From Nitrospirillum viridazoti CBAmc (GTDB lineage: Bacteria; Pseudomonadota; Alphaproteobacteria; Azospirillales; Azospirillaceae), in contig NZ_CP022110.1 in NCBI RefSeq assembly GCF_000730165.1, forward strand, positions 2,363,501 to 2,427,500: a DNA stretch of 64,000 nt, read 5' to 3'. The position numbers and the translations under genes were made by a program. Under the pieces are notes generated by a model, which was not told the origin of the DNA, searched no databases, and saw nothing but the letters and a program-made list of their open reading frames with translations. Below, one piece after another: positions 1 to 64,000 of the stretch. The number at the start of each line of letters is the position of its first letter. Positions within the stretch are counted from its first letter, which is position 1.

Positions 1-1185
1 GCGCAGGTTCGCCCCCCGCAGGTTGGCGCTGCGCAGGCGGGCGCGGGTGAGACGGGCCGGCCATTTGCGGTCCGGCTGCTCGGCGCTTTCCAGCAGGCCC
101 AGGTTGGCGTTCTGCAGGTCGGCGCCGTTCAGGTGGGCGCGCTCGAAATTGGCGCCCCGGGCGTCCACACCCACCAGCACCGCGTCCTGCAAGTCCACGC
201 ACTCCAGATCGGCCATGACCAGGGACGACCCCGTCAGCACCAGGCGGCGGGCCACGGCATAGGCCATCTTAGCCGCCGTCAGGTTACGGCCCGAGAGGGT
301 GAGGCCGCTCAGGTCGCGGCCCGACAGGTCGGCACGGGCACCGGAGCGGCCGGCGGCGGCCACCCAGACGGCATGGTCTTCGACCAGTTCCATCACGGGC
401 CGGGCGCTTTCCCCGCCTTCACCCGGCAGGACGGCACCCTTGCCGCGCAGCCGGCCGATAAGGCTGGATTCCATGATGGCGCCACGGAAGTTGGCGTCTT
501 CGAGGATGGCGTCGTTGAAGATGGCGTCGGTCAAGAGCGCCCCGGCAAAGGAAGTGCCGTGCAGCCTGGTTTCCGACAGGTTGGCGCCCTGCATGTTGGC
601 CCCCTTGAACACGGCGCCGCGCAGGTCGGCGCCCCGAAAATCCACCCCCGCCAGGTTGGCATCGGTGAAGTCGGCGTTCAGGGTCCAGGCGCCACTCATG
701 CGGCTTTCACCCATGTCGGCGCCAACGGCGATGGCGGAGGTCAGATCGGGGATGCGGCCGTCGAAGGTTTCCGGCAGGGGCTTTCCGCCGCGGTAGACGG
801 CCAGCACCGCCTCGCGCACGTCCGCCTCCCGCATGCGGGCCTTGGTCAGGTCGGCGCCGCGCATGCTGACGCCGCGCAGGTCGGATTTCGACAGGTCGGC
901 CTGACGCAGGCAGGCCAGGCGGAAATCGCAGGCGAAAAGGGACGCGTTGCGCAGCCGCGTGCCCACCAGCTGGGCCTGGTCCAGGCGGCTGCCCGTCAGG
1001 TCCGCGTCGGTCAGGTTCAGGGTGGACAGGACGGCGCCCCGCAGGTCGTGCAGGATGAAGGCGAAACGGGCGCCACCGATGCGGCCCTCAATCAGCCGTT
1101 CATGCTTGCGGGCCGCCTCGATGACCTCGGCCGAGGTCACCCGCCGAAATTCGAACCCGTCCTGGTACTGACGTTCAGGATGCAT
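1..1185 (-). CDS. Pentapeptide-repeat protein, N-terminal 395 residues (runs off left edge)
   Basis: Reading the minus strand from ATG at 1185 gives an open frame to the window edge, with no stop. After about 45 non-repeat residues it becomes A(D/N)Lxx pentapeptide repeats (for example ADLTGSRLDQAQLVG, ANLAGVDFRGADLRGAVF), which in this family fold into a right-handed quadrilateral beta-helix. A non-repeat break near residues 145-175 and another around residue 270 (VWVAAAGRSGARADLS) interrupt the helix. The same arrangement, including a WV-x3-G-x-x-GARADLS turn, occurs in the pentapeptide protein at 35862-37214, so the two are probably paralogs. No signal peptide or enzymatic domain is visible, and the function is unknown. 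The SD is weak (GGCTAGG). The C-terminus is outside the window. Confidence 0.85.
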   Translation of the reverse strand, partial: MHPERQYQDGFEFRRVTSAEVIEAARKHERLIEGRIGGARFAFILHDLRGAVLSTLNLTDADLTGSRLDQAQLVGTRLRNASLFACDFRLACLRQADLSKSDLRGVSMRGADLTKARMREADVREAVLAVYRGGKPLPETFDGRIPDLTSAIAVGADMGESRMSGAWTLNADFTDANLAGVDFRGADLRGAVFKGANMQGANLSETRLHGTSFAGALLTDAIFNDAILEDANFRGAIMESSLIGRLRGKGAVLPGEGGESARPVMELVEDHAVWVAAAGRSGARADLSGRDLSGLTLSGRNLTAAKMAYAVARRLVLTGSSLVMADLECVDLQDAVLVGVDARGANFERAHLNGADLQNANLGLLESAEQPDRKWPARLTRARLRSANLRGANLR

Positions 1186-1309
1186 GCAGCCTAGCCACCC
1201 GACTTACCACCATCGCCCTGAAATCAGGGGCGCTGACTACATTGTTGCACCGGGGCCGCGCATTTTAGAAGCGGATTCACCCGGCATTCTGGGAAACAAA
1301 CTATCGTTC

Positions 1310-1570
1310 CTAGGATACAAACTTACGGCAATTCTCAACCATTGTACCGTACAGGGCACGGATCAACTCTGACGGGCGCAGTCGGCCAAAGGGGATGTTT
1401 TCAACCGCGTACTCCACCAGTACTTCCGGGGGCTTGACCGGGACGATCTCAAAACCCGCCTTGCGCAGGCCGTCGACTACAGCTTGGGCCTGCTTGGTAT
1501 AATTTTCGTTAAAGAAGGTTTTGTCCGCGCGCTTGATGGCTTGGGCGATGGTGTCGACGATCTGAGCCAA
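1310..1570 (-). CDS. Small conserved-looking hypothetical protein (86 aa)
   Basis: A short frame starting with TTG at 1570, preceded by an AAAGGA Shine-Dalgarno 9 nt upstream; no in-frame ATG gives a better start. The protein is soluble, with an amphipathic N-terminal helix (AQIVDTIAQAIKRAD), a KAGFEIVPVKPPE strand-turn and a C-terminal helix (PSELIRALYGTMVENCR). I do not recognise a family with certainty. It sits about 45 nt downstream of the Mpo1-like gene on the same strand, so the two may be cotranscribed. The composition looks protein-like (mixed charges, few proline or arginine runs), unlike the shadow frames around it. Confidence 0.6.
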   Translation of the reverse strand: MAQIVDTIAQAIKRADKTFFNENYTKQAQAVVDGLRKAGFEIVPVKPPEVLVEYAVENIPFGRLRPSELIRALYGTMVENCRKFVS

Positions 1571-1614
1571 GGCGGCTTATCCTTTGGTGGCAGGCTTTAA
1601 ACGGCAATGGTCCA

Positions 1615-1956
1615 TCAGCGGCTGACGCCGTGGCGGCGCAACTCGGCCCTCAGCCGGCCGGCCACGAACAGGAAGAACATGCGGAAGTCGCTGATCAGCG
1701 ACCACAGCGGATAGGTGAAGGTTGCGGGCCGGTTGTGTTCCACGAAGAAGTGGCTGATCCAGGCGAAGAGGTAGCCGCATACCGGGGCGGCGGCGAAGTA
1801 GCGCCAATTCCCCGTGACCAAGCCGGCGGCCAGCGCCAGCAGCACAAGGCCGGTGCCCACGAAGTGCCAGGCCCGCGTGGCCGGAAGGGCGTGTTCGCCC
1901 AGATAGAAGGGCCAGAACGCGTCATAGGTGGCGATGCGCGGTTCGTGTGCCGTCAT
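1615..1956 (-). CDS. Mpo1-like / DUF962 small membrane protein
   Basis: A 113-residue protein with the DUF962 (Mpo1-like) pattern: an N-terminal YDAFWPFYLGEH segment, then TRAWHFVGTGL with the conserved histidine, two hydrophobic stretches (about residues 32-65), the ISHFFVEHNRPATF motif and a final SLISDFRMFFLF helix. In yeast, Mpo1 is an Fe-dependent dioxygenase of 2-hydroxy fatty acids that uses such histidines; the substrate of the bacterial homologs is largely unknown. I chose ATG 1956 because GGGAGGGA lies 5 nt upstream and the family begins just before YxxFWPxYLxEH. An upstream ATG at 2025 would add about 23 Cys/Arg-rich residues with no support. Confidence 0.8.
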   Translation of the reverse strand: MTAHEPRIATYDAFWPFYLGEHALPATRAWHFVGTGLVLLALAAGLVTGNWRYFAAAPVCGYLFAWISHFFVEHNRPATFTYPLWSLISDFRMFFLFVAGRLRAELRRHGVSR

Positions 1957-2132
1957 GGTCTTCCCTCCCAGTCTAGACGCCGCCGGCCCGTTCGCGGGGC
2001 GGCACTGACACCTGCGCGCTTGCAAAGCCCGCCGGCCGGCCTTAAGTCTCCGCCGAATTAGACCAGAGCGGCCCCCGCCCCCGCAAGCGGCCCTGCCCCC
2101 TGGTCCCCGCCAGAGATATGAGGAGCATGACC

Positions 2133-3149
2133 ATGGGCTATAAAGTCGCCGTCGTGGGCGCCACGGGCAATGTCGGGCGCGAGATGCTGCAGATTCTGGC
2201 GGAACGGGAATTCCCGGTGAGCGAGGTGGTGGCGTTGGCGTCCGAACGCTCCATCGGGTCGGAAATCAGCTTCGGCGACGACGACCTGCGCGTCCAGGAC
2301 CTGGCCAAGTTCGACTTCACCGGCACCGATATCGTGCTGTCCTCGGCCGGCGCCAAGGTGTCCGCCCAGTTCGCGCCCAAGGCCGCCGCGGCCGGCGCCG
2401 TGGTGATCGACAACACCAGCCACTTCCGCATGGATCCGGACGTGCCCCTGGTGGTGCCGGAGGTGAACCCCGAGGCCATCGCCGGCTACAAGAAGAAGGG
2501 CATCATCGCCAACCCCAACTGCTCCACCATCCAGATGGTGGTGGCGCTGAAGCCCCTGCACGACCTGGCCCGCATCCGCCGCGTGGTGGTGTCGACCTAC
2601 CAGTCCGTGTCGGGCGCGGGCAAGGAAGCGATGGATGAACTGTTCACCCAGACCCGCGCCATCTATGTGAACGACCCCATCGAGAAGAAGCAGTTCACCA
2701 AGCAGATCGCCTTCAACGTCATCCCCCACATCGATGTCTTCATGGAAGACGGCACCACCAAGGAAGAGTGGAAGATGACGGTGGAGACCAAGAAGATCCT
2801 GGACCCGTCCATCAAGGTGACGGCCACCTGCGTACGCGTGCCGGTGTTCATCGCCCATTCCGAGGCGATCAATGTGGAGTTCGAGAACCCCATCAGCGCC
2901 GATGAGGCCCGCGCCGCCCTGCGCCGGGCCAAGGGCGTGTCGCTGATCGACCATCAGGCCGACGAGGGCTATGTCACCCCCGTCGAGGCCGCCGGCGACG
3001 ACCTGGTGTTCGTCAGCCGCGTGCGCGAGGACTACACCGTGGAAAACGGCCTGAACCTGTGGGTCGTCTCCGACAATCTGCGCAAGGGCGCCGCGCTGAA
3101 CGCCGTGCAGATCGCCGAACGGCTGGTGAAGGACCATTTGAAGAAATAA
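2133..3149 (+). CDS. asd: Aspartate-semialdehyde dehydrogenase
   Basis: NADPH-dependent reductive dephosphorylation of aspartyl phosphate to aspartate semialdehyde, the branch point for lysine/diaminopimelate, threonine and methionine. The Rossmann motif VGATGNVGREML is at the N-terminus, the catalytic cysteine is in NPNCSTIQM (about residue 130), and the substrate-binding segments RVPVFIAHSEAINVEF and the C-terminal DNLRKGAALNAVQIAE are present. The length (338 aa) is normal. Three in-frame ATGs occur (2118, 2127, 2133). TGAGGAGC lies 7 nt before 2133 but overlaps or abuts the other two, so 2133 is preferred. The gene is monocistronic, ending in a hairpin shared with the convergent gene at 3230-3757. 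Confidence 0.95.
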   Translation: MGYKVAVVGATGNVGREMLQILAEREFPVSEVVALASERSIGSEISFGDDDLRVQDLAKFDFTGTDIVLSSAGAKVSAQFAPKAAAAGAVVIDNTSHFRMDPDVPLVVPEVNPEAIAGYKKKGIIANPNCSTIQMVVALKPLHDLARIRRVVVSTYQSVSGAGKEAMDELFTQTRAIYVNDPIEKKQFTKQIAFNVIPHIDVFMEDGTTKEEWKMTVETKKILDPSIKVTATCVRVPVFIAHSEAINVEFENPISADEARAALRRAKGVSLIDHQADEGYVTPVEAAGDDLVFVSRVREDYTVENGLNLWVVSDNLRKGAALNAVQIAERLVKDHLKK

Positions 3150-3172
3150 GGCCTGGAAGTCCCGGGCCGGCA

Positions 3173-3209
3173 AAAGGGCGCCGCCTCATTGAGGCCGGCG
3201 CCTTTTTTC
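3173..3209. terminator. Bidirectional intrinsic terminator between asd and the convergent secreted-protein gene
   Basis: A G+C-rich inverted repeat (AAGGGCGCCG-CCTC / GAGG-CCGGCGCCTT with one bulge) flanked by A4 on the left and T6 on the right. It lies between two converging stop codons, so it can serve both strands; the longer T-run favours asd. Confidence 0.75.
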
Positions 3210-3229
3210 ATGGGGTGGGCGAACACCCC

Positions 3230-3757
3230 TCACGACTGCTTGGCCGTCACTTCCAATTCGCAGACAGGGGAGGCCATGCCGCGCGCAGACAGGCGGACAT
3301 GCATACCCTGGGCGTCGCGCACCTTCAGCGTGGTGGCGGCGCCGGCGGCCAAGTCCATGGTGCGGCCGGCCGTGGCCACGGTGCTGTCGGTCAGGATGTA
3401 TTCCAGGGTGCAGCGACGGTTGCCGATGTTGTGGAACAACGCCTCGCCCGGACCGCTGATCTTGAAGCCGAAACTGCGGCCATCGTTGAAATCCATCCGG
3501 CCGGCGCAGGGGCTGCCGGTCCCCACCACGCATTCCACGTCGCGCGGCGGCGCCTTGGCGTTGCCCACCAGGCGGGGATCCCGCAGCAGGGGCTGGTTGG
3601 CGGTCACCGATTCACCGGCGCCGGGCGCGCCATCGGGCTGCCCGGTCCCTTGGGGCGGCGGGGCCACCTGGGCCACGGCGACACCGGCGGTCAGGCAAAG
3701 CAGGGCCGCCGCGTAGAGGGGTGAAAAAGGGGAAGGACGGCGGGTGCGCGACGGCAT
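3230..3757 (-). CDS. Secreted protein of unknown function
   Basis: A 175-residue protein with a clear Sec signal peptide: an Arg-rich start, a hydrophobic core LYAAALLCLTAGVAVAQ and likely cleavage after AVA near residue 29. A Pro/Gly-rich linker follows, then a compact domain with four cysteines (ECVVGTGSPC, RRCTLEY, PVCELEV) that could form two disulfides in the periplasm. The fold reads as beta-rich, with FGFKISGPGEALFHNIGNRRC suggesting an immunoglobulin-like sandwich. No family is recognised. ATG 3757 has GAGGAG about 10 nt upstream. It converges on asd. Confidence 0.75.
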   Translation of the reverse strand: MPSRTRRPSPFSPLYAAALLCLTAGVAVAQVAPPPQGTGQPDGAPGAGESVTANQPLLRDPRLVGNAKAPPRDVECVVGTGSPCAGRMDFNDGRSFGFKISGPGEALFHNIGNRRCTLEYILTDSTVATAGRTMDLAAGAATTLKVRDAQGMHVRLSARGMASPVCELEVTAKQS

Positions 3758-3962
3758 CGGGGAACGGCTCCTCGTGGCAATGGACCGCGCCCTTGCGGAA
3801 AGGGGCGGCGGCCTGTCCTAGGGGTAGCCCCGCGGCGGCCTGTCGGCAAGCCGCAAGACACGGGACATAGGGACGCAAACCCTGTTACCACGCGGGGATG
3901 GCGACCAGCCGTCGCCGCCGTCACACTATAGCCCCACCCGTTCTTTTTTGTGAGCCTCCACC

Positions 3963-4862
3963 ATGCCCGCATCCGTCCGCCCCCGCCGCTCCGCCCTATA
4001 CATGCCCGGATCCAACGCCCGCGCGCTGGAAAAGGCCAGGGAGCTGGACGCCGACGTGCTGATCCTGGACCTGGAGGACGCGGTGGCGCCGGACGCCAAG
4101 GAGCAGGCCCGCGCGCAGGTGCTGGCCGCCGTCGCCGCCGGTGGCTTCGGCCGGCGCGAGGTGCTGATCCGCACCAACGGCCTGGATACGCCCTGGGGCC
4201 ATGCCGACCTGGCGGCAGCCGCCCGGTCGGGAGCCCATGGGGTGCTGATCCCCAAGGTGGAGTCGGATGAGGCGGTGCGACAGGCTGACCGGCTGCTGGC
4301 CGCCCATGGCGCGCCTCGGGAGCTTGCCCTGTGGGTCATGATGGAAACGGCGCTGGGCATGCTGAACGCCAAGGAGATCGCTGCTGCCTCCCCCCGGCTG
4401 GCCGGCCTGGTGCTGGGCACCTCGGACCTGGCCAAGGAACTGCACGCCCACCACACACCCCTGCGCCTGCCCATGATCACGGCCTTGGGCCTGTGCCTGC
4501 TGGCGGCCCGCGCCCATGGCCTCGCTATCCTGGACGGCGTGCACCTGGACCTGGACGACGAGGCCGGCCTGGAGGCCAGTTGCCGCCAGGGGGTGGAACT
4601 GGGCTTCGACGGCAAGACCCTGATCCATCCCAAGCAGCTGGCCGCCGCCAACGCGGCCTTCGCCCCCGACGCTGCCTCCCTGGACCGCGCCCGCCGCATC
4701 ATCGCCGCCCATGCCGAGGCCATGGCCCGGGGCAAGGCCGTGGTGCTGGTGGACGGCCGCCTGGTGGAGGCCCTGCATGTGGCGGAGGCCCACCGCCTGG
4801 TGGCGCTGGCGAAGGCGATTGGGGCAGAAGCGGTCAGCGGCACGGATCTGCCCGCCCCTTAA
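3963..4862 (+). CDS. HpcH/HpaI-aldolase / CitE-like CoA-ester lyase
   Basis: Belongs to the CitE/malyl-CoA lyase superfamily of Mg-dependent TIM-barrel C-C lyases. Visible family motifs are RSALYMPGSN (CoA/phosphate contact arginine), LILDLEDAVAP (metal-binding acidic pair), the RTNG strand, IPKVES, the catalytic-site glutamate in MMETALGMLN, and the C-terminal GFDGKTLIHPKQ. At 299 aa it has the size of stand-alone CitE-like proteins rather than the longer malyl-CoA lyases. No citrate-lyase partner (CitD/CitF) is nearby, so it probably cleaves or hydrolyses a malyl-, citramalyl- or methylmalyl-CoA. The exact substrate cannot be read from sequence. ATG 3963 has only a weak SD. Confidence 0.85.
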   Translation: MPASVRPRRSALYMPGSNARALEKARELDADVLILDLEDAVAPDAKEQARAQVLAAVAAGGFGRREVLIRTNGLDTPWGHADLAAAARSGAHGVLIPKVESDEAVRQADRLLAAHGAPRELALWVMMETALGMLNAKEIAAASPRLAGLVLGTSDLAKELHAHHTPLRLPMITALGLCLLAARAHGLAILDGVHLDLDDEAGLEASCRQGVELGFDGKTLIHPKQLAAANAAFAPDAASLDRARRIIAAHAEAMARGKAVVLVDGRLVEALHVAEAHRLVALAKAIGAEAVSGTDLPAP

Positions 4863-4872
4863 GTCAGGCCGC

Positions 4873-5699
4873 TCAGGTTTCCCCTTTCGTGGCGCGGCGC
4901 TCCACAGTCACCGGCTGGATGGCGTAGCCGCCGAAAGCGGCCAGCGCCGCCCGCATCGTCGACCAGGCCCAGTCCTCGGGCTTGCCGTCGTTCAACCTGA
5001 ACCACCCGATATAGTTCTTGGAATAGCCAGGCTCCCGGAACCCCATTTTGTTCAGCTTGCGGCCCACCGCCGCCGTGATCACGCGGCGCAAGGTTGGGTT
5101 GGCCTCCGCGGACTCGATCTCGCACGGGATGACGGGCTCAGCCGTCTTGCTGCACTGGATGTGAAACTCACCCCAACTGAGAACGACGCCCCGGCGACCA
5201 AGCCCGCTCACCCCCAGCAGCCAGGTGTAGGCGTCACCGATCTCCTTGACGTTTTGCTTGACCAGGACCTCGGCCTTTTCGGCATCCATAGGTATGGATT
5301 TCAAGGGCTTGGGCAGGCGTGACTCATCCTCGTCATCCATGCCCGCGACCTCGCAGTTTTCCTCCAGGTCCTTCTGGGAGCGATCGTTGAACGCGATCTC
5401 CCCGCCGAAGTCGCGGCCGGCGGGATTGCGCGGTGGGCAGGCCACGGCCGGATAGGAACCGGCTTCCGTCATGATATCGGCCAAGGCGACGTCGTAACCA
5501 CCGACCAGCGTGGCGACCATGAAACCGGCCAGCTTAGCGTTCGGCCATTCCGACGGGTCCAGACGCGCGACGAAATTGCCGGTCTTGCGGTCGGAGGCGT
5601 AGCCCAGATCCTTCAGGTTCGCCCGCCGCTTCTTGGTCAAGGCATGCCGCATCCAGGGCTGTCCCCGCGGCCCGGCCGCCTCGCAAGTGATGACCGTCT
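4873..5699 (-). pseudogene. 3' fragment of a secreted-protein gene split by the IS110 element
   Basis: From ITCEAAGPRGQPWMRH to the stop at 4873 this frame matches the intact gene at 7407-8444 (ICEAAGTRGQSWMRH, LTKKRRANLKDLGYASDRKTGNF versus LTKERRAALKELGFAADRQTGNF, SWGEFHIQC versus SWGDFYIQC, GFREPGYSKNYIGWF versus GFLEPGYSLNYAQVF). The first about 34 residues of the open frame (to 5799) are IS110 left-end DNA, not gene sequence. It lacks signal peptide and start, and is therefore a broken paralog. Joining it to the fragment at 7161-7364 after removing 1463 bp restores one uninterrupted frame of 343 codons. No frameshift or internal stop has accumulated, which suggests recent insertion. Confidence 0.88.
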
Positions 5700-5713
5700 T
5701 GTATGAACTCCAC

Positions 5714-5930
5714 TCATCGGGCCGCCTCCTGGTAGGATGGTTGACCTGATAGCCGGGAGAGGGTCGCCGCAGGTCGCTCGAAGTTATGTCTTCGTGCATG
5801 AGATTGGCGCCCTCGCCCGGTGCTTTTTGCCCGGACGGTATCCGGCGGTGTCGTGGCGAGGGGGCGGATGACCGCCCCGATCGGGGCGGTCATCCGCGCA
5901 TGGACAAGCGGGGGCACGAGCACCGGCTCC
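5714..5930 (+). ncRNA. Candidate IS110 bridge RNA (boundaries approximate)
   Basis: This noncoding left end should encode the bridge RNA known from IS110 elements. Four short matches support this. GTCT (5788-5791) equals the end of the left target half. CATGAG (5797-5802) is the reverse complement of core plus right target half (CTCATG). GACGGTATC (5834-5842) is identical to the right element end (7153-7161). ACAAG (5904-5908) is the reverse complement of core plus left element end (CTTGT). Their order (left target guide, right target guide, left donor guide, right donor guide) and polarity are what a two-loop bridge RNA needs. A perfect 34-nt palindrome (5864-5897) would be the hairpin between the donor guides. 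The 5' end is inferred from a junction promoter; the 3' end is a guess. Confidence 0.6.
5864..5897. repeat. 34-bp perfect palindrome inside the IS110 left end
   Basis: Two 17-bp arms (GCGGATGACCGCCCCGA and its exact reverse complement) with no spacer. As RNA it would fold into about 15 G+C-rich pairs capped by a GAUC loop. It has no following T-run, so it is not an ordinary terminator. Its place between the proposed donor guides makes it a likely structural arm of the bridge RNA. Confidence 0.9.
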
Positions 5931-5962
5931 GAGGCTTCCGGCCCATCCGTACGGGAGGCGCC

Positions 5963-7132
5963 ATGCAGTTCGTCGGCATCGACATCGCGTCGGAAACCCA
6001 CGTCTTCGCCGTCATCGACGCGGACGGCACAGTCCTGGTCAAACCCAAGCCGATCGCCGAAGACGCCACCGGGCACAGCACCTTGCTGGCGGCTCTGGCG
6101 CCGCCGGGTGAGGCGCTGGTGGTCATGGAGGCGACCGGGCATTACTGGAAGAACCTGTTCGCCGTGCTGGCCGCCAAGGGCTACGGGGTCGCTCTGATCA
6201 ACCCGCTGCGCACCCACCGCTTCCAAGGCGAGAGCCTGGAGCGCACCAAGACCGACGCCATCGACGCCATCGGCCTTGCCCGCTTCGGCCGTGAGAAGCG
6301 GCCGGCCGCCACCCGGCTCGGCAGCCAGGCCAGCGAGGACCTGCGCGAACTGGTCCGCCACCGCGACCGGCTGCGCCAGGACTTCGACGACCGTGTCCGC
6401 CAACTCCACCGGCTGGTCGATCTCGGCTTCCCGGAATTCCGCCGCTACGTCCGCACCCTCGACAGCATGTTGGCCACCGCAATCCTGGCCGAATATCCAA
6501 CCGCCGAGGCCGTCGCCAAGGCCACACCCCGTCGCCTCGCAAAGCTGCGCTACGATGGCCGCCACGCCGTCGGTGCCGAACTGGCCGACCAACTCATCGC
6601 CGCCGCCAAACGCTCGGTCGGCCAGCACCACGGCACCGCCTACCGCGTCCAGGTCCGCGACGTCTGCCAGGACCTCGACCTGTGGCGCCGCCGCCTCGCC
6701 GAGCGCGACGGCGACATTGCCCGGCTGCTCGATGACCATGAGGTCGGCTCGCTGCTCACCTCCATCGACGGCATCGGACCCGGAACCGCCGCTCGCCTCA
6801 TCGCCGAACTCGGCGACCCCGCACGCTTCGACAGCGCCGCCGCCCTCGCCGCCTATGTCGGGGTGGTCCCGGCCCTGCGACACTCCGGAAAGCGCCGGCC
6901 AAACAGGGCCGCTATCACTGCCATCGGAAACGCCCGCCTGCGCACCGCCTTGTGGATGCCAACACTCACCGCAGTCCGACGAAACCCGTGGCTCAAAGCC
7001 TTCTATGACCGCCTGCGCGCCCAGGGAAAGCCCCCCAAGCTTGCCCTTCTCGCCGCCATGCGAAAGCTTCTCGTCGCCGTCTACGCCGTCGCTAAGGCCC
7101 GAAAGCCCTTCGTGCCAAAGCTCGCTGGCTGA
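5963..7132 (+). CDS. IS110-family transposase/recombinase (DEDD + Ser)
   Basis: A 389-residue recombinase that, guided by the element's bridge RNA, moves a circular intermediate into a new site. The N-terminal RuvC-like DEDD domain shows VGIDIASETHVFAVID (first Asp), VVMEATGHYW (Glu) and RTKTDAIDAIGLARFG (Asp pair). The middle is an arginine-rich coiled coil (about residues 115-240). The C-terminal Transposase_20 domain has SIDGIGPGTAARLIAELGD (helix-hairpin-helix) and YVGVVPALRHSGKRR...AITAIGNARLRTALW with the expected nucleophilic serine region. ATG 5963 is preferred over the longer frame from 5786 because GGGAGG lies 4 nt upstream, the family starts at (V)GIDIA, and the upstream stretch is the bridge-RNA region. 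No frameshift is seen, so it is probably active. Confidence 0.95.
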   Translation: MQFVGIDIASETHVFAVIDADGTVLVKPKPIAEDATGHSTLLAALAPPGEALVVMEATGHYWKNLFAVLAAKGYGVALINPLRTHRFQGESLERTKTDAIDAIGLARFGREKRPAATRLGSQASEDLRELVRHRDRLRQDFDDRVRQLHRLVDLGFPEFRRYVRTLDSMLATAILAEYPTAEAVAKATPRRLAKLRYDGRHAVGAELADQLIAAAKRSVGQHHGTAYRVQVRDVCQDLDLWRRRLAERDGDIARLLDDHEVGSLLTSIDGIGPGTAARLIAELGDPARFDSAAALAAYVGVVPALRHSGKRRPNRAAITAIGNARLRTALWMPTLTAVRRNPWLKAFYDRLRAQGKPPKLALLAAMRKLLVAVYAVAKARKPFVPKLAG

Positions 7133-7160
7133 CAAAAACCCTTGATCAACGTGACGGTAT

Positions 7161-7364
7161 CTCATGGGGCGCCCGCCGGCACTGCACGAACTGGTCGCCG
7201 TCGTGCGCTTCCACCGCAGCGCCGCGCCCATCCATCTGGTCGGCATGCGCCAGGACGGCGACCGCCTTGGCCAATGTCTGCTCAGGCGCTTCCTTCGCCC
7301 GAACTCCTGACGTGAGTCCGAAAGCTATCATCAGGCCTGCGACGACGATCATCACGCCCTTCAT
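7161..7364 (-). pseudogene. 5' fragment of the secreted-protein gene split by IS110
   Basis: It starts at ATG 7364 with a signal peptide (MKGVMIVVAGLMIAFGLTSGVRAKE) and runs through VEAHDGDQFVQCRRAPHE, matching VEVHDGYKFVQCRHMPHQ of the intact paralog at 7407-8444. It then enters IS110 right-end sequence, adds IPSR and stops at 7146. With the fragment at 4873-5699 it forms a gene of about 342 codons, close to the paralog's 345. As it stands it could express only a secreted peptide of about 72 residues. Confidence 0.85.
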
Positions 7365-7406
7365 TGAAATCCCCTTTGATCGGTCTGACCATTAACGAGC
7401 GGGCCA

Positions 7407-8444
7407 TTAACGAGCGGGTTTAGAGGTGAGGCGCTCCACCTGCAGCGGCAGGAAGGCATAGGTGCCGAAGCCCTGCTGCGCCGCCTGGGCCAGCGTCTCC
7501 GCGATGGCCTTGGTGCCGTCACCGGCGGCGCCTGCCTTGAGGGGAAAGACCTGGGCGTAGTTCAGGGAGTAGCCGGGCTCGAGGAACCCCAATTTCTTCA
7601 GCCGCCGTCCGACAGCCGGTGTCAGCACGGGCTTGAGCCGGGGATTGATGTCGGCGGACACCACCTCGCACTGCATCGAGGGATCCTCCGCCTTCAGGCA
7701 CTGAATGTAAAAGTCGCCCCAGGAAAAGATGGCGATGTGATGCTCCGGCCCGGTGCCCTCGGCCACCCAGTCCACCGCCTCGGCGATGGCCTTGTATTGC
7801 CGGGATCTGATATCCGGCGCGTCGTCCGGCATGGCCGGCGGTCGCGGCAAGGGCTTCTGATCCCCTTCATCCTGCGGCTCCAGGCGGCACCCCTGCGCCA
7901 CGTTCTTGACCTTGGTGCCGAGGAGCACGACAGCCCCGCCATACGGGTTTCCGGCAGCAACCCGCGCCGGGCACTCGGCCGCGGTGAACCAGCCATATTG
8001 CATTTCAGTGTCCTGGCCACTGCTGCCATAGCCGACATCCAGGGCATGAACCATGAAGGCCATCAACAGCTTGGGCTCGGGCGGCGGGTCCCATCGCCGG
8101 ATGAAGTTCCCCGTCTGCCGGTCGGCGGCGAAGCCCAGCTCCTTCAAGGCCGCCCTGCGTTCCTTGGTCAGGACATGGCGCATCCAGGATTGCCCGCGGG
8201 TTCCCGCCGCTTCGCAGATGATGGCCGTCTGATGCGGCATATGCCGACATTGGACGAACTTGTAGCCGTCATGCACTTCCACCAGCCCGCCGCGCCCCGC
8301 CGGATCATCGGAAAAAAGCTGGATCTGAACGATGCTGGTCAACGATTCCATAGTCGGCTCTTCCGCCTGCGCCAGGACTGGTCCCAGCAAGACCAAGCCC
8401 AAGCTCACGACGGCGCCCACTCCGGCGCCCCTGATCGTCACCAT
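7407..8444 (-). CDS. Secreted protein of unknown function (intact paralog of the IS110-split gene)
   Basis: A 345-residue protein with a signal peptide (hydrophobic core VGAVVSLGLVLLGPVLAQA, cleavage near residue 27). The mature part has two related halves: each contains a (V/I)QC...(I/M)QCE/ICEA cysteine pair, a GxRxxPxLxxxxxxxKLGF-type unit (LTKERRAALKELGF near residue 95; LTPAVGRRLKKLGF near residue 270) and an aromatic closing segment (TGNFIRRWD; PGYSLNYAQVF). This suggests an internal duplication. No known domain is recognised. It lies just upstream of its disrupted twin on the same strand, consistent with tandem duplication. Nothing points to an enzyme active site. Confidence 0.75.
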   Translation of the reverse strand: MVTIRGAGVGAVVSLGLVLLGPVLAQAEEPTMESLTSIVQIQLFSDDPAGRGGLVEVHDGYKFVQCRHMPHQTAIICEAAGTRGQSWMRHVLTKERRAALKELGFAADRQTGNFIRRWDPPPEPKLLMAFMVHALDVGYGSSGQDTEMQYGWFTAAECPARVAAGNPYGGAVVLLGTKVKNVAQGCRLEPQDEGDQKPLPRPPAMPDDAPDIRSRQYKAIAEAVDWVAEGTGPEHHIAIFSWGDFYIQCLKAEDPSMQCEVVSADINPRLKPVLTPAVGRRLKKLGFLEPGYSLNYAQVFPLKAGAAGDGTKAIAETLAQAAQQGFGTYAFLPLQVERLTSKPAR

Positions 8445-8510
8445 GCCAACACCCGGTAGGTTGCCATAGGGGCAATCTACTTCCGGACGTGACCCGCATC
8501 AACTATGCAA

Positions 8511-9263
8511 CTAAATTAGCTGGCGATATTGATAGCGATAAACGGTCTGGAACCCCAACCGGGCGTACGTCGCCAGCGCCGGCTGGTTGGCGCCGCCCAC
8601 CTGCAGGTAGGCGCGGGCTGCACCCGCGGCCTCCCCCGCCGCCAGCAGACGAGTCATCAGGCGCCGCGACAGGCCCCGGCCGCGCTGCTCCGGCGCCACC
8701 AGCACCTTGTAAACCCCCAGCCAGCCGCGATCGGCGACTCCAAGCGCGCTGCCGGCATAGCGATCGCCATCCCAGGCGCTCAGGTACAGGGTGGGCACGG
8801 CAATGGCGTCCAGCAGGCGGCGCATCGGGTCCGCCTCCCGCGCCGGCAGCGGCAGGGCCGCCGCGTAGCTGGCCAGCAGGTCGACGGCCGGCGCCGTTTC
8901 CAACCGCCAGTCCAGGCCATCCGCCGTTGGCGCCAGGCCGGACGGGATGGCGGCCGACTGCACAAGATTCTCCTCCTGCCGCAGATAACCGCGCCGGTCC
9001 AGTTCGGCCACCAGCCCGGCGGGCGCCAGGGGGGTGATGCGGAAACGGGGGGGCAGGCCTTCGCGGATGTAGGCCGCCTCCGCCCGGTCCACCTTTTCCG
9101 CCACCGGCAGCACGCCGGCCGACAGGCAGGTCACGGAGTTGGAGCGGCCCGAATGCCCCTGTGAGAACCGCAGCAGCCAACCGTCATCGTGGATGGTCTT
9201 CAGGGCAGGCCAAGCCGTCAGGCACAACTCTTCCAGCAGGCGGCACAAGTCGTTGGCGGACAA
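8511..9263 (-). CDS. GNAT-family N-acetyltransferase
   Basis: A 250-residue protein with a C-terminal GNAT domain: YAGSALGVADRGWLGVYKVLVAPEQRGRGLSRRLM carries beta4 and the acetyl-CoA pyrophosphate loop (Q/RxxGxG/A as QRGRGL), followed by RAYLQVGGANQPALATYARLGFQTVYRYQYR (beta5/alpha4, the usual N-x-PA-xxxYxxxGF). The N-terminal half is a degenerate GNAT-like region, so it may be a tandem two-domain acetyltransferase. Substrate unknown. The start is TTG 9263 with a poor SD. It is divergent from the sdh operon. Confidence 0.85.
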   Translation of the reverse strand: MSANDLCRLLEELCLTAWPALKTIHDDGWLLRFSQGHSGRSNSVTCLSAGVLPVAEKVDRAEAAYIREGLPPRFRITPLAPAGLVAELDRRGYLRQEENLVQSAAIPSGLAPTADGLDWRLETAPAVDLLASYAAALPLPAREADPMRRLLDAIAVPTLYLSAWDGDRYAGSALGVADRGWLGVYKVLVAPEQRGRGLSRRLMTRLLAAGEAAGAARAYLQVGGANQPALATYARLGFQTVYRYQYRQLI

Positions 9264-9630
9264 GACGGAAACTTTCGTGGGGCGACGAGGTTGACGCCAG
9301 CACTGTACCGGTCGCCCCGACGCGCGGCAATCGGCCCGGCCGACGGCGAAAGCCGGCCGGGCAACGAGGTTTCCCAGGGCAGGTCGCCAGCTATGTCGCC
9401 AGCCATGTCGAAAGACTCACGCACCCATGCGCCCCACCCCTTGTATTCGCAAAAGTCGGCCCCAGACAGGGCGTTGACGGACAAGGGGCGGGGGCGTAAT
9501 TGACTTCACATCCTATCCGCCCCCGGCGGTGCAACAATTCGGCCGGCGTCCCGACCCGCATGTCGCGGGCGCCACATGGCCGGTGCGGCACCGGCACCTG
9601 ATAATCCAAAAGGACGAGGACGCGCGAATC
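9264..9630. other. Intergenic region upstream of sdhC
   Basis: About 370 bp between divergent genes. It contains a G+C-rich inverted repeat near 9334-9361 (CCCGGCC / GGCCGGG around a GACGGCGAAA loop), a short direct repeat (GTCGCCAGCYATGTCG twice, about 9384-9410) and a possible sigma70 promoter for sdh. I see no coding frame with a credible start. Confidence 0.5.
9474..9502 (+). promoter_or_regulatory. Possible sigma70-type promoter of sdhCDAB
   Basis: TTGACG (9474-9479), a 17-nt spacer, then TAATTG (9497-9502), about 120 nt before the sdhC start. The -35 is good and the -10 partial, so this is a candidate only. Confidence 0.35.
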
Positions 9631-10029
9631 ATGAGCGAGACCAGCGTGGCCAAAAAGGCACGGCCGCTGTCGCCCCACCTCCAGGTCTATCGCCTACCCC
9701 TGCCCGCCGTGTCGTCGATCACGCACCGCTTCACCGGCATCGCCCTGACCGTCGGCACCCTGGTGTTGACCTGGTGGCTGGTGGCGGCCGCCAGCGGCCC
9801 CGACGACTTCGACACGGCGCAGCACGTGCTGGGCAGCCCCATCGGCCTGCTCTGCCTGCTGGGCTGGACCTGGGCCTTCGGCTACCACCTGCTGAAGGGC
9901 ATCCAGCACCTGATCTGGGACACCGGCACCGGCATCACCAATGCCAGCGCGCAGCGCAGCTCCGCCCTGGTGTTCGGCGGTTCCTTCGTTCTGACGGCGA
10001 TCGTCTGGATCGCCGCTTTCGCCCTCTGA
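9631..10029 (+). CDS. sdhC: Succinate dehydrogenase cytochrome b556 subunit
   Basis: Membrane anchor of complex II (132 aa). The family signature RPLSPHLQVYRLP...SITHRFTGIAL is at the N-terminus, followed by three transmembrane helices (about residues 32-55, 70-92, 110-131). The heme b ligand histidine is in the GYHLLKGIQHLIWD stretch. ATG 9631 follows AGGACGAGGA; a longer frame from 9529 has no support. It is the first gene of sdhCDAB, 16 nt before sdhD. Together with SdhD it binds ubiquinone and heme in the inner membrane. Confidence 0.95.
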   Translation: MSETSVAKKARPLSPHLQVYRLPLPAVSSITHRFTGIALTVGTLVLTWWLVAAASGPDDFDTAQHVLGSPIGLLCLLGWTWAFGYHLLKGIQHLIWDTGTGITNASAQRSSALVFGGSFVLTAIVWIAAFAL

Positions 10030-10045
10030 CGGGAGCGCGCATTCC

Positions 10046-10444
10046 ATGGCTTCTACGTCCGACAACGGCTTCCGCACGCGCCTCGGCCGCGTGCGCGGCC
10101 TCGGCTCCGCCAAGAGCGGCGGCGCCCATTGGCTCGCCTACCGCATGGTCGCGGTCCTGCTGGTCCCGCTGACCGTCTGGTTCCTCTACTCCATCGTCCG
10201 CCTGGCCAAGGCGGAGCATGCCGACGCCATCGCCTGGCTGCACCAGCCGGTGAACGCGGTCCTGCTGCTGATCACCCTGATCGCCACCTTCCACCATGCC
10301 GCCGCCGGCATGCGGGAAGTCTACGAAGATTACATTCACGGCAAGCTGGCGCGCCTGATCGCCATCGGGCTGACCAACGGCGCCGCCATCCTGCTGGCCG
10401 CCGCGAGCGTCTTCGCCGTGCTCAAGATCGCCTTCGGGGCGTGA
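10046..10444 (+). CDS. sdhD: Succinate dehydrogenase hydrophobic membrane anchor subunit
   Basis: Second anchor of complex II (132 aa), with three predicted helices (about residues 32-55, 66-90, 105-130). The SGGAHWLAYRMVAVLLVPLTVWF segment and HAAAGMREVYEDYI, where the histidine and Asp-Tyr contribute to heme and quinone binding, match alphaproteobacterial SdhD. SD GGGAGCG lies just upstream, and the gene is 12 nt before sdhA. It forms the heme/quinone site with SdhC. Confidence 0.94.
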   Translation: MASTSDNGFRTRLGRVRGLGSAKSGGAHWLAYRMVAVLLVPLTVWFLYSIVRLAKAEHADAIAWLHQPVNAVLLLITLIATFHHAAAGMREVYEDYIHGKLARLIAIGLTNGAAILLAAASVFAVLKIAFGA

Positions 10445-10456
10445 GGAAGGACTGTC

Positions 10457-12244
10457 ATGGCTAACGCCTACCCCATCATCGACCATCAGTACGACGTCGT
10501 CGTCGTGGGCGCCGGCGGCGCCGGCCTGCGCGCGACCTTCGGCATGGCCGAAAAGGGCCTGAAGACGGCCTGCATCACCAAGGTGTTCCCCACCCGCAGC
10601 CACACCGTGGCGGCCCAGGGCGGCATCTCCGCCGCGCTGGGCAACATGGGCGAGGACGACTGGCGCTACCACATGTACGACACCGTGAAGGGGTCGGACT
10701 GGCTGGGCGACCAGGACGCCATCGAGTACATGGTGCGTGAGGCCGTCCCGGCCATCATCGAGCTGGAGCACTACGGCGTGCCCTTCTCGCGCACCCCGGA
10801 AGGCAAGATCTACCAGCGCGCCTTCGGCGGCATGACCACCCGCTACGGCGAGGGCCAGGCCCGGCGCACCTGCGCCGCCGCCGACCGCACCGGCCACGCC
10901 ATCTTGCACACCCTGTACCAGCAGAGCCTGAAGCACGAAGCCGAATTCTTCGTGGAATACTTCGCCCTGGACCTGCTGATGGAAGACGGCGAGTGCAAGG
11001 GCGTCCTGGCCTGGAACCTCGACGACGGCACCATCCACCGCTTCCGCGGCCACCAGACGGTGCTGGCCACCGGCGGCTACGGCCGCGCCTACTTCAGCTG
11101 CACCTCGGCCCACACCTCCACCGGCGACGGCGGCGGCATGGTGCTGCGCGCAGGATTGCCCCTGCAGGATATGGAGTTCGTGCAGTTCCACCCCACAGGC
11201 ATCTACGGCTCCGGCTGCCTGATCACCGAGGGTGTGCGCGGTGAGGGCGGTTACCTGACCAACAGCTCGGGCGAGCGCTTCATGGAGCGGTACGCCCCAT
11301 CGGCCAAGGACCTGGCCAGCCGCGACGTGGTCAGCCGCTCCATGACCGTGGAAATCCGCGAAGGCCGCGGCGTGGGTGAGCACAAGGACCACATCCACCT
11401 GCACCTGGAGCATCTGGACCCGGCCATCATCCACGAACGCCTGCCCGGCATTGCCGAGACCGCCAAGGTCTTCGCCAACGTGGACGTGACGCGGGAGCCC
11501 ATCCCCGTGCTGCCGACCGTGCACTACAACATGGGCGGCATCCCGACCAACTACCATGGCGAGGTCATCAACCCGACGGCCGAGAACCCGGACCAGGTGG
11601 TCCCGGGCCTGATGGCCATCGGCGAGGCGGCCTGCGTGTCGGTGCACGGCGCCAACCGCCTGGGCTCCAACTCGCTGCTGGACCTGGTGGTGTTCGGCCG
11701 CGCCGCCGCCAACCGCGCCGCCGAGACGGTGAAGAAGGGTGCCGCGCACAAGACCCTGTCCCAGGACGTGACGGACAAGGCGCTGGCCCACCTGGACAAG
11801 GTGCGCAACGCCAAGGGCGGCACCCGCGTCGCCCACCTGCGCCTGGAAATGCAGAAGATCATGCAGAACAACTGCGCCGTCTTCCGCACCGGCGAGGTGC
11901 TGGAGGAAGGCGTGGAGCTGATGAAGGGCGTGTGGTCCAAGCGTGACGACATCGCCGTCAGCGACCGCTCGCTGATCTGGAACTCCGACCTGGTGGAAGC
12001 GCTGGAGCTGGACAACCTGATGCGCCAGGCCGTGGTCACCATCAATTCGGCGGCCAACCGCAAGGAAAGCCGCGGGGCGCACGCCCGCGAGGACTTCCCC
12101 GAGCGCGACGACCACGAGTGGATGAAACACACCACGTCCTGGGTGGATGAGAAGGGCGCCGTCACCCTCGGTGACCGTCCCGTCCACATGTACACCCTGA
12201 CCGGTGACATTGACGTCATCCCGCCCAAGAAGCGCGTCTACTGA
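10457..12244 (+). CDS. sdhA: Succinate dehydrogenase flavoprotein subunit
   Basis: Catalytic subunit oxidising succinate to fumarate in the TCA cycle (595 aa, normal length). It has the FAD-binding [15 protein letters not shown], the [10 protein letters not shown] segment whose histidine carries the covalent FAD, the substrate-site [21 protein letters not shown] and the active-site [16 protein letters not shown]. The C-terminal domain carries the [16 protein letters not shown] motif. A strong SD (GAGGAAGGA) sits before ATG 10457. It is followed by sdhB after 26 nt. Confidence 0.97.
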
Positions 12245-12270
12245 CGCCTTAGCCGAACGGACCCGATGCC

Positions 12271-13053
12271 ATGGCCGAGTTCTCCCTTCCCGCCAATTCC
12301 AAGGTTCACACCGGCAAGACCACGTCGGTGAAGACGTCCGCCACCAAGCGGGCCAAGACCTTCCGCATCTATCGCTATGACCCGGACAAGGGCAGCAACC
12401 CCACCGAGGACCGCTACGAGATCGATCTCGACAAGTGCGGCCCCATGGTGCTGGACGCCCTGATCCACATTAAGAACGACATCGACAGCACGCTGACCTT
12501 CCGCCGGTCGTGCCGCGAGGGCATCTGCGGCTCTTGCGCCATGAACATCGACGGGCGCAACACGCTGGCCTGCCTGAAGGCCATCGACGACGTGAAGGGC
12601 GACGTCAAGATCTACCCGCTGCCGCACATGCCGGTGGTGAAGGATCTGGTGCCGGACCTGAACACCATCTACGCCCAGTACACCTCCATCAAACCCTGGC
12701 TGCAGAGCCAGAGCCCGGCGCCGTCGCGCGAGCGGCTGCAGAGCCCGGAGGAGCGTGAGAAGCTGGACGGCCTCTATGAGTGCATCCTGTGCTTCTGCTG
12801 CTCCACCAGCTGCCCCAGCTATTGGTGGAACGGCGACAAGTACCTGGGCCCGGCCATCCTGCTGCAGGCCTACCGCTGGATCGCGGACAGCCGCGATGAA
12901 ATGACCGGTGAGCGCCTGGACAACCTGGAGGACCCCTTCCGGCTGTACCGCTGCCACACCATCATGAACTGCACCCAGACCTGCCCCAAGGGCCTGAATC
13001 CGGCGAAGGCCATCGCCGAGATCAAGAAGCTGATGGTGGCCCGCGCCGCCTGA
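12271..13053 (+). CDS. sdhB: Succinate dehydrogenase iron-sulfur subunit
   Basis: Electron-transfer subunit (260 aa). The plant-type [2Fe-2S] cluster is bound by [22 protein letters not shown]. The C-terminal domain binds [4Fe-4S] and [3Fe-4S] through [16 protein letters not shown] and [17 protein letters not shown], with all cysteines present. The usual conserved tryptophan and SFD/quinone-contact residues are in place. It is last in sdhCDAB and followed by a strong terminator, which closes the operon. Confidence 0.97.
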
Positions 13054-13098
13054 CGTCCCCTTGAGGACGGCCCTCGGAGCGCCCGCGCCCCAAAAAAG

Positions 13099-13130
13099 AA
13101 AAGCCGCGCCGGTTCGCCGTCGCGGCTTTT
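13099..13130 (+). terminator. Intrinsic terminator of sdhCDAB
   Basis: AAAAGCCGCG / CGCGGCTTTT perfect 10-bp stem around a 12-nt loop, ending in T4 after a G+C-rich base, about 45 nt after the sdhB stop. Confidence 0.85.
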
Positions 13131-13298
13131 CTCATATGCGCCATCACCGGGTGACCAAGGTCGGTGGTGGACCGGGACGCACGATAGACGTGTAAATTTG
13201 CAAAGGGGTATGCGATAGCAAGCACAGTCTTGCAAAGATGTCACCTCCGACCCGGTATGCCACTGGGGTGGCGGACAGCACCATTCCCGGAACAGTTG

Positions 13299-16034
13299 AT
13301 GGCCCTGAACACCGCCGCCCCGTCGACCATGGCGAACGACGATGCACCGCCGCCGCCATCGCCCAGCCCGCGCACCGTCCCGGCGCGCAGGCACCACGTA
13401 TGGGCGGTGATCGCGGTGCTGGTAGCGCCCCTGTTGGCGAAGCTGCATCTCATCCTGGGGTTCCGCCTCGCCGACCCGCGCCTGCTGCATTCGGGCCTGG
13501 GCGTCGATGTCGTGATGCCCAGAGGGTTGGCCACGCTGGACCCTAATGTCGCCATCACCAGCCAGGCGCTGGGACACCGGGCTGCCTTGGATCTGTTGGC
13601 TGGTCATATTCCCTGGTGGAACCCTTATGAGGGCGTGGGCGGCCCCATGGCCGGGGAGATGCAGTCCGCGGCCCTGTTCCCGCTGAACCTGCTGCTGGCC
13701 CTGCCCGACGGGCAGCTCTACATGCACCTGTCACTGCAGCTGGTGGCGGGCCTGTTCACGGTGTTGCTGATGCGGCGCCTGGGCACCTCGGCCCTGGCTG
13801 CGGGCGTGGCTGGGCTGCTGTTCGAATTCAACGGCACGTTCGCATGGTTGGCGAACGCCGTCGTCAACCCCATCCCCTTCCTGCCCATGGTGGTATTGGG
13901 CGTGGAGGAGGTCCGGCACCGGGTGGTGGCCGGCCTGCGCGGAGGATGGGCCTGGATCGTGGCCGGGCTTGCGCTGTCGCTCTATGCCGGTTTCCCCGAG
14001 GTCGCCTATCTCGACGGCCTGCTGGTCGGGGCCTGGACCCTGGCGAGGCTGCCGCTTCACACCAAGGCCGTATTGACCGCCTACGCGGCCAGGGTCGGGT
14101 TGGGTGTCGTCGGTGGCCTGGCGCTGGCCGCCCCCATCCTCATCGCCTTCCTGGGCTATTTGCCGTACGCGTTCGTCGGCGGACACGAGGGTAACGGCTT
14201 TCGCGACGCCCATGTCGATGCGCAGCATTTCGTCAACCTGACCATTCCGTACCTGTTCGGCCGGCTGGCTGACTTGCCCGGGGGGGAGGGTGGCTGGTTC
14301 TGGGGCAGCGTCGGCGGCTACATGCCCATCGGTCTCACCGCCCTGGCCATCGCCGGCTGCTTCGGACGCCCGTTGCGCGGCTTGCGCTGGACCTTGGCTG
14401 CCTGGACCGTGGCGGCCTTGGCCGCGATTTATGGCCTTCCGGTCATCGGCCGGCTCATCACCAGCATCCCGGCCGTCGGCAACGCCGCCTTTTTCCGCTA
14501 TCTGCCACCGTCGGCGGAATTCTCTGTCGCGATCCTGGCGGGGCTGGCGTGCCAGGACATGATCCAGTCCGGCGCGCAGGCTATGGGGCGTCGCCCGGCC
14601 CGGGCCCTGCTGGCCGGCGTCCTGCTGGCAAGCGCGACGGCGGCCGCGGGTCTCCTCATCGCCGCCCACTATTATGTCGAGATGCCCCACCCCTCGCACT
14701 GGTTCCGGAACGCGCTGTGCGTGGCGGTTCTGACCGTCCTTCTCCTTTTCTTGCTCAGCGTCGCACGCCTGCCTGGCCGGCGGCGCGCCGTGGCGGTCGG
14801 TGCCGTCGTCGCGGTCGAGGCCGTCCTCATGTTCGTGGTCCCCACGACGTCCAATCCGCCAAAAGGCATCCTGATCGAGGACGGCGTGCGCTTCCTGCAA
14901 GCGCACCTGGGTCTGCAGCGCTTCTTCTCCATGGGCCCCGTCGCCCCCAATTACGGCGCCTATTATGGTATCGCCGGCATCAATCATGACGACCTGCCGC
15001 TGCCCCGGTCCTGGGTCGATTACGTGGCGGCACACCTGGACGCCAACGTCCACCACATTGCATTCGACGGCAAACAACGGAACTCGGCCGATGGACCCTC
15101 CGTCGAGGAGAACTTGCGCGCCAACCTCGCGGAGTATGAGAAAGTCGGCGTGCGCTATGTGGTGACTGCGGCGGCCGGCAATCCCTTCAGATGGACCCCT
15201 CGGGAGTTTCGAGTGGACCGCCCGGGCGGCCTGCCCATCCCGCTCTCCGATGGCGGAACGGCGGTCATCGGATGGAATCGACCGGACCTGCCACAGCCCA
15301 TCGACGGCGTTGGTGTCCTGATCGGCACCTATGGCGGCAAATCCGACGGTGTGCTGCGGGCATCCATCTGCGCCGATGACATGTGCGCCGACCAAGTCCT
15401 TGACCTGACCCAGGCGACCGACAACCAGTTCCTGCCCATCAAGCTGGATCATCCTCTCCCCCCGCCCAAGAACCGCCTGACGGTCACCCTGCGCAAGACG
15501 GGCGCCTACCCCGTGGCGCTCTGGTCGTTCCCGTCCTCATCCGACAGCCGCATGACCTTGACCGTGGATGGCTACACCGGTCCGCCCCATGAGGTGCGAA
15601 TCAACGTCGATCTGGCGACCGACGATCGCGGCCCGTCGCGAGTCTATACCGACCGGGCCATGACCATTTTCGAATTGCCCGATCCGGCGCCCTATTTCTC
15701 CGCCGAGGGCTGCCAATTGCAGGCGGAAGCGCGGGACAGGCTGGTCGCCGACTGCGCGGCGGCCAGTATCCTGAAACGCCAGGAATTGTTCCTGCCCGGT
15801 TGGACCGTCGACGTGGGCGGCATGCCGCGGCAGGAGGTTCAGCCGGATGGACCCCTCTTTCAGCGGATCTCCCTGCCAGCGGGGCGCTCGGAAGTCCGCT
15901 TCAATTACAGCCCGCCCTATATGCCGGCGGGATACGCCTTGTTCCTGCTGGGGATAGGGGTATTGCTGTGGTCGCTGCATCCCGCTGGACGCCCCTCCTT
16001 TCCGCTGGAGACCGGCAACAGCGGTCCTCGCTGA
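13299..16034 (+). CDS. YfhO/GT-C-like polytopic membrane protein, array copy 1
   Basis: A 911-residue integral membrane protein. A short Pro-rich cytoplasmic N-terminus precedes the first helix (VWAVIAVLVAPLLAKLHLIL). It then has ATLDPN (about residue 80), a periplasmic loop GHIPWWNPYEGVGGPMAGE (about 102-120), and about ten more helices up to about residue 500. A soluble region contains PVAPNYGAYYGIAGINHDDLPLP, and a C-terminal beta domain has LFLPGWTVDVGG...LFQRISLPAGRSEVRFNYSPPYM before the last helix. This is the layout of the YfhO family, GT-C-like proteins that in Gram-positives transfer sugars from undecaprenyl-phosphate to surface polymers. The substrate here is unknown. ATG 13299 is chosen over TTG 13230 (no SD at either). 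It is the first of four tandem paralogs. Confidence 0.8.
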   Translation: MALNTAAPSTMANDDAPPPPSPSPRTVPARRHHVWAVIAVLVAPLLAKLHLILGFRLADPRLLHSGLGVDVVMPRGLATLDPNVAITSQALGHRAALDLLAGHIPWWNPYEGVGGPMAGEMQSAALFPLNLLLALPDGQLYMHLSLQLVAGLFTVLLMRRLGTSALAAGVAGLLFEFNGTFAWLANAVVNPIPFLPMVVLGVEEVRHRVVAGLRGGWAWIVAGLALSLYAGFPEVAYLDGLLVGAWTLARLPLHTKAVLTAYAARVGLGVVGGLALAAPILIAFLGYLPYAFVGGHEGNGFRDAHVDAQHFVNLTIPYLFGRLADLPGGEGGWFWGSVGGYMPIGLTALAIAGCFGRPLRGLRWTLAAWTVAALAAIYGLPVIGRLITSIPAVGNAAFFRYLPPSAEFSVAILAGLACQDMIQSGAQAMGRRPARALLAGVLLASATAAAGLLIAAHYYVEMPHPSHWFRNALCVAVLTVLLLFLLSVARLPGRRRAVAVGAVVAVEAVLMFVVPTTSNPPKGILIEDGVRFLQAHLGLQRFFSMGPVAPNYGAYYGIAGINHDDLPLPRSWVDYVAAHLDANVHHIAFDGKQRNSADGPSVEENLRANLAEYEKVGVRYVVTAAAGNPFRWTPREFRVDRPGGLPIPLSDGGTAVIGWNRPDLPQPIDGVGVLIGTYGGKSDGVLRASICADDMCADQVLDLTQATDNQFLPIKLDHPLPPPKNRLTVTLRKTGAYPVALWSFPSSSDSRMTLTVDGYTGPPHEVRINVDLATDDRGPSRVYTDRAMTIFELPDPAPYFSAEGCQLQAEARDRLVADCAAASILKRQELFLPGWTVDVGGMPRQEVQPDGPLFQRISLPAGRSEVRFNYSPPYMPAGYALFLLGIGVLLWSLHPAGRPSFPLETGNSGPR

Positions 16035-16120
16035 CGGTCGCGGTGTTTCCCTGGGGCGCCGTTTTGGAGGGCGAGAATGGCGGGCGTCATCGGAACAGGC
16101 CGGTTGCAAAAGTGTCCGCC

Positions 16121-18793
16121 ATGGCCGATGAGGAAGGATCAATCCGCCTCTCCACCACCGAGATGGACGCCTTGCCCAGCAGCTTGATGCAACGCCTGCC
16201 GCCACAGCCCACCGGCGCGGAAATCCAGGCGCCTCTGTGGCGCTCCAGCGGCTTCCGGGCCATCGCCCTGCTCATCCTCGCCCCCATTTTGGCCAAGCTT
16301 GGCCTGATCCTGGGCTGGCGCCTGGCGGACCCGCGTTTCGTCGAAGGCTGGCTGGCCAGCGGCGTCACGCGCGACGGGCTGTCCACGCTGGACCCCAACA
16401 TCGCCTACACCAGCCATGCCCTGGGGCATCGCGCGGCGCTGGACTGGCTGTCCGGCCACATTCCCTGGTGGAACCCCTATTCCGGCATCGGCATGCCGCT
16501 GGCCGGCGACATGCAATCCGCCGCCCTTTTTCCACCCACCTTGTTGCTGGCCCTGCCCAATGGCCAATTGTACCTGCACATCAGCCTGCAGATTGCATCG
16601 GGCGTCTTCACCTGGCTGCTCATGCGGCGCCTGGGGGTCGCGGCGCTGGGCGCCATCGTGGCCAGCCTGCTGTTCGAATTCAACGGCACCTTCGCCTGGC
16701 TGGCCAATGCCGTCGTCAACCCCATCCCCTTCCTTCCCATGGTGTTGCTTGGGGTGGAAGAGGCGCGGGCCCGCGCGCTGGCCGGCCAGTTGGGTGGGTG
16801 GGGGTGGATCGCCGGCGGTCTGGCTCTGTCGCTTTACGCCGGCTTTCCCGAAGTCGCCTACTTCAACGGTCTGCTGATCGCCCTCTGGACCCTGGCACGG
16901 CTCGCAGGCCTGGGGGATCGCTCTATGGCGTATATGGCGCGTGTCGCCACCGGAACGGTGGCTGGACTGCTGCTGGCCGCCCCCATCCTCATCGCCTTCG
17001 TGGAGTATCTGGGCCACAGCTATCTGGGCAACCATGCCGCCGGCGGCTTCCGTCATTCGCATCTCGACATCCAGCGCCTGCTGACCCTGTTCCTACCCTA
17101 TGCCCTGGGCGAGCTGGGCCATACGCCGGACGCGCAGGCCTTCATATTCTGGGGCGCCGTCGGCGGTTATACCGGCCTGGTCCTGGTGGTGGTGGCCGCG
17201 ATGGCGGTCTGGCATCCCTGGCTGCGCGGGTTGCGGCTGACGCTGGCCGGTTGGTGCGTGGTGGTGACCGGCGCGGTCTATGGCCAGCATGCGATGGTGG
17301 CCTTGCTCACCGCCATCCCGGCGGTCGGCGACGCGATGTTCTTCCGGTACTTCAACCCGTCGATCTCGTTCGCACTGGCCGTGCTGGCCGGCCTGGCCTG
17401 CCATGACCTGGCGGATCAGCCCGCGGAAAGACGGTCCGGGCTTGCCTACTGGGGCGGCTTGGCCGCGGGCGTGGCGTGCTTGGTGGCGCCGCTTTGGCTG
17501 TCCCATCGGCTGTACATGAACGCCCCCTTCGTGCCCATCCTGGCCCGGTCCCTGATTTACGCCGTGGTGGCACTGCTGGCCGTCCGCGAACTGGGGGGCG
17601 GCGCCTTCAGCAACCGCACGCGGGCTTTGATACTGGGCGTCGCGGCTGTTGCCGAAGCGGTGGTGCTGTTCGTGCTGCCCCTGCGCAATTATCCCAAAAG
17701 CGGCCGGCTACAGACGGCCGGCGTGGAATTCCTGCAGAAAAACCTGGGCCTGCAGCGCTTCTACACCCTGGGGCCCATCCAGCCCAACTACAGCGCCTAT
17801 TACGGTATCGCGGGCATCAACCACAACGCCCTGCCGCTGCCCGCGGCCTGGGTGGACCACGTTTTCACCCATCTGGACAACAACACCATCGAATCGGCCT
17901 TCGATGGCCATGACCGCAAGGTGGCGGGGGGGCCCACCGCCCTGGAGAACCTGCGTGCCAATCTGGACGCCTATCGGGCCATGGGCGTGAAATACCTGGT
18001 GGCGCCCACCGGCCAAAGCCCCTTCGACTGGAAACCGCCGGGCGTGGCCGTCAGCATGACCGAGGTCTTGCGCTTGGACGACGGCGGCAGCGCCAGCCTG
18101 GTCTTGCCGCCTGACCCGTCCATGGCAGCCGAACGCGAGGTGCGGTCGGTCGGCGTCCTGGTGGCCACATATGTGGGGCAAAGCAAGGGCACGCTGGTCG
18201 TGCGCTTCTGCGCCGCCGACCGCTGCGCGGAAGGACGCCGGGACCTGGCCACGGCGGCCGACAACCAGTACCTGTCCATCCCCTTGGACACGCCGGTGCC
18301 TTGGGCGGGCCCCATGACCATCACCTTCCGCAAGGTCGGGGGCGACTTCCCCGTGGGGCTGTGGACCACGCCGGCACCGGCACGGGATCCGCAGGTGACC
18401 TTGCGATTCGCCTCCCCCGTGGCCGGCGATGAGGTCATGGACATCGTCGAGCTGCCCGGCGCCCGCCCCTATTTCACGGCCGAGGGATGCCGGCTGACGG
18501 CCGCCAGCCGTGAGATGGTGACCGCCGACTGCCCCGCCCCGGCCACACTGACGCGCCTGGAACTGTTCATGCCAGGCTGGACGGCAACCGTGAACGGGGC
18601 ACAGCGGACAGTCGGCCAGGACGGCCCGCTGTTCCAGAGGGTCGACCTGCCCGCCGGCCGGTCGGACGTGCGTTTCCACTATCAGCCACCCCATATGGCC
18701 TGGGGCTATGCCGCCTTCCTTGTCGGGCTTGGTTTGGCGGCAGCCAGCGCCCTGCCCTTCGCCCGTAACCGACGTTCCGTCGCGATACCCTGA
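16121..18793 (+). CDS. YfhO/GT-C-like polytopic membrane protein, array copy 2
   Basis: 890 residues, paralog of copy 1, with the same landmarks: STLDPNIAYTSHALGHRAALDWL, GHIPWWNPYSGIGMPLAGDMQSAALFP, LLFEFNGTFAWLANAVVNPIPFLPM, PIQPNYSAYYGIAGINHNALPLP and the C-terminal LFMPGWTATVNGAQRT...VDLPAGRSDVRFHYQPPHM with a final helix. The start is uncertain. ATG 16121 gives a cytoplasmic tail comparable to copy 1, but the nearest good SD (GGAGGGCGAGA) serves an out-of-frame ATG at 16077 that reads only about 35 codons. The open frame itself begins at 15800 inside copy 1. It lies 86 nt after copy 1 and 8 nt before copy 3, so copies 1-3 are likely one transcript. Confidence 0.8.
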   Translation: MADEEGSIRLSTTEMDALPSSLMQRLPPQPTGAEIQAPLWRSSGFRAIALLILAPILAKLGLILGWRLADPRFVEGWLASGVTRDGLSTLDPNIAYTSHALGHRAALDWLSGHIPWWNPYSGIGMPLAGDMQSAALFPPTLLLALPNGQLYLHISLQIASGVFTWLLMRRLGVAALGAIVASLLFEFNGTFAWLANAVVNPIPFLPMVLLGVEEARARALAGQLGGWGWIAGGLALSLYAGFPEVAYFNGLLIALWTLARLAGLGDRSMAYMARVATGTVAGLLLAAPILIAFVEYLGHSYLGNHAAGGFRHSHLDIQRLLTLFLPYALGELGHTPDAQAFIFWGAVGGYTGLVLVVVAAMAVWHPWLRGLRLTLAGWCVVVTGAVYGQHAMVALLTAIPAVGDAMFFRYFNPSISFALAVLAGLACHDLADQPAERRSGLAYWGGLAAGVACLVAPLWLSHRLYMNAPFVPILARSLIYAVVALLAVRELGGGAFSNRTRALILGVAAVAEAVVLFVLPLRNYPKSGRLQTAGVEFLQKNLGLQRFYTLGPIQPNYSAYYGIAGINHNALPLPAAWVDHVFTHLDNNTIESAFDGHDRKVAGGPTALENLRANLDAYRAMGVKYLVAPTGQSPFDWKPPGVAVSMTEVLRLDDGGSASLVLPPDPSMAAEREVRSVGVLVATYVGQSKGTLVVRFCAADRCAEGRRDLATAADNQYLSIPLDTPVPWAGPMTITFRKVGGDFPVGLWTTPAPARDPQVTLRFASPVAGDEVMDIVELPGARPYFTAEGCRLTAASREMVTADCPAPATLTRLELFMPGWTATVNGAQRTVGQDGPLFQRVDLPAGRSDVRFHYQPPHMAWGYAAFLVGLGLAAASALPFARNRRSVAIP

Positions 18794-18801
18794 CGACAAC
18801 G

Positions 18802-21471
18802 ATGACATCAGATACCGCCAACAGCCGCAGGCCGCTGTTCCTTGTCCTCATCGCCCCCATCCTGGCCAAGCTGCACCTGATTCTGGGCTGGCGGCTGGCC
18901 GATGCCCGCTTCCTGGAAAGCGGCATCGCCGCCCGGGTGCTGCGGCGCAGCTTGTCCACGCTTGACCCCAACATCGCCTATACCAGCCAAGCCCTGGGCC
19001 ACCGCGCGGCGCTGGACTGGCTGTCGGGCACCATTCCCTGGTGGAATCCCTATTCCGGCATCGGCATGCCGTTGGCCGGCGACATGCAGTCCGCCGCCCT
19101 GTTTCCGCCAACGTTGCTGCTGGCCCTGCCCAATGGGCAGCTCTACATGCACATAAGCCTGCAGGTCCTGGCCGGCCTGTTCACCTGGTTGCTGCTGCGG
19201 CGGCTGGGCCTGGCGCCGATGGCATGCGCCGTGGCGGCCTTGCTGTTCGAGTTCAACGGGACCTACGCCTGGCTGGCCAACGCCGTCATCAACCCGATCT
19301 GCTTTCTGCCCATGACCCTTCTGGGCGTGGAAACCGTGCGGAGCCGCGTCCAGGCGGGCGCGCGAGGCGGCTGGCCTTGGATCATTCTGGGGCTGGCCTT
19401 GTCCCTCTATGCCGGTTTTCCCGAGGTCGCCTATTTCAACGGCCTGCTGATCACCGTCTGGACGCTGGCGCGGCTGGCGGGCCTTGCCGGGCGGCAGCGT
19501 GCGGTTTACCTCGCCCGAGTGGCGCTGGGCGCCGTCGGCGGCCTGCTGGTCGCGGGTCCCATCCTGGTCGCTTTCCTGGGCTATTTACCGGACGCCGACC
19601 TGGGCGCTCACAGCGACGGCGGCTTCCGGCATGTGCATTTGTCCGCCGCCCGCCTGATCACGCTGGTACTGCCCTACGGCCTGGGCCGGCTAAGCGACCC
19701 CGGTACGGCGGAAAGCTTCGGCTTCTGGGGGGCGGTGGGTGGTTATACCGGTGTCGGCCTGCTTGGCTTGGGCATGATCGGCGCGGTTGGAGGCCATCTG
19801 CGTTCCCTGCGCCTGGCCCTGGCCGGCTGGGTCGCCATCGTCACAGGCGCCATTTATGGCCTGCCCGTGGTCAACGCTGTCGTGACCGCCATCCCAGGCG
19901 TCGGCTGGGCCGTGTTCTTTCGCTACTTCGCCCCCTCTGTGTCCTTCGCGCTGGCCATCCTCGCGGGATTGGCCTGCCAGGATCTGGCGGAGGCGTCGAA
20001 GCCAACACGCCGGCAATGGCTTGGTTTCGCGGCGGTGATGGCCTTCACGGCCCTTGCCCTGGGCTTGGCCGTTCCCCTGTTGGCGCTGAAGCCCTACCGT
20101 ACGCCCTGGCTGTGGGGCTCGCTGGCGGTGACTGCGATGGTCCTGGCCGGCATGGCCGCCATCCTGCGCCGGCCCACTCTGGAAAGCCACCGCCGCGCCC
20201 GCTGGCTGGGTGGCCTTGCGGTGGCCGAGGCGGTGCTGCTGTTGCTGATACCCACCCTGTTCTACCCGAGCGCCGGTGTCCTTCGGGAAGAAGGCATCGG
20301 CTTCCTGCGAAGCCATCTGGGCCTGCAGCGCTTTTACACCGTGGGTCCCATCCAACCCAACTACAGCGCCTACTACGGCATTGCCGGCCTCAACCATAAC
20401 AACCTGCCCCTGCCGGCCGCCTGGGTGGATCATGTTGTTCAGCAGCTGGACGATAACACGTATCCCATCGCCTTCGACGGCCGGGACCGCCTCTCCGCCA
20501 CGGGGCCCAGCGCGATCGACAATCTGCGGCGCGACCCGGACGCCTATCGCGACATGGGCGTCCGCTACGTCGTTTCCATACCAGGCAAAGGTCCCTTCGA
20601 CTGGGCTCCCCCCGGGATGGTCGACCAGGTCCAACGTCCGCTCGCCCTGGCCGACGGGGATACGGCGATCCTCACCCTGCCGGCGGGCGCCGGCAGGATG
20701 CCCTTCGATGCCAGGCGCGGCCATGTGGCCGCCGTGGGCCTGCATGTCAGTTCCCTGAAAAACGGCGCCGCCGACGGCCGCCTGACACTGCGCCTATGCG
20801 TCGGCACGATGTGCGCCGACGGCGGGTACGCATTATCGGACGTCGTCGGTGGCAGCTACATTCTGGTTCCGCTGTCCGAAGCCGTTCCGCTGGCGGGCGA
20901 CGCGCCCCTGACGCTGGCGGTCAGCCGGGTGGGCGGACGCAAGCGTTTCGGCCTGGCCATGTGGACGGCGGGAACGGATACGGGGCGAACCCTCACCCTG
21001 AACGGTGGACCGATCACAGGCGTGGAGCCCCATGTCGCCTTCGCCCTGGTCGCGGCCGAACCAGCCGATGCCGGACCAACCGTTGAAGGCGCCGGCCCCG
21101 TCTTCCGCGACGACGTGATGCAGATCGACGCGCTGCCCGCCCCCCGGCCGTACTTCGGCGCCGATGGCTGCCATTTGGCGCCCGTCAGCCGGGAACGGCT
21201 GGCGGCCGATTGCGCCGCCCCGGCCACGCTGACCCGGCTGGAGCTGTTTATGCCGGGCTGGAAGGCCACCGTGAACGGCCGGGAACAGACCGTGGCGGCC
21301 GACGGCCCGCTGTTCCAGAAGGTCGACCTGCCCGCCGGCCGGTCGGAGGTCGTCTTTCGCTATACCCCGCCGTACATGGGTTGGGGCTACGGCGCCCTCG
21401 CCGCCGGCTTGGCCATGTTCGTGCTGGGCATGGGCCAAGGCCGGCGACGAAACCTCAACGATCCTCGCTGA
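18802..21471 (+). CDS. YfhO/GT-C-like polytopic membrane protein, array copy 3
   Basis: 889 residues. The first helix starts almost immediately (RRPLFLVLIAPILAKLHLILGW), so the cytoplasmic tail is shorter than in copies 1 and 2. Shared motifs are STLDPNIAYTSQALGHRAALDWL, IPWWNPYSGIGMPLAGDMQSAALFP, PIQPNYSAYYGIAGLNHNNLPLP and LFMPGWKATVNGREQT...VDLPAGRSEVVFRYTPPYM. It is closest to copy 2 (identical blocks such as GIGMPLAGDMQSAALFPPTLL), suggesting copies 2 and 3 are the latest duplication. The start lies 8 nt after the copy 2 stop. Its 3' end overlaps the stop of the convergent lipoprotein gene by 17 bp. Likely a glycosyltransferase acting outside the inner membrane; the acceptor is unknown. 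Confidence 0.8.
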   Translation: MTSDTANSRRPLFLVLIAPILAKLHLILGWRLADARFLESGIAARVLRRSLSTLDPNIAYTSQALGHRAALDWLSGTIPWWNPYSGIGMPLAGDMQSAALFPPTLLLALPNGQLYMHISLQVLAGLFTWLLLRRLGLAPMACAVAALLFEFNGTYAWLANAVINPICFLPMTLLGVETVRSRVQAGARGGWPWIILGLALSLYAGFPEVAYFNGLLITVWTLARLAGLAGRQRAVYLARVALGAVGGLLVAGPILVAFLGYLPDADLGAHSDGGFRHVHLSAARLITLVLPYGLGRLSDPGTAESFGFWGAVGGYTGVGLLGLGMIGAVGGHLRSLRLALAGWVAIVTGAIYGLPVVNAVVTAIPGVGWAVFFRYFAPSVSFALAILAGLACQDLAEASKPTRRQWLGFAAVMAFTALALGLAVPLLALKPYRTPWLWGSLAVTAMVLAGMAAILRRPTLESHRRARWLGGLAVAEAVLLLLIPTLFYPSAGVLREEGIGFLRSHLGLQRFYTVGPIQPNYSAYYGIAGLNHNNLPLPAAWVDHVVQQLDDNTYPIAFDGRDRLSATGPSAIDNLRRDPDAYRDMGVRYVVSIPGKGPFDWAPPGMVDQVQRPLALADGDTAILTLPAGAGRMPFDARRGHVAAVGLHVSSLKNGAADGRLTLRLCVGTMCADGGYALSDVVGGSYILVPLSEAVPLAGDAPLTLAVSRVGGRKRFGLAMWTAGTDTGRTLTLNGGPITGVEPHVAFALVAAEPADAGPTVEGAGPVFRDDVMQIDALPAPRPYFGADGCHLAPVSRERLAADCAAPATLTRLELFMPGWKATVNGREQTVAADGPLFQKVDLPAGRSEVVFRYTPPYMGWGYGALAAGLAMFVLGMGQGRRRNLNDPR

Positions 21472-21781
21472 CCGAGATCAGGGCCGTGTCCTTGACGACG
21501 CAGCGCATGACATGGCGGCCGGCGGCGGCGGTGATGTCGCGGCGGGGCATCAGGGTGAAGGGCTGGACCACAGTCTGGCGACCATCCGCCTCGGTGGCCA
21601 GGACCGGCAGGTCGAAGACGATCTTGTAATAGTCGTCGTACACATGGTCGACCTCGCGCCGGCAGACGGTCGTGGCCGTGCGCGGCATGTCGTAGTGGTG
21701 GCCGCTGTCGTCGGCGTTGATGACGCAGCCGCTCAAGGACAGGCAGCCGATGGCGGCGCCCAAAATCACTTGGTTACGCAT
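21455..21781 (-). CDS. Small lipoprotein of unknown function
   Basis: 108 residues with a lipoprotein signal peptide: MRNQVILGAAIGCLSLSGC, lipobox LSGC with lipidation at Cys19, followed by V-I-N-A-D, so probable outer-membrane sorting (no Asp at +2). The mature part has two more cysteines (VCRREVDHVYDDYYKIVFDLPV and HVMRCVVKD) and reads as a small beta domain. It is antisense to, and inserted between, copies 3 and 4 of the YfhO-like array, overlapping copy 3 at the stop codons. No recognised family. Confidence 0.7.
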   Translation of the reverse strand: MRNQVILGAAIGCLSLSGCVINADDSGHHYDMPRTATTVCRREVDHVYDDYYKIVFDLPVLATEADGRQTVVQPFTLMPRRDITAAAGRHVMRCVVKDTALISVSEDR

Positions 21782-22036
21782 GGCCCTATTCTCCCCTTAT
21801 ATGGCGATGGCGCGCGAGGGCGCGCCCGCCCTCTCTACAAGGACGGTGGGGAAGGACAAGGCGGCGAAACCAGGAGGTTACCCGAATTTACCGGGCGGTA
21901 ACGCGGGGCCATCCCACCGTAACGCAAGAGATTCAAACGCAAGGGATTCAATCCAGGGCGGTAAAGCCTTGCGGGACTTGAAATCCACGGACCATTGAGG
22001 GATCCAGTCCCCAGACCTCCAGCCGCAGGACCGCCA

Positions 22037-24724
22037 ATGCCCCAGATGCCCGCAGCCGCAGGCACACCCCCTGACCGGAACAGCCGCAACGGTTTCCGCA
22101 CGGCGTTCATCCTGGCGGTGCTGATGCCTGTACTGGCCAAGCTGCACCAAATCCTGCATCTGCGCCTGGCCAACCCGGCCCTGATGAACAGCGACCTGGT
22201 CACCGGACTGAACGCAGACGGGGTGTCGTCCCTGGACCCCAACGTCGGCTTCACCAGCCAGACGCTGGGGCATCGCGCGGCCCTGGACCTGCTGTCCGGC
22301 CACCTGCCCTGGTGGAACCCGTATGAAGGCGTGGGCATGCCGCTGGCGGGGGAGATGCAGTCGGCGGCGCTGTTCCCCCTGACGCCGCTGCTGGCCCTGC
22401 CGGACGGCCAGCTTTACATGCACATCACGATGCAGATCATCGCCGGCGTCTTCACCGTGCTGCTGATGCGCCGCTTGGGCACGGGCGCCCTGGCCGCCGG
22501 CACCGCCGCCCTGCTGTTCGAATTCAACGGAACCTACGCCTGGCTGGCCAATGCTGTCATCAACCCCATCTGCTTCCTGCCCATGATCCTGCTGGGGGTT
22601 GAGGATGTCCGTCTGACTGTGGTCGCCGGCCGCGAGGGGGAACGCCGGGGGGGATGGGGCTGGATCGGGCTGGGGGTGGCGCTGTCCCTGTACGCCGGCT
22701 TTCCGGAAATGGCCTATCTGGACGGGCTGCTGGCCGCCGCCTGGACCGTAGCCCGCCTGCCCGGCCTGGAACGCCGCCAAGCCGCGTCGTACCTGGCGCG
22801 CCTGGCGCTGGGCGTCGGGGCTGGCGTCCTGCTGGCCGCCCCCATCCTGATCGCCTTCCTGGGATATCTGCCGCACGCCTTCGTGGGCGCCCATGGCGGC
22901 GAAGGCTATCGTTATGTCCGCCTGGGTCAGGAACGCCTCATCACCCTGCTGATGCCCTACCTTCACGGGCGGCTGACGGACGCCACCACCCCGGACGCCG
23001 GGGTCTTCTGGGGGCGGGCCGGGGGTTATATCGGCGTGATGATGCCGGCCATGGCGGTGATGGGCCTGTGGGCGCGGCGGTGGCGCGGCCTGCGCCTGGC
23101 CTTGGGCGCCTGGTCGCTCTTCACCATCGCCACCCTCTACGGCGTGCCCGGCCTGACCCATCTGGTCACCGCCGTGCCCATGGTCACCAACAGCATCTTC
23201 ACGCGCTATCTGCCGCCCTCTTTCGAATTCGCCCTGGCCATCCTGGCCGGTCTGGCCTGTCACGACCTGGCCCAGGCTGGCGACATGAGGCGATTGTGGG
23301 CCCGCCCGCTTTTCCGGAATGGGGCCGCCGCCCTGGCGCTGCTGTTGCTGGCCGCCGCCGTCCTGTCATGGGGCCGCTTCAACGATACCGCTGTCCTGTC
23401 CTGGTACCGGCTATCGATTGGCTGCACCGCGGCCTTGGCGCTTGGTGTCTGCGTCCTGGCATTCCCGCGTCTGGATGGCCGGCGCCAGGCCCTGGGCCTG
23501 GCGGCCTTCACCGTCGTGGAGGCCATCGCCCTGTTCCTGGTACCGGCGGTGTGGACGGTCAAGGCCGGCACGCTGCAGCTGGGGGGCATCCACTTCCTGC
23601 GGCAGAATTTGGGATTGCAGCGCTTTTACACCCTGGGCCCCATACAGCCCAACTACGGGTCCTTTTACGGGGTCGCCAGCCTGAACCACGACGACCTGCC
23701 CCTGCCTGCCGACTGGACGCGCTACGTCCACGACCATCTGGACGACAACACCACCGGCGTGACCTTCGGCCCCTACGGGCACCTGGACCCCAGCCGGGGC
23801 AGCCAAGCGCAAAACCTGATGCGCAACCTGGACGCCTTCCGCGAGGTGGGCGTCAAATACGTGGTCGCCCCGCCCGGGATTTCGCCCTTCGGATGGGATG
23901 CCGGCCAGGACCAGAACGACCCTGGCCACCAGCCCCTGCGCCTGGACGACGGCACGCGGGTGACGCTGGCGGTGCCGGATTACCCGGCGGGGAATGAAGT
24001 GCATGACGTCAGCGTCATGCTGGGGACCTACGGCGACAAGAGCGACGGGGTTTTGCTGGTGATGGCGTGCCGGGGCGAAGTCTGCGCCACCGGGCGCACC
24101 GATTTGGCCGCCGCCCGTGATGGCCGCTATGCCCGCATCTCCTTGGACCACCCCCTGCCGCCCGGCAGCGCGCCGGTCACCCTGGAATGGCGCAAGTCCG
24201 GCGGCACGGTGCCGGTGGTCATCTGGGCCATCCAAGGCCATGCCGACCGGCCCCGCGCCCTGGCCCTGGACGGCGCGCCCAAGCCGGGATGGGAAGCCGT
24301 GATCGGCATGGGAGCCCCCGTTCCGGCCTTCGTGGATGCGCCTGTCTATTCCGATGCCGTCATGGACATTTATGAGATGCGCCAGCCCCCGGCGCCCTAT
24401 TTCCAGGCTGACGGGTGCGTGGTCGATGCCACCGTGCGCGTACAGGCGACCGTGGACTGCCCCGCGCCGGCAACGCTGACGCGGCGGGAACTCTACCTGC
24501 CGGGATGGACAGCCACCCTCAACGGCCAGGACAGCCCCGTCATGCGACAGGGAGAACTGTTCCAGCGGGTCGCCCTGCCCGCGGGCCGATCGGTGGTGAA
24601 GTTCCACTTCCACCCGCCCTTCATGCCGCTGGGATACGCTGCCTTCGCCGCCGGCTTGTTGCTGACGGCCCTGGGATGGCGGACATGGAGGGGGCGGGAG
24701 AAGGCGTCCCGCCCTGGCAGCTAG
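22037..24724 (+). CDS. YfhO/GT-C-like polytopic membrane protein, array copy 4
   Basis: 895 residues and the most diverged of the four. Landmarks retained are SSLDPNVGFTSQTLGHRAALDLL, GHLPWWNPYEGVGMPLAGEMQSAALFP, LLFEFNGTYAWLANAVINPICFLPM, PIQPNYGSFYGVASLNHDDLPLP and LYLPGWTATLNGQDSP...VALPAGRSVVKFHFHPPFM. ATG 22037 with GCAGGA 6 nt upstream is preferred over TTG 21995. It is separated from copy 3 by 565 bp and an opposing lipoprotein gene, so it has its own promoter. Its TAG stop shares the palindrome CTAG (24721-24724) with the stop of the convergent gene. Same inferred role as copies 1-3. Confidence 0.8.
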   Translation: MPQMPAAAGTPPDRNSRNGFRTAFILAVLMPVLAKLHQILHLRLANPALMNSDLVTGLNADGVSSLDPNVGFTSQTLGHRAALDLLSGHLPWWNPYEGVGMPLAGEMQSAALFPLTPLLALPDGQLYMHITMQIIAGVFTVLLMRRLGTGALAAGTAALLFEFNGTYAWLANAVINPICFLPMILLGVEDVRLTVVAGREGERRGGWGWIGLGVALSLYAGFPEMAYLDGLLAAAWTVARLPGLERRQAASYLARLALGVGAGVLLAAPILIAFLGYLPHAFVGAHGGEGYRYVRLGQERLITLLMPYLHGRLTDATTPDAGVFWGRAGGYIGVMMPAMAVMGLWARRWRGLRLALGAWSLFTIATLYGVPGLTHLVTAVPMVTNSIFTRYLPPSFEFALAILAGLACHDLAQAGDMRRLWARPLFRNGAAALALLLLAAAVLSWGRFNDTAVLSWYRLSIGCTAALALGVCVLAFPRLDGRRQALGLAAFTVVEAIALFLVPAVWTVKAGTLQLGGIHFLRQNLGLQRFYTLGPIQPNYGSFYGVASLNHDDLPLPADWTRYVHDHLDDNTTGVTFGPYGHLDPSRGSQAQNLMRNLDAFREVGVKYVVAPPGISPFGWDAGQDQNDPGHQPLRLDDGTRVTLAVPDYPAGNEVHDVSVMLGTYGDKSDGVLLVMACRGEVCATGRTDLAAARDGRYARISLDHPLPPGSAPVTLEWRKSGGTVPVVIWAIQGHADRPRALALDGAPKPGWEAVIGMGAPVPAFVDAPVYSDAVMDIYEMRQPPAPYFQADGCVVDATVRVQATVDCPAPATLTRRELYLPGWTATLNGQDSPVMRQGELFQRVALPAGRSVVKFHFHPPFMPLGYAAFAAGLLLTALGWRTWRGREKASRPGS

Positions 24725-25770
24725 CAGGCGAAATCGCTGATCTTGCCATCACCCTCCAGATGGACCACGCACAGCCAGGTACCGCTGGCGTATCGCGCCT
24801 CATAGACATCATGGCTGACGCGGGCGTCGGGCGCGTCCTTCTTGTTCAGCGCGCGCTCGATGCTGCCGATATAGCGCAGCCCCTGCAAGGCGCCCCGCCC
24901 CGCCGCGCGGTTCGGGCGGGCCAGCAGCTTACTCAGGCGGGGCAGCAGGTTGGGGGTGTAGAGGCCGGGGGTCAGCTGGCCGCTGTCCCAGTCGGCCAGG
25001 GCCTGGCGCAGAGCCGCCAGGCTGGGCGGGGCCGCGTCCGCCGGCGGTTCGAAGTGCACGCCGCGCGCCGGCACCTGCGCCGTCACCGGCAGGAAGCCCG
25101 CCAGCCGGCCGTTGGCCTGACCGGTGAAGGATAGTTGCTGCCCCGCTGCTCCCTCGACCTCGGCATCGACATGGAAGGCGATGCCGCCCGCCAGGCTCCA
25201 TGACAGGCTGAGGTGGCGTTCTTCCAGCTCCCCCTCCCCCACCGAGTCCAGCAGGGGGCAATAGGCCCGCAGGCGGTCGCGCGTCTGCTCGAACCGGCAG
25301 ATGTGGGTGTCGTTCTCATAGCGCTTGTAGAAGGCTGAATCGCCCAGCCCGAAGGTGGAGCGGGCGGTGATCTTCCAATAGCCGCTGACGTCCAAGGGCG
25401 TCACCACCACCTCCTGGATGCCGGTGTCCGGGGGCGGCGCGAAGGGCCCAGCCGCCGTGGCCGGCGCAGATTGGGCGGAGTGGGACTGTGTGGAGTGGGA
25501 CTGGGTGGACCGGGATTGGGCGGCGGCCGGCCGCTTGCCCGTCGTCGCGGCGGATGGGGCGCCAGGGACCGGCGTGGCGTCCGGCGCGATTTGGGGATCG
25601 GCCCCGTCGGCACCGGCCTGGCGGGGGCCCTCCACCGGCGGCAGCACCACCCCATCGGCGGGGCCGCCCAGATGATGCAGGGCGGTGCCGTGTTCCTGGG
25701 CATTGTTGCTGGCGCAGGCCGCCAGGCCCAGCATCAGCGCCACCGCCAGACCGCTCCGCCGCTTCCGCAT
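24721..25770 (-). CDS. Lipoprotein with Ser/Gln/Thr repeat linker
   Basis: 349 residues. Signal peptide MRKRRSGLAVALMLGLAAC, lipidation at Cys19 (lipobox LAAC). A low-complexity linker (about residues 40-115) contains a 15-bp DNA repeat encoding S-T/A-Q-S-H type units (about 25471-25521). It is followed by a globular domain beginning VSGYWKITARSTFGLGDSAFYKRYENDTHICRFEQ and ending GTWLCVVHLEGDGKISDFAC, with cysteines that could pair. ATG 25770 starts 2 nt after the yciB stop (TAAGGATG), so the genes are translationally coupled; the longer frame to 25929 overlaps yciB and is rejected. Function unknown. Confidence 0.75.
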   Translation of the reverse strand: MRKRRSGLAVALMLGLAACASNNAQEHGTALHHLGGPADGVVLPPVEGPRQAGADGADPQIAPDATPVPGAPSAATTGKRPAAAQSRSTQSHSTQSHSAQSAPATAAGPFAPPPDTGIQEVVVTPLDVSGYWKITARSTFGLGDSAFYKRYENDTHICRFEQTRDRLRAYCPLLDSVGEGELEERHLSLSWSLAGGIAFHVDAEVEGAAGQQLSFTGQANGRLAGFLPVTAQVPARGVHFEPPADAAPPSLAALRQALADWDSGQLTPGLYTPNLLPRLSKLLARPNRAAGRGALQGLRYIGSIERALNKKDAPDARVSHDVYEARYASGTWLCVVHLEGDGKISDFAC

Positions 25771-25772
25771 CC

Positions 25773-26345
25773 TTACGCTCCGCCGCCCTTGTCGCCCGCC
25801 TCGCCCCCGGCTTCCGGCACCTGATGCTTCAGGATGAGGGGCACCTGCGCCATGCTGAACAGCACGAACAGCGGGATGACGACGAAGGATTTGTAGGCCA
25901 CCCACTGGTCGGTGGTCAGGAAGCGCCACGCCACCTCGTTGGCGCCGGCCAGCACCAGGAAGAAGGCCATCCAGCGCACGGTCAGGCGGCGCCAGCCGTC
26001 CTGGTCCAGATCCACACCCACCAGCACCTGGGCCAGCAGGTTGCGGCGCAGGGCCACGCCCACGGCCAGGGCCAGAGCGAACAGCAGGTAGATGATGGTG
26101 GCCTTCACCTTGATGAACGTCTCATCGTTCAGCCACAGGGTCAGGCCGCCGAACACCAGCACGAAGCCGCAGGTGACGAGCGGCATCAGCGGCCACTTGC
26201 CATCCAGCTTGCGATAGATGGGCAGGGCCACCACCGCCGCCACCATGAAGGCGGCGGTGGCGACCATGATCCCACCGTTGGCGTTGGCCACAAAGAAGAC
26301 GACCAACGGGCCCCATTCCAGGAGCAGACGGATCAGCTGCGACAT
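25773..26345 (-). CDS. yciB: Inner-membrane septation protein YciB/IspZ family
   Basis: 190 residues, five predicted helices, with the family features LIRLLLEWGPLVVFFVANANGGIMVATAAFM at the start, YRKLDGKWPLMPLVTCGFVLVFGGLTLWLNDETFIKVKATIIYLLFA in the middle and the C-terminal WVAYKSFVVIPLFVLFSMAQVPLI. YciB/IspZ proteins sit in the inner membrane and are linked to cell division, envelope integrity and intracellular septation. ATG 26345 shares a base with the stop of amn (TAATG), so it is translationally coupled to it. Confidence 0.92.
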   Translation of the reverse strand: MSQLIRLLLEWGPLVVFFVANANGGIMVATAAFMVAAVVALPIYRKLDGKWPLMPLVTCGFVLVFGGLTLWLNDETFIKVKATIIYLLFALALAVGVALRRNLLAQVLVGVDLDQDGWRRLTVRWMAFFLVLAGANEVAWRFLTTDQWVAYKSFVVIPLFVLFSMAQVPLILKHQVPEAGGEAGDKGGGA

Positions 26346-27853
26346 TACTGGAACGCCGCCTCGACGAAGCTGCGCAGCTTGCGGCTGTGCAGGCGTTCCA
26401 GCCCGTTCTCCCGCATCAGCTCCATGGCCAGCATGCCGATGGCCAGGTGCTGGTCCACCCGGGCGCGGTAGAAGTGGTTGGCCATGCCCGGCAGCTTCAG
26501 CTCGCCATGCAGCGGCTTGTCCGACACGCACAGCAAGGTGCCGTAGGGCACGCGGAAGCGGAAGCCGTTGGCGGCGATGGTGGCCGATTCCATGTCCAGC
26601 GCGATGGCGCGGCTCTGGCTGAAGCGCTGCACCGGCTCGCGGTAGTCGCGCAGTTCCCAGTTGCGGTTGTCGATGGTGGCGACCGTGCCGGTGCGCATGA
26701 GGCTCTTCAGCTCCCAGCCTTCCAGCCCGGTCACGTGGCCCACTGCCTTTTCCAGGGCCACCTGCACCTCGGCCAGGGGCGGCACGGGGATCCAGGTGGG
26801 CAGGTCGGCGTCCAGCACCTTGTCCTCGCGCACATAGCCGTGGGCGAGAACGTAGTCGCCCAGGCGCTGCGTCTCACGCAGGCCGGCGCAGTGGCCCAGC
26901 ATCAGCCAGACGTGGGGCCGCAGCACGGCGATGTGGTCGGTGATGGTCTTGGCGTTGCTGGGGCCCACGCCGATGTTGACGATGGTGATGCCGTTCCCGT
27001 CCGCCCGCTTCAGGTGATAGGCGGGCATCTGGGGCAGGCGCTTGACGCGCTCTCCCTCATTGGCCCGGCCAGGCTCCAGCGCCTGGTTGAAGGTCACGTG
27101 GTCACCGGGCTCGACGAAGGCCACGTATTGTGAACGGTAGGCCTGCACCTCGGGATCGTCCGACGGCTGCATGGTCTCCAGCCCCCGGCGCACGAACTCG
27201 TCGATGTAGAATTGGTAGTTGGTGAACAGCACGTAGTTCTGGAAATGGTCCGGCGCCGTGGCGGAATAGTGCTTCAGCCGGTGCAGGCTGTAGTCGACCC
27301 GCGGGCCGGTGAACAGAGCCAGCGGTTCAGGCGAGCCCGGCGGGCATTCGTAGGTGCCATTGACGATGCTGTCGTCCATGACCGCCAGATCAGGCAGGTC
27401 GAAGACCTCGCGCAGCTTGCGCAAATGTTCCGGCGGCAGGTCCCCTTCCACGTGCATGCCTTCCGGGAAGGCGAACTGGATGGGGATGGGCATGTCGCTC
27501 ACCCCCACCTCGATGCTGGTGGTGTGGTTGCGCAGCAGCTGCTGGAACTGGTGGCGGTAGTAATGGGCGTAGAGGTCGGGCCGCGTCAGCGTGGTGCGGT
27601 AGGTGCCGGGACCGGAAACGAAGCCATAGGCCAGGCGGCTGTCCACCCGGGGCTCATGGTCCACCGTCACCTGCACGAACGGGTAGAAACGCCGCACCCG
27701 GCCGGTGAAACTCTCGCCCCTGGCGTAATCCTGGAAGCGGGCCCGCAAATGCCCGACCGCGTCGTTGTACAGCGCCAGCACATGGGTGAAGGCGGCATCC
27801 GCGTCGGTGAAGGTAACGACCTTGTCAGCCTGCAGGGAAACCGGTGCGTTCAA
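26345..27853 (-). CDS. amn: AMP nucleosidase
   Basis: Hydrolyses AMP to adenine and ribose-5-phosphate. 502 residues, like proteobacterial Amn. The N-terminal AMN_N domain (about residues 20-190: TGRVRRFYPFVQVTVDHEP, RPDLYAHYYRHQFQQLL) is followed by a C-terminal nucleoside-phosphorylase-like domain (IVNIGVGPSNAKTITDHIAVLRPHVWLMLGHCAGLR, ALDMESATIAANGFRFRVPYGTLLCVSDKPLHGE). The start is read as TTG 27853 because AGAGGAG lies 8 nt upstream. The longer frame to 27991 would translate through the terminator at 27938-27981. It overlaps yciB by one base. Confidence 0.93.
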   Translation of the reverse strand: MNAPVSLQADKVVTFTDADAAFTHVLALYNDAVGHLRARFQDYARGESFTGRVRRFYPFVQVTVDHEPRVDSRLAYGFVSGPGTYRTTLTRPDLYAHYYRHQFQQLLRNHTTSIEVGVSDMPIPIQFAFPEGMHVEGDLPPEHLRKLREVFDLPDLAVMDDSIVNGTYECPPGSPEPLALFTGPRVDYSLHRLKHYSATAPDHFQNYVLFTNYQFYIDEFVRRGLETMQPSDDPEVQAYRSQYVAFVEPGDHVTFNQALEPGRANEGERVKRLPQMPAYHLKRADGNGITIVNIGVGPSNAKTITDHIAVLRPHVWLMLGHCAGLRETQRLGDYVLAHGYVREDKVLDADLPTWIPVPPLAEVQVALEKAVGHVTGLEGWELKSLMRTGTVATIDNRNWELRDYREPVQRFSQSRAIALDMESATIAANGFRFRVPYGTLLCVSDKPLHGELKLPGMANHFYRARVDQHLAIGMLAMELMRENGLERLHSRKLRSFVEAAFQ

Positions 27854-27937
27854 TCGGAAAACTCCTCTTTTATTCTGGGGTCCTTCCCGCCTGCGGCCGG
27901 ATTGCCGTCGGCGGACCCCTTCGTCAGCAAAGTCTTT

Positions 27938-27981
27938 TAAAAAATAGAAAAGCCGCACCGGGCTTTCCCCGTGTGCGGCTT
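27938..27981 (-). terminator. Intrinsic terminator upstream of amn
   Basis: On the minus strand the stem AAGCCGCAC-CGGG / CCCG-GTGCGGCTT is followed by TTTCTATTTTTT. It ends transcription from the catalase-like gene before the amn promoter. Confidence 0.8.
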
Positions 27982-28052
27982 CATCCTTCATAGTTGGTCA
28001 AGGACCGGGCCTCTGTCAAGCGCACCCTGATGACGGTTGCGCGGCGGAACAC

Positions 28053-29021
28053 TCAGCCATCCTCCCCCAGGCGCCGGCGGAAAGAGGCGCCGTAGATGGG
28101 GGTGCGGGCGTCGACCATGGGGTCGGCGGGTTCGATGCCGGCGGGCAGGCGTCCGGGCAGGAACAACAGGGTGCGCTGCTGGAAGTCCTGGTCGGACGCG
28201 ATACCGGTCAGGGTCAGCGTGCCCAGGTCGACCTGCCACCGCGCCTCCGGCCAGGCGACGGTGGCGTCATCGACCCTGTCGCCGGTCTCCGCCACCTGCA
28301 GCATCAGGCGGAAGCGCGCCGGGCCCTGGGCCAGCCGCCGCGCCATCTCCGCCGCCAGATAGTCGGCCGGCCGGCCCGCCGCCTCGGCGGGGGTTAGCAG
28401 CGCCTGCCCCGCCTCCGGCACCAGACGGTAGCGACCGGTCGTCACCTGGCCCTGGGCGTTGGTGAAGCGGAGGGCGTTGACGGCGAAATAACCCAGGGTG
28501 GCGTAGCTGGCGGGGATGGGCTTGGGCAACGCCTCGAAGGCGCGGGCCGCCGGGTGGCTGGCCAGGAAGGCGGGAAGGGTGCGCGCGGCCGCCGCCTGGA
28601 CCATGGCCAGGAAATCAGCCGTTGTCGCTACCGGGAAGCCGTCCACAGAATGGGCGACGATGTCGGTGTCGGTGCCGTCGGCCAGATGGAACTTCAGCGC
28701 CATTCCACGAGGGCTGGCCATGGCGTCGCCATCCGCCTGGGTGGGGACGCCGGTGAAGTTGGAGAAGCGGATGGTGACAGGCGTCGGACCCGCCTGGAAG
28801 TGCGGCGCCCGGCTGACGCCGGCGGCGTCCGGGGACGGGACGAAGGTTCCCTCCACCACCAGGCCCTTGGCATGAACGGCGCGGGCACCTGGCTGATGGC
28901 CACCGAAGGCCTGGTCCAAAGCATCCAAGGTCGCCTGGGGATCGACGGGCTGGGCCATGGCCGGGGAAGAGATGGCGGCCATCAGGCCAGCCAGCGCAGC
29001 ACACCGCGTCAAACGCCGCAT
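28053..29021 (-). CDS. Periplasmic catalase-related (SrpA-type) heme peroxidase
   Basis: 322 residues with a signal peptide (MRRLTRCAALAGLMAAISSPAMAQ). The mature protein matches the catalase-like fold at reduced size: AVHAKGLVVEGTFVPSP (with the distal-histidine region RAVHAKG), TIRFSNFTGVPTQADGDAMASPRGMALKFHLADG (the catalase RFS/PRG core) and the C-terminal RWQVDLGTLTLTGIASDQDFQQRTLLFLPGRLPAGIEPADPMVDAR. Catalases of this short type act as peroxidases rather than true catalases. ATG 29021 follows GGGGGAGGGGG. It stands alone between ftsY and amn with its own terminator. Confidence 0.85.
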   Translation of the reverse strand: MRRLTRCAALAGLMAAISSPAMAQPVDPQATLDALDQAFGGHQPGARAVHAKGLVVEGTFVPSPDAAGVSRAPHFQAGPTPVTIRFSNFTGVPTQADGDAMASPRGMALKFHLADGTDTDIVAHSVDGFPVATTADFLAMVQAAAARTLPAFLASHPAARAFEALPKPIPASYATLGYFAVNALRFTNAQGQVTTGRYRLVPEAGQALLTPAEAAGRPADYLAAEMARRLAQGPARFRLMLQVAETGDRVDDATVAWPEARWQVDLGTLTLTGIASDQDFQQRTLLFLPGRLPAGIEPADPMVDARTPIYGASFRRRLGEDG

Positions 29022-29069
29022 CCTTACCCCCTCCCCCATGCCGTCGTTGCGGCCGTTCAGACGCTCACC

Positions 29070-30215
29070 TCATCGCCCGTCGTCCAGCCCCACCAAGGAA
29101 GCCGCGAAGGACTGGGCGTCGAAGGGGCGCAGATCGTCGATGCCCTCGCCCACGCCGATGGCGTGGACCGGCAGGCCGAACTTCTGCGCCAGCGAGACCA
29201 GCACACCGCCGCGGGCGGAGCCATCCAGCTTGGTCAGGATCAGACCGTTGACCGACACCATTTCCTTGAACACCTCCACCTGCGAATGGGCGTTCTGGCC
29301 GGTGGTGGCGTCCAGGGTCAGCAGGGTGGTGTGGGGAGCGGTGGGGTCCACCTTCTTGATGACGCGCACGATCTTGCGCAGCTCATCCATCAGGCCCTGC
29401 TTGTTCTGCAGGCGGCCGGCGGTGTCGATCAGCAGCACGTCGGCGCCGGCGGCTCGTGCCTTCTCCAGCGCCTCATAGGCCAGGCCGGCGGCGTCCGCCC
29501 CCGTCTCCTTGGCCACCACGGGGGCACCGGTGCGCTCACCCCAAATCTGCAGCTGGCTGACGGCAGCGGCGCGGAAGGTGTCGCCAGCGGCCAGCCACAC
29601 GGTCTTGCCGGCGGCGCGCAGTTCCCGCGCGTACTTGCCGATGGTGGTGGTCTTGCCGGTGCCGTTCACCCCCACCACCAGCACCACGTGGGGCTTGTGG
29701 TTGCCGTCCAGCACCAGGGGCCGGGCGACAGGGGCCAGCACCTTGCCGATTTCATCCGCCAGGAAGCGCTTCACCTCGTCGGGCGAAACCTCTTTGCCGA
29801 AGCGGCTCTTGGCCAGGTCGCCGGTGACCCGGGCGGCCATGGCGGGCCCCAGGTCCGCCTGGATCAGCAGCTCCTCCAGCTCCTCCAGCGTCTCATCATC
29901 CAGCTTGCGCTTGGTGAAGATGCCGCCGATGCCGTCGGTCAGCCGGGTGGTGGACTTGGACAGGCCCCGGCGCAGGCGCGACAGCCAGTTGCCCTGCGGA
30001 GCTTCCTCCACCGGCGCCGTCGGGACGGCGTCCAGGACCAGGGCGGACTTGGGCGCCGTGATGGGCGCCACCACCGGCTCCTCAGCCATCTCAGGTGGCG
30101 CCGGAGATTGTTCCGGTGGCGAAACAAGCTCGACGGCGACTGGAATTTCAGGCGTGGGGGGAACGACGGCCGGGGCTTCGGCGGCGGGCTTCTTACGCTT
30201 GATCCAATCGAACAT
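29070..30215 (-). CDS. ftsY: Signal recognition particle receptor FtsY
   Basis: 381 residues. The SRP-GTPase receptor docks Ffh-ribosome complexes at the inner membrane. An N-terminal acidic/Pro-Ala-rich membrane-targeting region (about 1-75, starting [10 protein letters not shown]) precedes the helical N domain and the G domain with GVNGTGKTTT (G1), DTAGR (G3), TKLDG (G4) and GVGEGIDDLRPF at the end. Its partner ffh is also in this window (37735-39090). ATG 30215 overlaps the mtaB stop (TAATG), giving a coupled dapF-mtaB-ftsY operon. The longer frame to 30764 lies wholly inside mtaB and is rejected. Confidence 0.95.
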   Translation of the reverse strand: MFDWIKRKKPAAEAPAVVPPTPEIPVAVELVSPPEQSPAPPEMAEEPVVAPITAPKSALVLDAVPTAPVEEAPQGNWLSRLRRGLSKSTTRLTDGIGGIFTKRKLDDETLEELEELLIQADLGPAMAARVTGDLAKSRFGKEVSPDEVKRFLADEIGKVLAPVARPLVLDGNHKPHVVLVVGVNGTGKTTTIGKYARELRAAGKTVWLAAGDTFRAAAVSQLQIWGERTGAPVVAKETGADAAGLAYEALEKARAAGADVLLIDTAGRLQNKQGLMDELRKIVRVIKKVDPTAPHTTLLTLDATTGQNAHSQVEVFKEMVSVNGLILTKLDGSARGGVLVSLAQKFGLPVHAIGVGEGIDDLRPFDAQSFAASLVGLDDGR

Positions 30216-31543
30216 TAGCAGCAACCCATCAGCATGTCGCCATCCAGCCCGGCAATGCGGGCGTCCACGAGCGTGCCCGGCGCGAAATCGCGATCCAGCC
30301 GCACCTCGGCGAATTGTTCGGTACGGCCGACGCGGCCCTTCTCCACCAGCACCGTGACGATGCGCCCCTGCTGGCTGGCCAGGTGCCGGCGCACCGCCAC
30401 CTCGCCCGCCGCGCGCAGCAGGGCCGCCCGTTCCTTGCGCACCGCCTTGTCCACCTGGGGCATACGGGCAGCCGGCGTGCCGGGGCGCGGACTGTAGGGG
30501 AAGACGTGCAGCCAGGTCAGGCCGCAGTCGGCCACGGCGTCCAGGGTGTTCTGGAACATCGCGTCGGTTTCCGTGGGGAAACCGGCGATGAGGTCGGCGC
30601 CGAACACCATGTCGGGCCGCAGGTCGCGCGCGCGCTGGCAGAAGGCCACGGCGTCGGCGCGGCTGTGGCGCCGCTTCATGCGCTTCAGCACCATGTCGTC
30701 GCCGGCCTGCAGGCTGACATGCAGGTGGGGCATCAGGCGCGGCTCCTCGGCGATCAGGCGCCACAGGTCGTCGTCGATTTCCACCGGGTCCAGCGAGGAT
30801 AGGCGCAGGCGCGGAAGCTCCGGCACCAGGGCCAGCAGCCGGCGGATCATCTGGCCCAGGGTGGGCGCGCCCGGCAGGTCGGGGCCGTAGCTGGTGACGT
30901 CCACGCCGGTCAGCACCACCTCGCGGTAGCCCTGATCCACCAGGGTGCGCACCTGGGTCACGATCTCCCCCATGGGGACGGAGCGGGAATTGCCCCGGCC
31001 ATAGGGGATGATGCAGAAGGTGCAGCGGTGGTCGCAGCCGTTCTGCACCTGGATGAAGGCGCGGGCGCGGCCCTCCATGCCCTGGATCAGGTGGCTGGCG
31101 GTCTCGCGCACCGACATAATGTCGTTGACGATCACCCGCTCCGCCTGGCCGGCGCCGAAGCTGGTCCAGCTGTCGGCCTTCAGCTTCAGATCGTTGCCCA
31201 GCACTTGGTCCACCTCGGGCATGGCGGCGAAGGTGCCGGGGTTGACCTGGGCGGCGCAGCCGGTGACGACGATGCGGGTGTCCGGATTCTCGCGCCGGGC
31301 CTTGCGGATGGCCTGGCGCGCCTGGCGCTCGGCTTCCGAAGTGACGGCGCAGGTGTTGAAGATCAGCACCGGGCCCAGGCCGGCGGCGCGCGCGTGGTCG
31401 CGCATCACCTCGGATTCATAGGCGTTCAGGCGGCAGCCGAAGGTGACGACCTGCGGCCCGCCGGCCTCGCCGGAAATCTCCGGGCCGGAGCCTTCCTGGC
31501 GGTGCTCGTGCCCATGATCAGTGTCAGCGTGCTCGGCACTCAT
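30215..31543 (-). CDS. mtaB: tRNA t6A37 methylthiotransferase MtaB
   Basis: Radical SAM methylthiotransferase converting t6A37 to ms2t6A37 in ANN-decoding tRNAs. 442 residues. The N-terminal UPF0004 domain carries [29 protein letters not shown] and VTGCAAQ, with the three cluster cysteines. The radical SAM motif is [22 protein letters not shown] (CxxxCxxC), and a C-terminal TRAM domain runs from about residue 380. The extra N-terminus ([14 protein letters not shown]) is His-rich, an unusual detail. It overlaps dapF by 4 nt (ATGA) and ftsY by 1 nt. Confidence 0.94.
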
Positions 31544-32385
31544 CGTCCGGCGCCTGCCAGCAAGGCGTCATCCAACTCGCCGCTGAACGCCGTGGCCACC
31601 GGCCCGGTCATCAGCACATGGCCATCCTCGCGCCACTCGATGGTCAGGGTGCCGCCATCCATGACGATGTCGGCCTTGCGCCCGGTCAGGCCCCGCCGGG
31701 CGGCGGCCACCAGGGTGGCGCAGGCGCCGGAGCCGCAGGCCAAGGTGATGCCGGCCCCGCGTTCCCACACCCGCATGCGGACGCGGCCGGGAGCCACGAC
31801 GGTGGCGACCTCGATATTGGCGCGCTCGGGGAAGGCGGTGTGGTGTTCCAGCTGCGGCCCCCATTGGGGCAGATCCACCGCCTCCGCATCGTCCACGAAG
31901 AAGACGGCGTGAGGGTTGCCCATGTTGACCGCGCAGGGGTTGGACAGCGGCCCGGCGGCCACGTCCAGCGACAGGGTGTCGGCCGGCTCGGCCAGCGGGA
32001 TCTGCCGCCAATCCAGGCGGGCGGGGCCCATGTCGACCGTCACCGTGCCATCGGCATGGCGGACGGCGGGCAGCAGGCCACTGATGGTTTCCACCGTCAA
32101 TCGGTCCCGGCCGGCCCCCTCGGCCGCCACCAGCGAGGCGACGCACCGCGTGGCGTTGCCGCAGGCGCCGGACTCGCTGCCGTCCGGGTTCAGGACGCGC
32201 ATGAAGACATCGGCGCCGGCCGATTGCGGCGGTTCCAAAATGATGATCTGGTCGCAGCCGACGCCGAAGCGGCGGTCAGCCAGGACGCGCGCCTGCGCGC
32301 CCGTCAAGGACAGGGGGGTGTGGCGGGCGTCCAGAACGACGAAGTCGTTGCCCAGCCCGTGCATCTTGAGAAACCGGCGCGCCAT
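31540..32385 (-). CDS. dapF: Diaminopimelate epimerase
   Basis: Interconverts LL- and meso-diaminopimelate for lysine and peptidoglycan. 281 residues. [13 protein letters not shown] at the N-terminus, the first catalytic cysteine in [13 protein letters not shown], the second in [14 protein letters not shown], and [10 protein letters not shown] between them. First gene of the dapF-mtaB-ftsY operon, with start ATG 32385. Functionally linked to asd (2133-3149), which feeds the same pathway. Confidence 0.96.
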
Positions 32386-32571
32386 GATGCCCGGTTATAT
32401 GGCGACGATCCGCCCCCTGTCCATGGGTGTGCCCGGCAGGGCGGTTCTGTGTGTTTCGGGTGCCTCGTTCATGCGCCTCAAGCGCCGGCGGGGCATGCGC
32501 CCCTTGGCTGTCCTCGGTTTCCAGTCCACTTCGTTCCCCGGAAACCTCCGGCGGCCGCGGTCGCGGCCTAC

Positions 32572-32591
32572 GGCATGAGCACGCTCATGCC
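32572..32591. repeat. Inverted repeat in the gap between gtrA-like gene and dapF
   Basis: GGCATGAGC-AC-GCTCATGCC, 9-bp arms, 16 nt beyond the gtrA-like stop on the minus strand. It is not followed by a T-run on the minus strand, so it may be a weak or Rho-assisted 3' end or a transcript-stabilising hairpin. The rest of the gap (32386-32607) shows nothing else. Confidence 0.5.
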
Positions 32592-32607
32592 GCTTGGTCG
32601 TTTCGCT

Positions 32608-33087
32608 TCAGGCCCCGGGCGCCTTGTGGCCGAACACCAGCATCTTGGACAGGACGAAGTTGAAGCCCATGCCGGCCAGGGAGCCGGCGCCCTTGGCGCC
32701 ATAAGGCCACAGCGCGGGCAGCCACGGCAGCAGGGTCACCGCGAAGGCGGGCGCGTCCAGCCAGACGATGAGGTTGTAGGTCGCGAGGTTGACTACGCCG
32801 CCAACGGCGTTGGCCGCCAGGAACTTGGCCCACTGGCGTATTGCCCCCCGCCGGCTGGCGCCAGTGAAGGTGAACTGCCGGTTCATCCACCAGGTGAAGG
32901 TGGCGGCCACGAAGTACGAGAAGAAGCCAGCGCTGTGCTTGTCCAGGCCTAAGGGGTTCAGGGCCACCCACAGCGCCCCCATGTCCACGAACAGGCCGGC
33001 CACGCCGATAAGGGCGAAGGACATGACCTCCGCCTTCACGTGTTTCGGCTTGCCCTCTGGCAGATCGCCCTTTGGCAGATCGGTCAC
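32608..33087 (-). CDS. GtrA-family membrane protein (putative lipid-linked sugar flippase)
   Basis: 159 residues with four transmembrane helices and GtrA motifs: FALIGVAGLFVDMGALWVAL, FFSYFVAATFTWWMNRQFTF (the Asn-Arg-x-(F/W)-TF signature) and FLAANAVGGVVNLATYNLIVW. GtrA proteins are thought to flip undecaprenyl-phosphate-linked sugars made by a GT2 (GtrB) enzyme. The GT2 gene lies 5 nt upstream and a GT-C-like protein before it, giving the classic three-component order. The start is GTG 33087, with a modest SD in the end of the GT2 gene. Confidence 0.88.
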   Translation of the reverse strand: MTDLPKGDLPEGKPKHVKAEVMSFALIGVAGLFVDMGALWVALNPLGLDKHSAGFFSYFVAATFTWWMNRQFTFTGASRRGAIRQWAKFLAANAVGGVVNLATYNLIVWLDAPAFAVTLLPWLPALWPYGAKGAGSLAGMGFNFVLSKMLVFGHKAPGA

Positions 33088-33092
33088 GCCGC

Positions 33093-34064
33093 TCAGCCCC
33101 GGCCCAGCGGGGCAAAATCCGCCGCCGGAATCTCCAGGTAGCGCAGGCGCTTCATTTCACGCCGGCCGCGGGTGACCGTGTCCAGGATCAGGCCGCAGGT
33201 CAGCGACAGGAAGGCCAGGGTCATGAGGCCGGTGGCCAGCACCGCCGTGGGCAGGCGCGGCACCAAGCCCGTCTCCACGAAGGTGATGAAGATGGGAATG
33301 CTCAGGATGATCGACAGTAGCGCCAGCAGGATGGCGGCGACGCCGAAGAACAGCATGGGCCGTTCCTCCTTCACCAGCTTGGTGATCATCCACAGGATGC
33401 GCATGCCGTCCTTGTAGGTGGACAGCTTGCTGACCGACCCGGGCGGGCGGTCCTTGTAGGGGGTCTCCACCTCCGCGATGGGCATGCGCAGTTCCAGCGC
33501 GTGCACCGTCAGCTCCGTCTCCGTCTCGAAGCCGCCGGCCAGCGCCGGGAAAGACTTCACGAAACGGCGGGAAAAGACGCGGTAGCCCGACAGCATGTCG
33601 TTGGTGCGCTTGCCGAAAATGAAGGTCACCAGTCCGGTCAGCAGCATGTTGCCGAAGCGGTGGCCCGGGCGGTAGGCGGCCTCGATCTCCGTCACGCGGG
33701 CGCCGTTCACCATGTCCAGCTGCTCGGTCACCAACCGGTCGACCAGGGCCGGGGCGCTGGCGGCGTGGTAGGTGTCGTCGCCGTCGACCATGACATACAC
33801 GTCCGCCTCGATGTCGGCGAACATGCGGCGGACCACGTTGCCCTTGCCCTGCAGCGGCTCGGTCCGCACGACGGCACCGGCGGCGCGGGCCACCTCCACG
33901 GTGCGGTCCTTGGAATTGTTGTCGTAGACGTAGACGGTCGCGTCCGGCAGGGCCGCCTTGAAATCGGCGACCACCTTGGCGATGGCGGCTTCCTCGTTAT
34001 AGCAGGGCACCAGCACGGCCACGGTGGGTTTGCGGCCGGGCAGAGAGGCGGTGGTGTCGACCAT
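33093..34064 (-). CDS. GT2 glycosyltransferase, GtrB/DPM1-like, membrane anchored
   Basis: 323 residues. GT-A domain with AVLVPCYNEEAAIAKVV, VYDNNSKDRTVEVARAAGA, the nucleotide/metal motif MVDGDDTYHA (DxD type) and GFETETELTVHALELRMPIAEVETPYKDRPPGSVSK. Two C-terminal helices follow (about 238-260 and 272-295). This is the architecture of enzymes that put a sugar on undecaprenyl phosphate at the inner face of the membrane. The donor sugar cannot be read. Strong SD AAGGA before ATG 34064. In one operon with the GT-C-like and GtrA genes. Confidence 0.9.
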   Translation of the reverse strand: MVDTTASLPGRKPTVAVLVPCYNEEAAIAKVVADFKAALPDATVYVYDNNSKDRTVEVARAAGAVVRTEPLQGKGNVVRRMFADIEADVYVMVDGDDTYHAASAPALVDRLVTEQLDMVNGARVTEIEAAYRPGHRFGNMLLTGLVTFIFGKRTNDMLSGYRVFSRRFVKSFPALAGGFETETELTVHALELRMPIAEVETPYKDRPPGSVSKLSTYKDGMRILWMITKLVKEERPMLFFGVAAILLALLSIILSIPIFITFVETGLVPRLPTAVLATGLMTLAFLSLTCGLILDTVTRGRREMKRLRYLEIPAADFAPLGRG

Positions 34065-34089
34065 CGCGCGTAATCCTTGGAAATAGGCG

Positions 34090-35775
34090 TTAGTTCACGG
34101 GGTTCATATCATGGCCGGCCGCAGGTTGCAGCGGTATGATGCGGCACAACATCATCGGCTCGTCCAATGTCGAGGTGACAGGCTGGCAGGGCTCCCCGGC
34201 GCCCTTGAGGCCATAGCGTGGCAAAATCTGGTCCATCGTCCACGTCTCCCAATGCGCCAGCAGCAGGTAGAAGTCATCGCCGTTGGCGATGCCCTGATCG
34301 ATGCGCTGGCGCATCTGGCGGTTCAGCAGGATGTCGCCCTGGTCCGGATGAATGAAATAGCTCTGCAGCCGCAGGAAGGGGATCTGCGGCGGGAAGCCGG
34401 GGATGAGGAAGCTGGTGGGGGCGTAGCCGGTCATCAGGATGACGGTGTGGTCCGGCCGGGGAAGGACGGGCGCCTGCACCTCGGACACCTTGGCGCTGAA
34501 GGGCCGGTCACCCCAGGGCACGCGGGCCCAGGTGCCCGACTGGCCGGTGGCGGTCAGCAGCAGCAGCAGGGCGGCAGTGACCGCGCCCCGCGCCCGGGCC
34601 GGCGCCGGCCACAGGGCCACGGCCGCCAGGACCAGCACGGGGGCCAGCATCTCCAGCGGGATCAGGTAGCGGTAGATGGCGAACAGCTTCAGCCACACCA
34701 GGTAGCTCAAGCTGCCGGCCAGCAGAAGGTAGCGCCGGGCGCGGGCGGGTCCTGAGGTGTCCACCAAGGGCCCCTCGGCCGCGAACTGCCCGCGCAGCCA
34801 GCGGACCAGCGCCATCAGGCCGGTCAGCAGCAGCGCGACATAGGCGGCCAGCACGCGGTAATCGCGGAAGATGATCTCGCCCACCAGCTTGGGATCCAGG
34901 GCCCAGGCGAAGGGGAACAGGGCGGCGGCCACGGGGCCCTTGGGGATGAACTTGTCATCGCGGTAGGGGTCGGGCGTGCCCCAGGGGGAGTGGAAGACGT
35001 TGTTGAAGTAGGGGAACAGCGGGTTCTGGAAGTGGCTCCACAGGAACCACATCCAGTGGCCGGAGAAGATCGCCATGCCGGCCAGCACGCCCACCCCGAA
35101 GAAGAAGGCCAGGAGCAGGCGGCGCCAGGGCGTGCCGCCGGCCGCCAGGAAGGCGGCGCAGGTGCCCACGGCGAAGACGATGGTGGGCTGTTTCAGCCCC
35201 ACCCCGCTGCCTACCAGCAGGCCCGCCAGCGCCGCGCGGCGGAAAGCCGGGCCATGGGGCGCGCTCCAAGCCGCCCCTTCCCCGCCAATGGCCACCAGGA
35301 TGCCGCCCAGGACGAACAGGCTGATGACGTTGTCGTAGAAGGTGGTGCCCAGCAAGCCGACCTGGCCGCCCCCGACCATGCCGCAGACAGCGACGGCCAG
35401 GGCCACCAGGGCGCGGCGGCGTTCCGGCGTCGCTGAACGCTGCACCGTCCAGGCCAGGCCGTACAGCAGCACCAGGTTGGCGCCCTGAATGCTGCCCAAT
35501 AGGAATTCCACCACCCGGGCGGGCAGCACCTGGGCGGCCATGAAGAAGGGCAGGTCCAGCGTGGGGTTGTAGAAGCTGGCCACCTGGGCCGGCGCCACAT
35601 CCATGCCCCAGCGCCCGGTCAGGAAGGCGTAGGCGTTGTACCAATGATAGTTGCGCAAATCCCAATTGCCGTCCTGGCCCAGCAGCACGGCCCACAGGCC
35701 GAACAGGAAGGGGCCCGCCAGCAGCAGGCTGAGCGCCAGGCGGCGGGCGGAACGGTCTTGTGTGGGCAGCAGCAT
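34090..35775 (-). CDS. GT-C-like polytopic membrane protein (putative sugar transferase)
   Basis: 561 residues, about 11 transmembrane helices. A first periplasmic loop carries GQDGNWDLRNYHWYNAYAFLTGRWGMDVAPAQVASFYNP, with acidic and aromatic residues where GT-C enzymes bind the lipid-sugar. The C-terminal about 120 residues form a soluble periplasmic region. It starts the operon, 25 nt before the GT2 gene. In three-component Gtr systems the third gene is the serotype-specific transferase that moves the sugar from undecaprenyl phosphate to a surface glycan, and this is the best inference here. No clear relation to the YfhO-like array beyond the shared GT-C style. Confidence 0.75.
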   Translation of the reverse strand: MLLPTQDRSARRLALSLLLAGPFLFGLWAVLLGQDGNWDLRNYHWYNAYAFLTGRWGMDVAPAQVASFYNPTLDLPFFMAAQVLPARVVEFLLGSIQGANLVLLYGLAWTVQRSATPERRRALVALAVAVCGMVGGGQVGLLGTTFYDNVISLFVLGGILVAIGGEGAAWSAPHGPAFRRAALAGLLVGSGVGLKQPTIVFAVGTCAAFLAAGGTPWRRLLLAFFFGVGVLAGMAIFSGHWMWFLWSHFQNPLFPYFNNVFHSPWGTPDPYRDDKFIPKGPVAAALFPFAWALDPKLVGEIIFRDYRVLAAYVALLLTGLMALVRWLRGQFAAEGPLVDTSGPARARRYLLLAGSLSYLVWLKLFAIYRYLIPLEMLAPVLVLAAVALWPAPARARGAVTAALLLLLTATGQSGTWARVPWGDRPFSAKVSEVQAPVLPRPDHTVILMTGYAPTSFLIPGFPPQIPFLRLQSYFIHPDQGDILLNRQMRQRIDQGIANGDDFYLLLAHWETWTMDQILPRYGLKGAGEPCQPVTSTLDEPMMLCRIIPLQPAAGHDMNPVN

Positions 35776-35861
35776 GGGCGTCCGGCAGGCAGGAATTGGC
35801 GGGCGGATTAGGCTACAGAATTGTCAGGAAACTAGGGCGAAACTAGGTCGGTGACAGCCGG

Positions 35862-37214
35862 TCAGTGCACCATGCCGACCACGTCGGCCATGTCCGCCCC
35901 GTCCAGGTCGGTGTTGGCCAGGTCGACATCGCGCAGGTCGGCCCCCGCCATCTTGGCGTCCGACAGCTCCGCATCCTTCAGCACCGCCCCCACCAGCGAG
36001 GATTGGGACAGGACCGCCCGCTTCAGCATGGCGCCCGTCAAATTGGCGCCGTCCAGGCGGGCGCGGTGCAGGTTGGCGCTCCACAACCGCCCCGTGGAGC
36101 TTTGAATCAACACAGGCCCCAGATCGGCCCGCACCAGCTGCGCGCCGTTGAGGGTGGCGCGCTCCAGCGAGGCGCCGCGCAGGTCGGCGCGGCTGAGGTT
36201 GGCGTCGCGCAGGTCAGCCAGCGACAGGTCGGCCATGGGCATTGAAGTGCCCACCAGATTGGCCTTGCGCAGGCAGGCGCAGTGCAGCAGGGCGGCCGAC
36301 AGGTTGGCGCCCGCGAGGTCAACGCCGCTGAGGTCCAGGCTGGACAGGTCGGCCCGGGCGCCCTCGCGCCCGCCCGTCTCCACCCATTCGGAATGCAGGA
36401 CCAGCATGGCGGACAGGTCCAGGCCGGCATCCTCGGGCGTGGGGGCGTGAATGCCCTCCAGCACCTCTTCGGCGCGGCGCGCGTTGTCGTCCAGGATGGT
36501 GCCCATCATCAGGGCGCCGGCGAATCGGGCCAGGCCCAGCTCCGCCCCCGTCAGGTCGGCGCCGTGCAGCTTGGCACCCGTCAGATTGGCGCCCGTCAGA
36601 TCGGCGCCCTTCAGGTCGCAGCCGGTCAGGTTGGTGTTGGTCAGGTTGGCGCGCGCCATCTTGGCGCCGCGCATGATGCAGTCCGTCAGATCCGACTGCA
36701 CCAGGAAGGTGTTGGACAGCTTGGCCCGGCTGAGGTCGGCGCCCACCACGGTGGCGCACGACAATTCCGTCTGCACGGGCACGGCGTCGAATTCGTGCGG
36801 GGTGATGCTGCCGTCCTTGCGGACGTGCATGATGGTGCCTTCGCGCAGGTCGGCCTCGGCCATGGAGGCCTGGTTCAGCACGGCGCCGCGCATGCAGGCG
36901 CCGCGCAGGTCGGCCCGGCGCAGGTCGGAGCGTTCCAGGTTGGCCAGGCGCAGATCCGCGGCGTACAGCGACGCCCCCGTCAGGACGCAATCCACCATGC
37001 GGGCGCCGAACAGCTTGGCGCCCGAGAAATCGGCCTCGGCCAGGTTCAGACCGGACAGATCCATATGCGAAAGGTCACGCAGCTTGAAGCTGGCACGCAC
37101 GCCCCCAGGCTGCTTCGTCAGAAACGCCCGATGCTTGCCAACAATCGCCAGCAACTCCGTCTGGCTCATCCTGGACCGTTCGGGTTCGGCATTTCTGCCG
37201 GACGACATTGACAT
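35862..37214 (-). CDS. Pentapeptide-repeat protein, complete
   Basis: 450 residues. After about 30 residues with a helix (TELLAIVGKHRAFLTKQPGG) it is nearly all A(D/N)LxG/R pentapeptides, about 60 turns-worth in three blocks. The blocks are broken at about residue 135 (MHVRKDGSITPHEFDAVPV) and about 245-290 (a helix-like EEVLEGIHAPTPEDAGLDLSAMLVLHSEWVETGGREGARADLS). The same break pattern occurs in the protein at 1-1185, so they are paralogs about 35 kb apart. It is expected to be a cytoplasmic beta-helix. Gyrase-protecting Qnr/MfpA proteins share the fold, but this one is about twice their length, so that role is not implied. It runs divergently from ffh. Confidence 0.88.
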   Translation of the reverse strand: MSMSSGRNAEPERSRMSQTELLAIVGKHRAFLTKQPGGVRASFKLRDLSHMDLSGLNLAEADFSGAKLFGARMVDCVLTGASLYAADLRLANLERSDLRRADLRGACMRGAVLNQASMAEADLREGTIMHVRKDGSITPHEFDAVPVQTELSCATVVGADLSRAKLSNTFLVQSDLTDCIMRGAKMARANLTNTNLTGCDLKGADLTGANLTGAKLHGADLTGAELGLARFAGALMMGTILDDNARRAEEVLEGIHAPTPEDAGLDLSAMLVLHSEWVETGGREGARADLSSLDLSGVDLAGANLSAALLHCACLRKANLVGTSMPMADLSLADLRDANLSRADLRGASLERATLNGAQLVRADLGPVLIQSSTGRLWSANLHRARLDGANLTGAMLKRAVLSQSSLVGAVLKDAELSDAKMAGADLRDVDLANTDLDGADMADVVGMVH

Positions 37215-37528
37215 ACAAGCCTCCGCGGGGCCGGTCCCCCCCGCAATTCGAATCCGCCACGGAATGGCGCACTACCAAAGACTACCCCGATAACCCGTTC
37301 ATACCTTATCTTAAAGGCGCGCTGGAAGAGGGGGCGCGCACCCAAAATGAGCCTCTAGGCGAAATAGCGGGCCTGTCACCCCGTCTATTACAGGTGTACA
37401 GGCCGTTGACAATCGCCCGTTTTGGTTAAGGACCCGCCGCCGCCGTCCCTGATCCAGGCGCGACATCGCCGTTACCATCACCGCCTTGCCGCGGGGCGTC
37501 CCGTGGGGCGTCCTTGACTCCAGAAGCA

Positions 37529-37557
37529 TTGACAGACGCCCTCCACAGGTCTAGATA
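37529..37557 (+). promoter_or_regulatory. Predicted sigma70 promoter upstream of ffh
   Basis: Perfect -35 TTGACA (37529-37534), an exact 17-nt spacer and -10 TAGATA (37552-37557). It would start transcription near 37564, either for a small RNA ending at 37660 or, by read-through, for ffh. Confidence 0.5.
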
Positions 37558-37563
37558 GCCCCA

Positions 37564-37660
37564 CCTCGGCCCTGGATCCGTCAGATCCGGGACTGAGACC
37601 GCATCCCGCGCCACGGCGCGACGCCAGTCCACGAGTTTCGTGCACTGGCGCTTTTCGTTT
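37564..37660 (+). ncRNA. Possible small RNA (or ffh leader attenuator)
   Basis: Between the promoter above and an intrinsic terminator lie about 95 nt with three hairpins: GGATC-CGTCA-GATCC, a CGCGCC/GGCGCG pair, and the terminal GCCAGT..ACGA-GTT-TCGT..ACTGGC stem followed by GCTTTTCGTTT. The ffh start is a further 75 nt downstream. No known RNA family is recognised. Confidence 0.35.
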
Positions 37661-37734
37661 GGGCAAATGGGCCTGAATGGACACTTGGACTAGGGGCGGG
37701 ATGAAGATCGGAACGGCAATGGCCAGGACGGGTT

Positions 37735-39090
37735 ATGTTTGACGGCTTGACAGGACGGCTCGGCGATATCTTCGACCGGCTGCGTCGGCGCGGCGCCCTC
37801 ACCGAAGAGGACGTTGGTGCTGCGCTGCGCGAAGTGCGCGTGGCCCTGCTCGAAGCCGACGTGGCGCTGCCCGTGGTCAAGTCCTTCATCAACGGGGTGA
37901 AGGAAAAGGCCGTCGGGCAGGAGGTGCTGCGCTCCATCACCCCCGGCCAGATGGTCATCAAGATCGTCCACGACCATCTGGTCGAGATGCTGGGCGAGCA
38001 GAACGAGGGCATCAACCTCAACGCCGAGGCGCCGGTGCCGGTGCTGATGCTGGGCCTGCAGGGCTCGGGCAAGACCACCAGCACCGCCAAGATCGCCCGC
38101 CTGCTGAAGACCCGCGAGAAGAAAAAGGTGCTGATGGCGTCGCTGGACACGCGACGCCCGGCCGCCCAGGAACAGCTGCGGGTGTTGGGTGAGCAGGTGG
38201 ACGTGGCCACCCTGCCCATCGTCCCCGGCGAAGACCCGGTGACCATCGCCCAGCGCGCCATGCGCGTCGGCCGGCTGGAAGGCTATGACGTCGTCATGCT
38301 GGACACCGCCGGCCGCCTTGCCATCGACGAGGAGTTGATGGACGAGGTCGTGCGCATCCGCGACGTGACCAAGCCGGTGGAAAGCCTGCTGGTGGTCGAC
38401 GCCATGACCGGCCAGGACGCCGTCACCGTCGCCACCAACTTCAATGACAAGGTCGGCGTCACCGGCATCGTCATGACCCGCATCGATGGCGACGCCCGGG
38501 GCGGCGCCGCCCTGTCGATGCGCCAGATCACCGGGCGCCCCATCAAGCTGCTGGGCACCGGCGAAAAGATCGACGCGCTGGAAGCCTTCCACCCCGACCG
38601 CATCGCCGGCCGCATCCTGGGCATGGGCGACGTGCTCAGCCTGGTGGAGAAGGCCGCCGAGACCATCGACCGCGAGGAAGCCGAGAAGCTTGCCGCGAAG
38701 ATGGAGAAGGGCAACTTCGACCTGGACGACATGCTGTCCCAGCTGCGCCAGATCCGGAAGATGGGGGGGATGGGCGGCATGCTGTCCATGCTGCCCGGCG
38801 TGGGCAAGATCAAGGACCAGCTGTCCAAGGCCAACATCGACGAGCGCATGCTGAAGCGTCAGGAGGCGATCATCACCTCCATGACCCAGAAAGAGCGCCG
38901 CGACATCAAGATACTGAACGCATCGCGCCGGCGCCGCATCGCGCTGGGGTCCGGGACCACGGTGGCCGACGTCAACCGGCTGCTGAAGCAGTACCAGGAC
39001 ATGGCCGATATGATGCGCAAGTTCAAGAAACTGGGGAAAAAGGGCCTGATGCGCCAGGGCCTGTCGGCCCTGATGCCCAAGGGTCGCTGA
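37735..39090 (+). CDS. ffh: Signal recognition particle protein Ffh
   Basis: 451 residues. SRP54 GTPase that binds signal sequences of nascent membrane proteins and delivers them to FtsY. N domain (1-90), G domain with GLQGSGKTTSTAK (G1), LDTRRPAAQEQL (G2), LDTAGRLAIDEELM (G3) and TRIDGDARGGAALS (G4). The methionine-rich M domain (MLSQLRQIRKMGGMGGMLSMLPG and MRKFKKLGKKGLMRQ) is complete. First gene of ffh-rpsP-rimM-trmD-rplS, with SD AGGAC before ATG 37735. Confidence 0.97.
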   Translation: MFDGLTGRLGDIFDRLRRRGALTEEDVGAALREVRVALLEADVALPVVKSFINGVKEKAVGQEVLRSITPGQMVIKIVHDHLVEMLGEQNEGINLNAEAPVPVLMLGLQGSGKTTSTAKIARLLKTREKKKVLMASLDTRRPAAQEQLRVLGEQVDVATLPIVPGEDPVTIAQRAMRVGRLEGYDVVMLDTAGRLAIDEELMDEVVRIRDVTKPVESLLVVDAMTGQDAVTVATNFNDKVGVTGIVMTRIDGDARGGAALSMRQITGRPIKLLGTGEKIDALEAFHPDRIAGRILGMGDVLSLVEKAAETIDREEAEKLAAKMEKGNFDLDDMLSQLRQIRKMGGMGGMLSMLPGVGKIKDQLSKANIDERMLKRQEAIITSMTQKERRDIKILNASRRRRIALGSGTTVADVNRLLKQYQDMADMMRKFKKLGKKGLMRQGLSALMPKGR

Positions 39091-39161
39091 TCCGCCAGCC
39101 AAATTTAGTATTCGCGTTTCACCATCATCGTTAGTTCAACATCAGAGTCAGGAAGTAAGAA

Positions 39162-39512
39162 ATGTCCCTCAAGATTCGTCTGGCCCGCGGTGGCGCCAAG
39201 AAGCGTCCGTTCTACAGCATCGTCGTGTCCGATAGCCGTTCGCCCCGCGACGGCAACTTCATCGAGAAGATCGGCACCTACAACCCGATGCTGCCGCGTG
39301 ACCATGCCGAGCGCATCACCCTGAAGGAAGAGCGCGCCCGCCACTGGCTGTCCGTGGGCGCCCAGCCGACCGACCGCGTCGCCCTGTTCCTGGGCCGCGC
39401 CAACATCATCGAGCTGCCGAAGGTCCGCGAGACCCCGAAGAAGTCCGCCCCCAAGGCGAAGGCCCAGGAGCGCGCCAAGCTGGCCGCCGCTGCCGCCGGC
39501 AGCGAGGGCTGA
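39162..39512 (+). CDS. rpsP: 30S ribosomal protein S16
   Basis: 116 residues, starting [42 protein letters not shown], a textbook S16. The core is about 80 residues, plus a Lys/Ala-rich tail typical of alphaproteobacteria. Strong SD GGAAGTAAGAA. Conserved order with ffh, rimM, trmD and rplS. Confidence 0.97.
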
Positions 39513-39588
39513 TTGGCCTGAGGCCGACCGCCCCCCCTGCCTATGGAAACAAGGGCGGGCGGGCCGGCATCGAGGTTGACGAGTTGCG

Positions 39589-39612
39589 ACGGGGGCGGGT
39601 GACCGCCCCCGT
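39589..39612 (+). promoter_or_regulatory. Perfect hairpin with GNRA tetraloop between rpsP and rimM
   Basis: ACGGGGGCGG-GTGA-CCGCCCCCGT, a 10-bp stem closed by a GUGA (GNRA) tetraloop, 41 nt before the rimM start. Only a broken T-run follows (TCAGCTTTT), so it may attenuate, process or stabilise mRNA rather than fully terminate. That would lower rimM-trmD relative to rpsP. Confidence 0.6.
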
Positions 39613-39653
39613 TCAGCTTTTCCGCCGTTTACAGTCTTCCAGAGAGTATCGTT

Positions 39654-40295
39654 ATGGAAACCGCCACGCGCATCTGCGTCGGGCAGTTCGTGGGCAGCCA
39701 CGGGGTGCGCGGCCGCGTCAAGGTGAAGAGCTACACGGCCGTACCGGAGTCGCTGTTCGCCTATGGCCAGCTGACCGACGAGTCGGGCGCCCGCGCCTTC
39801 GCCCTGACCATGACCGGCATGGGCAAGGATCACTTCCTGGCGGAATTGCAGGGCGTGCGCGACCGTGACGCCGCCGACGCCCTGAAGGGCACGCGGCTGT
39901 ACATCAACCGCGACCAGTTGCCGGCGACAGACGATGAGGATGAATTCTACCACGCCGACCTGATCGGCCTGGTGGCGACCACGGCCGATGGCGAACCCTT
40001 CGGCGAGATCAAGGCCATCTACGATTTCGGTGGCGGCGACATGCTGGAGATCGCGCACGCGGCCTCCGGCAAGATGGTCACCATCCCCTTCACCCGCGCC
40101 GCCGTGCCGGTGGTGGACGTGAAGGCCGGGATCGTCACGGTGGAACCGCCGGCCGGCCTGTTCGAGAAGGTCAAGCCCACGCCGGAGGAACTGGCCGAGA
40201 TGGAAGGCGGCCCCGCCGCTGACGAGGCGGTCGCCTCGGAAGAGGACGTGCCCGAGGCCGCAGAGGCCGAGGGTGACGAAGGCGCCGGGGCCTGA
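39654..40295 (+). CDS. rimM: 16S rRNA processing protein RimM
   Basis: 213 residues. Assists 30S assembly with S19. N-terminal beta-barrel ([26 protein letters not shown]) and C-terminal PRC-barrel ([66 protein letters not shown]). The last about 40 residues are an acidic Glu/Ala-rich tail longer than in E. coli. Ends 4 nt before trmD. Confidence 0.95.
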
Positions 40296-40299
40296 GTCC

Positions 40300-41136
40300 A
40301 TGACGGCCGGCTGGCATGTGACGGTGCTGACCTTGTTCCCGGAAATGTTTCCGGGACCGCTGGGCATGAGCCTTGCGGGGAAAGCGCTTGAAAATGGCAC
40401 CTGGTCGCTGGAATCAGTGGACATCCGGTCGTTCGCGAGTGATAAACACCGCTCCGTGGACGACACCCCGTTCGGCGGCGGACCAGGTATGGTCATGCGG
40501 CCCGACGTCCTGGATGCAGCCCTGACCGCCAGCCGGTCGCGGCTGAGCCAGGACCAGAGGGAACGGGGCCGGGCGATCTACCTCTCGCCGCGTGGACGTG
40601 TGTTGGATCAGGCGCTGGTACGGGAACTCGTATCGGTACCCAGTCTCACAGTGTTGTGTGGGCGGTACGAGGGGGTGGATGAGCGGGTCCTGGAAGCGCA
40701 GGGCCTCGAGGAAGTGAGCCTCGGGGATTTCGTGCTTTCCGGGGGTGAGCCTGCGGCGCTGTGCCTGATCGACGCCTGTGTCCGGCTGTTGCCGGGCGTC
40801 ATGGGCAACGTCGAGACGGCGGGCGAAGAGAGTTTCGAGCGGGGATTGCTGGAGTATCCCCACTATACGCGGCCAGCCGTCTGGCAAGACCGCGCGGTGC
40901 CCGAGGTTCTACTCTCCGGGCATCATGAGAAGGTGAAAGCCTGGCGGTTGGCCGAGGCGGAGCGCATCACCAGGGACCGGCGACCGGACCTGTGGCAGCG
41001 CTACGAGGAGAGCCGGCCCAAGGCCGAAACCAAGAGCCGCCGCCGGCGTAAGCCGCGAAGCGGTTCGACCCTAGAGGATGGCGTTTCCCTGGTGGATCCC
41101 ACCGCGGAAACGGCGCCTGTGCCAAACCTGGATTGA
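40300..41136 (+). CDS. trmD: tRNA (guanine37-N1)-methyltransferase
   Basis: 278 residues. Methylates G37 to prevent +1 frameshifting. SPOUT fold with [23 protein letters not shown], the [18 protein letters not shown] loop and the trefoil-knot SAM site [17 protein letters not shown] / [14 protein letters not shown] / [25 protein letters not shown]. It has a Lys/Arg-rich C-terminal tail of about 40 residues. The start is ATG 40300, matching the family [15 protein letters not shown]; the longer frame from 40273 overlaps rimM. Confidence 0.96.
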
Positions 41137-41179
41137 CCGCCGTGAGGCTGGCCATTGTCATCATGTGGAGTTGAGTGCC

Positions 41180-41566
41180 ATGAACATCATCCAGAAGCTC
41201 GAGCAAGAGCAGATTGAAAAGCTGACCGCCACCCGTGCGGTTCCGGAATTCTCCCCGGGCGACACCGTGAAGGTGAACGTGAAGGTCGTCGAAGGCTCGC
41301 GTGAGCGCGTGCAGGCCTACGAAGGCGTCGTCATCGCCCGCCGCAACGCCGGCGTGAGCTCCAGCTTCACCGTCCGCAAGATCAGCTACGGCGAAGGCGT
41401 GGAGCGTGTGTTCCCGCTGTACAGCCCGCGCCTGGACAGCATCGAAGTCATCCGCAAGGGTGACGTGCGCCGCGCCAAGCTGTACTACCTGCGCGATCGC
41501 CGCGGCAAGTCGGCCCGCATCTCCGAGCGCACCACCGGCCGCGGCATGAACAACAAGGACGCCTGA
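41180..41566 (+). CDS. rplS: 50S ribosomal protein L19
   Basis: 128 residues: [58 protein letters not shown], then [22 protein letters not shown] and [15 protein letters not shown], i.e. complete L19. ATG 41180 has GGAG upstream; the frame from 41078 overlaps trmD and is rejected. Last gene of the operon, closed by the terminator at 41637-41668. Confidence 0.97.
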
Positions 41567-41636
41567 GGCGCCCGGTTGTGAGCCCAGGCGGCCGCCAGCG
41601 GGCGCCGCCGTCGGTTTCAAGTCGATAGAGTACCAG

Positions 41637-41668
41637 ACACCCGCCGGACAGCGTTCGGCGGGTGTTTT
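41637..41668 (+). terminator. Intrinsic terminator of the ffh-rplS operon
   Basis: ACACCCGCCG / CGGCGGGTGT perfect 10-bp stem, 9-nt loop, then TTTTC; 70 nt after the rplS stop. Confidence 0.85.
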
Positions 41669-41716
41669 CATTGTGGGATCGGCCTCTTCGAAATTGGGCT
41701 ATCCCATGCGGCGGTC

Positions 41717-41786
41717 AGGGTTCCCAGATCAGGGCTCCCAGATCAGGGCTCCCAGATCAGGGCTCCCAGATCAGGGCTCCCAGACA
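41717..41786. repeat. 14-bp tandem repeat, about five copies
   Basis: Unit AGGGCTCCCAGATC. Copy 1 (41717-41730) has one T for C; copies 2-4 are identical (41731-41772); copy 5 (41773-41786) diverges at its end. The lysR-type gene stops inside the array at 41771, so its last codons come from a repeat unit. Because 14 is not a multiple of 3, copy-number change would alter that C-terminus. Confidence 0.9.
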
Positions 41787-42691
41787 GGCGGGGTTCCGAT
41801 CGCCGACCGTAAACCATCGATGAAGGCGCGCAACTTGGCCGATGGCTCCTGCAAGGCCCGGAGCAGGAAGATGCCCTGCGGGTCCCTTGCCCAGGGTTCC
41901 CCGTCCAGCGCGAGCCGCTTGAGGTGCCCGGCGCGAACATCGGGTCCGACCACCCAACTGGGCAGGAAAGCCACGCCCATGCCCTCAAGGGCGGCAAGCC
42001 GCAACGCCTCGAAATCGTCAGAACGAAAGACGACCGCACCACAGCCTGGCTGGCCCCCGGCATCGCCCAGCATGTCGGCCCAGCCCAGGAGGTCGGCGCC
42101 GTGCAGCTTGTCGAGTAGCCGATGGCCGCGCAAATCGTCGATACCGTCCGGCGTGCCGTGCCGGTCCAGATAACCGGGAGCGGCGACCGCCAGCCGGGAT
42201 TGATCGGCGAGCTTGGTGGCGATCAAGGCGCTATCGGCGAGGTGCCCGATGCGGATGACGGCGTCGAGGCGATCGCGCGCCGGATCGGCCAAGCGCTCCG
42301 TCAAATCCAGTTCCACCGACAGGCCGGGATGGTCCCGCATCAGGGTGCCCGCCACCGGTAGAACGTACCGCTTGCCGAAGGTGGGAAAGCAGGCGATGCG
42401 CAGGACGCCGGCAATCGCCCCATCGAAGGCGGCGATTTCGGCATGGACATCGACAAGATCGTCGATCAGGCGCTGGCCGCGTTCAAACAGCCTCTCCCCC
42501 GCATCCGTCATCGCCAGCGCGCGGGTGGAGCGCACCAGCACCCGCACGCCCAGGCCATGCTCCAAGGCGTCGATTTGCCGGACGATGGCCGACGGCGTCA
42601 CCCCCCGCCGGCGCGCGGCGCCCGAGAAGCTTCCCGCCCGCACGACGTCGACGAAAACGGCCACGAACTCGGCGAACCTCGGGTCCTTCAT
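41771..42691 (-). CDS. LysR-family transcriptional regulator
   Basis: 306 residues. N-terminal winged helix-turn-helix (FAEFVAVFVDVVRAGSFSGAARRRGVTPSAIVRQIDALEHGLGVRVLVRSTRALAMTDAGERL), then an effector-binding domain of the CrgA/DmlR type (GVLRIACFPTFGKRYVLPVAGTLMRDHPGLSVELDLTERLADP). ATG 42691 with GGAGCAAAG upstream is chosen; the frame to 42916 overlaps the divergent gene. It is 127 bp from and divergent to the pair 42819-44359, the usual sign that it controls them. Its 3' end lies in a 14-bp tandem repeat. Confidence 0.92.
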   Translation of the reverse strand: MKDPRFAEFVAVFVDVVRAGSFSGAARRRGVTPSAIVRQIDALEHGLGVRVLVRSTRALAMTDAGERLFERGQRLIDDLVDVHAEIAAFDGAIAGVLRIACFPTFGKRYVLPVAGTLMRDHPGLSVELDLTERLADPARDRLDAVIRIGHLADSALIATKLADQSRLAVAAPGYLDRHGTPDGIDDLRGHRLLDKLHGADLLGWADMLGDAGGQPGCGAVVFRSDDFEALRLAALEGMGVAFLPSWVVGPDVRAGHLKRLALDGEPWARDPQGIFLLRALQEPSAKLRAFIDGLRSAIGTPPVWEP

Positions 42692-42818
42692 CTTTGCTCC
42701 GCAGGCAAAGCCATTTCGAGGAATGGCCGCGTTATCAGGCGACGCTCCTGGTCGCATGGTTGGGCTCATCGGACGTGGCGCCCCGCCCGCCGATCCAACC
42801 CAAGCTGGAGACGCCACC

Positions 42819-43373
42819 ATGGCCATCGTCCTCGATCGCATCCTATCCCAATCCGCGTACAGCCATGAAGTCGATGTTCCGATTGAAAAAATCGACATTG
42901 CCGACTGGCTGTTCACCCTGCCTGAGGCGGAATACCTGCGGTGTTGCGCGCCCGATCACATCGCTGCCGGGGTGACGACCACCGACGACGGACGGCGCAT
43001 GTCCATCAATGTCGAGATGATCGGAACGGGCCTGGTGGTGCAGCACTACGTGGCCGAGAAAGCGGGCAAAACCTACTGCCGCATGAATTCGATCTCGGAC
43101 GTCTTCACCGCCAACGGCCGCACCCAGGTGAACGTCGTCTGGGAACTGATGGCCGAAGCGATCGACGGCAACCGCACCCGGTACACCAACCGCGTGACCG
43201 CCCACCCGACCGATGCCTTCATGGATTTCCTGGCGCAGCATGGCGTCGCCTATGAGGACGCCGCCGCGGCGCGCCAAGCAGCGGGCGGCGACCACAATCG
43301 CCGCGAGACCCCCTTGTTCGCCGAGAGCATCGCCCGCCGTGCGTTGACCCGCGCCAATGGGGTGGCATCGTGA
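42819..43373 (+). CDS. Hypothetical protein, first gene of LysR-controlled pair
   Basis: 184 residues, no signal peptide. The middle part (VTTTDDGRRMSINVEMIGTGLVVQHYVAEKAGKTYCRMNSISDVFTANGRTQVNVVWELMAE) reads as long antiparallel strands, and HPTDAFMDFLAQHGVAYEDAAAARQAAGGDHN as a C-terminal helix. This resembles a START/SRPBCC-like lipid- or aromatic-binding cup, but I cannot name a family. ATG 42819 has GGAG upstream; the longer frame from 42213 is antisense to lysR. It overlaps the next gene by 4 nt (GTGA). Confidence 0.7.
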   Translation: MAIVLDRILSQSAYSHEVDVPIEKIDIADWLFTLPEAEYLRCCAPDHIAAGVTTTDDGRRMSINVEMIGTGLVVQHYVAEKAGKTYCRMNSISDVFTANGRTQVNVVWELMAEAIDGNRTRYTNRVTAHPTDAFMDFLAQHGVAYEDAAAARQAAGGDHNRRETPLFAESIARRALTRANGVAS

Positions 43374-44359
43374 AGGGTATCGCCTATGATCGCTTCGGCC
43401 CGCCGGACGTGCTTCAGCTGGTCGAAATGCCCGCGCCACAGGTACGCCCGCATGACCTGTTGGTTCGGGTTGCGGCCGCGGGAGTCAACCGGGCCGACCT
43501 GATGCAGCGCGCCGGCTTCTACGGCGGCCAGACCTTCGGCGACAGTCCCCTGCTGGGTCTTGAACTGGCCGGCGAGGTCATCGAGGTCGGCCCCGGCGTC
43601 ACGGACATGCGGGTCGGGGACCGGGTGATGGCCATCGTCGGCGGCGGAGCCTATGCCGAGGTCGCGCGGGTCGATCGCGGCATGGCCGTGAGGGTGCCGG
43701 ACGGGCTGCCGCTGAGGGAAGCGGCCGGGGTCATGGAGGCCTTCGTCACCGCCTGGGAGGCGGTGGCGCATCTGGCCCGGGTCCAGCCCGGGCAGCGGGT
43801 GCTGATCCATGCGGCGGCTGGCGGCATCGGTTCGGCCGCCGTGCAGGTCGCCCGCGCCCTGGGCGCCACCGTCTACGCGACGGCCTCGGCCCAGCGGGCG
43901 GCGGACGTGCGCGGCCTGGGCGCCGCAGCTGTGATCGATTATCGCGCCACCGATTTCGAGACGGAGGTTTCCCGCCTCACGGAGGCGGCGGGGGTGCACG
44001 CGGTGATCGACTTCATCGGCGGCGACTATCTGGCGCGCAACCTCAGGAGCCTGACGCCCGGCGGTACCCTGGTGCAGGTCGGTGTCCTCAGTGGCGACGC
44101 GGACACCCCAATCCCGCTCGACCTGGTGCTGCACCACCACCTACGCCTCATTGGAACGGTGATGAAATCACGGACGCCGGAGGAGAAGCGCGCCATGGTC
44201 GCCCGCTTCGCGGCGGGTGCCCTGCCCCGCCTGGCGAGCGGCGAGATCCATGCGGTGATCGACCGCGTGCTGCCGCTTGAGCAAGCGGCCGAGGCGCATC
44301 AAAGGATGGAACGTGGTGGCGGCTTCGGGAAGATCATCCTGGCGGTTGAGAAAGGGTAA
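43370..44359 (+). CDS. NAD(P)H-quinone oxidoreductase (zinc-independent MDR family)
   Basis: 329 residues of the quinone-oxidoreductase/PIG3 branch of medium-chain dehydrogenases: RVAAAGVNRADLMQRAGFY (substrate domain), GLELAGEVIEVGPGVTDMRVGDRVMAIVGGGAYAE, and the NADP-binding LIHAAAGGIGSAAVQVARALGATVYATASA (AAxGGxG). The zinc-ligand cysteines of alcohol dehydrogenases are absent. It probably reduces quinones or reactive enals. Starts on GTG 43370, translationally coupled to the gene before it. Likely regulated by the divergent LysR protein. Confidence 0.9.
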   Translation: MKGIAYDRFGPPDVLQLVEMPAPQVRPHDLLVRVAAAGVNRADLMQRAGFYGGQTFGDSPLLGLELAGEVIEVGPGVTDMRVGDRVMAIVGGGAYAEVARVDRGMAVRVPDGLPLREAAGVMEAFVTAWEAVAHLARVQPGQRVLIHAAAGGIGSAAVQVARALGATVYATASAQRAADVRGLGAAAVIDYRATDFETEVSRLTEAAGVHAVIDFIGGDYLARNLRSLTPGGTLVQVGVLSGDADTPIPLDLVLHHHLRLIGTVMKSRTPEEKRAMVARFAAGALPRLASGEIHAVIDRVLPLEQAAEAHQRMERGGGFGKIILAVEKG

Positions 44360-44471
44360 GCCCCAATGGTCCCCCGCCCTCAAAACGCCTTGCTTCCGCC
44401 CCAACGCCGCCGCCGTCCGCGCGCATCCCTCGGCACGGATGGGACGCGCATAAGATGCGGAAGGGGGCGCC

Positions 44472-44906
44472 ATGGCAAAGCGATGGTGGTGCGTGGGCGG
44501 AGTATTGCTGGGGCTGTCGGCGTGTGCGACGCCGGAACCGGGGCTGATCCCGCCGGCACCACCACCCCTCACGGCACAGACCTTCGCCGGCGAGGCGGGG
44601 AGCGCGCGGGGCAATTACCCCGGCTTCCAGATGGACGAAACCTATATGCCCCGCCCTCCCCTCTCGGGCCCCTGCACGGTGTTCGTGTGGGACCGGCCGC
44701 TGCCTGGGGGCTGGGCCTTGCGGGCCAAGTCCGCCTCCTGCCCCGATCCGGGCAAGCCCGGGTTCCAGCTGCCCGTGGATTTGGGGCAGAGTTTCCTTCC
44801 GCTGTCCGACAGCACGCTGGCCCATGGCTGGGACATGCCGCCGGAGCCCGACCGGCCGCCCACGGCGCCTGGCGCCCCCCTTCCCAAGGTGGAAGGGGGG
44901 CCGTGA
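44472..44906 (+). CDS. Small Pro-rich lipoprotein
   Basis: 144 residues. Signal peptide MAKRWWCVGGVLLGLSAC with lipobox LSAC (Cys18). The mature part is Pro/Gly-rich with two cysteines (GPCTVFVWDRPLPGGWALRAKSASC) and a disordered Pro-rich end. SD GGAAGGGGG lies upstream. It converges on the peptide-binding protein gene with 5 nt between stops. No known family. Confidence 0.7.
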   Translation: MAKRWWCVGGVLLGLSACATPEPGLIPPAPPPLTAQTFAGEAGSARGNYPGFQMDETYMPRPPLSGPCTVFVWDRPLPGGWALRAKSASCPDPGKPGFQLPVDLGQSFLPLSDSTLAHGWDMPPEPDRPPTAPGAPLPKVEGGP

Positions 44907-44911
44907 ACGCC

Positions 44912-46627
44912 TCACGGCATGAGATCCAGGAAGCGGGTGGGCGACAGATCCAGCGGGTTGGGGACCCAGCCGGTGACGCGAGGTGACACCAGGCGCCGCA
45001 TGGTCTTGTGGAACAAGGGGATGACGGGCGTGTCGTCCATCATCAGCCGCTCCGCCCGGCGCAGCAGGCCGGCGCGGCGGCCGGGGTCGGGCTCGCCGTT
45101 CGCCTCCTCCATCAGCGCGTCGAACAGCGGATTGCGGTAGCTGGCATAGTTCTCCTGCCCGGCATCGCCCCGCATCAGCGCCAGGAAGCTGTTGGCGTCG
45201 GCGTAATCGCCGATCCAGGAGGCGAAGACCACGTCCTTGAAGGTTTTCGCATTCGACTGAGCCGCCACGATGCGGAAGTCCTGGGCATCCAGGCGCACCT
45301 CCACCCCCAGCACGTCATGCCATTGCCGGGCCACCGCCACGGCCACGGCCTGCCAGTTGGCGCCCGTGGGGAACAGGAGGGAAATGGGTGGCAGCGCCCT
45401 GCCCCCAGGACCGCCCTTGGAACCGGCACCGGGACCATAACCGGCCTCCACCAGCAAGGCCCGCGCATGCCGCTCGCGCTCGGCCTGCGGCTGGTCACGC
45501 CAGGCGGGCCAGCCCGGTTCATAGCCAGTAATGCCCGGGCCGGGCGCCAGGCGCGGCACATAGCTGTAGGCCGGCTGCTCCCCGCCCAGCACGCGGTTGG
45601 CCAGCGCCTCACGGTCGACCGCCAGAGTCAGGGCCTCGCGCAAGGCCGGGGAGGACTTCCACGGCTCATTGCGCAGGTTGAAACTGAGGAAATAGGTGTC
45701 GTAAGTGTCGCCGCTTACGAAAGCCTCCTTAAGCGCCGACCGGGCCCACGCCACCTGATCTATGGGCAGTTCGTAGGTGGTCTGCACCTGCCCGTCGCGG
45801 AACAGCCGCATCTCCGCCGCGCGGTCCTCCAGCGGCAGATCCCGTACCACGGCGATGGGAACCTTGGCCTGGTCGTAATAGGCGGGATTGCGCACCAGGG
45901 TCAGGTGGTCGCGCGGCACGTTTTCCGCCAGTACGTAGGCGCCGCTGGAAACGTAGTGGCCGGGCTCCGTAAAGGCGTCGCCATGGGCCTGCACGCTGGC
46001 CTTCTGCACGGCGAATAGGGCCTGGTGCTGCAGCATGGCCAGGAAATAGGCCGTGGGCCGCACCAGTTCCACCTGGAAGGTGGTGGCGTCCAACGCCGTC
46101 ACGCCCAGGCGGCTGACGTCCTTGATCGTCCCCTTGGTGATGGCCTCGCCATTCACCACGATCCACATGTAATAGGCGTAGGGCGCCGCCGTGCGCGGGT
46201 CCGCCAGGCGGCGCCAGGAGAAGACGAAATCGTCCGCCGTGACCGGCGTGCCGTCCGACCATTTGGCGTCCGCCCGCAGCTTGAAGGTGTAGATGCGCCC
46301 GTCGGGGGAAACGGTCCAGCTTTCCGCCAGGGCCGGCCGGGCGCCGCCCCGTCCGTCGGGAGCCAGCAACCCCTCCAGCAGGTCGTCGATCACCAGGCTT
46401 TCGGAGGAAAGATCGGCGCGCTGCGGGTCCAACGTCACCGTCGCGCCGCCGATGGAGCGCACCAGCGTCTTGGCCGCCACCGCGCCGGATGGGGCCGCGC
46501 CGGATGGGGCCGCTTGGGCCGCCGCGTGCCACAAGGGACCGTTCAGCGCGGCGAAGCCGGCCAACAGCGTCAAGCGGGACGCCCAGACGCGGCGGCGCCC
46601 GGCCCGGCAATACAACGATCCCCCCAT
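44912..46627 (-). CDS. ABC transporter substrate-binding protein, oligopeptide type (SBP_bac_5)
   Basis: 571 residues with a signal peptide (ASRLTLLAGFAALNGPLWHAAAQA). OppA-like features: LVRSIGGATVTLDPQRADLSSESLVIDDLLEGLLAPDG, ALAESWTVSPDGRIYTFKLRADAKWSDGTPVTADDFVFSWRRLADP (the family signature), PTAYFLAMLQHQALFAV, and NPLFDALMEEANGEPD...DDTPVIPLFHKTMRRLVSPRVTGWVPNPLD. It binds peptides in the periplasm for an ABC importer, but no permease or ATPase gene is adjacent, so partners are elsewhere. ATG 46627 is preferred over ATG 46708 because it leaves a normal signal peptide. Confidence 0.9.
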   Translation of the reverse strand: MGGSLYCRAGRRRVWASRLTLLAGFAALNGPLWHAAAQAAPSGAAPSGAVAAKTLVRSIGGATVTLDPQRADLSSESLVIDDLLEGLLAPDGRGGARPALAESWTVSPDGRIYTFKLRADAKWSDGTPVTADDFVFSWRRLADPRTAAPYAYYMWIVVNGEAITKGTIKDVSRLGVTALDATTFQVELVRPTAYFLAMLQHQALFAVQKASVQAHGDAFTEPGHYVSSGAYVLAENVPRDHLTLVRNPAYYDQAKVPIAVVRDLPLEDRAAEMRLFRDGQVQTTYELPIDQVAWARSALKEAFVSGDTYDTYFLSFNLRNEPWKSSPALREALTLAVDREALANRVLGGEQPAYSYVPRLAPGPGITGYEPGWPAWRDQPQAERERHARALLVEAGYGPGAGSKGGPGGRALPPISLLFPTGANWQAVAVAVARQWHDVLGVEVRLDAQDFRIVAAQSNAKTFKDVVFASWIGDYADANSFLALMRGDAGQENYASYRNPLFDALMEEANGEPDPGRRAGLLRRAERLMMDDTPVIPLFHKTMRRLVSPRVTGWVPNPLDLSPTRFLDLMP

Positions 46628-46721
46628 ATGCACGGCCCCCCAAAGCCCCAGCCCCAGTCCGTCCGGACCGGGGCCCATCACGGTAGTGGCGCGCCCCCGC
46701 CGGGGCAAGCGCCAGCTGCCG

Positions 46722-48584
46722 TCAGCGACCGGCGGACGCCGGGCCGATGGGCGCCGTCGGCGGGGCCGCGGCGGGCGGCTGGGGCGCCACCTTGGGCAGG
46801 CGCAGGAAAAAGCGCGTGCCCCGGCCGGGCGCGCTGTCCACCTCGATGCGGCCGCCCAGGGTGCGGGTCACCAGGTTGAACACGATGTTGAGGCCCAGCC
46901 CCGTGCTGCCAGCCCCACGCCGGGTGGTGAAGAAGGGATCGAAGATGCGGGGCAGGGCATCGGCCGGGATGCCCTTGCCGTCATCGGCGAACAGAATCTC
47001 CACATGCTCCACCGCCAGCCGGCCGGCGGCCGGCGGCGGCGACGGCAGGGGGGAGACGGTGATGGTCAGGCGTCCCGCCTGCCCCGGAGCGTAGGCATGC
47101 AGCGTGGCGTTGACGATCAGGTTGGTCAGAACCTGGCTGAGCGCCCCGGGATAGGTGTCCAGCACCAGGCCGGCCGGGCAGTCTATGGTCAGCACATGGC
47201 CTGGCCGCTTCCACTGCGGGCCCAGGCTGATGGCGATTTCCTCCAGGTAAGGCTTCAGCGACAGCACCCGGCGTTCGTCGCTGGTCTGGTCGACGGCGAT
47301 GTTCTTGAAGCTCTGCACCAGGCGGGAGGCGCGCCCCGCGTTGACGGTCATCAGGTTGGCCGTCTCTTCCACCAGATCCAGGAAATCCATCAGCGCCGTC
47401 CGGCGCGGCGGACCATTGGCGAGATCATCGCGGAATTCCCGCAGGCGGTCGGCCAGGAAGGTGGCGGCGGTATAGCTGATGCCCACCGGCGTGTTCAGCT
47501 CGTGCGCCACCCCGGCCACCAGTTCGCCCAGCGAGGCCAGCTTTTCCGCCTGCACCAGGCTCTCCTGCGTGTCGCGCAATTCCTGCAGCGCCCGCGCGGT
47601 TTCGGCATGGGCCCGCGCCGTTTCCTCCTCATGGCGGTAGCGTTCGGTGACGTCGTTGTAGATGGACACCCAGCCTAGTCCCGGCATGCGGTTGCGGCGG
47701 AACTCGACGATGCGCCCATCCTCGCCGCCGATGTGGATGGTGCCGCTGCCCTCCGCCCGCTCTCCATCCGGCCGGCCCTCGGCCCGATAGCGCAGTAGCT
47801 GCCACTGCACCAACAGCTCCCGCTCCTCCTCACTGGGGGTCAGCTGCGGCGGGCGGGCGGCCTGCAGGGCCAGCAGCCGGCCCAGCCACGGCACGGCGGC
47901 GACCGCCTGGGCATCGAACTGGGCAGGGTCCAGCCGGATGGCGTCGTAATCACCCCGGCGGGACTGCCAGCGGGCAAGGTCCGGCATGTTGGGATAGGCG
48001 CGGATGATCTCATCCGTGGCGCCGCCGATGGCCGGCCAGTTGCGACTCCACACCACGAAATTGAAGCGCTCGTCCATCACCATGAAGCCGCCCGGCACCG
48101 CCTCCATGGCGGCACTGAGGATGGCGGACTTGCGCCGCAGCTCCTCCTCCACCAGGCGGCGGTCGGTGATGTCGCTGTAGCTCAGCACGATGCCGCCGCC
48201 GGGGATGCGTTCCTCCACCGCGCGATACCAGCGGTCGCCGATCAGCCCCTCGCGGGCGATACCGCGCTGGGACAGGCGGCGGGCGACGTAGGCTTCCGGG
48301 TCCGCTTCCGCCTGGGGCACTTGGCCGGCGGCGATGGAATGGCGCAGCAGATCCTCGAACCGCCACCCCAGGATGACGCCCGCCGCCGGCGAGCGGGGGA
48401 ACATTTCATGGTAACGGTCGTTGGCGAACACCACGCGGTCGTCGGGCCCGAAGACGACGATGGCTTGGGAAAAGCGCTGCAGCACGGCGTAGAGCTGGGC
48501 CGCCATGGCCGGCGACGGTTCGGGTGTCGCCGGGCCCTGGGCCCGCGGGGCCTCGGACGGGTCAGTGTCGCCGTGCGCTGTCAT
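46722..48584 (-). CDS. PAS-domain sensor histidine kinase (orphan)
   Basis: 620 residues, no transmembrane helix, so cytoplasmic. Two PAS domains (about residues 28-140, IVVFGPDDRVVFANDRYHEMFP; and about 150-315, FMVMDERFNFVVWSRNWPAIGG, both of the PAS-7 kind) precede a coiled coil (about 315-355). HisKA follows with the phospho-acceptor in GVAHELNTPVG. HATPase_c has the N box LTNLIVNATLHAY, G1 FADDGKGIP, F box FDPFFTT and G2 GSTGLGLNIV. The H-box ELNTP variant is that of HPK4 kinases. No response regulator neighbours it. The signal is probably redox or a small ligand, but this cannot be read. Confidence 0.92.
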   Translation of the reverse strand: MTAHGDTDPSEAPRAQGPATPEPSPAMAAQLYAVLQRFSQAIVVFGPDDRVVFANDRYHEMFPRSPAAGVILGWRFEDLLRHSIAAGQVPQAEADPEAYVARRLSQRGIAREGLIGDRWYRAVEERIPGGGIVLSYSDITDRRLVEEELRRKSAILSAAMEAVPGGFMVMDERFNFVVWSRNWPAIGGATDEIIRAYPNMPDLARWQSRRGDYDAIRLDPAQFDAQAVAAVPWLGRLLALQAARPPQLTPSEEERELLVQWQLLRYRAEGRPDGERAEGSGTIHIGGEDGRIVEFRRNRMPGLGWVSIYNDVTERYRHEEETARAHAETARALQELRDTQESLVQAEKLASLGELVAGVAHELNTPVGISYTAATFLADRLREFRDDLANGPPRRTALMDFLDLVEETANLMTVNAGRASRLVQSFKNIAVDQTSDERRVLSLKPYLEEIAISLGPQWKRPGHVLTIDCPAGLVLDTYPGALSQVLTNLIVNATLHAYAPGQAGRLTITVSPLPSPPPAAGRLAVEHVEILFADDGKGIPADALPRIFDPFFTTRRGAGSTGLGLNIVFNLVTRTLGGRIEVDSAPGRGTRFFLRLPKVAPQPPAAAPPTAPIGPASAGR

Positions 48585-48960
48585 GCCGTCCCTGATGCCT
48601 CCCGCTGTTTCCCGGGTACGGGGTCAGACTATCGGTTTCGAATGCGCAAATGCAATCAGACTTACTCTTTTTACGTGCATCAGCCGAAAGGTGCGGCACG
48701 GGCTTGCATGGGATAGCCTGCACCAGACGCGACGCCGGGGCCAGGACGACGCACACTGAACCCTGTTGCGCCCGCCCCACGCATGTTCTACCTCTCGCGC
48801 TGTCGTCCGGCCGCTATCCGGATGACGTAGGTTTCGCCGACGTTCACGGGTGCTATACCCCTGGGCGATATCAGGCTATACGTGCCCCCGTGCCGCCCCG
48901 CTGGAGGCTGCCCCGACCCGGGCGCCTGGGGGAATCGGGTTTTCAAGGAGAGTGCGAGCA
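48585..48960. other. Intergenic region between histidine kinase and fdxA
   Basis: 376 bp between divergent genes. Apart from the strong SD (AAGGAGAG) for fdxA at its right end, I see no convincing promoter, hairpin or frame. Confidence 0.4.
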
Positions 48961-49299
48961 ATGCCGTATGTCGTGACCGAGCAGTGCATCAAGTGCAAGT
49001 ACACCGACTGCGTGGAAGTCTGCCCCGTGGACTGCTTCTACGAGGGTGACAACATGCTGGTCATCCACCCCGACGAATGCATCGACTGCGGCGTCTGCGA
49101 GCCGGAATGCCCGGCCGAGGCCATCCTGCCGGACACCGACGGCCGCGCCGAGGAGTGGCTGGAGATGAACCGCCAGTACGCCGCCGCCTGGCCGAACCTG
49201 AACCGTAAGAAGGCGGCGCCCGCCGACGCCGACGCCTTCAAGGGCGTGCCGGACAAGTTCAAGACCTATTTCAGCGACAAGCCGGGCAGCGGCAACTGA
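48961..49299 (+). CDS. fdxA: 7Fe ferredoxin FdxA
   Basis: 112 residues. Binds one [3Fe-4S] and one [4Fe-4S] cluster through [21 protein letters not shown] and [17 protein letters not shown], with the C-terminal extension ([24 protein letters not shown]) of Azotobacter FdI-type ferredoxins. A soluble electron carrier. ATG 48961 follows AAGGAGA. It stands alone with its own terminator. Confidence 0.95.
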
Positions 49300-49687
49300 G
49301 ATTGGCATGAAGCGCCGCCGTCCCCGGGACGCGCGGCGCTTTTTCTTACTCTTTCGGCCGGCCTGCCTAAATCTTCGGCGGCCCCTGCCCAAGACATGCG
49401 CGATTCGCATGTCCGACATCCTGGCCTATGCCGGGAACTTAAGTCGAACACGGTCTTGTCGACCTGTCATCCCACCGTCATATCGAGTATAGTCCTGGAC
49501 GCGAGGATCGGCACGCCGTTCGCGAACGCTTAAGTGCGTGCCACGTTCCCCCAGCGCCTTCGTGCTGTTCGTCCCTTGTCGCGGCCCCCTGCCGGGCCGA
49601 CAGCGACCTTTGCATGCCGTTCCCGGCGCCCAGGCCCGTCTTCCCCGAGGCGGGACTTTAAAAGCCGAATTGTGAGAGCCGATCCAA
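49300..49687. other. Intergenic region between fdxA and carD
   Basis: 388 bp holding the fdxA terminator (49311-49345) at its left end. A TATAGT (about 49488) could be a -10 for carD but lacks a clear -35. Nothing else is seen. Confidence 0.4.
49311..49345 (+). terminator. Intrinsic terminator of fdxA
   Basis: Stem AGCGCCGC-CGTCCC / GGGACG-C-GCGGCGCT (14 pairs with a single bulge) closed by a CG loop, then T5; 11 nt after the stop. Confidence 0.85.
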
Positions 49688-50188
49688 ATGACCGATAAGC
49701 TCGATTTCGTCACTGGTGATTACGTCGTTTACCCTGCCCACGGGGTGGGACGCATCGTGGCCATCGAAAAGCACGCCATCGCCGACATGGAGGTGGTGCT
49801 GTACGCCATCACCTTCGAGAAGGAGCGGATGACGCTGAAGGTGCCGGTGATGAAGGCCAAGAACGCCGGCCTGCGCCGCCTGTCCAGCAAGGATCGGATC
49901 AAGGACGCGATGGAGACCCTGCAGGGCCCGTCCAAGATCAAGCGCATCATGTGGAGCCGCCGCGCCCAGGAGTATGAGGCCAAGATCAACTCCGGCGACC
50001 CCGTGTCCATCGCCGAGGTGGTGCGCGACCTGCACCGCGGCACCGACCAGTCCGACCAGTCCTACAGCGAGCGGCAGATTTACCACGCCGCGCTGGAGCG
50101 TCTGGCCCGCGAGCTGGCCGCCGTCGAGAAGATCGATGAGCGCAAGGCGACCGAGCGGCTGGAAGCCGTGCTGGCGAAGGCGGCCTAA
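49688..50188 (+). CDS. carD: CarD-family transcriptional regulator
   Basis: 166 residues. N-terminal RNA-polymerase-interacting Tudor-like domain (FVTGDYVVYPAHGVGRIVAIEKHAIADMEVVLYAITFEKERMTLKVPVMKAKNAGLRRL) and an all-helical C-terminal DNA-contacting domain (IKRIMWSRRAQEYEAKINSGDPVSIAEVVRDLHRGTDQSDQSYSERQIYHAALERLARELA). CarD stabilises open complexes at rRNA and other promoters. ATG 49688. Monocistronic, ending at the terminator at 50260-50296. Confidence 0.95.
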   Translation: MTDKLDFVTGDYVVYPAHGVGRIVAIEKHAIADMEVVLYAITFEKERMTLKVPVMKAKNAGLRRLSSKDRIKDAMETLQGPSKIKRIMWSRRAQEYEAKINSGDPVSIAEVVRDLHRGTDQSDQSYSERQIYHAALERLARELAAVEKIDERKATERLEAVLAKAA

Positions 50189-50259
50189 GCCATTCGCCGC
50201 GAGGTCCGCCGGTATCCGCCCATTGGGGGTACGGTTCGCCGGCATCACTATACTTAGTG

Positions 50260-50296
50260 GAAAAAGGGGTGATCGGGCTCGATCGCCCCTTTTTTC
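50260..50296 (+). terminator. Intrinsic terminator of carD
   Basis: AAAAAGGGG-T-GATC / GATC-G-CCCCTTTTTT around a GGGCTC loop, followed by T6; 72 nt after the carD stop. Confidence 0.85.
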
Positions 50297-50353
50297 ATGG
50301 GGCGGCGGCGCATACACTGGTCGGCAACTTCCTCTGCCGGTCTGACCCAACGC

Positions 50354-51169
50354 ATGAACGAACAAGAGCGCTTTGTCGTGCTGGGCCGTCCACGGCGCAT
50401 CTGGGCCGTGGGGGCGATCCATGGCGACGTCGACCGGCTGGCCGCCCTGCACGACGATATCGGCGCCCGTTTCCAGCCGGGTGACCGGCTGATCTACCTG
50501 GGCAACCTGATCGGCCGCGGCCCCCGCGTGCGGGACACGATGGACGAGCTTTTGTCCTTCCGCCGCGCCGTCCTGTCTGTGCGCGGCGTTATCGTCAGCG
50601 ACCTGGTCTATCTGCGCGGCGGGCAGGAGGAGATGTGGCAGAAGCTGCTGCAACTGCAGTTCGCCCCCAATCCCACCGAAGTGCTGCAGTGGATGATGAC
50701 CCAGGGCGTGGACGCCACGCTGGCGGCCTATGGCGGCAGCGCCTACCAGGGGGTGGCCGCCGCCCGAGACGGCGCCGTCTCGCTGGCCCGCTGGACCGGA
50801 CAGCTGCGCACCGCCCAGCGCGCCGCCCCTGGCCACGACGCCCTGTTCGCCGCCCTGCGCCGCGCCGCCTATACCGAGCGGCGGCAGGGACGGCTGCCCG
50901 AACTGCTGTTCGTGAACGCCGGCATCGACACCTCGCGCCCGCTGGCCGCCCAGGGCGACAGCTTCTGGTGGGGCGGCGGCGCCTGGTCCCGCATCGAGGG
51001 CCCCTACGCCGGCTTCGGCCGGGTGGTGCGCGGCTATGATCCCGGCCATGGCGGGCTGGCGGCCACGCCCGCCACTGTGACCCTGGACGGCGGCTGCGGC
51101 TTCAGCGGCACGCTGGCCTGCGGCTGCTTCGGCCCCGATGGCGAATTGCTAGAAGTGGTCGAGGTCTGA
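50354..51169 (+). CDS. Metallophosphoesterase-like protein with degenerate active site
   Basis: 271 residues laid out like PPP-type phosphatases, but with the metal-binding motifs altered. Expected GDxHG reads GAIHGD (Asp lost, His kept). Expected GDxVDRG reads LGNLIGRGP (Asp to Asn, second Asp lost). Expected GNHE reads LRGGQEEM (Asn and His lost). The later region keeps FVNAGIDTSRPL (normally a His-x-G segment) and the C-terminal GGCGFSGTLACGCF. It is therefore probably a non-catalytic relative, used for binding. ATG 50354 is chosen over 50297, whose extra residues lie in the carD terminator. Stand-alone gene, 69 nt before moaB. Confidence 0.75.
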   Translation: MNEQERFVVLGRPRRIWAVGAIHGDVDRLAALHDDIGARFQPGDRLIYLGNLIGRGPRVRDTMDELLSFRRAVLSVRGVIVSDLVYLRGGQEEMWQKLLQLQFAPNPTEVLQWMMTQGVDATLAAYGGSAYQGVAAARDGAVSLARWTGQLRTAQRAAPGHDALFAALRRAAYTERRQGRLPELLFVNAGIDTSRPLAAQGDSFWWGGGAWSRIEGPYAGFGRVVRGYDPGHGGLAATPATVTLDGGCGFSGTLACGCFGPDGELLEVVEV

Positions 51170-51238
51170 CAGTCCCACGGGTTGACGGCGGCCGCCCGCC
51201 CCCTCACTTAAGGGACGACCCGAACAGGAGCCTTCCCC

Positions 51239-51775
51239 TTGTCCCGCATCGATGAAACCCGCCCTTTCCTGCCGGTGCAGATCGCCGTGATGACGGTGTC
51301 CGACACCCGCGACCCGGCGACCGACAAGTCCGGCGACACCCTGGTGGAGCGGCTGACCGGCGCCGGCCACGTGCTGGTCGCCCGCGCCATCGTGAAGGAC
51401 GACCAGGCGGCCATCACGGACCAGCTGCGGGCCTGGATTTCGGACCCGGCGGTGGACGTGGTCATCTCCACCGGCGGCACCGGCCTGACCGGCCGCGACG
51501 TGACGCCGGAGGCATTCGAAGGCGTCTATGAGAAGCGAATCGACGGCTTCGGCGAGATGTTCCGCACCCTGTCCTACGCCAAGATCGGCACCTCCTCCCT
51601 GCAAAGCCGGGCCACGGGTGGCGTGGCCGGCGGCACCTACCTGTTCGCCCTGCCGGGCAGCCCCAGCGCCTGCCGCGACGGCTGGGACCTGATCCTGCAG
51701 TACCAGCTGGACAACCGTTTCCGCCCCTGCAACCTGGTGGAAATCATGCCCCGCCTTCAGGAGCATCACCCCTGA
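51239..51775 (+). CDS. moaB: Molybdenum cofactor biosynthesis protein MoaB
   Basis: 178 residues of the MoaB/MogA family, which adenylylates molybdopterin. IAVMTVSDTRDPATDKSGDTLVERLTGAGH at the start, VVISTGGTGLTGRDVTPEAF (GGTG loop) and SLQSRATGGVAGGTYLFALPGSPSACRDGWD are the family motifs, with the conserved Asp and Ser-Pro positions intact. Start TTG 51239 with CAGGAG 8 nt upstream; no in-frame ATG precedes the family start. No other moa/mog genes nearby. Confidence 0.92.
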   Translation: MSRIDETRPFLPVQIAVMTVSDTRDPATDKSGDTLVERLTGAGHVLVARAIVKDDQAAITDQLRAWISDPAVDVVISTGGTGLTGRDVTPEAFEGVYEKRIDGFGEMFRTLSYAKIGTSSLQSRATGGVAGGTYLFALPGSPSACRDGWDLILQYQLDNRFRPCNLVEIMPRLQEHHP

Positions 51776-52017
51776 AGACGGGGCCTAAGGCCGCATTCGC
51801 CTGCGATTTCGGTTAAGGGCGGCCCCCCGCAGTTGAAGCGCGGGGTGAAAACCTGTATCGATTCAAGGCCCGGCCGGACGCGCCTTTTCCATGCCGTCCA
51901 GCCCGAGGCCAGACGCGTTCCGGGGATCCTTTCCCAGGGGATATCGCCTACGGGCGACAGGAACGTGGGCGGCCAGGGATGCCGGCACCAAGAATGCGGG
52001 ACCAGGAGAACGACCCC

Positions 52018-52848
52018 ATGACGCGCACCTATATCTCGATGGCCAAGACCGGCGGCCAGGGCAAGACGCTGGTGGCCCAGATGCTGGTCCTGCAGCACGA
52101 GCAGAAGGGCGCGCCCGTGAAGCTGGCCGCCGCCGACAGCGACACGCTGAACCAGCGGTCGAAGTTCGGCCGCCTGTTCGCCGGCGTGAAGGAACTGGGC
52201 ATCGGCGAGCAGCTGACCAACATCAAGACCTCGACCGATCCCAACCTGGCCATCAAATATTGGGATGAGTTCGGCCGCACCCTGCTGGAGGGCGGTTATG
52301 TGGTGGATGTGGGCGCCAACGTGGCCGCCGACCTGTTCGCCTGGGCCGAGGCGCGCAACGCCGGCGCCCTGCTGCGCCGCCGCAACAGCAACCCCATCGA
52401 CCTGATCGTCACCACGAAGGCCGAGGCCCAGGCCATCGAGGACGCCCGCGCCCTGATCCAGTACTCGTTCGACAAGAACGAATGGCTGCCTTTCGGCCGC
52501 CGCTTCGTGGTGCTGAACGAGGTCGCCGGCGGCTTCGGCCCGTACGAGAACGACCAGTCCTTCCGCCGCCTGAAGAGCTTCCAAAGCCAGGGCGTCGGCC
52601 TCATCACCATCAAGCGCTGCGAAAGCGATATCTGGAAGCTGCTGGAGAAGGAATTCATCTCCGTCCGCGATGCGCTGAAGATGACCGACGCCGACCTGGA
52701 AAAGCGCTACGGCATCGACGTGTGGACGGGCCACAGCGGCCTGACCGACCTGCGCGCCTGGGCGCAGGAGACGCTGACCGCGTTCGAGAAGGCCGGCCTG
52801 TTCCCAGCCACCGAGCGCGCGGACGCCGAAGCGGCCTCGGCCGAGTAA
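52018..52848 (+). CDS. ParA/MinD-like P-loop ATPase
   Basis: 276 residues. A deviant Walker A, MAKTGGQGKT (the K-x-GG-x-GKT signature of ParA/MinD/Soj), begins at residue 7. VVDVGANVAADLF fits a Walker A' or B strand, and LIVTTKAEAQAIEDARALI and RFVVLNEVAGGFG follow the family strand order. No DNA-binding domain or ParB partner is present, and no replication genes are nearby. It resembles mobilisation/partition ATPases used singly, so the target is unknown. ATG 52018 follows AGGAGA. Ends in a terminator before ftsE. Confidence 0.75.
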   Translation: MTRTYISMAKTGGQGKTLVAQMLVLQHEQKGAPVKLAAADSDTLNQRSKFGRLFAGVKELGIGEQLTNIKTSTDPNLAIKYWDEFGRTLLEGGYVVDVGANVAADLFAWAEARNAGALLRRRNSNPIDLIVTTKAEAQAIEDARALIQYSFDKNEWLPFGRRFVVLNEVAGGFGPYENDQSFRRLKSFQSQGVGLITIKRCESDIWKLLEKEFISVRDALKMTDADLEKRYGIDVWTGHSGLTDLRAWAQETLTAFEKAGLFPATERADAEAASAE

Positions 52849-52870
52849 GCGCCCCTCCCTTTCCTGGATC

Positions 52871-52910
52871 GGGCCCGGCCCCGCCCCTTAGCGGGCGGGC
52901 CGGGCCCTTT
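52871..52910 (+). terminator. Intrinsic terminator of the ParA-like gene
   Basis: GGGCCCGGCCC-CGCCC / GGGCG-GGCCGGGCCC stem of about 15 G+C pairs with a CTTAGC loop and TTT after it. It separates this gene from ftsE. Confidence 0.75.
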
Positions 52911-52933
52911 CCATTTCTAAGGATACCTCGCCC

Positions 52934-53671
52934 TTGGTCCGTTTCGAGAACGTCGGCCTGCGCTATGGCACCGGGCCCGAGGTGCTGCGCGACATCAGCT
53001 TCGAACTGGCGCCCGGGTCCTTCCATTTCCTGACCGGCCCCACCGGTGCCGGCAAGTCCAGCCTGCTGAAGCTGCTGTACCTGGCGGAGCGGCCGTCGCG
53101 CGGCCTGATCACCCTGCTGGGCCATCCCCTGTCCAAGACCCCGCGCAAGGCCCTGCCGGCCATCCGACGGGAAATCGGCGTGGTGTTCCAGGACTTCCGC
53201 CTGATGAACCACCTGACGGTGTTCGACAACGTGGCCCTGCCCCTGCGCCTGGCCGGCCAGGACGAGGCCCATGTGCAGGAAAGCGTGACGGAGCTGCTGT
53301 CCTGGGTGGGGCTGAAGGCCAAGCTGGACGAGCGGCCCCTGCGCCTGTCGGGCGGTCAGAAGCAGCTGGTGGCCATCGCCCGCGCCGTCGTCACCCGGCC
53401 CAAGCTGATCATCGCCGACGAGCCCACGGGCAACATCGACCGTGAGATGAGCCTGCGCATCATGCGGCTGTTCATCGAGCTGAACAAGCTGGGCACCACC
53501 TGCCTGGTGGCGACGCACGACATGGTGCTGGTCGACCGCCTGCAGAAGCCGGTAATGGAGCTGTATGAAGGCAAGCTGGCCGACTCCGGCTGGTGGATGG
53601 AGGGGGCGGCCAGCAACGCTGTCATCCCCGCCCAACCGCTGATGCCGGACGATCTCTCGCCGGACTTTTGA
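52934..53671 (+). CDS. ftsE: Cell-division ATP-binding protein FtsE (no adjacent ftsX)
   Basis: 245 residues. ABC ATPase with Walker A GPTGAGKSS, Q loop GVVFQDFRLMNHLTVFDNVALPLRLAG (typical of FtsE), signature LSGGQKQLVAIARAVV and Walker B KLIIADEPTGNID. With FtsX it normally controls peptidoglycan hydrolases at the septum. Start is TTG 52934, with AAGGA about 11 nt upstream and a conserved FtsE start at (M)VRFENVGLRYG. ftsX, which usually follows, is absent: the next gene is a desaturase. Confidence 0.9.
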   Translation: MVRFENVGLRYGTGPEVLRDISFELAPGSFHFLTGPTGAGKSSLLKLLYLAERPSRGLITLLGHPLSKTPRKALPAIRREIGVVFQDFRLMNHLTVFDNVALPLRLAGQDEAHVQESVTELLSWVGLKAKLDERPLRLSGGQKQLVAIARAVVTRPKLIIADEPTGNIDREMSLRIMRLFIELNKLGTTCLVATHDMVLVDRLQKPVMELYEGKLADSGWWMEGAASNAVIPAQPLMPDDLSPDF

Positions 53672-53862
53672 CCCAGCACAAATCGCCAGGACCGCCACCG
53701 GTGTTAAGCTCCCCTTTAGGGTTGCCCCTTTACCCTGGGGTCAGAGGAACAACGCCCCAAACGCGGAGTCGGCTTTAAGGCCGAATTCTGCTATCCAGAC
53801 GATATAGACATCATCCCCGCCCGGCCCCTTCGCCGCCGGCCCCTGACGGAGTGCACACGCCT

Positions 53863-55116
<1,254 letters not shown>

Positions 55117-55135
55117 GCCGCCATCGCTTCGCAAC

Positions 55136-55172
55136 GAGGCCGCCCTGTGGGGTTCCCGGGGCGGCCTTTTTG
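55136..55172 (+). terminator. Intrinsic terminator of the desaturase gene
   Basis: AGGCCGCCC / GGGCGGCCT 9-bp stem with a 15-nt loop, followed by T4-5. Confidence 0.75.
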
Positions 55173-55214
55173 CTGACTGCCAGAAGGGATGGTAGGAGGG
55201 TTGGCAACCCAAAT

Positions 55215-55229
55215 GTTCATGTTGTGTTC
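55215..55229 (+). promoter_or_regulatory. LexA (SOS) box of alphaproteobacterial type
   Basis: GTTC-ATGTTGT-GTTC: two direct GTTC repeats exactly 7 nt apart, the alphaproteobacterial LexA operator (GTTC-N7-GTTC). It lies 46 nt before the radical SAM gene start, in its promoter. Confidence 0.8.
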
Positions 55230-55274
55230 TTATTTTTCCGAGCGTAGGCTGCCCTCCGGGTAACGGAGGACGCC

Positions 55275-56378
55275 ATGGTCGACATCCTGGATGACCGCCC
55301 GCTGAAGGGCCGGGGCACCGTCTCCAATCGCGTGGGCCGGTTCGAGGCCCATGCCCGCATGCGCACCGACGACGGCTGGGCCCGGGCGGGCCATGACGGT
55401 TGGGACGAGGAGGCGGACCTTGAGGTGGCCGCCGCCACGCAAGTGCGCTTGGACACCTCGCGCAGCGTCATCAGCTACAACGACAGCCCGGACGTGAATT
55501 TCGACCGCTCCATCAACCCCTACCGGGGGTGTGAGCATGGCTGCGTCTATTGCTTCGCCCGGCCCAGCCACGCCTATCTGGGCCATTCGCCGGGCCTGGA
55601 CTTCGAGACCATCCTCTACGCCAAGCGCGACGCTCCGGCGCTGCTGGCCAAGGAGCTGCGGGCCAAGGGCTACACCCCCCAGCCTATCGCCCTGGGCGCC
55701 AACACCGACGCCTACCAGCCCATCGAGCGGACGGAGCGCATCACCCGTGGTGTGCTGGAGGTGCTGCGCGATTTCCGCCATCCGGTGGGCATCATCACCA
55801 AGTCGCCCCTGGTGCTGCGCGACCTGGACATCCTGGCGCCCATGGCGGCCGATGGGCTGGCGCGTGTCTCCATCTCCATCACCACCCTGGACCGTGACCT
55901 GGCCCGCAAGCTGGAGCCGCGGGCCGGCACGCCGCAGCGGCGCCTGGATGCCGTGCGCCAGCTGTCGCAGGCGGGCGTGCCCGTCAGCGTCCTGGCCTCC
56001 CCCATGATTCCGGCCCTGAACGACGCGGAGCTGGAGGGCATCCTGGCCGCCGCGAAGGAGGCGGGGGCCACCCAGGGCCATTACATCCTGCTGCGCCTGC
56101 CGCGGGAACTGGGCGACCTGATGGAGGAATGGCTGCGCCTGCATGTGCCCGACCGGGCCGACCATGTGCTGAGCCTGATCCGCCAGTGCCGGGACGGCGG
56201 CCGCAACCACGCCGAATTCGGCACCCGCATGCGGGGTACCGGCGTCTACGCCCAGTTGCTGACCGCTCGCTACAAGCTGGCGGTCAAGCGCCTGGGCCTG
56301 GACCAGCGGCGCTGGAGCATGCGGTGCGACCTGTTCCAGCCCCCGCCCCAAGCGGGGGACCAGCTGGCGCTGTTCTGA
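55275..56378 (+). CDS. PA0069-family radical SAM protein (SplB-like)
   Basis: 367 residues. The radical SAM motif is YRGCEHGCVYCFARPSH (CxxxCxxC), followed by ALGANTDAYQPIERTERITRGVLEVL, IITKSPLVLRDLDIL and ISITTLDRDLARKLEPRAGTPQRRL, all typical of the spore-photoproduct-lyase-related family called PA0069. These proteins resemble DNA-repair SplB but their substrate is not established. ATG 55275 has GGAGG upstream. The SOS box in its promoter supports a DNA-damage role. Ends in hairpins shared with the convergent TPR gene. Confidence 0.92.
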   Translation: MVDILDDRPLKGRGTVSNRVGRFEAHARMRTDDGWARAGHDGWDEEADLEVAAATQVRLDTSRSVISYNDSPDVNFDRSINPYRGCEHGCVYCFARPSHAYLGHSPGLDFETILYAKRDAPALLAKELRAKGYTPQPIALGANTDAYQPIERTERITRGVLEVLRDFRHPVGIITKSPLVLRDLDILAPMAADGLARVSISITTLDRDLARKLEPRAGTPQRRLDAVRQLSQAGVPVSVLASPMIPALNDAELEGILAAAKEAGATQGHYILLRLPRELGDLMEEWLRLHVPDRADHVLSLIRQCRDGGRNHAEFGTRMRGTGVYAQLLTARYKLAVKRLGLDQRRWSMRCDLFQPPPQAGDQLALF

Positions 56379-56392
56379 GGGCGCAAATGACA

Positions 56393-56453
56393 AAGGCCGG
56401 CCCCGCCAGGGACCGGCCTTCGCATTTCCAGGACCCGGCGCCACGCGCCGGGT
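56393..56453. terminator. Two hairpins between convergent genes
   Basis: AAGGCCGG-CCC..GGG-CCGGCCTT (56393-56420) and the perfect ACCCGGCGC-CAC-GCGCCGGGT (56433-56453). Short T-runs lie outside the first one, which probably stops transcription from both sides. Confidence 0.65.
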
Positions 56454-56462
56454 TCAGGAGGA

Positions 56463-57710
56463 TCAGAACGGGCTGATGCCAGCCTGGATCAGGTACAGGC
56501 GGGCGATGTCGGCGGTGCCGTCGGTGCCCTTGATGCTCTTCGTGGTCTCCACGGCCTTGGGCTTCTGGCCGGCGGCCAGGTAGGCCTGGACCAGACGCAG
56601 CTTCGCCTCTTCCGGATACTTCAGCTGGTCCTTCTTGATACCAGCCTGGATGACCTCGATGGCCTTGGCGGCGTTGCCCAGGGCCAGATACTGCGTGCCG
56701 ACCTTGACCAGCTGCTTGCCGTCCGGCTGGGCGGCCGCTTCCTTCTCGTCGTCCGGCAACTTGCGCTGATCGTCATCCACCTGCTTGCCGGCCATGTCGG
56801 CCAGGCGCTTCTCGCGGTCGCCCTGGGCCTTGCCCAAAATGCCGGCCTTGAAGCCCTTGTCCATGACGGCCTTGGCCTCGGTGCCCAGGCCGTCGCTCAT
56901 GGCCAGCTGGGCGAATTCCAGGTACGGGCCCGGATCCTTCACCAGGCCGGCGCCGATCTGCAGGCGCAGCACGTCGATCTGCAGGCGGTTGGAGTTGAAG
57001 CCGGGCAGCTTCTGCACGCCGCGGATCACGCTCTCCCAGCTTTCCTGATCCGGGTAGTTCACCAGGATCCGCTCCATCGCGTCGAGGAAGGCGGCCTTGT
57101 GGTCCATATTGTATTCAGCGCTGGCGACGGTCTGCAGCAGCGTCTTGGACGGCTTGCCGCCCTGGGCCTGGATCATGGCGCGCGCGGCCTTGGAGGCGTT
57201 GGCGTAGTCCTTCTGGTCCAGGTAAATCTGGATGGCCAGTTCCTTCAGGCGGTTATCAGTACCGCCGTCCTTGTAGTAGCGGTCGGAGGCGGCGGAGAAC
57301 TTGGCGTAGTTCTTCACGCTGAAGTAGGCTTCGGCGATCAGCTTGTCACGATTGACCTTGTCGGCGTCCGGCACCTGGCCAGTGGCCAGCGTCGCTTCCA
57401 GGGACTTGGCGAAGTTCGCCATGTCGCCAGCGCCGCTGTAGGCGGAGGCGCGCAAGGTCTCGATCGTGTAGGTCTCGTACGCCGACTTCTTGCTGGCCTT
57501 GTCGGCTTCCTCGAGCTTATCCAGCGCTTCCTTGTACTTCTTCGCCTTCAGCGCCTCTTGGGCGGCCTGCAGCGGCTTGCCGACTTCCGGGCTGAACTTC
57601 TTGGCGGCGTCGGCGGCGTGGGCCGGCGTGGGGGCGCTGATGACAACGGCGCCGCCCATGGTGAGCGCCGAGGCGAGCAGTGCGGCACGAAGGAAGTGCG
57701 TGGCGATCAT
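56463..57710 (-). CDS. Periplasmic TPR-repeat protein linked to the TonB cluster
   Basis: 415 residues. Signal peptide (FLRAALLASALTMGGAVVISAPTPAHAAD), then helix-turn-helix repeats of TPR type: GKPLQAAQEALKAKKYKEALDKLEEADKA, RDKLIAEAYFSVKNYAKFSAASDRYYKDG, KELAIQIYLDQKDYANASKAARAMIQ, and near the end VKVGTQYLALGNAAKAIEVIQAGIKK. It is the last gene of the tonB-exbB-exbD-exbD direction, 207 nt after exbD. Such TPR proteins may scaffold or modulate TonB function in the periplasm (inference). ATG 57710 follows AGGTAGAG; upstream frame extensions (to 57875) lack an SD. Confidence 0.8.
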   Translation of the reverse strand: MIATHFLRAALLASALTMGGAVVISAPTPAHAADAAKKFSPEVGKPLQAAQEALKAKKYKEALDKLEEADKASKKSAYETYTIETLRASAYSGAGDMANFAKSLEATLATGQVPDADKVNRDKLIAEAYFSVKNYAKFSAASDRYYKDGGTDNRLKELAIQIYLDQKDYANASKAARAMIQAQGGKPSKTLLQTVASAEYNMDHKAAFLDAMERILVNYPDQESWESVIRGVQKLPGFNSNRLQIDVLRLQIGAGLVKDPGPYLEFAQLAMSDGLGTEAKAVMDKGFKAGILGKAQGDREKRLADMAGKQVDDDQRKLPDDEKEAAAQPDGKQLVKVGTQYLALGNAAKAIEVIQAGIKKDQLKYPEEAKLRLVQAYLAAGQKPKAVETTKSIKGTDGTADIARLYLIQAGISPF

Positions 57711-57917
57711 TCCGAGGACTCTACCTGCTTTGTTGAAGGGCTGGACCGACGAGCGGCCCCTCATATCGGGAAATCTAAATCGGCAATTGGGGTGAAATAG
57801 GGACAAGCATCCCGAAAAGGGCCCGCGCCCCCAAAAGATCACGAGCCCCCGAAAACGGTTACGGCGGCCCCGCATCCCAAGACCAGCTCGGGTAACGAGG
57901 CCGCCGCATACACGGAC

Positions 57918-58340
57918 TTAGTCCATGAACTGTTCCGCACCCACCAGACCCAGCTTGGTCACGCCCAGGCGCTGGGCCGAGGCCATGACCATCGCCACGG
58001 TGTTATATTTGGCCAGCTTGTTCGGCCAAAGATGAACCTCGGGCTGCGGGTTCTTGAGCGCGGCGTCCTTCAGACGCAGCTCAAGGTTCTGGCGATCAAC
58101 GGTGGTTCCGTTCCACTGAATCGTGTTGTCGAAATCCACCATGATGTTGATCACCTCAGGCGGCGTTGTGTTGGTCTGCGGCGGGGTCGCCGACGGCATG
58201 TCCAACTTCACCGCATGGGTTTGGATCGGAATGGTGATGATCAGCATGATGATCAGCACCAACATCACGTCGATAAGCGGCGTGGTGTTGATGTCCATCA
58301 TGGCTTCGTCTTCACCACCTCCGCCAACGTTCATACCCAT
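57918..58340 (-). CDS. exbD: ExbD/TolR-family biopolymer transport protein, second copy
   Basis: 140 residues. Cytoplasmic MMDINTTPLIDVMLVLIIMLIITIP with the essential aspartate in the single transmembrane helix, and a periplasmic domain (VNIMVDFDNTIQWNGTTVDRQNLELRLKDAALKNPQPEVHLWPNKLAKYNTVAMVMASAQRLGVTKLGL). It forms the proton channel with ExbB. It lies 25 nt after the other exbD copy, so the pair may form hetero-oligomers. Confidence 0.93.
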   Translation of the reverse strand: MGMNVGGGGEDEAMMDINTTPLIDVMLVLIIMLIITIPIQTHAVKLDMPSATPPQTNTTPPEVINIMVDFDNTIQWNGTTVDRQNLELRLKDAALKNPQPEVHLWPNKLAKYNTVAMVMASAQRLGVTKLGLVGAEQFMD

Positions 58341-58365
58341 GGCTTAAACTCCTTCGGCGGAACCG

Positions 58366-58815
58366 TCAGTGCGCGACCGGGATCGCGCCCGCCGGCGGCT
58401 CGGTGATGAAACCGATCTTCACGATGCCGGCCCGCTGGGCCGCAACCACCACCCGGCCCACATATTCGTAGCGCGCGTTCTTGTCGCCACGGATGTGAAC
58501 TTCCGGCTGGGGCTGTTCCACGGCGCGCACCTTGAGCTTGTCAAGCAGGGTCGTGTAGTCCGGAATCTTGGTTTCGTTCCAGAAGATGTCGCCGTCCCGG
58601 TTTACCGCGATGACGATGTTTTCCGGCTTCGTCTTGGTAGGCTGATTACGTTCCTTCGGCAGATCCACCGGCACCGTGTGGGTGACGACGGGAACCGTGA
58701 TCAGGAAGATGATCAGCAACACCAGCATGATGTCGACGAGGGGGGTCGTATTGATCGCCGATACGACCTCGCCATCATCATCACCATCGCCGGCAGAACC
58801 GACGTTCATCCCCAT
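58366..58815 (-). CDS. exbD: ExbD/TolR-family biopolymer transport protein, first copy
   Basis: 149 residues. AINTTPLVDIMLVLLIIFLITVPVVTHTV holds the transmembrane aspartate, with the periplasmic domain PENIVIAVNRDGDIFWNETKIPDYTTLLDKLKVRAVEQPQPEVHIRGDKNARYEYVGRVVVAAQRAG. An acidic run (GDGDDDGEVV) precedes the helix, unlike the other copy. Starts 2 nt after exbB. Confidence 0.94.
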   Translation of the reverse strand: MGMNVGSAGDGDDDGEVVSAINTTPLVDIMLVLLIIFLITVPVVTHTVPVDLPKERNQPTKTKPENIVIAVNRDGDIFWNETKIPDYTTLLDKLKVRAVEQPQPEVHIRGDKNARYEYVGRVVVAAQRAGIVKIGFITEPPAGAIPVAH

Positions 58816-58817
58816 GT

Positions 58818-59747
58818 TTACGCGCTCCGAGCGGACTTGCCGGCGCCGAGGCGGCCACCGCTGACCAGCAGGGCGTGCAGGTCGGCGGAGAAGTTGCGGA
58901 CGCGGTCCATGGCGGTCTTGTTGCGGCTCAGCAGCCAGTTGTAACCCAGCACGGCGGGCACGGCGACGGCCAGACCGATGGCGGTCATGATCAGGGCTTC
59001 ACCGACGGGGCCGGCGACCTTGTCGATCGAGGCCTGACCGGCGATGCCGATGTTGGTCAGGGCGTGATAGATGCCCCACACCGTACCGAACAGACCGACG
59101 AACGGACCGGTCGAGCCGACGGTGGCGAGGAAGGCCAGGCCGCCCTTCATGCGGTTGCTGATGCTGTCGACCGAACGCTGCAGCTGCATGGTCACCCAGG
59201 TGTGCAGGTCGATCTGGTCGACCAGCGTGCCTTCGTGGTGCTCGGTGGCGCGCAGGCCGTCTTCGACCAGCATGCGGAACACGCTGTTCTTGCTCAGCTT
59301 GGCAGCGCCATCCGCCAGGGACGGGGCGGTCCAGAAGGACTTGTCGGCCTGGGCGGCGGAGCGCAGCAGCAGGGTCTGCTCGATCAGCTTGGTGACGATG
59401 ATGTACCAGGTGCCGGTCATCATGATGACCATGATCATCAGCACGCCGCGGGAAACGAAGTCACCACCGTTCCACAGGGCGTTGAGGCCGTAGGGGTTCT
59501 CGACGGTCGTGGTGGCGGCCGGCGGGGCGGCGACGTCGCTGGCACCGGTGTCGGCGGCGGGCGCGGCGGCCGGAGCGGCCTGATCAGCAGCCGGAGCCGG
59601 AGTGGCGGCGGCCGGGGCCGAGCTGTCGGTGGACGGGGTCGTGGTCTGGGCGACCGCGACCGAGGTGAAGGTACCGACGACCAGGGCCACCATGGCGAAA
59701 CGCACCATGGAACCGGCGGTCAGCTTGAAACGCTCCCTAATGCTCAT
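58818..59747 (-). CDS. exbB: ExbB/MotA-TolQ-family proton channel protein
   Basis: 309 residues. A signal-like first helix and a long Ala/Pro-rich periplasmic stretch (about 30-85) precede three transmembrane helices: GVLMIMVIMMTGTWYIIVTKLIEQ, GGLAFLATVGSTGPFVGLFGTVWGIYHALTNIG (the conserved TolQ/ExbB core) and GEALIMTAIGLAVAVPAVLGYNWL. It powers TonB with the ExbD pair. ATG 59747 has GGAA 6 nt upstream; the frame to 59795 is unnecessary. Confidence 0.94.
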   Translation of the reverse strand: MSIRERFKLTAGSMVRFAMVALVVGTFTSVAVAQTTTPSTDSSAPAAATPAPAADQAAPAAAPAADTGASDVAAPPAATTTVENPYGLNALWNGGDFVSRGVLMIMVIMMTGTWYIIVTKLIEQTLLLRSAAQADKSFWTAPSLADGAAKLSKNSVFRMLVEDGLRATEHHEGTLVDQIDLHTWVTMQLQRSVDSISNRMKGGLAFLATVGSTGPFVGLFGTVWGIYHALTNIGIAGQASIDKVAGPVGEALIMTAIGLAVAVPAVLGYNWLLSRNKTAMDRVRNFSADLHALLVSGGRLGAGKSARSA

Positions 59748-59828
59748 GACAATTCCAACACATTTGGGTTGAGGGGATGAGGAACCCTTGCGCATCCGCG
59801 TCTAAGAGGCCCCGGTTTTCTTGAACTG

Positions 59829-60491
<663 letters not shown>

Positions 60492-61115
60492 TTTCCTGCG
60501 GTCACATCACGAAGGAAGACACCGCATCGGAAAACGCCGCGGCGTATCCGAGCGGAAGTGATTCACGGGAGGCAGAACGGGGAGAATCCACGATGCCCGG
60601 GACCTGGGGTCCGCCTGGACATCGAAACGCAATCCTGGGGTCGACCAACACCGACCTTCCCACATCTGCCTCCAATTCATTTGCGAAGCAGTATCCGGCA
60701 CCCGTGGCGCACATCCGGTTATTTCATAACCTGATAAACACCAGCCCCAAGCACCACGGCCCGCTTTTCACGGACCTGAACACCGCTTGCGATCGTTGTC
60801 GACCTTCACAGTCGAGCCTTGTTGCGTTTTCGTATGCCCGATTTCTAAGACGCACGCAAGCGGCAGGTATGCAGGAAATGACTCTCTCGGTCACTGCCTG
60901 TCTTAAACCACCCGGGCTTCGTAATTTCATGCAACTTTCGCGGGGCACGATCGCCATTTTGCTGCATTGCAGCAGGGGCTTGGGGACTCTCCTCCGTTAA
61001 CCTGTGGGACTGTTTCTTTTCAGTCTTCTAAGGCACATTGTGAAAGCGGGCCGGGAACACCATGGGTTTCGCGGACGCGGCGATCCGCCCCATCTTGAAA
61101 AATTCTGAAAAAAAT
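60492..61115. other. Intergenic region between tonB and hemN
   Basis: 624 bp. It contains two inverted repeats: GGTTAT-TTC-ATAACC (60717-60731), a likely operator upstream of tonB, and TGCTGCA-T-TGCAGCA (60960-60974). The short frames here have poor starts and arginine-rich shadow composition; no gene is credited. Confidence 0.5.
60717..60731. promoter_or_regulatory. Palindromic operator candidate upstream of tonB
   Basis: GGTTAT-TTC-ATAACC is a perfect 6-3-6 dyad, extending with one mismatch to TCCGGTTAT-TTC-ATAACCTGA. It is about 230 nt before tonB. The regulator is unknown; it does not match the Fur, Irr or RirA consensus as I know them. Confidence 0.45.
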
Positions 61116-62522
61116 CTACACGGCATAGCTGTGCCGTCCCGATTCCGGATCGAAGTAAGCATCGAACAGAACCGCGACGCTGCGGACCAGGGGTCGAGCC
61201 TCCTCCCTCACCTCGACCCTAGTTTTATCACAGATTATCATATCATCGTCGGCAAGCGCGGCCAAGGCGCGGCGGGTCGCTGGGGTCAGGATCTCTTCCA
61301 AAGAACCACCGTGGCGGCGGCACGTATCGCTTAAGTCCACCGAAAAGCGGCACATCAACTGTTCGATGATGTCGGCGCGCAGTCTGTCGTCATCGCTAAG
61401 GGCCAAGCCCTTGGCCACCGCCCACCCCGTGCCGTCACCCGCCTCATGGGCTTCCCACGCCTTAAGGTAGGCAGGCACTTCCACCTTGTTCTGGATATAT
61501 CCCCCGCGCGTGCGCCCGATGGCAGAGGCGCCGAAGCCCAGCAGCGCCGTGGCCGTGTCGACGGTATAGCCTTGGAAATTGCGTTTCAGCCGGCCGGCAG
61601 CGTAGGCCGTGGCCATCACGTCGTCCTTGCGGGCGTAGTGGTCCAGGCCGATGGCGACATAGCCCGCAGCCTCCAGCGTCTCGGCCATGGCGGCCGCCTG
61701 CTCGGTCCGCTGGGTGGCGCCGGGCAGGGCGGCCGTCTCGATGCGGCCTTGGTGGGCCTTCAGTGACGGCATGTGGGCGTAGCCGAAGACGCTCAGCCGG
61801 TCCGGCGCCAGCTCCAGGGCCTGGGCCACGGATTGGACACAGCTATCCACCGTCTGGTGGGGCAGGCCATAGATCAGGTCCAGGTTGATCCCGCCGATGC
61901 CGGCCTGGCGCAGGCGGGCCACCGCCTCCGCCGTGGCGGCGTAGGGTTGGATGCGGTTGATGGCCCGCTGCACCCGGTCGTCAAAGCTTTGCACGCCCAG
62001 GCTGGCCCGGGTGACGCCGCCCTGCCCCAGGGCCGCCGCCATGGCGGGGGTCAGGGTGCGGGGGTCGATCTCCACCGCGATCTCCGCCGTGGCCGCCGGC
62101 CGGCCGAAGCGCTGGGCCAACCGGTCCATGAGCGACTGGAAGGCGTCGGGGGGCAGCAGGGTGGGCGTGCCGCCCCCAAAGTGGATGTGGGTGACGGGGG
62201 GCAAGCCGCCCCCCCCAGACAGCGTAGAGTCGCGGACCAGCGCGCCGGCCACGGCGTCGATCTCCGCCTCCAGCGCCGCCTGGTAGCGGCGGATGGGCGC
62301 CTCGTGGTTGACGACCGTGGTGTGACAGCCGCAGTACCAGCACATGCTGCGGCAGAAGGGGACGTGCAGGTAGAGCGACAGGGTGTCGGCCGCCGTCAGC
62401 TGCCCCAACCAGCGGCGGTAGTCGTCGGCCGTAACCGCCGCGCTGAACTGCGGTGAGGGCGGATAGCTAGTGTACCGGGGGACGCGCTGGTTGCGGTACT
62501 TGGCGACGAGATCGGGGCGCAT
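61116..62522 (-). CDS. hemN: Oxygen-independent coproporphyrinogen III oxidase
   Basis: 468 residues. Radical SAM decarboxylase of anaerobic heme synthesis. VPRYTSYPPSPQFS at the start, the cluster motif CRSMCWYCGCHT (CxxxCxxC plus the fourth conserved Cys), HFGGGTPTLL, SLGVQSFDDRVQRAINRIQ and GINLDLIYGLPHQT are all present. ATG 62522 fits the family start; the frame to 62561 adds an unsupported tail. An FNR-like site lies 66-79 nt upstream, fitting low-oxygen induction. Confidence 0.95.
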   Translation of the reverse strand: MRPDLVAKYRNQRVPRYTSYPPSPQFSAAVTADDYRRWLGQLTAADTLSLYLHVPFCRSMCWYCGCHTTVVNHEAPIRRYQAALEAEIDAVAGALVRDSTLSGGGGLPPVTHIHFGGGTPTLLPPDAFQSLMDRLAQRFGRPAATAEIAVEIDPRTLTPAMAAALGQGGVTRASLGVQSFDDRVQRAINRIQPYAATAEAVARLRQAGIGGINLDLIYGLPHQTVDSCVQSVAQALELAPDRLSVFGYAHMPSLKAHQGRIETAALPGATQRTEQAAAMAETLEAAGYVAIGLDHYARKDDVMATAYAAGRLKRNFQGYTVDTATALLGFGASAIGRTRGGYIQNKVEVPAYLKAWEAHEAGDGTGWAVAKGLALSDDDRLRADIIEQLMCRFSVDLSDTCRRHGGSLEEILTPATRRALAALADDDMIICDKTRVEVREEARPLVRSVAVLFDAYFDPESGRHSYAV

Positions 62523-62587
62523 GGGGACGGACCTGGCGGGACGATGGTGGGACGGACGCATGCTGCGCCCGATGCGTCGGTGGCAAA

Positions 62588-62601
62588 ATGATCTGCCTCA
62601 A
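62588..62601 (-). promoter_or_regulatory. FNR/Anr-like box of hemN
   Basis: On the minus strand TTGAG-GCAG-ATCAT, 8 of 10 matches to TTGAT-N4-ATCAA. Its centre is about 72 nt before the hemN start, leaving room for a -41.5-type promoter with a leader of about 30 nt. Confidence 0.5.
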
Positions 62602-62690
62602 CCTCTCCCTATTCCCGGAGGTCCAAAGCTTGCCCGCGAGGGGTGCGGTCGGCCATCATGGCGGCCACGCCCGTGCTTAAGCTGTGAACG

Positions 62691-63390
62691 ATGCCCCGCC
62701 CCCGCAAGCCCACCTCCGAAATTATCATACAGTTGGGACCGCCCACCCTGCGGCCGGAGCTGGATGCCGGCCACGCCCATGACAGTCTGGTCTGCGGCGT
62801 GGACGAGGCGGGGCGCGGCCCCCTGGCCGGCCCGGTGGTCGCCGCCGCCGTCATCCTGCCCATCTGTTCCCCCGGCAGCACGGAAGCCCCGCCCTGGTGC
62901 GCCGGCATCAACGACAGCAAGAAGCTGACGGCCGCCGCCCGCGACACCCTGTTCGACGCCATCCGGGCCAACGCCCGCGTGGGCGTGGGCGTCAGCAGCG
63001 TGGAGGAGATCGACACCGTCAACATCCTGCAGGCGACCTTCCTGGCCATGCGGCGGGCGGTGGAGGCCCTGGTGGCCGATGGCGGCCCCGCCCCCCTGAC
63101 GGCCCTGGTGGACGGCAACCAGCGTCCACCGGGCCTGCCCTGCCCCCGCATCACCACCCTGGTCAGCGGCGACGCGCTGAGCCTGTCCATCGCCGCCGCG
63201 TCGATCATCGCCAAGGTCACCCGCGACCGTCTGATGGCGGATCTAGCCCTGTCGCACCCCGGTTATGGGTGGGAACGCAACGCCGGTTACGGCACGGCCG
63301 AACATCGTGACGCAATCAAGATATTGGGGGTCACGCCCGCTCACCGCCGTACATTTGCTCCAATCTCAGAACAGTTGGCTCTAAACCTTT

Positions 63391-63392
<2 letters not shown>
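62691..63392 (+). CDS. rnhB: Ribonuclease HII
   Basis: 233 residues. Removes ribonucleotides from DNA. VCGVDEAGRGPLAGPVVAAAV (catalytic Asp-Glu), INDSKKLTAAAR, ALVDGNQRP (Asp), SIAAASIIAKVTRDRLM and LSHPGYGWERNAGYGTAEH (Asp/His region) are all in place. The N-terminal about 30 residues are a basic extension. ATG 62691 is used. Followed by ccrM in the same direction, a conserved alphaproteobacterial pairing. Confidence 0.95.

Positions 63393-64000
<608 letters not shown>

Follow-up and report, generated by a model that had tools for sequence, protein, structure and literature searches.

The window, a stretch of 64,000 nucleotides of contig NZ_CP022110.1 from the nitrogen-fixing plant endophyte Nitrospirillum viridazoti CBAmc, a member of a plant-associated genus, contains four related genes between the start codon of Y1 at position 13299 and the stop codon of Y4 at position 24724:

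13299..16034, plus strand: Y1, YfhO-like GT-C protein of 911 aa, intact ORF
16121..18793, plus strand: Y2, YfhO-like GT-C protein of 890 aa, intact ORF
18802..21471, plus strand: Y3, YfhO-like GT-C protein of 889 aa, intact ORF; the protein that was modelled
21455..21781, minus strand: lipoprotein-like ORF of 108 aa with LSGC near its N-terminus, between Y3 and Y4
22037..24724, plus strand: Y4, YfhO-like GT-C protein of 895 aa, intact ORF

Y1, Y2, and Y3 are arranged head to tail with gaps of 86 bp (Y1/Y2) and 8 bp (Y2/Y3), while Y4 begins 565 bp downstream of Y3, past the 108-aa ORF on the opposite strand, and is probably a separate transcription unit. The initial annotation had described a four-copy array of roughly 900-residue paralogs, and four intact ORFs are indeed present, although the array is not unbroken, as Y4 is set apart by the opposite-strand ORF. 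Pfam and NCBIfam searches with this small ORF returned no match, and it is kept at the Y3/Y4 slot in all seven Nitrospirillum genomes examined. The four proteins, 889-911 aa in length, have pairwise identities of 46.9-56.6%. As they are the only four family matches found in a search of the whole source genome, and as their DNA repeats in register across all of Y1-Y4, their paralogy is far beyond chance. Of the motifs previously listed as common to the family, LDPN, PWWNPY, PNYxx(Y/F)YG, PGW, and LPAGRS occur in every copy, but the histidine of GHxPWWNPY is present in three of the four, with Y3 having a threonine in its place.

YfhO kinship and predicted fold

The proteins had been proposed to resemble YfhO. 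When scored against the Pfam YfhO profile (PF09586; gathering cut-off 28.5 bits), Y1 gave no match and Y2, Y3, and Y4 scored 16.4, 23.5, and 25.4 bits, respectively, over the C-terminal ~45 aa only, and none of the four reached the cut-off. Among 11 more distant family members, ten were scored singly and six of these lay above the cut-off; a member from Caballeronia (locus L031) scored 55.7 bits in a match that included the transmembrane core, and 18 of the 21 members of family alignment A2 matched PF09586 at E <= 0.01. On these profile scores the kinship of Y1-Y4 with YfhO is real but distant, running through intermediate sequences, such that the proposed similarity holds as homology but not as direct family membership of the array proteins. 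A literature search for YfhO with Alphaproteobacteria returned no match, and an array of this kind was absent from the titles and abstract openings among the matches listed for YfhO in Gram-negatives or YfhO paralogues, and from those listed for Nitrospirillum exopolysaccharide or lipopolysaccharide.

An AlphaFold model of Y3 generated from 21 sequences had a pLDDT of 85.3 and a pTM of 0.86; a first model, from the four array proteins alone, was poor (pLDDT 44.8) and was discarded. Foldseek matched the Y3 model to AftD (E 2.8e-10) and ArnT (E 2.4e-4), and VIA-align placed AftD first (Z 20.4; 544 residues aligned at 5.6 A), followed by yeast STT3 (19.1), Pmt4 (17.6), PglB (16.8), and ArnT (12.8), the last falling, with Emb, in the Z range of 12-13, which the tool describes as frequent among helical proteins. 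The best matches are thus GT-C transferases (AftD, STT3/PglB, and PMT), in agreement with the GT-C similarity suggested earlier, and the predicted structure of Y3 is that of a GT-C glycosyltransferase fold; such a resemblance is no proof of activity. Sequence and profile searches of solved structures gave no GT-C match, with AftD absent up to E 1. The matches listed from a viral fold library were low (best E 1.1e-4, TM-score to query <=0.15) and comprised phage tail and capsid proteins.

The following features were mapped onto Y3:

18964..18966, plus strand: Asp55 codon (LDPN motif), following the first model helix; candidate catalytic acid
20590..21066, plus strand: beta-sandwich insert (lectin/CBM-like), residues ~597-755; most divergent between paralogues
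21094..21375, plus strand: C-terminal beta domain (PGW...LPAGRS), residues ~765-858; conserved, holds the Pfam YfhO stretch

Asp55 provides the conserved acid in the first extracytoplasmic loop by which GT-C enzymes are recognized, and is Asp in each of the 34 family members aligned there; its place in the model and its conservation make it a candidate catalytic acid. In the family alignment, in which 20 of the 35 rows come from Nitrospirillum, E208, R812, and E814 are invariant, position 94 is D or E in all 35 rows, and D or E occupies columns 55, 94, 177, 208, 476, and 814 in at least 33. A DXD or modified DXD in an extracellular loop is a GT-C motif as defined in an excerpt of PMC5836110; no conserved acidic columns two or fewer apart were found in the 35-row alignment.

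Candidate donor genes

The initial annotation had also raised a partnership with a GT2 enzyme. A cluster on the opposite strand to the array includes such a gene:

32608..33087, minus strand: GtrA family protein of 159 aa, putative polyprenyl-P-sugar flippase (PF04138, 77.1 bits, cut-off 26.1)
33093..34064, minus strand: GT2 enzyme of 323 aa, dolichyl/polyprenyl-phosphate hexose synthase-like (PF00535, E 2.3e-15)
34090..35775, minus strand: membrane protein of 561 aa, clustered with GT2 and GtrA; no Pfam or NCBIfam match

The GT2 protein scored 199 bits against NCBIfam AglJ, below the cut-off of 325, and matched a dolichol-P-mannose synthase structure at E 1.4e-5, similarities that point to a putative polyprenyl-P-sugar synthase. 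Judged from its context and from its sequence by eye, the 561-aa protein is possibly a further GT-C transferase. The three-gene cluster is present in all seven Nitrospirillum genomes, and in the window the GT2 and GtrA genes lie 8-11 kb from the array, with GT2 8.4 kb from Y4. Outside the genus, a GT2 homologue was found near a YfhO-like gene at five of 12 loci, adjoining it in L031, L032, L033, and L036 (62-64% identity) and 5 kb away in L040 (71%), and GtrA follows GT2 directly in L031, L032, and L036. The presence of GT2, with or without GtrA, beside YfhO-like genes in relatives supports the proposed partnership and a three-component system, and from the L031, L032, and L036 neighbourhoods we infer that these genes may act on one glycan. 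The other seven loci lacked such a GT2 in the DNA searched (two of the contigs are only 6-8 kb), as did the further loci L131-L134, and paralogues at a second locus in N. iridis, B4, and G005 (L128-L130) had no GT2, GtrA, UbiA, or DprE homologue within ~20 kb. One distant GT2 match (28%) was seen at L133, and another GT2-family gene lies 2 kb away at L132. Sugar-nucleotide genes occur near family relatives in G. diazotrophicus and at L131, on an Azospirillum plasmid. Close homologues of the window GT2 (at least 45% identity, near full length) were present in 35 of 59 sampled genomes, 26 of which had no YfhO-like match. As the homologues are this widespread, an array-specific GT2 was rejected, and the window GT2 may serve mainly the 561-aa protein.

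A donor other than a GT2 product is possible, although we regard it as rather unlikely: polyprenyl-P-arabinofuranose or another pentofuranose would be made by a UbiA/DprE1/DprE2-like route encoded on contig 3, and the array proteins would be AftD-like pentofuranosyltransferases. AftD is the best structural match to Y3, and the source genome contains a UbiA-DprE1-DprE2-GtrA-like cluster, in which the DprE1 and DprE2 labels were assigned here, Pfam assigning FAD-binding and short-chain dehydrogenase. In strain BR 12005 a YfhO-like paralogue sits behind such a cluster with one opposite-strand ORF between, and the Caballeronia L031 locus combines UbiA, DprE1-like, and DprE2-like genes with a YfhO-like gene. 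However, GT2 is the gene that recurs most often as a neighbour of the family; it is present at L032, L033, and L036, where a search for UbiA and DprE homologues was negative; in G005 the slot is occupied, yet the DprE1-like homologue reaches only 46%; and fold likeness does not identify a donor.

Copy number and divergence

Across seven Nitrospirillum genomes, the slot beside sdhB holds one, one, one, two, three, four, and four copies, and the variable surface glycosylation suggested at the outset fits these differences among strains. YfhO-type genes had been said to occur usually singly, a statement qualified by a sample of 299 genomes from the phylum, of which three had three matches, with up to three candidates scored per genome; the class and phylum alignment surveys scored two candidates per genome and so bound presence, not copy number. 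In the tree, the orthologue groups separate cleanly and are distinct across strains; Y1 clusters with the copies that occupy the slot alone in N. iridis and in G005, and Y2 and Y3 form sister clades, while the B4 slot copy and the second-locus copy of BR 12005, among others, carry a long-branch warning that makes both placements unsure. The Y4 counterpart is intact in BR 12005 and is broken by an in-frame TAG in BR 11880. Recent mobile origin is disfavoured by the conservation of the slot in seven genomes; one relative, from Azospirillum sp. TSA2s, is plasmid-borne (352 kb).

Orthologue dN/dS values of 0.15-0.30 (nine comparisons) indicate that Y1-Y4 orthologues are under purifying selection. 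Paralogue dS is 0.93-1.12 and the longest exact DNA match between copies is 28 bp, on which grounds recent duplication and recent gene conversion were rejected; by these measures the four genes are old, well-kept copies. Paralogue dN/dS reaches 0.85 in the insert, at a paralogue dS near saturation, and with the orthologue values positive selection was rejected. Mean paralogue identity in the insert is 32.1% versus 53-57% elsewhere, and the insert is missing from family members of ~750 aa. Divergence peaks in a periplasmic beta-sandwich rather than in neutral helices, and the C-terminal domain, at 56.5%, is not especially diversified. Between orthologues, too, the insert ranks with the least conserved parts, so its divergence between paralogues is not, alone, proof of new specificities; a different acceptor for each copy is plausible.

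It is somewhat improbable that the copies are instead redundant, using the same donor and acceptor and being kept for dosage or different conditions. The likeness of the first loop region (62-85% in residues 30-110) would suit such redundancy, as would purifying selection on the orthologue groups and the survival of strains with one or two copies fewer or with a stop codon in Y4, yet the paralogues are old, their orthologue groups have stayed distinct across strains, and they diverge mainly in a periplasmic domain of glycan-binding appearance. A role of Y1-Y4 as polymerases, ligases, or flippases, built on a membrane fold like that of GT-C, would agree with the missing DXD-type pair but is very unlikely given the GT-C transferases at the top of the fold matches, the conserved Asp in the expected loop, and the GT2 and GtrA genes found beside family members elsewhere. 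It is extremely improbable that the array switches surface glycans as a recombining or phase-variable cassette. Copy number does vary between strains, and Y2/Y3 are closer in residues 30-110 (85%, dS 0.53) than overall (dS 0.94), so that an older conversion in those residues is possible. Against this, exact matches between copies are short, the orthologue groups separate cleanly, and the region has only short repeat arrays (11 found, 19-37 bp long, in which imperfect units measure 5-18 bp), on which ground phase variation by clear repeats was rejected.

Proposed function and comparison with known systems

Taken together, we consider it highly probable that Y1-Y4 are YfhO-related GT-C enzymes of a long-form, Gram-negative branch that would pass a lipid-linked sugar to a periplasmic acceptor; they most likely attach sugars to surface molecules. 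We infer catalysis, donor, acceptor, and surface effect as follows. On the cytoplasmic side, the GT2 enzyme (33093-34064) or the UbiA/DprE-like route on contig 3 would load a sugar onto polyprenyl phosphate, the GtrA protein would flip the polyprenyl-P-sugar, and an array enzyme, with its conserved Asp in the first periplasmic loop, would transfer the sugar to O-antigen, exopolysaccharide, or another glycan as candidate acceptors. The copies would have donor chemistry in common and the insert would likely be the acceptor reader, so that the copy set of a strain would fix part of its surface decoration; as related strains keep different copy subsets, that decoration may differ by strain. More tentatively, as a possibility short of even, the slot may be a cluster evolving by birth and death, whose acceptor-specific GT-C enzymes are served by one GT2/GtrA donor supply, with decoration set by the inserts and a second, interchangeable GT-C slot behind a polyprenyl-P-pentofuranose cluster.

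If this is true, strains of a plant endophyte would differ in decoration merely by the array copies they retain. In this Gram-negative, plant-associated genus the chromosomal slot contains between one and four GT-C genes related to YfhO, with one GT2/GtrA pair nearby. Confirmation would provide a tractable test of GT-C acceptor choice, using paralogues whose core is conserved but whose periplasmic domain diverges, and would tie these proteins to a donor synthase across alpha-, beta-, and gammaproteobacteria.

ArnT, PMT, and STT3-PglB, which have an acid in the first periplasmic loop, have the GT-C fold in common with the Y3 model but are distinct families, at 8-14% identity in structural alignments. 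The GtrA/GtrB/Gtr(type) system of O-antigen glucosylation in Salmonella and Shigella uses the same GT2, GtrA, and GT-C module to decide surface type; it forms one small cassette, often phage-borne, whereas here a chromosomal multi-copy slot lies apart from GT2 and GtrA. YfhO of B. subtilis, S. aureus, and L. monocytogenes (PF09586) is likewise a membrane protein of GT-C type in which a large extracytoplasmic part precedes the last helix, and its GT2 and GtrA-type partners, CsbB and GtcA, are known by genetics where ours are suggested by gene neighbourhood. Y1-Y4 differ in belonging to a Gram-negative envelope, in scoring below the PF09586 cut-off, in their extra beta-sandwich insert, and in occurring, unlike the csbB-yfhO operon, in up to four copies beside sdhB. 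Excerpts of PMC8035078 present CsbB/GtcA/YfhO as a three-component precedent, describe such YfhO-type glycosylation for Gram-positive cell wall polymers, and give precedent for one GT-A or flippase common to several GT-C enzymes. Mycobacterial AftD (6W98), an arabinofuranosyltransferase and the closest solved fold to the Y3 model, combines a GT-C core with an extracytoplasmic CBM domain, as here (excerpts of PMC11127046 and PMC8035078), but its entry has 1312 residues and the likeness, at 10-15% identity in structural alignments, is by fold only. In the excerpt of PMC11127046, a pentofuranose system of UbiA type whose GT-C bears a CBM is exemplified by GT136, Citrobacter youngae ORF12, also a GT-C enzyme with a CBM-like domain that uses a lipid-linked donor in post-polymerisation modification; the three-component ORF12 system has a UbiA-type gene, as does the source genome, but uses a MATE flippase where GtrA is found here.

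Layout and history of the array

The four-copy array proposed in the initial annotation was confirmed, as four intact ORFs sharing 46.9-56.6% pairwise identity were found at 13299-24724. They were the only family members recovered by a search of this 7.4 Mb, four-contig genome.

Genes of the array
13299-16034, plus strand: Y1, 911 aa
16121-18793, plus strand: Y2, 890 aa
18802-21471, plus strand: Y3, 889 aa
22037-24724, plus strand: Y4, 895 aa

As Y2 and Y3 are 8 bp apart and a 108-aa ORF on the other strand, which carries a lipobox-like LSGC, parts Y3 from Y4, the array likely comprises a three-gene unit (Y1-Y3) and a separate single gene, Y4. This lipoprotein-like ORF (21455-21781, minus strand) overlaps the 3' end of Y3, is retained in the slot by the other six Nitrospirillum genomes examined (68-96% identity), and has no match in Pfam or NCBIfam. 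The array is preceded by sdhA and sdhB, upstream of which lies an IS110-family transposase gene (5786-7132, plus strand), and is followed by the lipoprotein-like ORF, a 402-aa ORF and an AMP nucleosidase-like gene. The 402-aa ORF (24721-25929, minus strand) has no match in Pfam or NCBIfam and is kept downstream in each of the seven Nitrospirillum genomes examined.

The slot from sdhB to the 402-aa ORF is likewise present in 7/7 genomes. It holds one copy each in N. iridis, Azospirillum sp. B4 and a further genome of the genus (G005), Y2-Y3 in BR 11622, Y2-Y3-Y4 in BR 12005, and Y1-Y4 in BR 11880 and the window genome, with the Y4 gene of BR 11880 carrying an early in-frame TAG. B4, BR 12005, G005 and N. 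iridis each have one extra paralog outside the slot. A tree built on 35 members placed each of Y1, Y2, Y3 and Y4 in one clade with its counterparts by position. The Y2 and Y3 clades were sisters (support 100/99), and the lone slot genes of N. iridis and G005 grouped with Y1 (97/98), while placement of Y4 and the B4 copy was poorly resolved. Recent amplification was rejected, with paralog dS at 0.93-1.12 and the longest identical run between any two copies at 28 bp. Paralog dN was 0.39-0.53 and ortholog dN/dS 0.15-0.30 over nine comparisons; the array is an old family with copy gain and loss under purifying selection. Y2 and Y3 are closer over residues 30-110 (dS 0.53) than over their whole length, making an older conversion between them in this stretch possible.

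YfhO kinship, predicted fold and paralog divergence

Against the Pfam YfhO family PF09586, the highest score among the four array proteins is 25.4 bits, under the cut-off of 28.5 bits, and matches cover the C-terminal ~45 aa only. Among the 21 members of the alignment, 18 matched PF09586 at E <= 0.01, and of 11 distant members, ten were scored singly and six passed the cut-off, with the Caballeronia member (L031) reaching 55.7 bits. The family-level tie to YfhO, drawn by sequence comparison through intermediate members, is thus firm, and the array is YfhO-related but outside Pfam membership. YfhO above the cut-off occurs in 3/190 sampled genomes of the class and 22/299 of the phylum. Searching with the alignment matched 11 of 82 genomes of the taxonomic family (all seven of Nitrospirillum, two from one other genus with full-length matches, and two with short ones), 15/385 of the class, full-length only in the window genome and one other (G412), and 27/398 of the phylum, mostly as short, C-terminal matches. 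Named relatives come from Burkholderiaceae, Rhodanobacter, Acetobacteraceae, actinobacterial MAGs and one unplaced MAG. One MAG contig (L041:1-4800) carries two YfhO-like copies, one cut at the contig end, a small set outside Nitrospirillum; the ORF between them shows weak similarity to the amine oxidase encoded in the DprE cluster described below. In another genus of the taxonomic family, a short C-terminal remnant (L135:9335-9754) lies near ORFs that by eye are toxin-antitoxin-like and transposase-like.

A model of Y3 predicted from the 21-sequence alignment (pLDDT 85.3, pTM 0.86) gave five Foldseek matches at E < 0.001, three AftD and two ArnT entries. VIA-align superposed it on AftD with Z 20.4 (544 residues, 5.6 A), on STT3/PglB with Z 15-19 and on PMT with Z 14-18; Emb (Z 11-13) and ArnT (Z 12-13) fell in a range that VIA-align gives as common for helical proteins. 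In the model, residues ~597-755 match beta-sandwiches (Z up to 12). One of these is a lectin-like domain and another belongs to an arabinofuranosidase/xylosidase, but viral capsid and PHR domains are matched as well. The stretch is missing in family members of ~750 aa. E208, R510, N520, C790, C804, R812, E814 and W820 are invariant in 35/35 rows, 20 of them from Nitrospirillum itself. D55, in the LDPN motif past the first helix, is kept in all 34 rows covering it, and no acid pair with DXD-like spacing is conserved in the 35-row alignment. ArnT and PglB have a catalytic acid, and by position and likeness to these enzymes D55 is a candidate for that role.

The middle and C-terminal regions had been described as diversified. 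Mean paralog identity was 53.0% in the helices and 56.8% in the loops of the transmembrane domain, 54.7% over residues 491-596 and 32.1% in the beta-sandwich insert, whereas the C-terminal beta domain (56.5%) resembled the other parts; the description thus holds for the middle only. The insert is also least conserved between species (Y1 versus N. iridis, 59% against 62-81% elsewhere; Y1 versus G005, 42% against 55-63%), so part of its divergence is accounted for by weak constraint.

Candidate donor pathways

A possible GT2 partner lies 8-11 kb from the array, in a cluster present in 7/7 genomes of the genus.

GT2 cluster
32608-33087, minus strand: GtrA
33093-34064, minus strand: GT2 similar to dolichol-phosphate hexose synthases
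34090-35775, minus strand: 561-aa membrane protein

The 561-aa protein has no match in Pfam or NCBIfam and is possibly an undescribed GT-C family. Next to the cluster lies a gene for a 450-aa pentapeptide-repeat protein (35862-37214, minus strand). A homologous GT2 (62-64%) adjoins a YfhO-like gene in Caballeronia, Paraburkholderia, Burkholderia and Rhodanobacter, with GtrA following it in the first three, and in Gluconacetobacter diazotrophicus it (71%) lies 5 kb away. Such a neighbour was thus found in 5/12 loci from outside the genus; none was found in the locus DNA searched for the remaining seven or for four more loci (L131-L134), one of which (L132) has a different GT2-family gene 2 kb away. 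Of 59 sampled genomes, 35 had close GT2 homologues and 26 of those lacked a YfhO-like match, which counts against a GT2/GtrA pair dedicated to the array. Three genomes of the taxonomic family without a YfhO-like match were inspected; two (L071, L072) hold the GT2-GtrA-561-aa trio and one (L073) the GT2 only.

Alternatively, the donor could possibly be a polyprenyl-P-pentofuranose, as clusters suited to such a route occur in the window genome, BR 12005 and Caballeronia L031.

UbiA-DprE1-DprE2-like clusters with GtrA
L175:6542-12904 (window genome, contig 3)
L029:1570-7933

On contig 3, UbiA, DprE1-like, DprE2-like, amine-oxidase-like and GtrA genes make up what looks like a polyprenyl-P-pentofuranose system. 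The ORF after them, on the opposite strand, encodes a membrane protein of 753 aa; DprE1 and DprE2 are our own labels for Pfam FAD-binding and short-chain dehydrogenase families. BR 12005 has at the same place an opposite-strand ORF for a 576-aa membrane protein and a YfhO-like paralog, so that the position behind GtrA looks like a transferase place interchangeable between these two strains. In Caballeronia, UbiA, DprE1-like and DprE2-like genes share the locus with YfhO-like, GT2 and GtrA genes. In N. iridis, B4 and G005, however, the second-locus paralogs (L128-L130) form a separate clade and have no such genes nearby. Sugar-nucleotide genes lie near the relatives in G. diazotrophicus (L040) and in L131, taken to be a plasmid of Azospirillum sp. 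TSA2s.

Relation to known glycosylation systems

The initial interpretation is partly supported: the predicted GT-C fold, YfhO kinship and GT2 genes beside relatives favour it, while the expected C-terminal diversification was not found. Variable surface glycosylation would fit the copy-number differences among strains. Our best reading is that the array enzymes act in three-component periplasmic glycosylation. In Gram-positives, according to PMC8035078 and PMC5836110, GlcNAc is added to LTA or WTA by CsbB, GtcA and YfhO, and GttA in Listeria, like CflA in L. lactis, works with more than one GT-C; in Citrobacter, PMC11127046 describes a CBM-bearing GT-C that puts pentofuranose on O-antigen post-polymerisation. 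By analogy with these precedents, it is reasonable that one donor supply would feed several decorators. Unusual here are the four-copy chromosomal slot, the copy number differing by strain and the divergent inserted domain.
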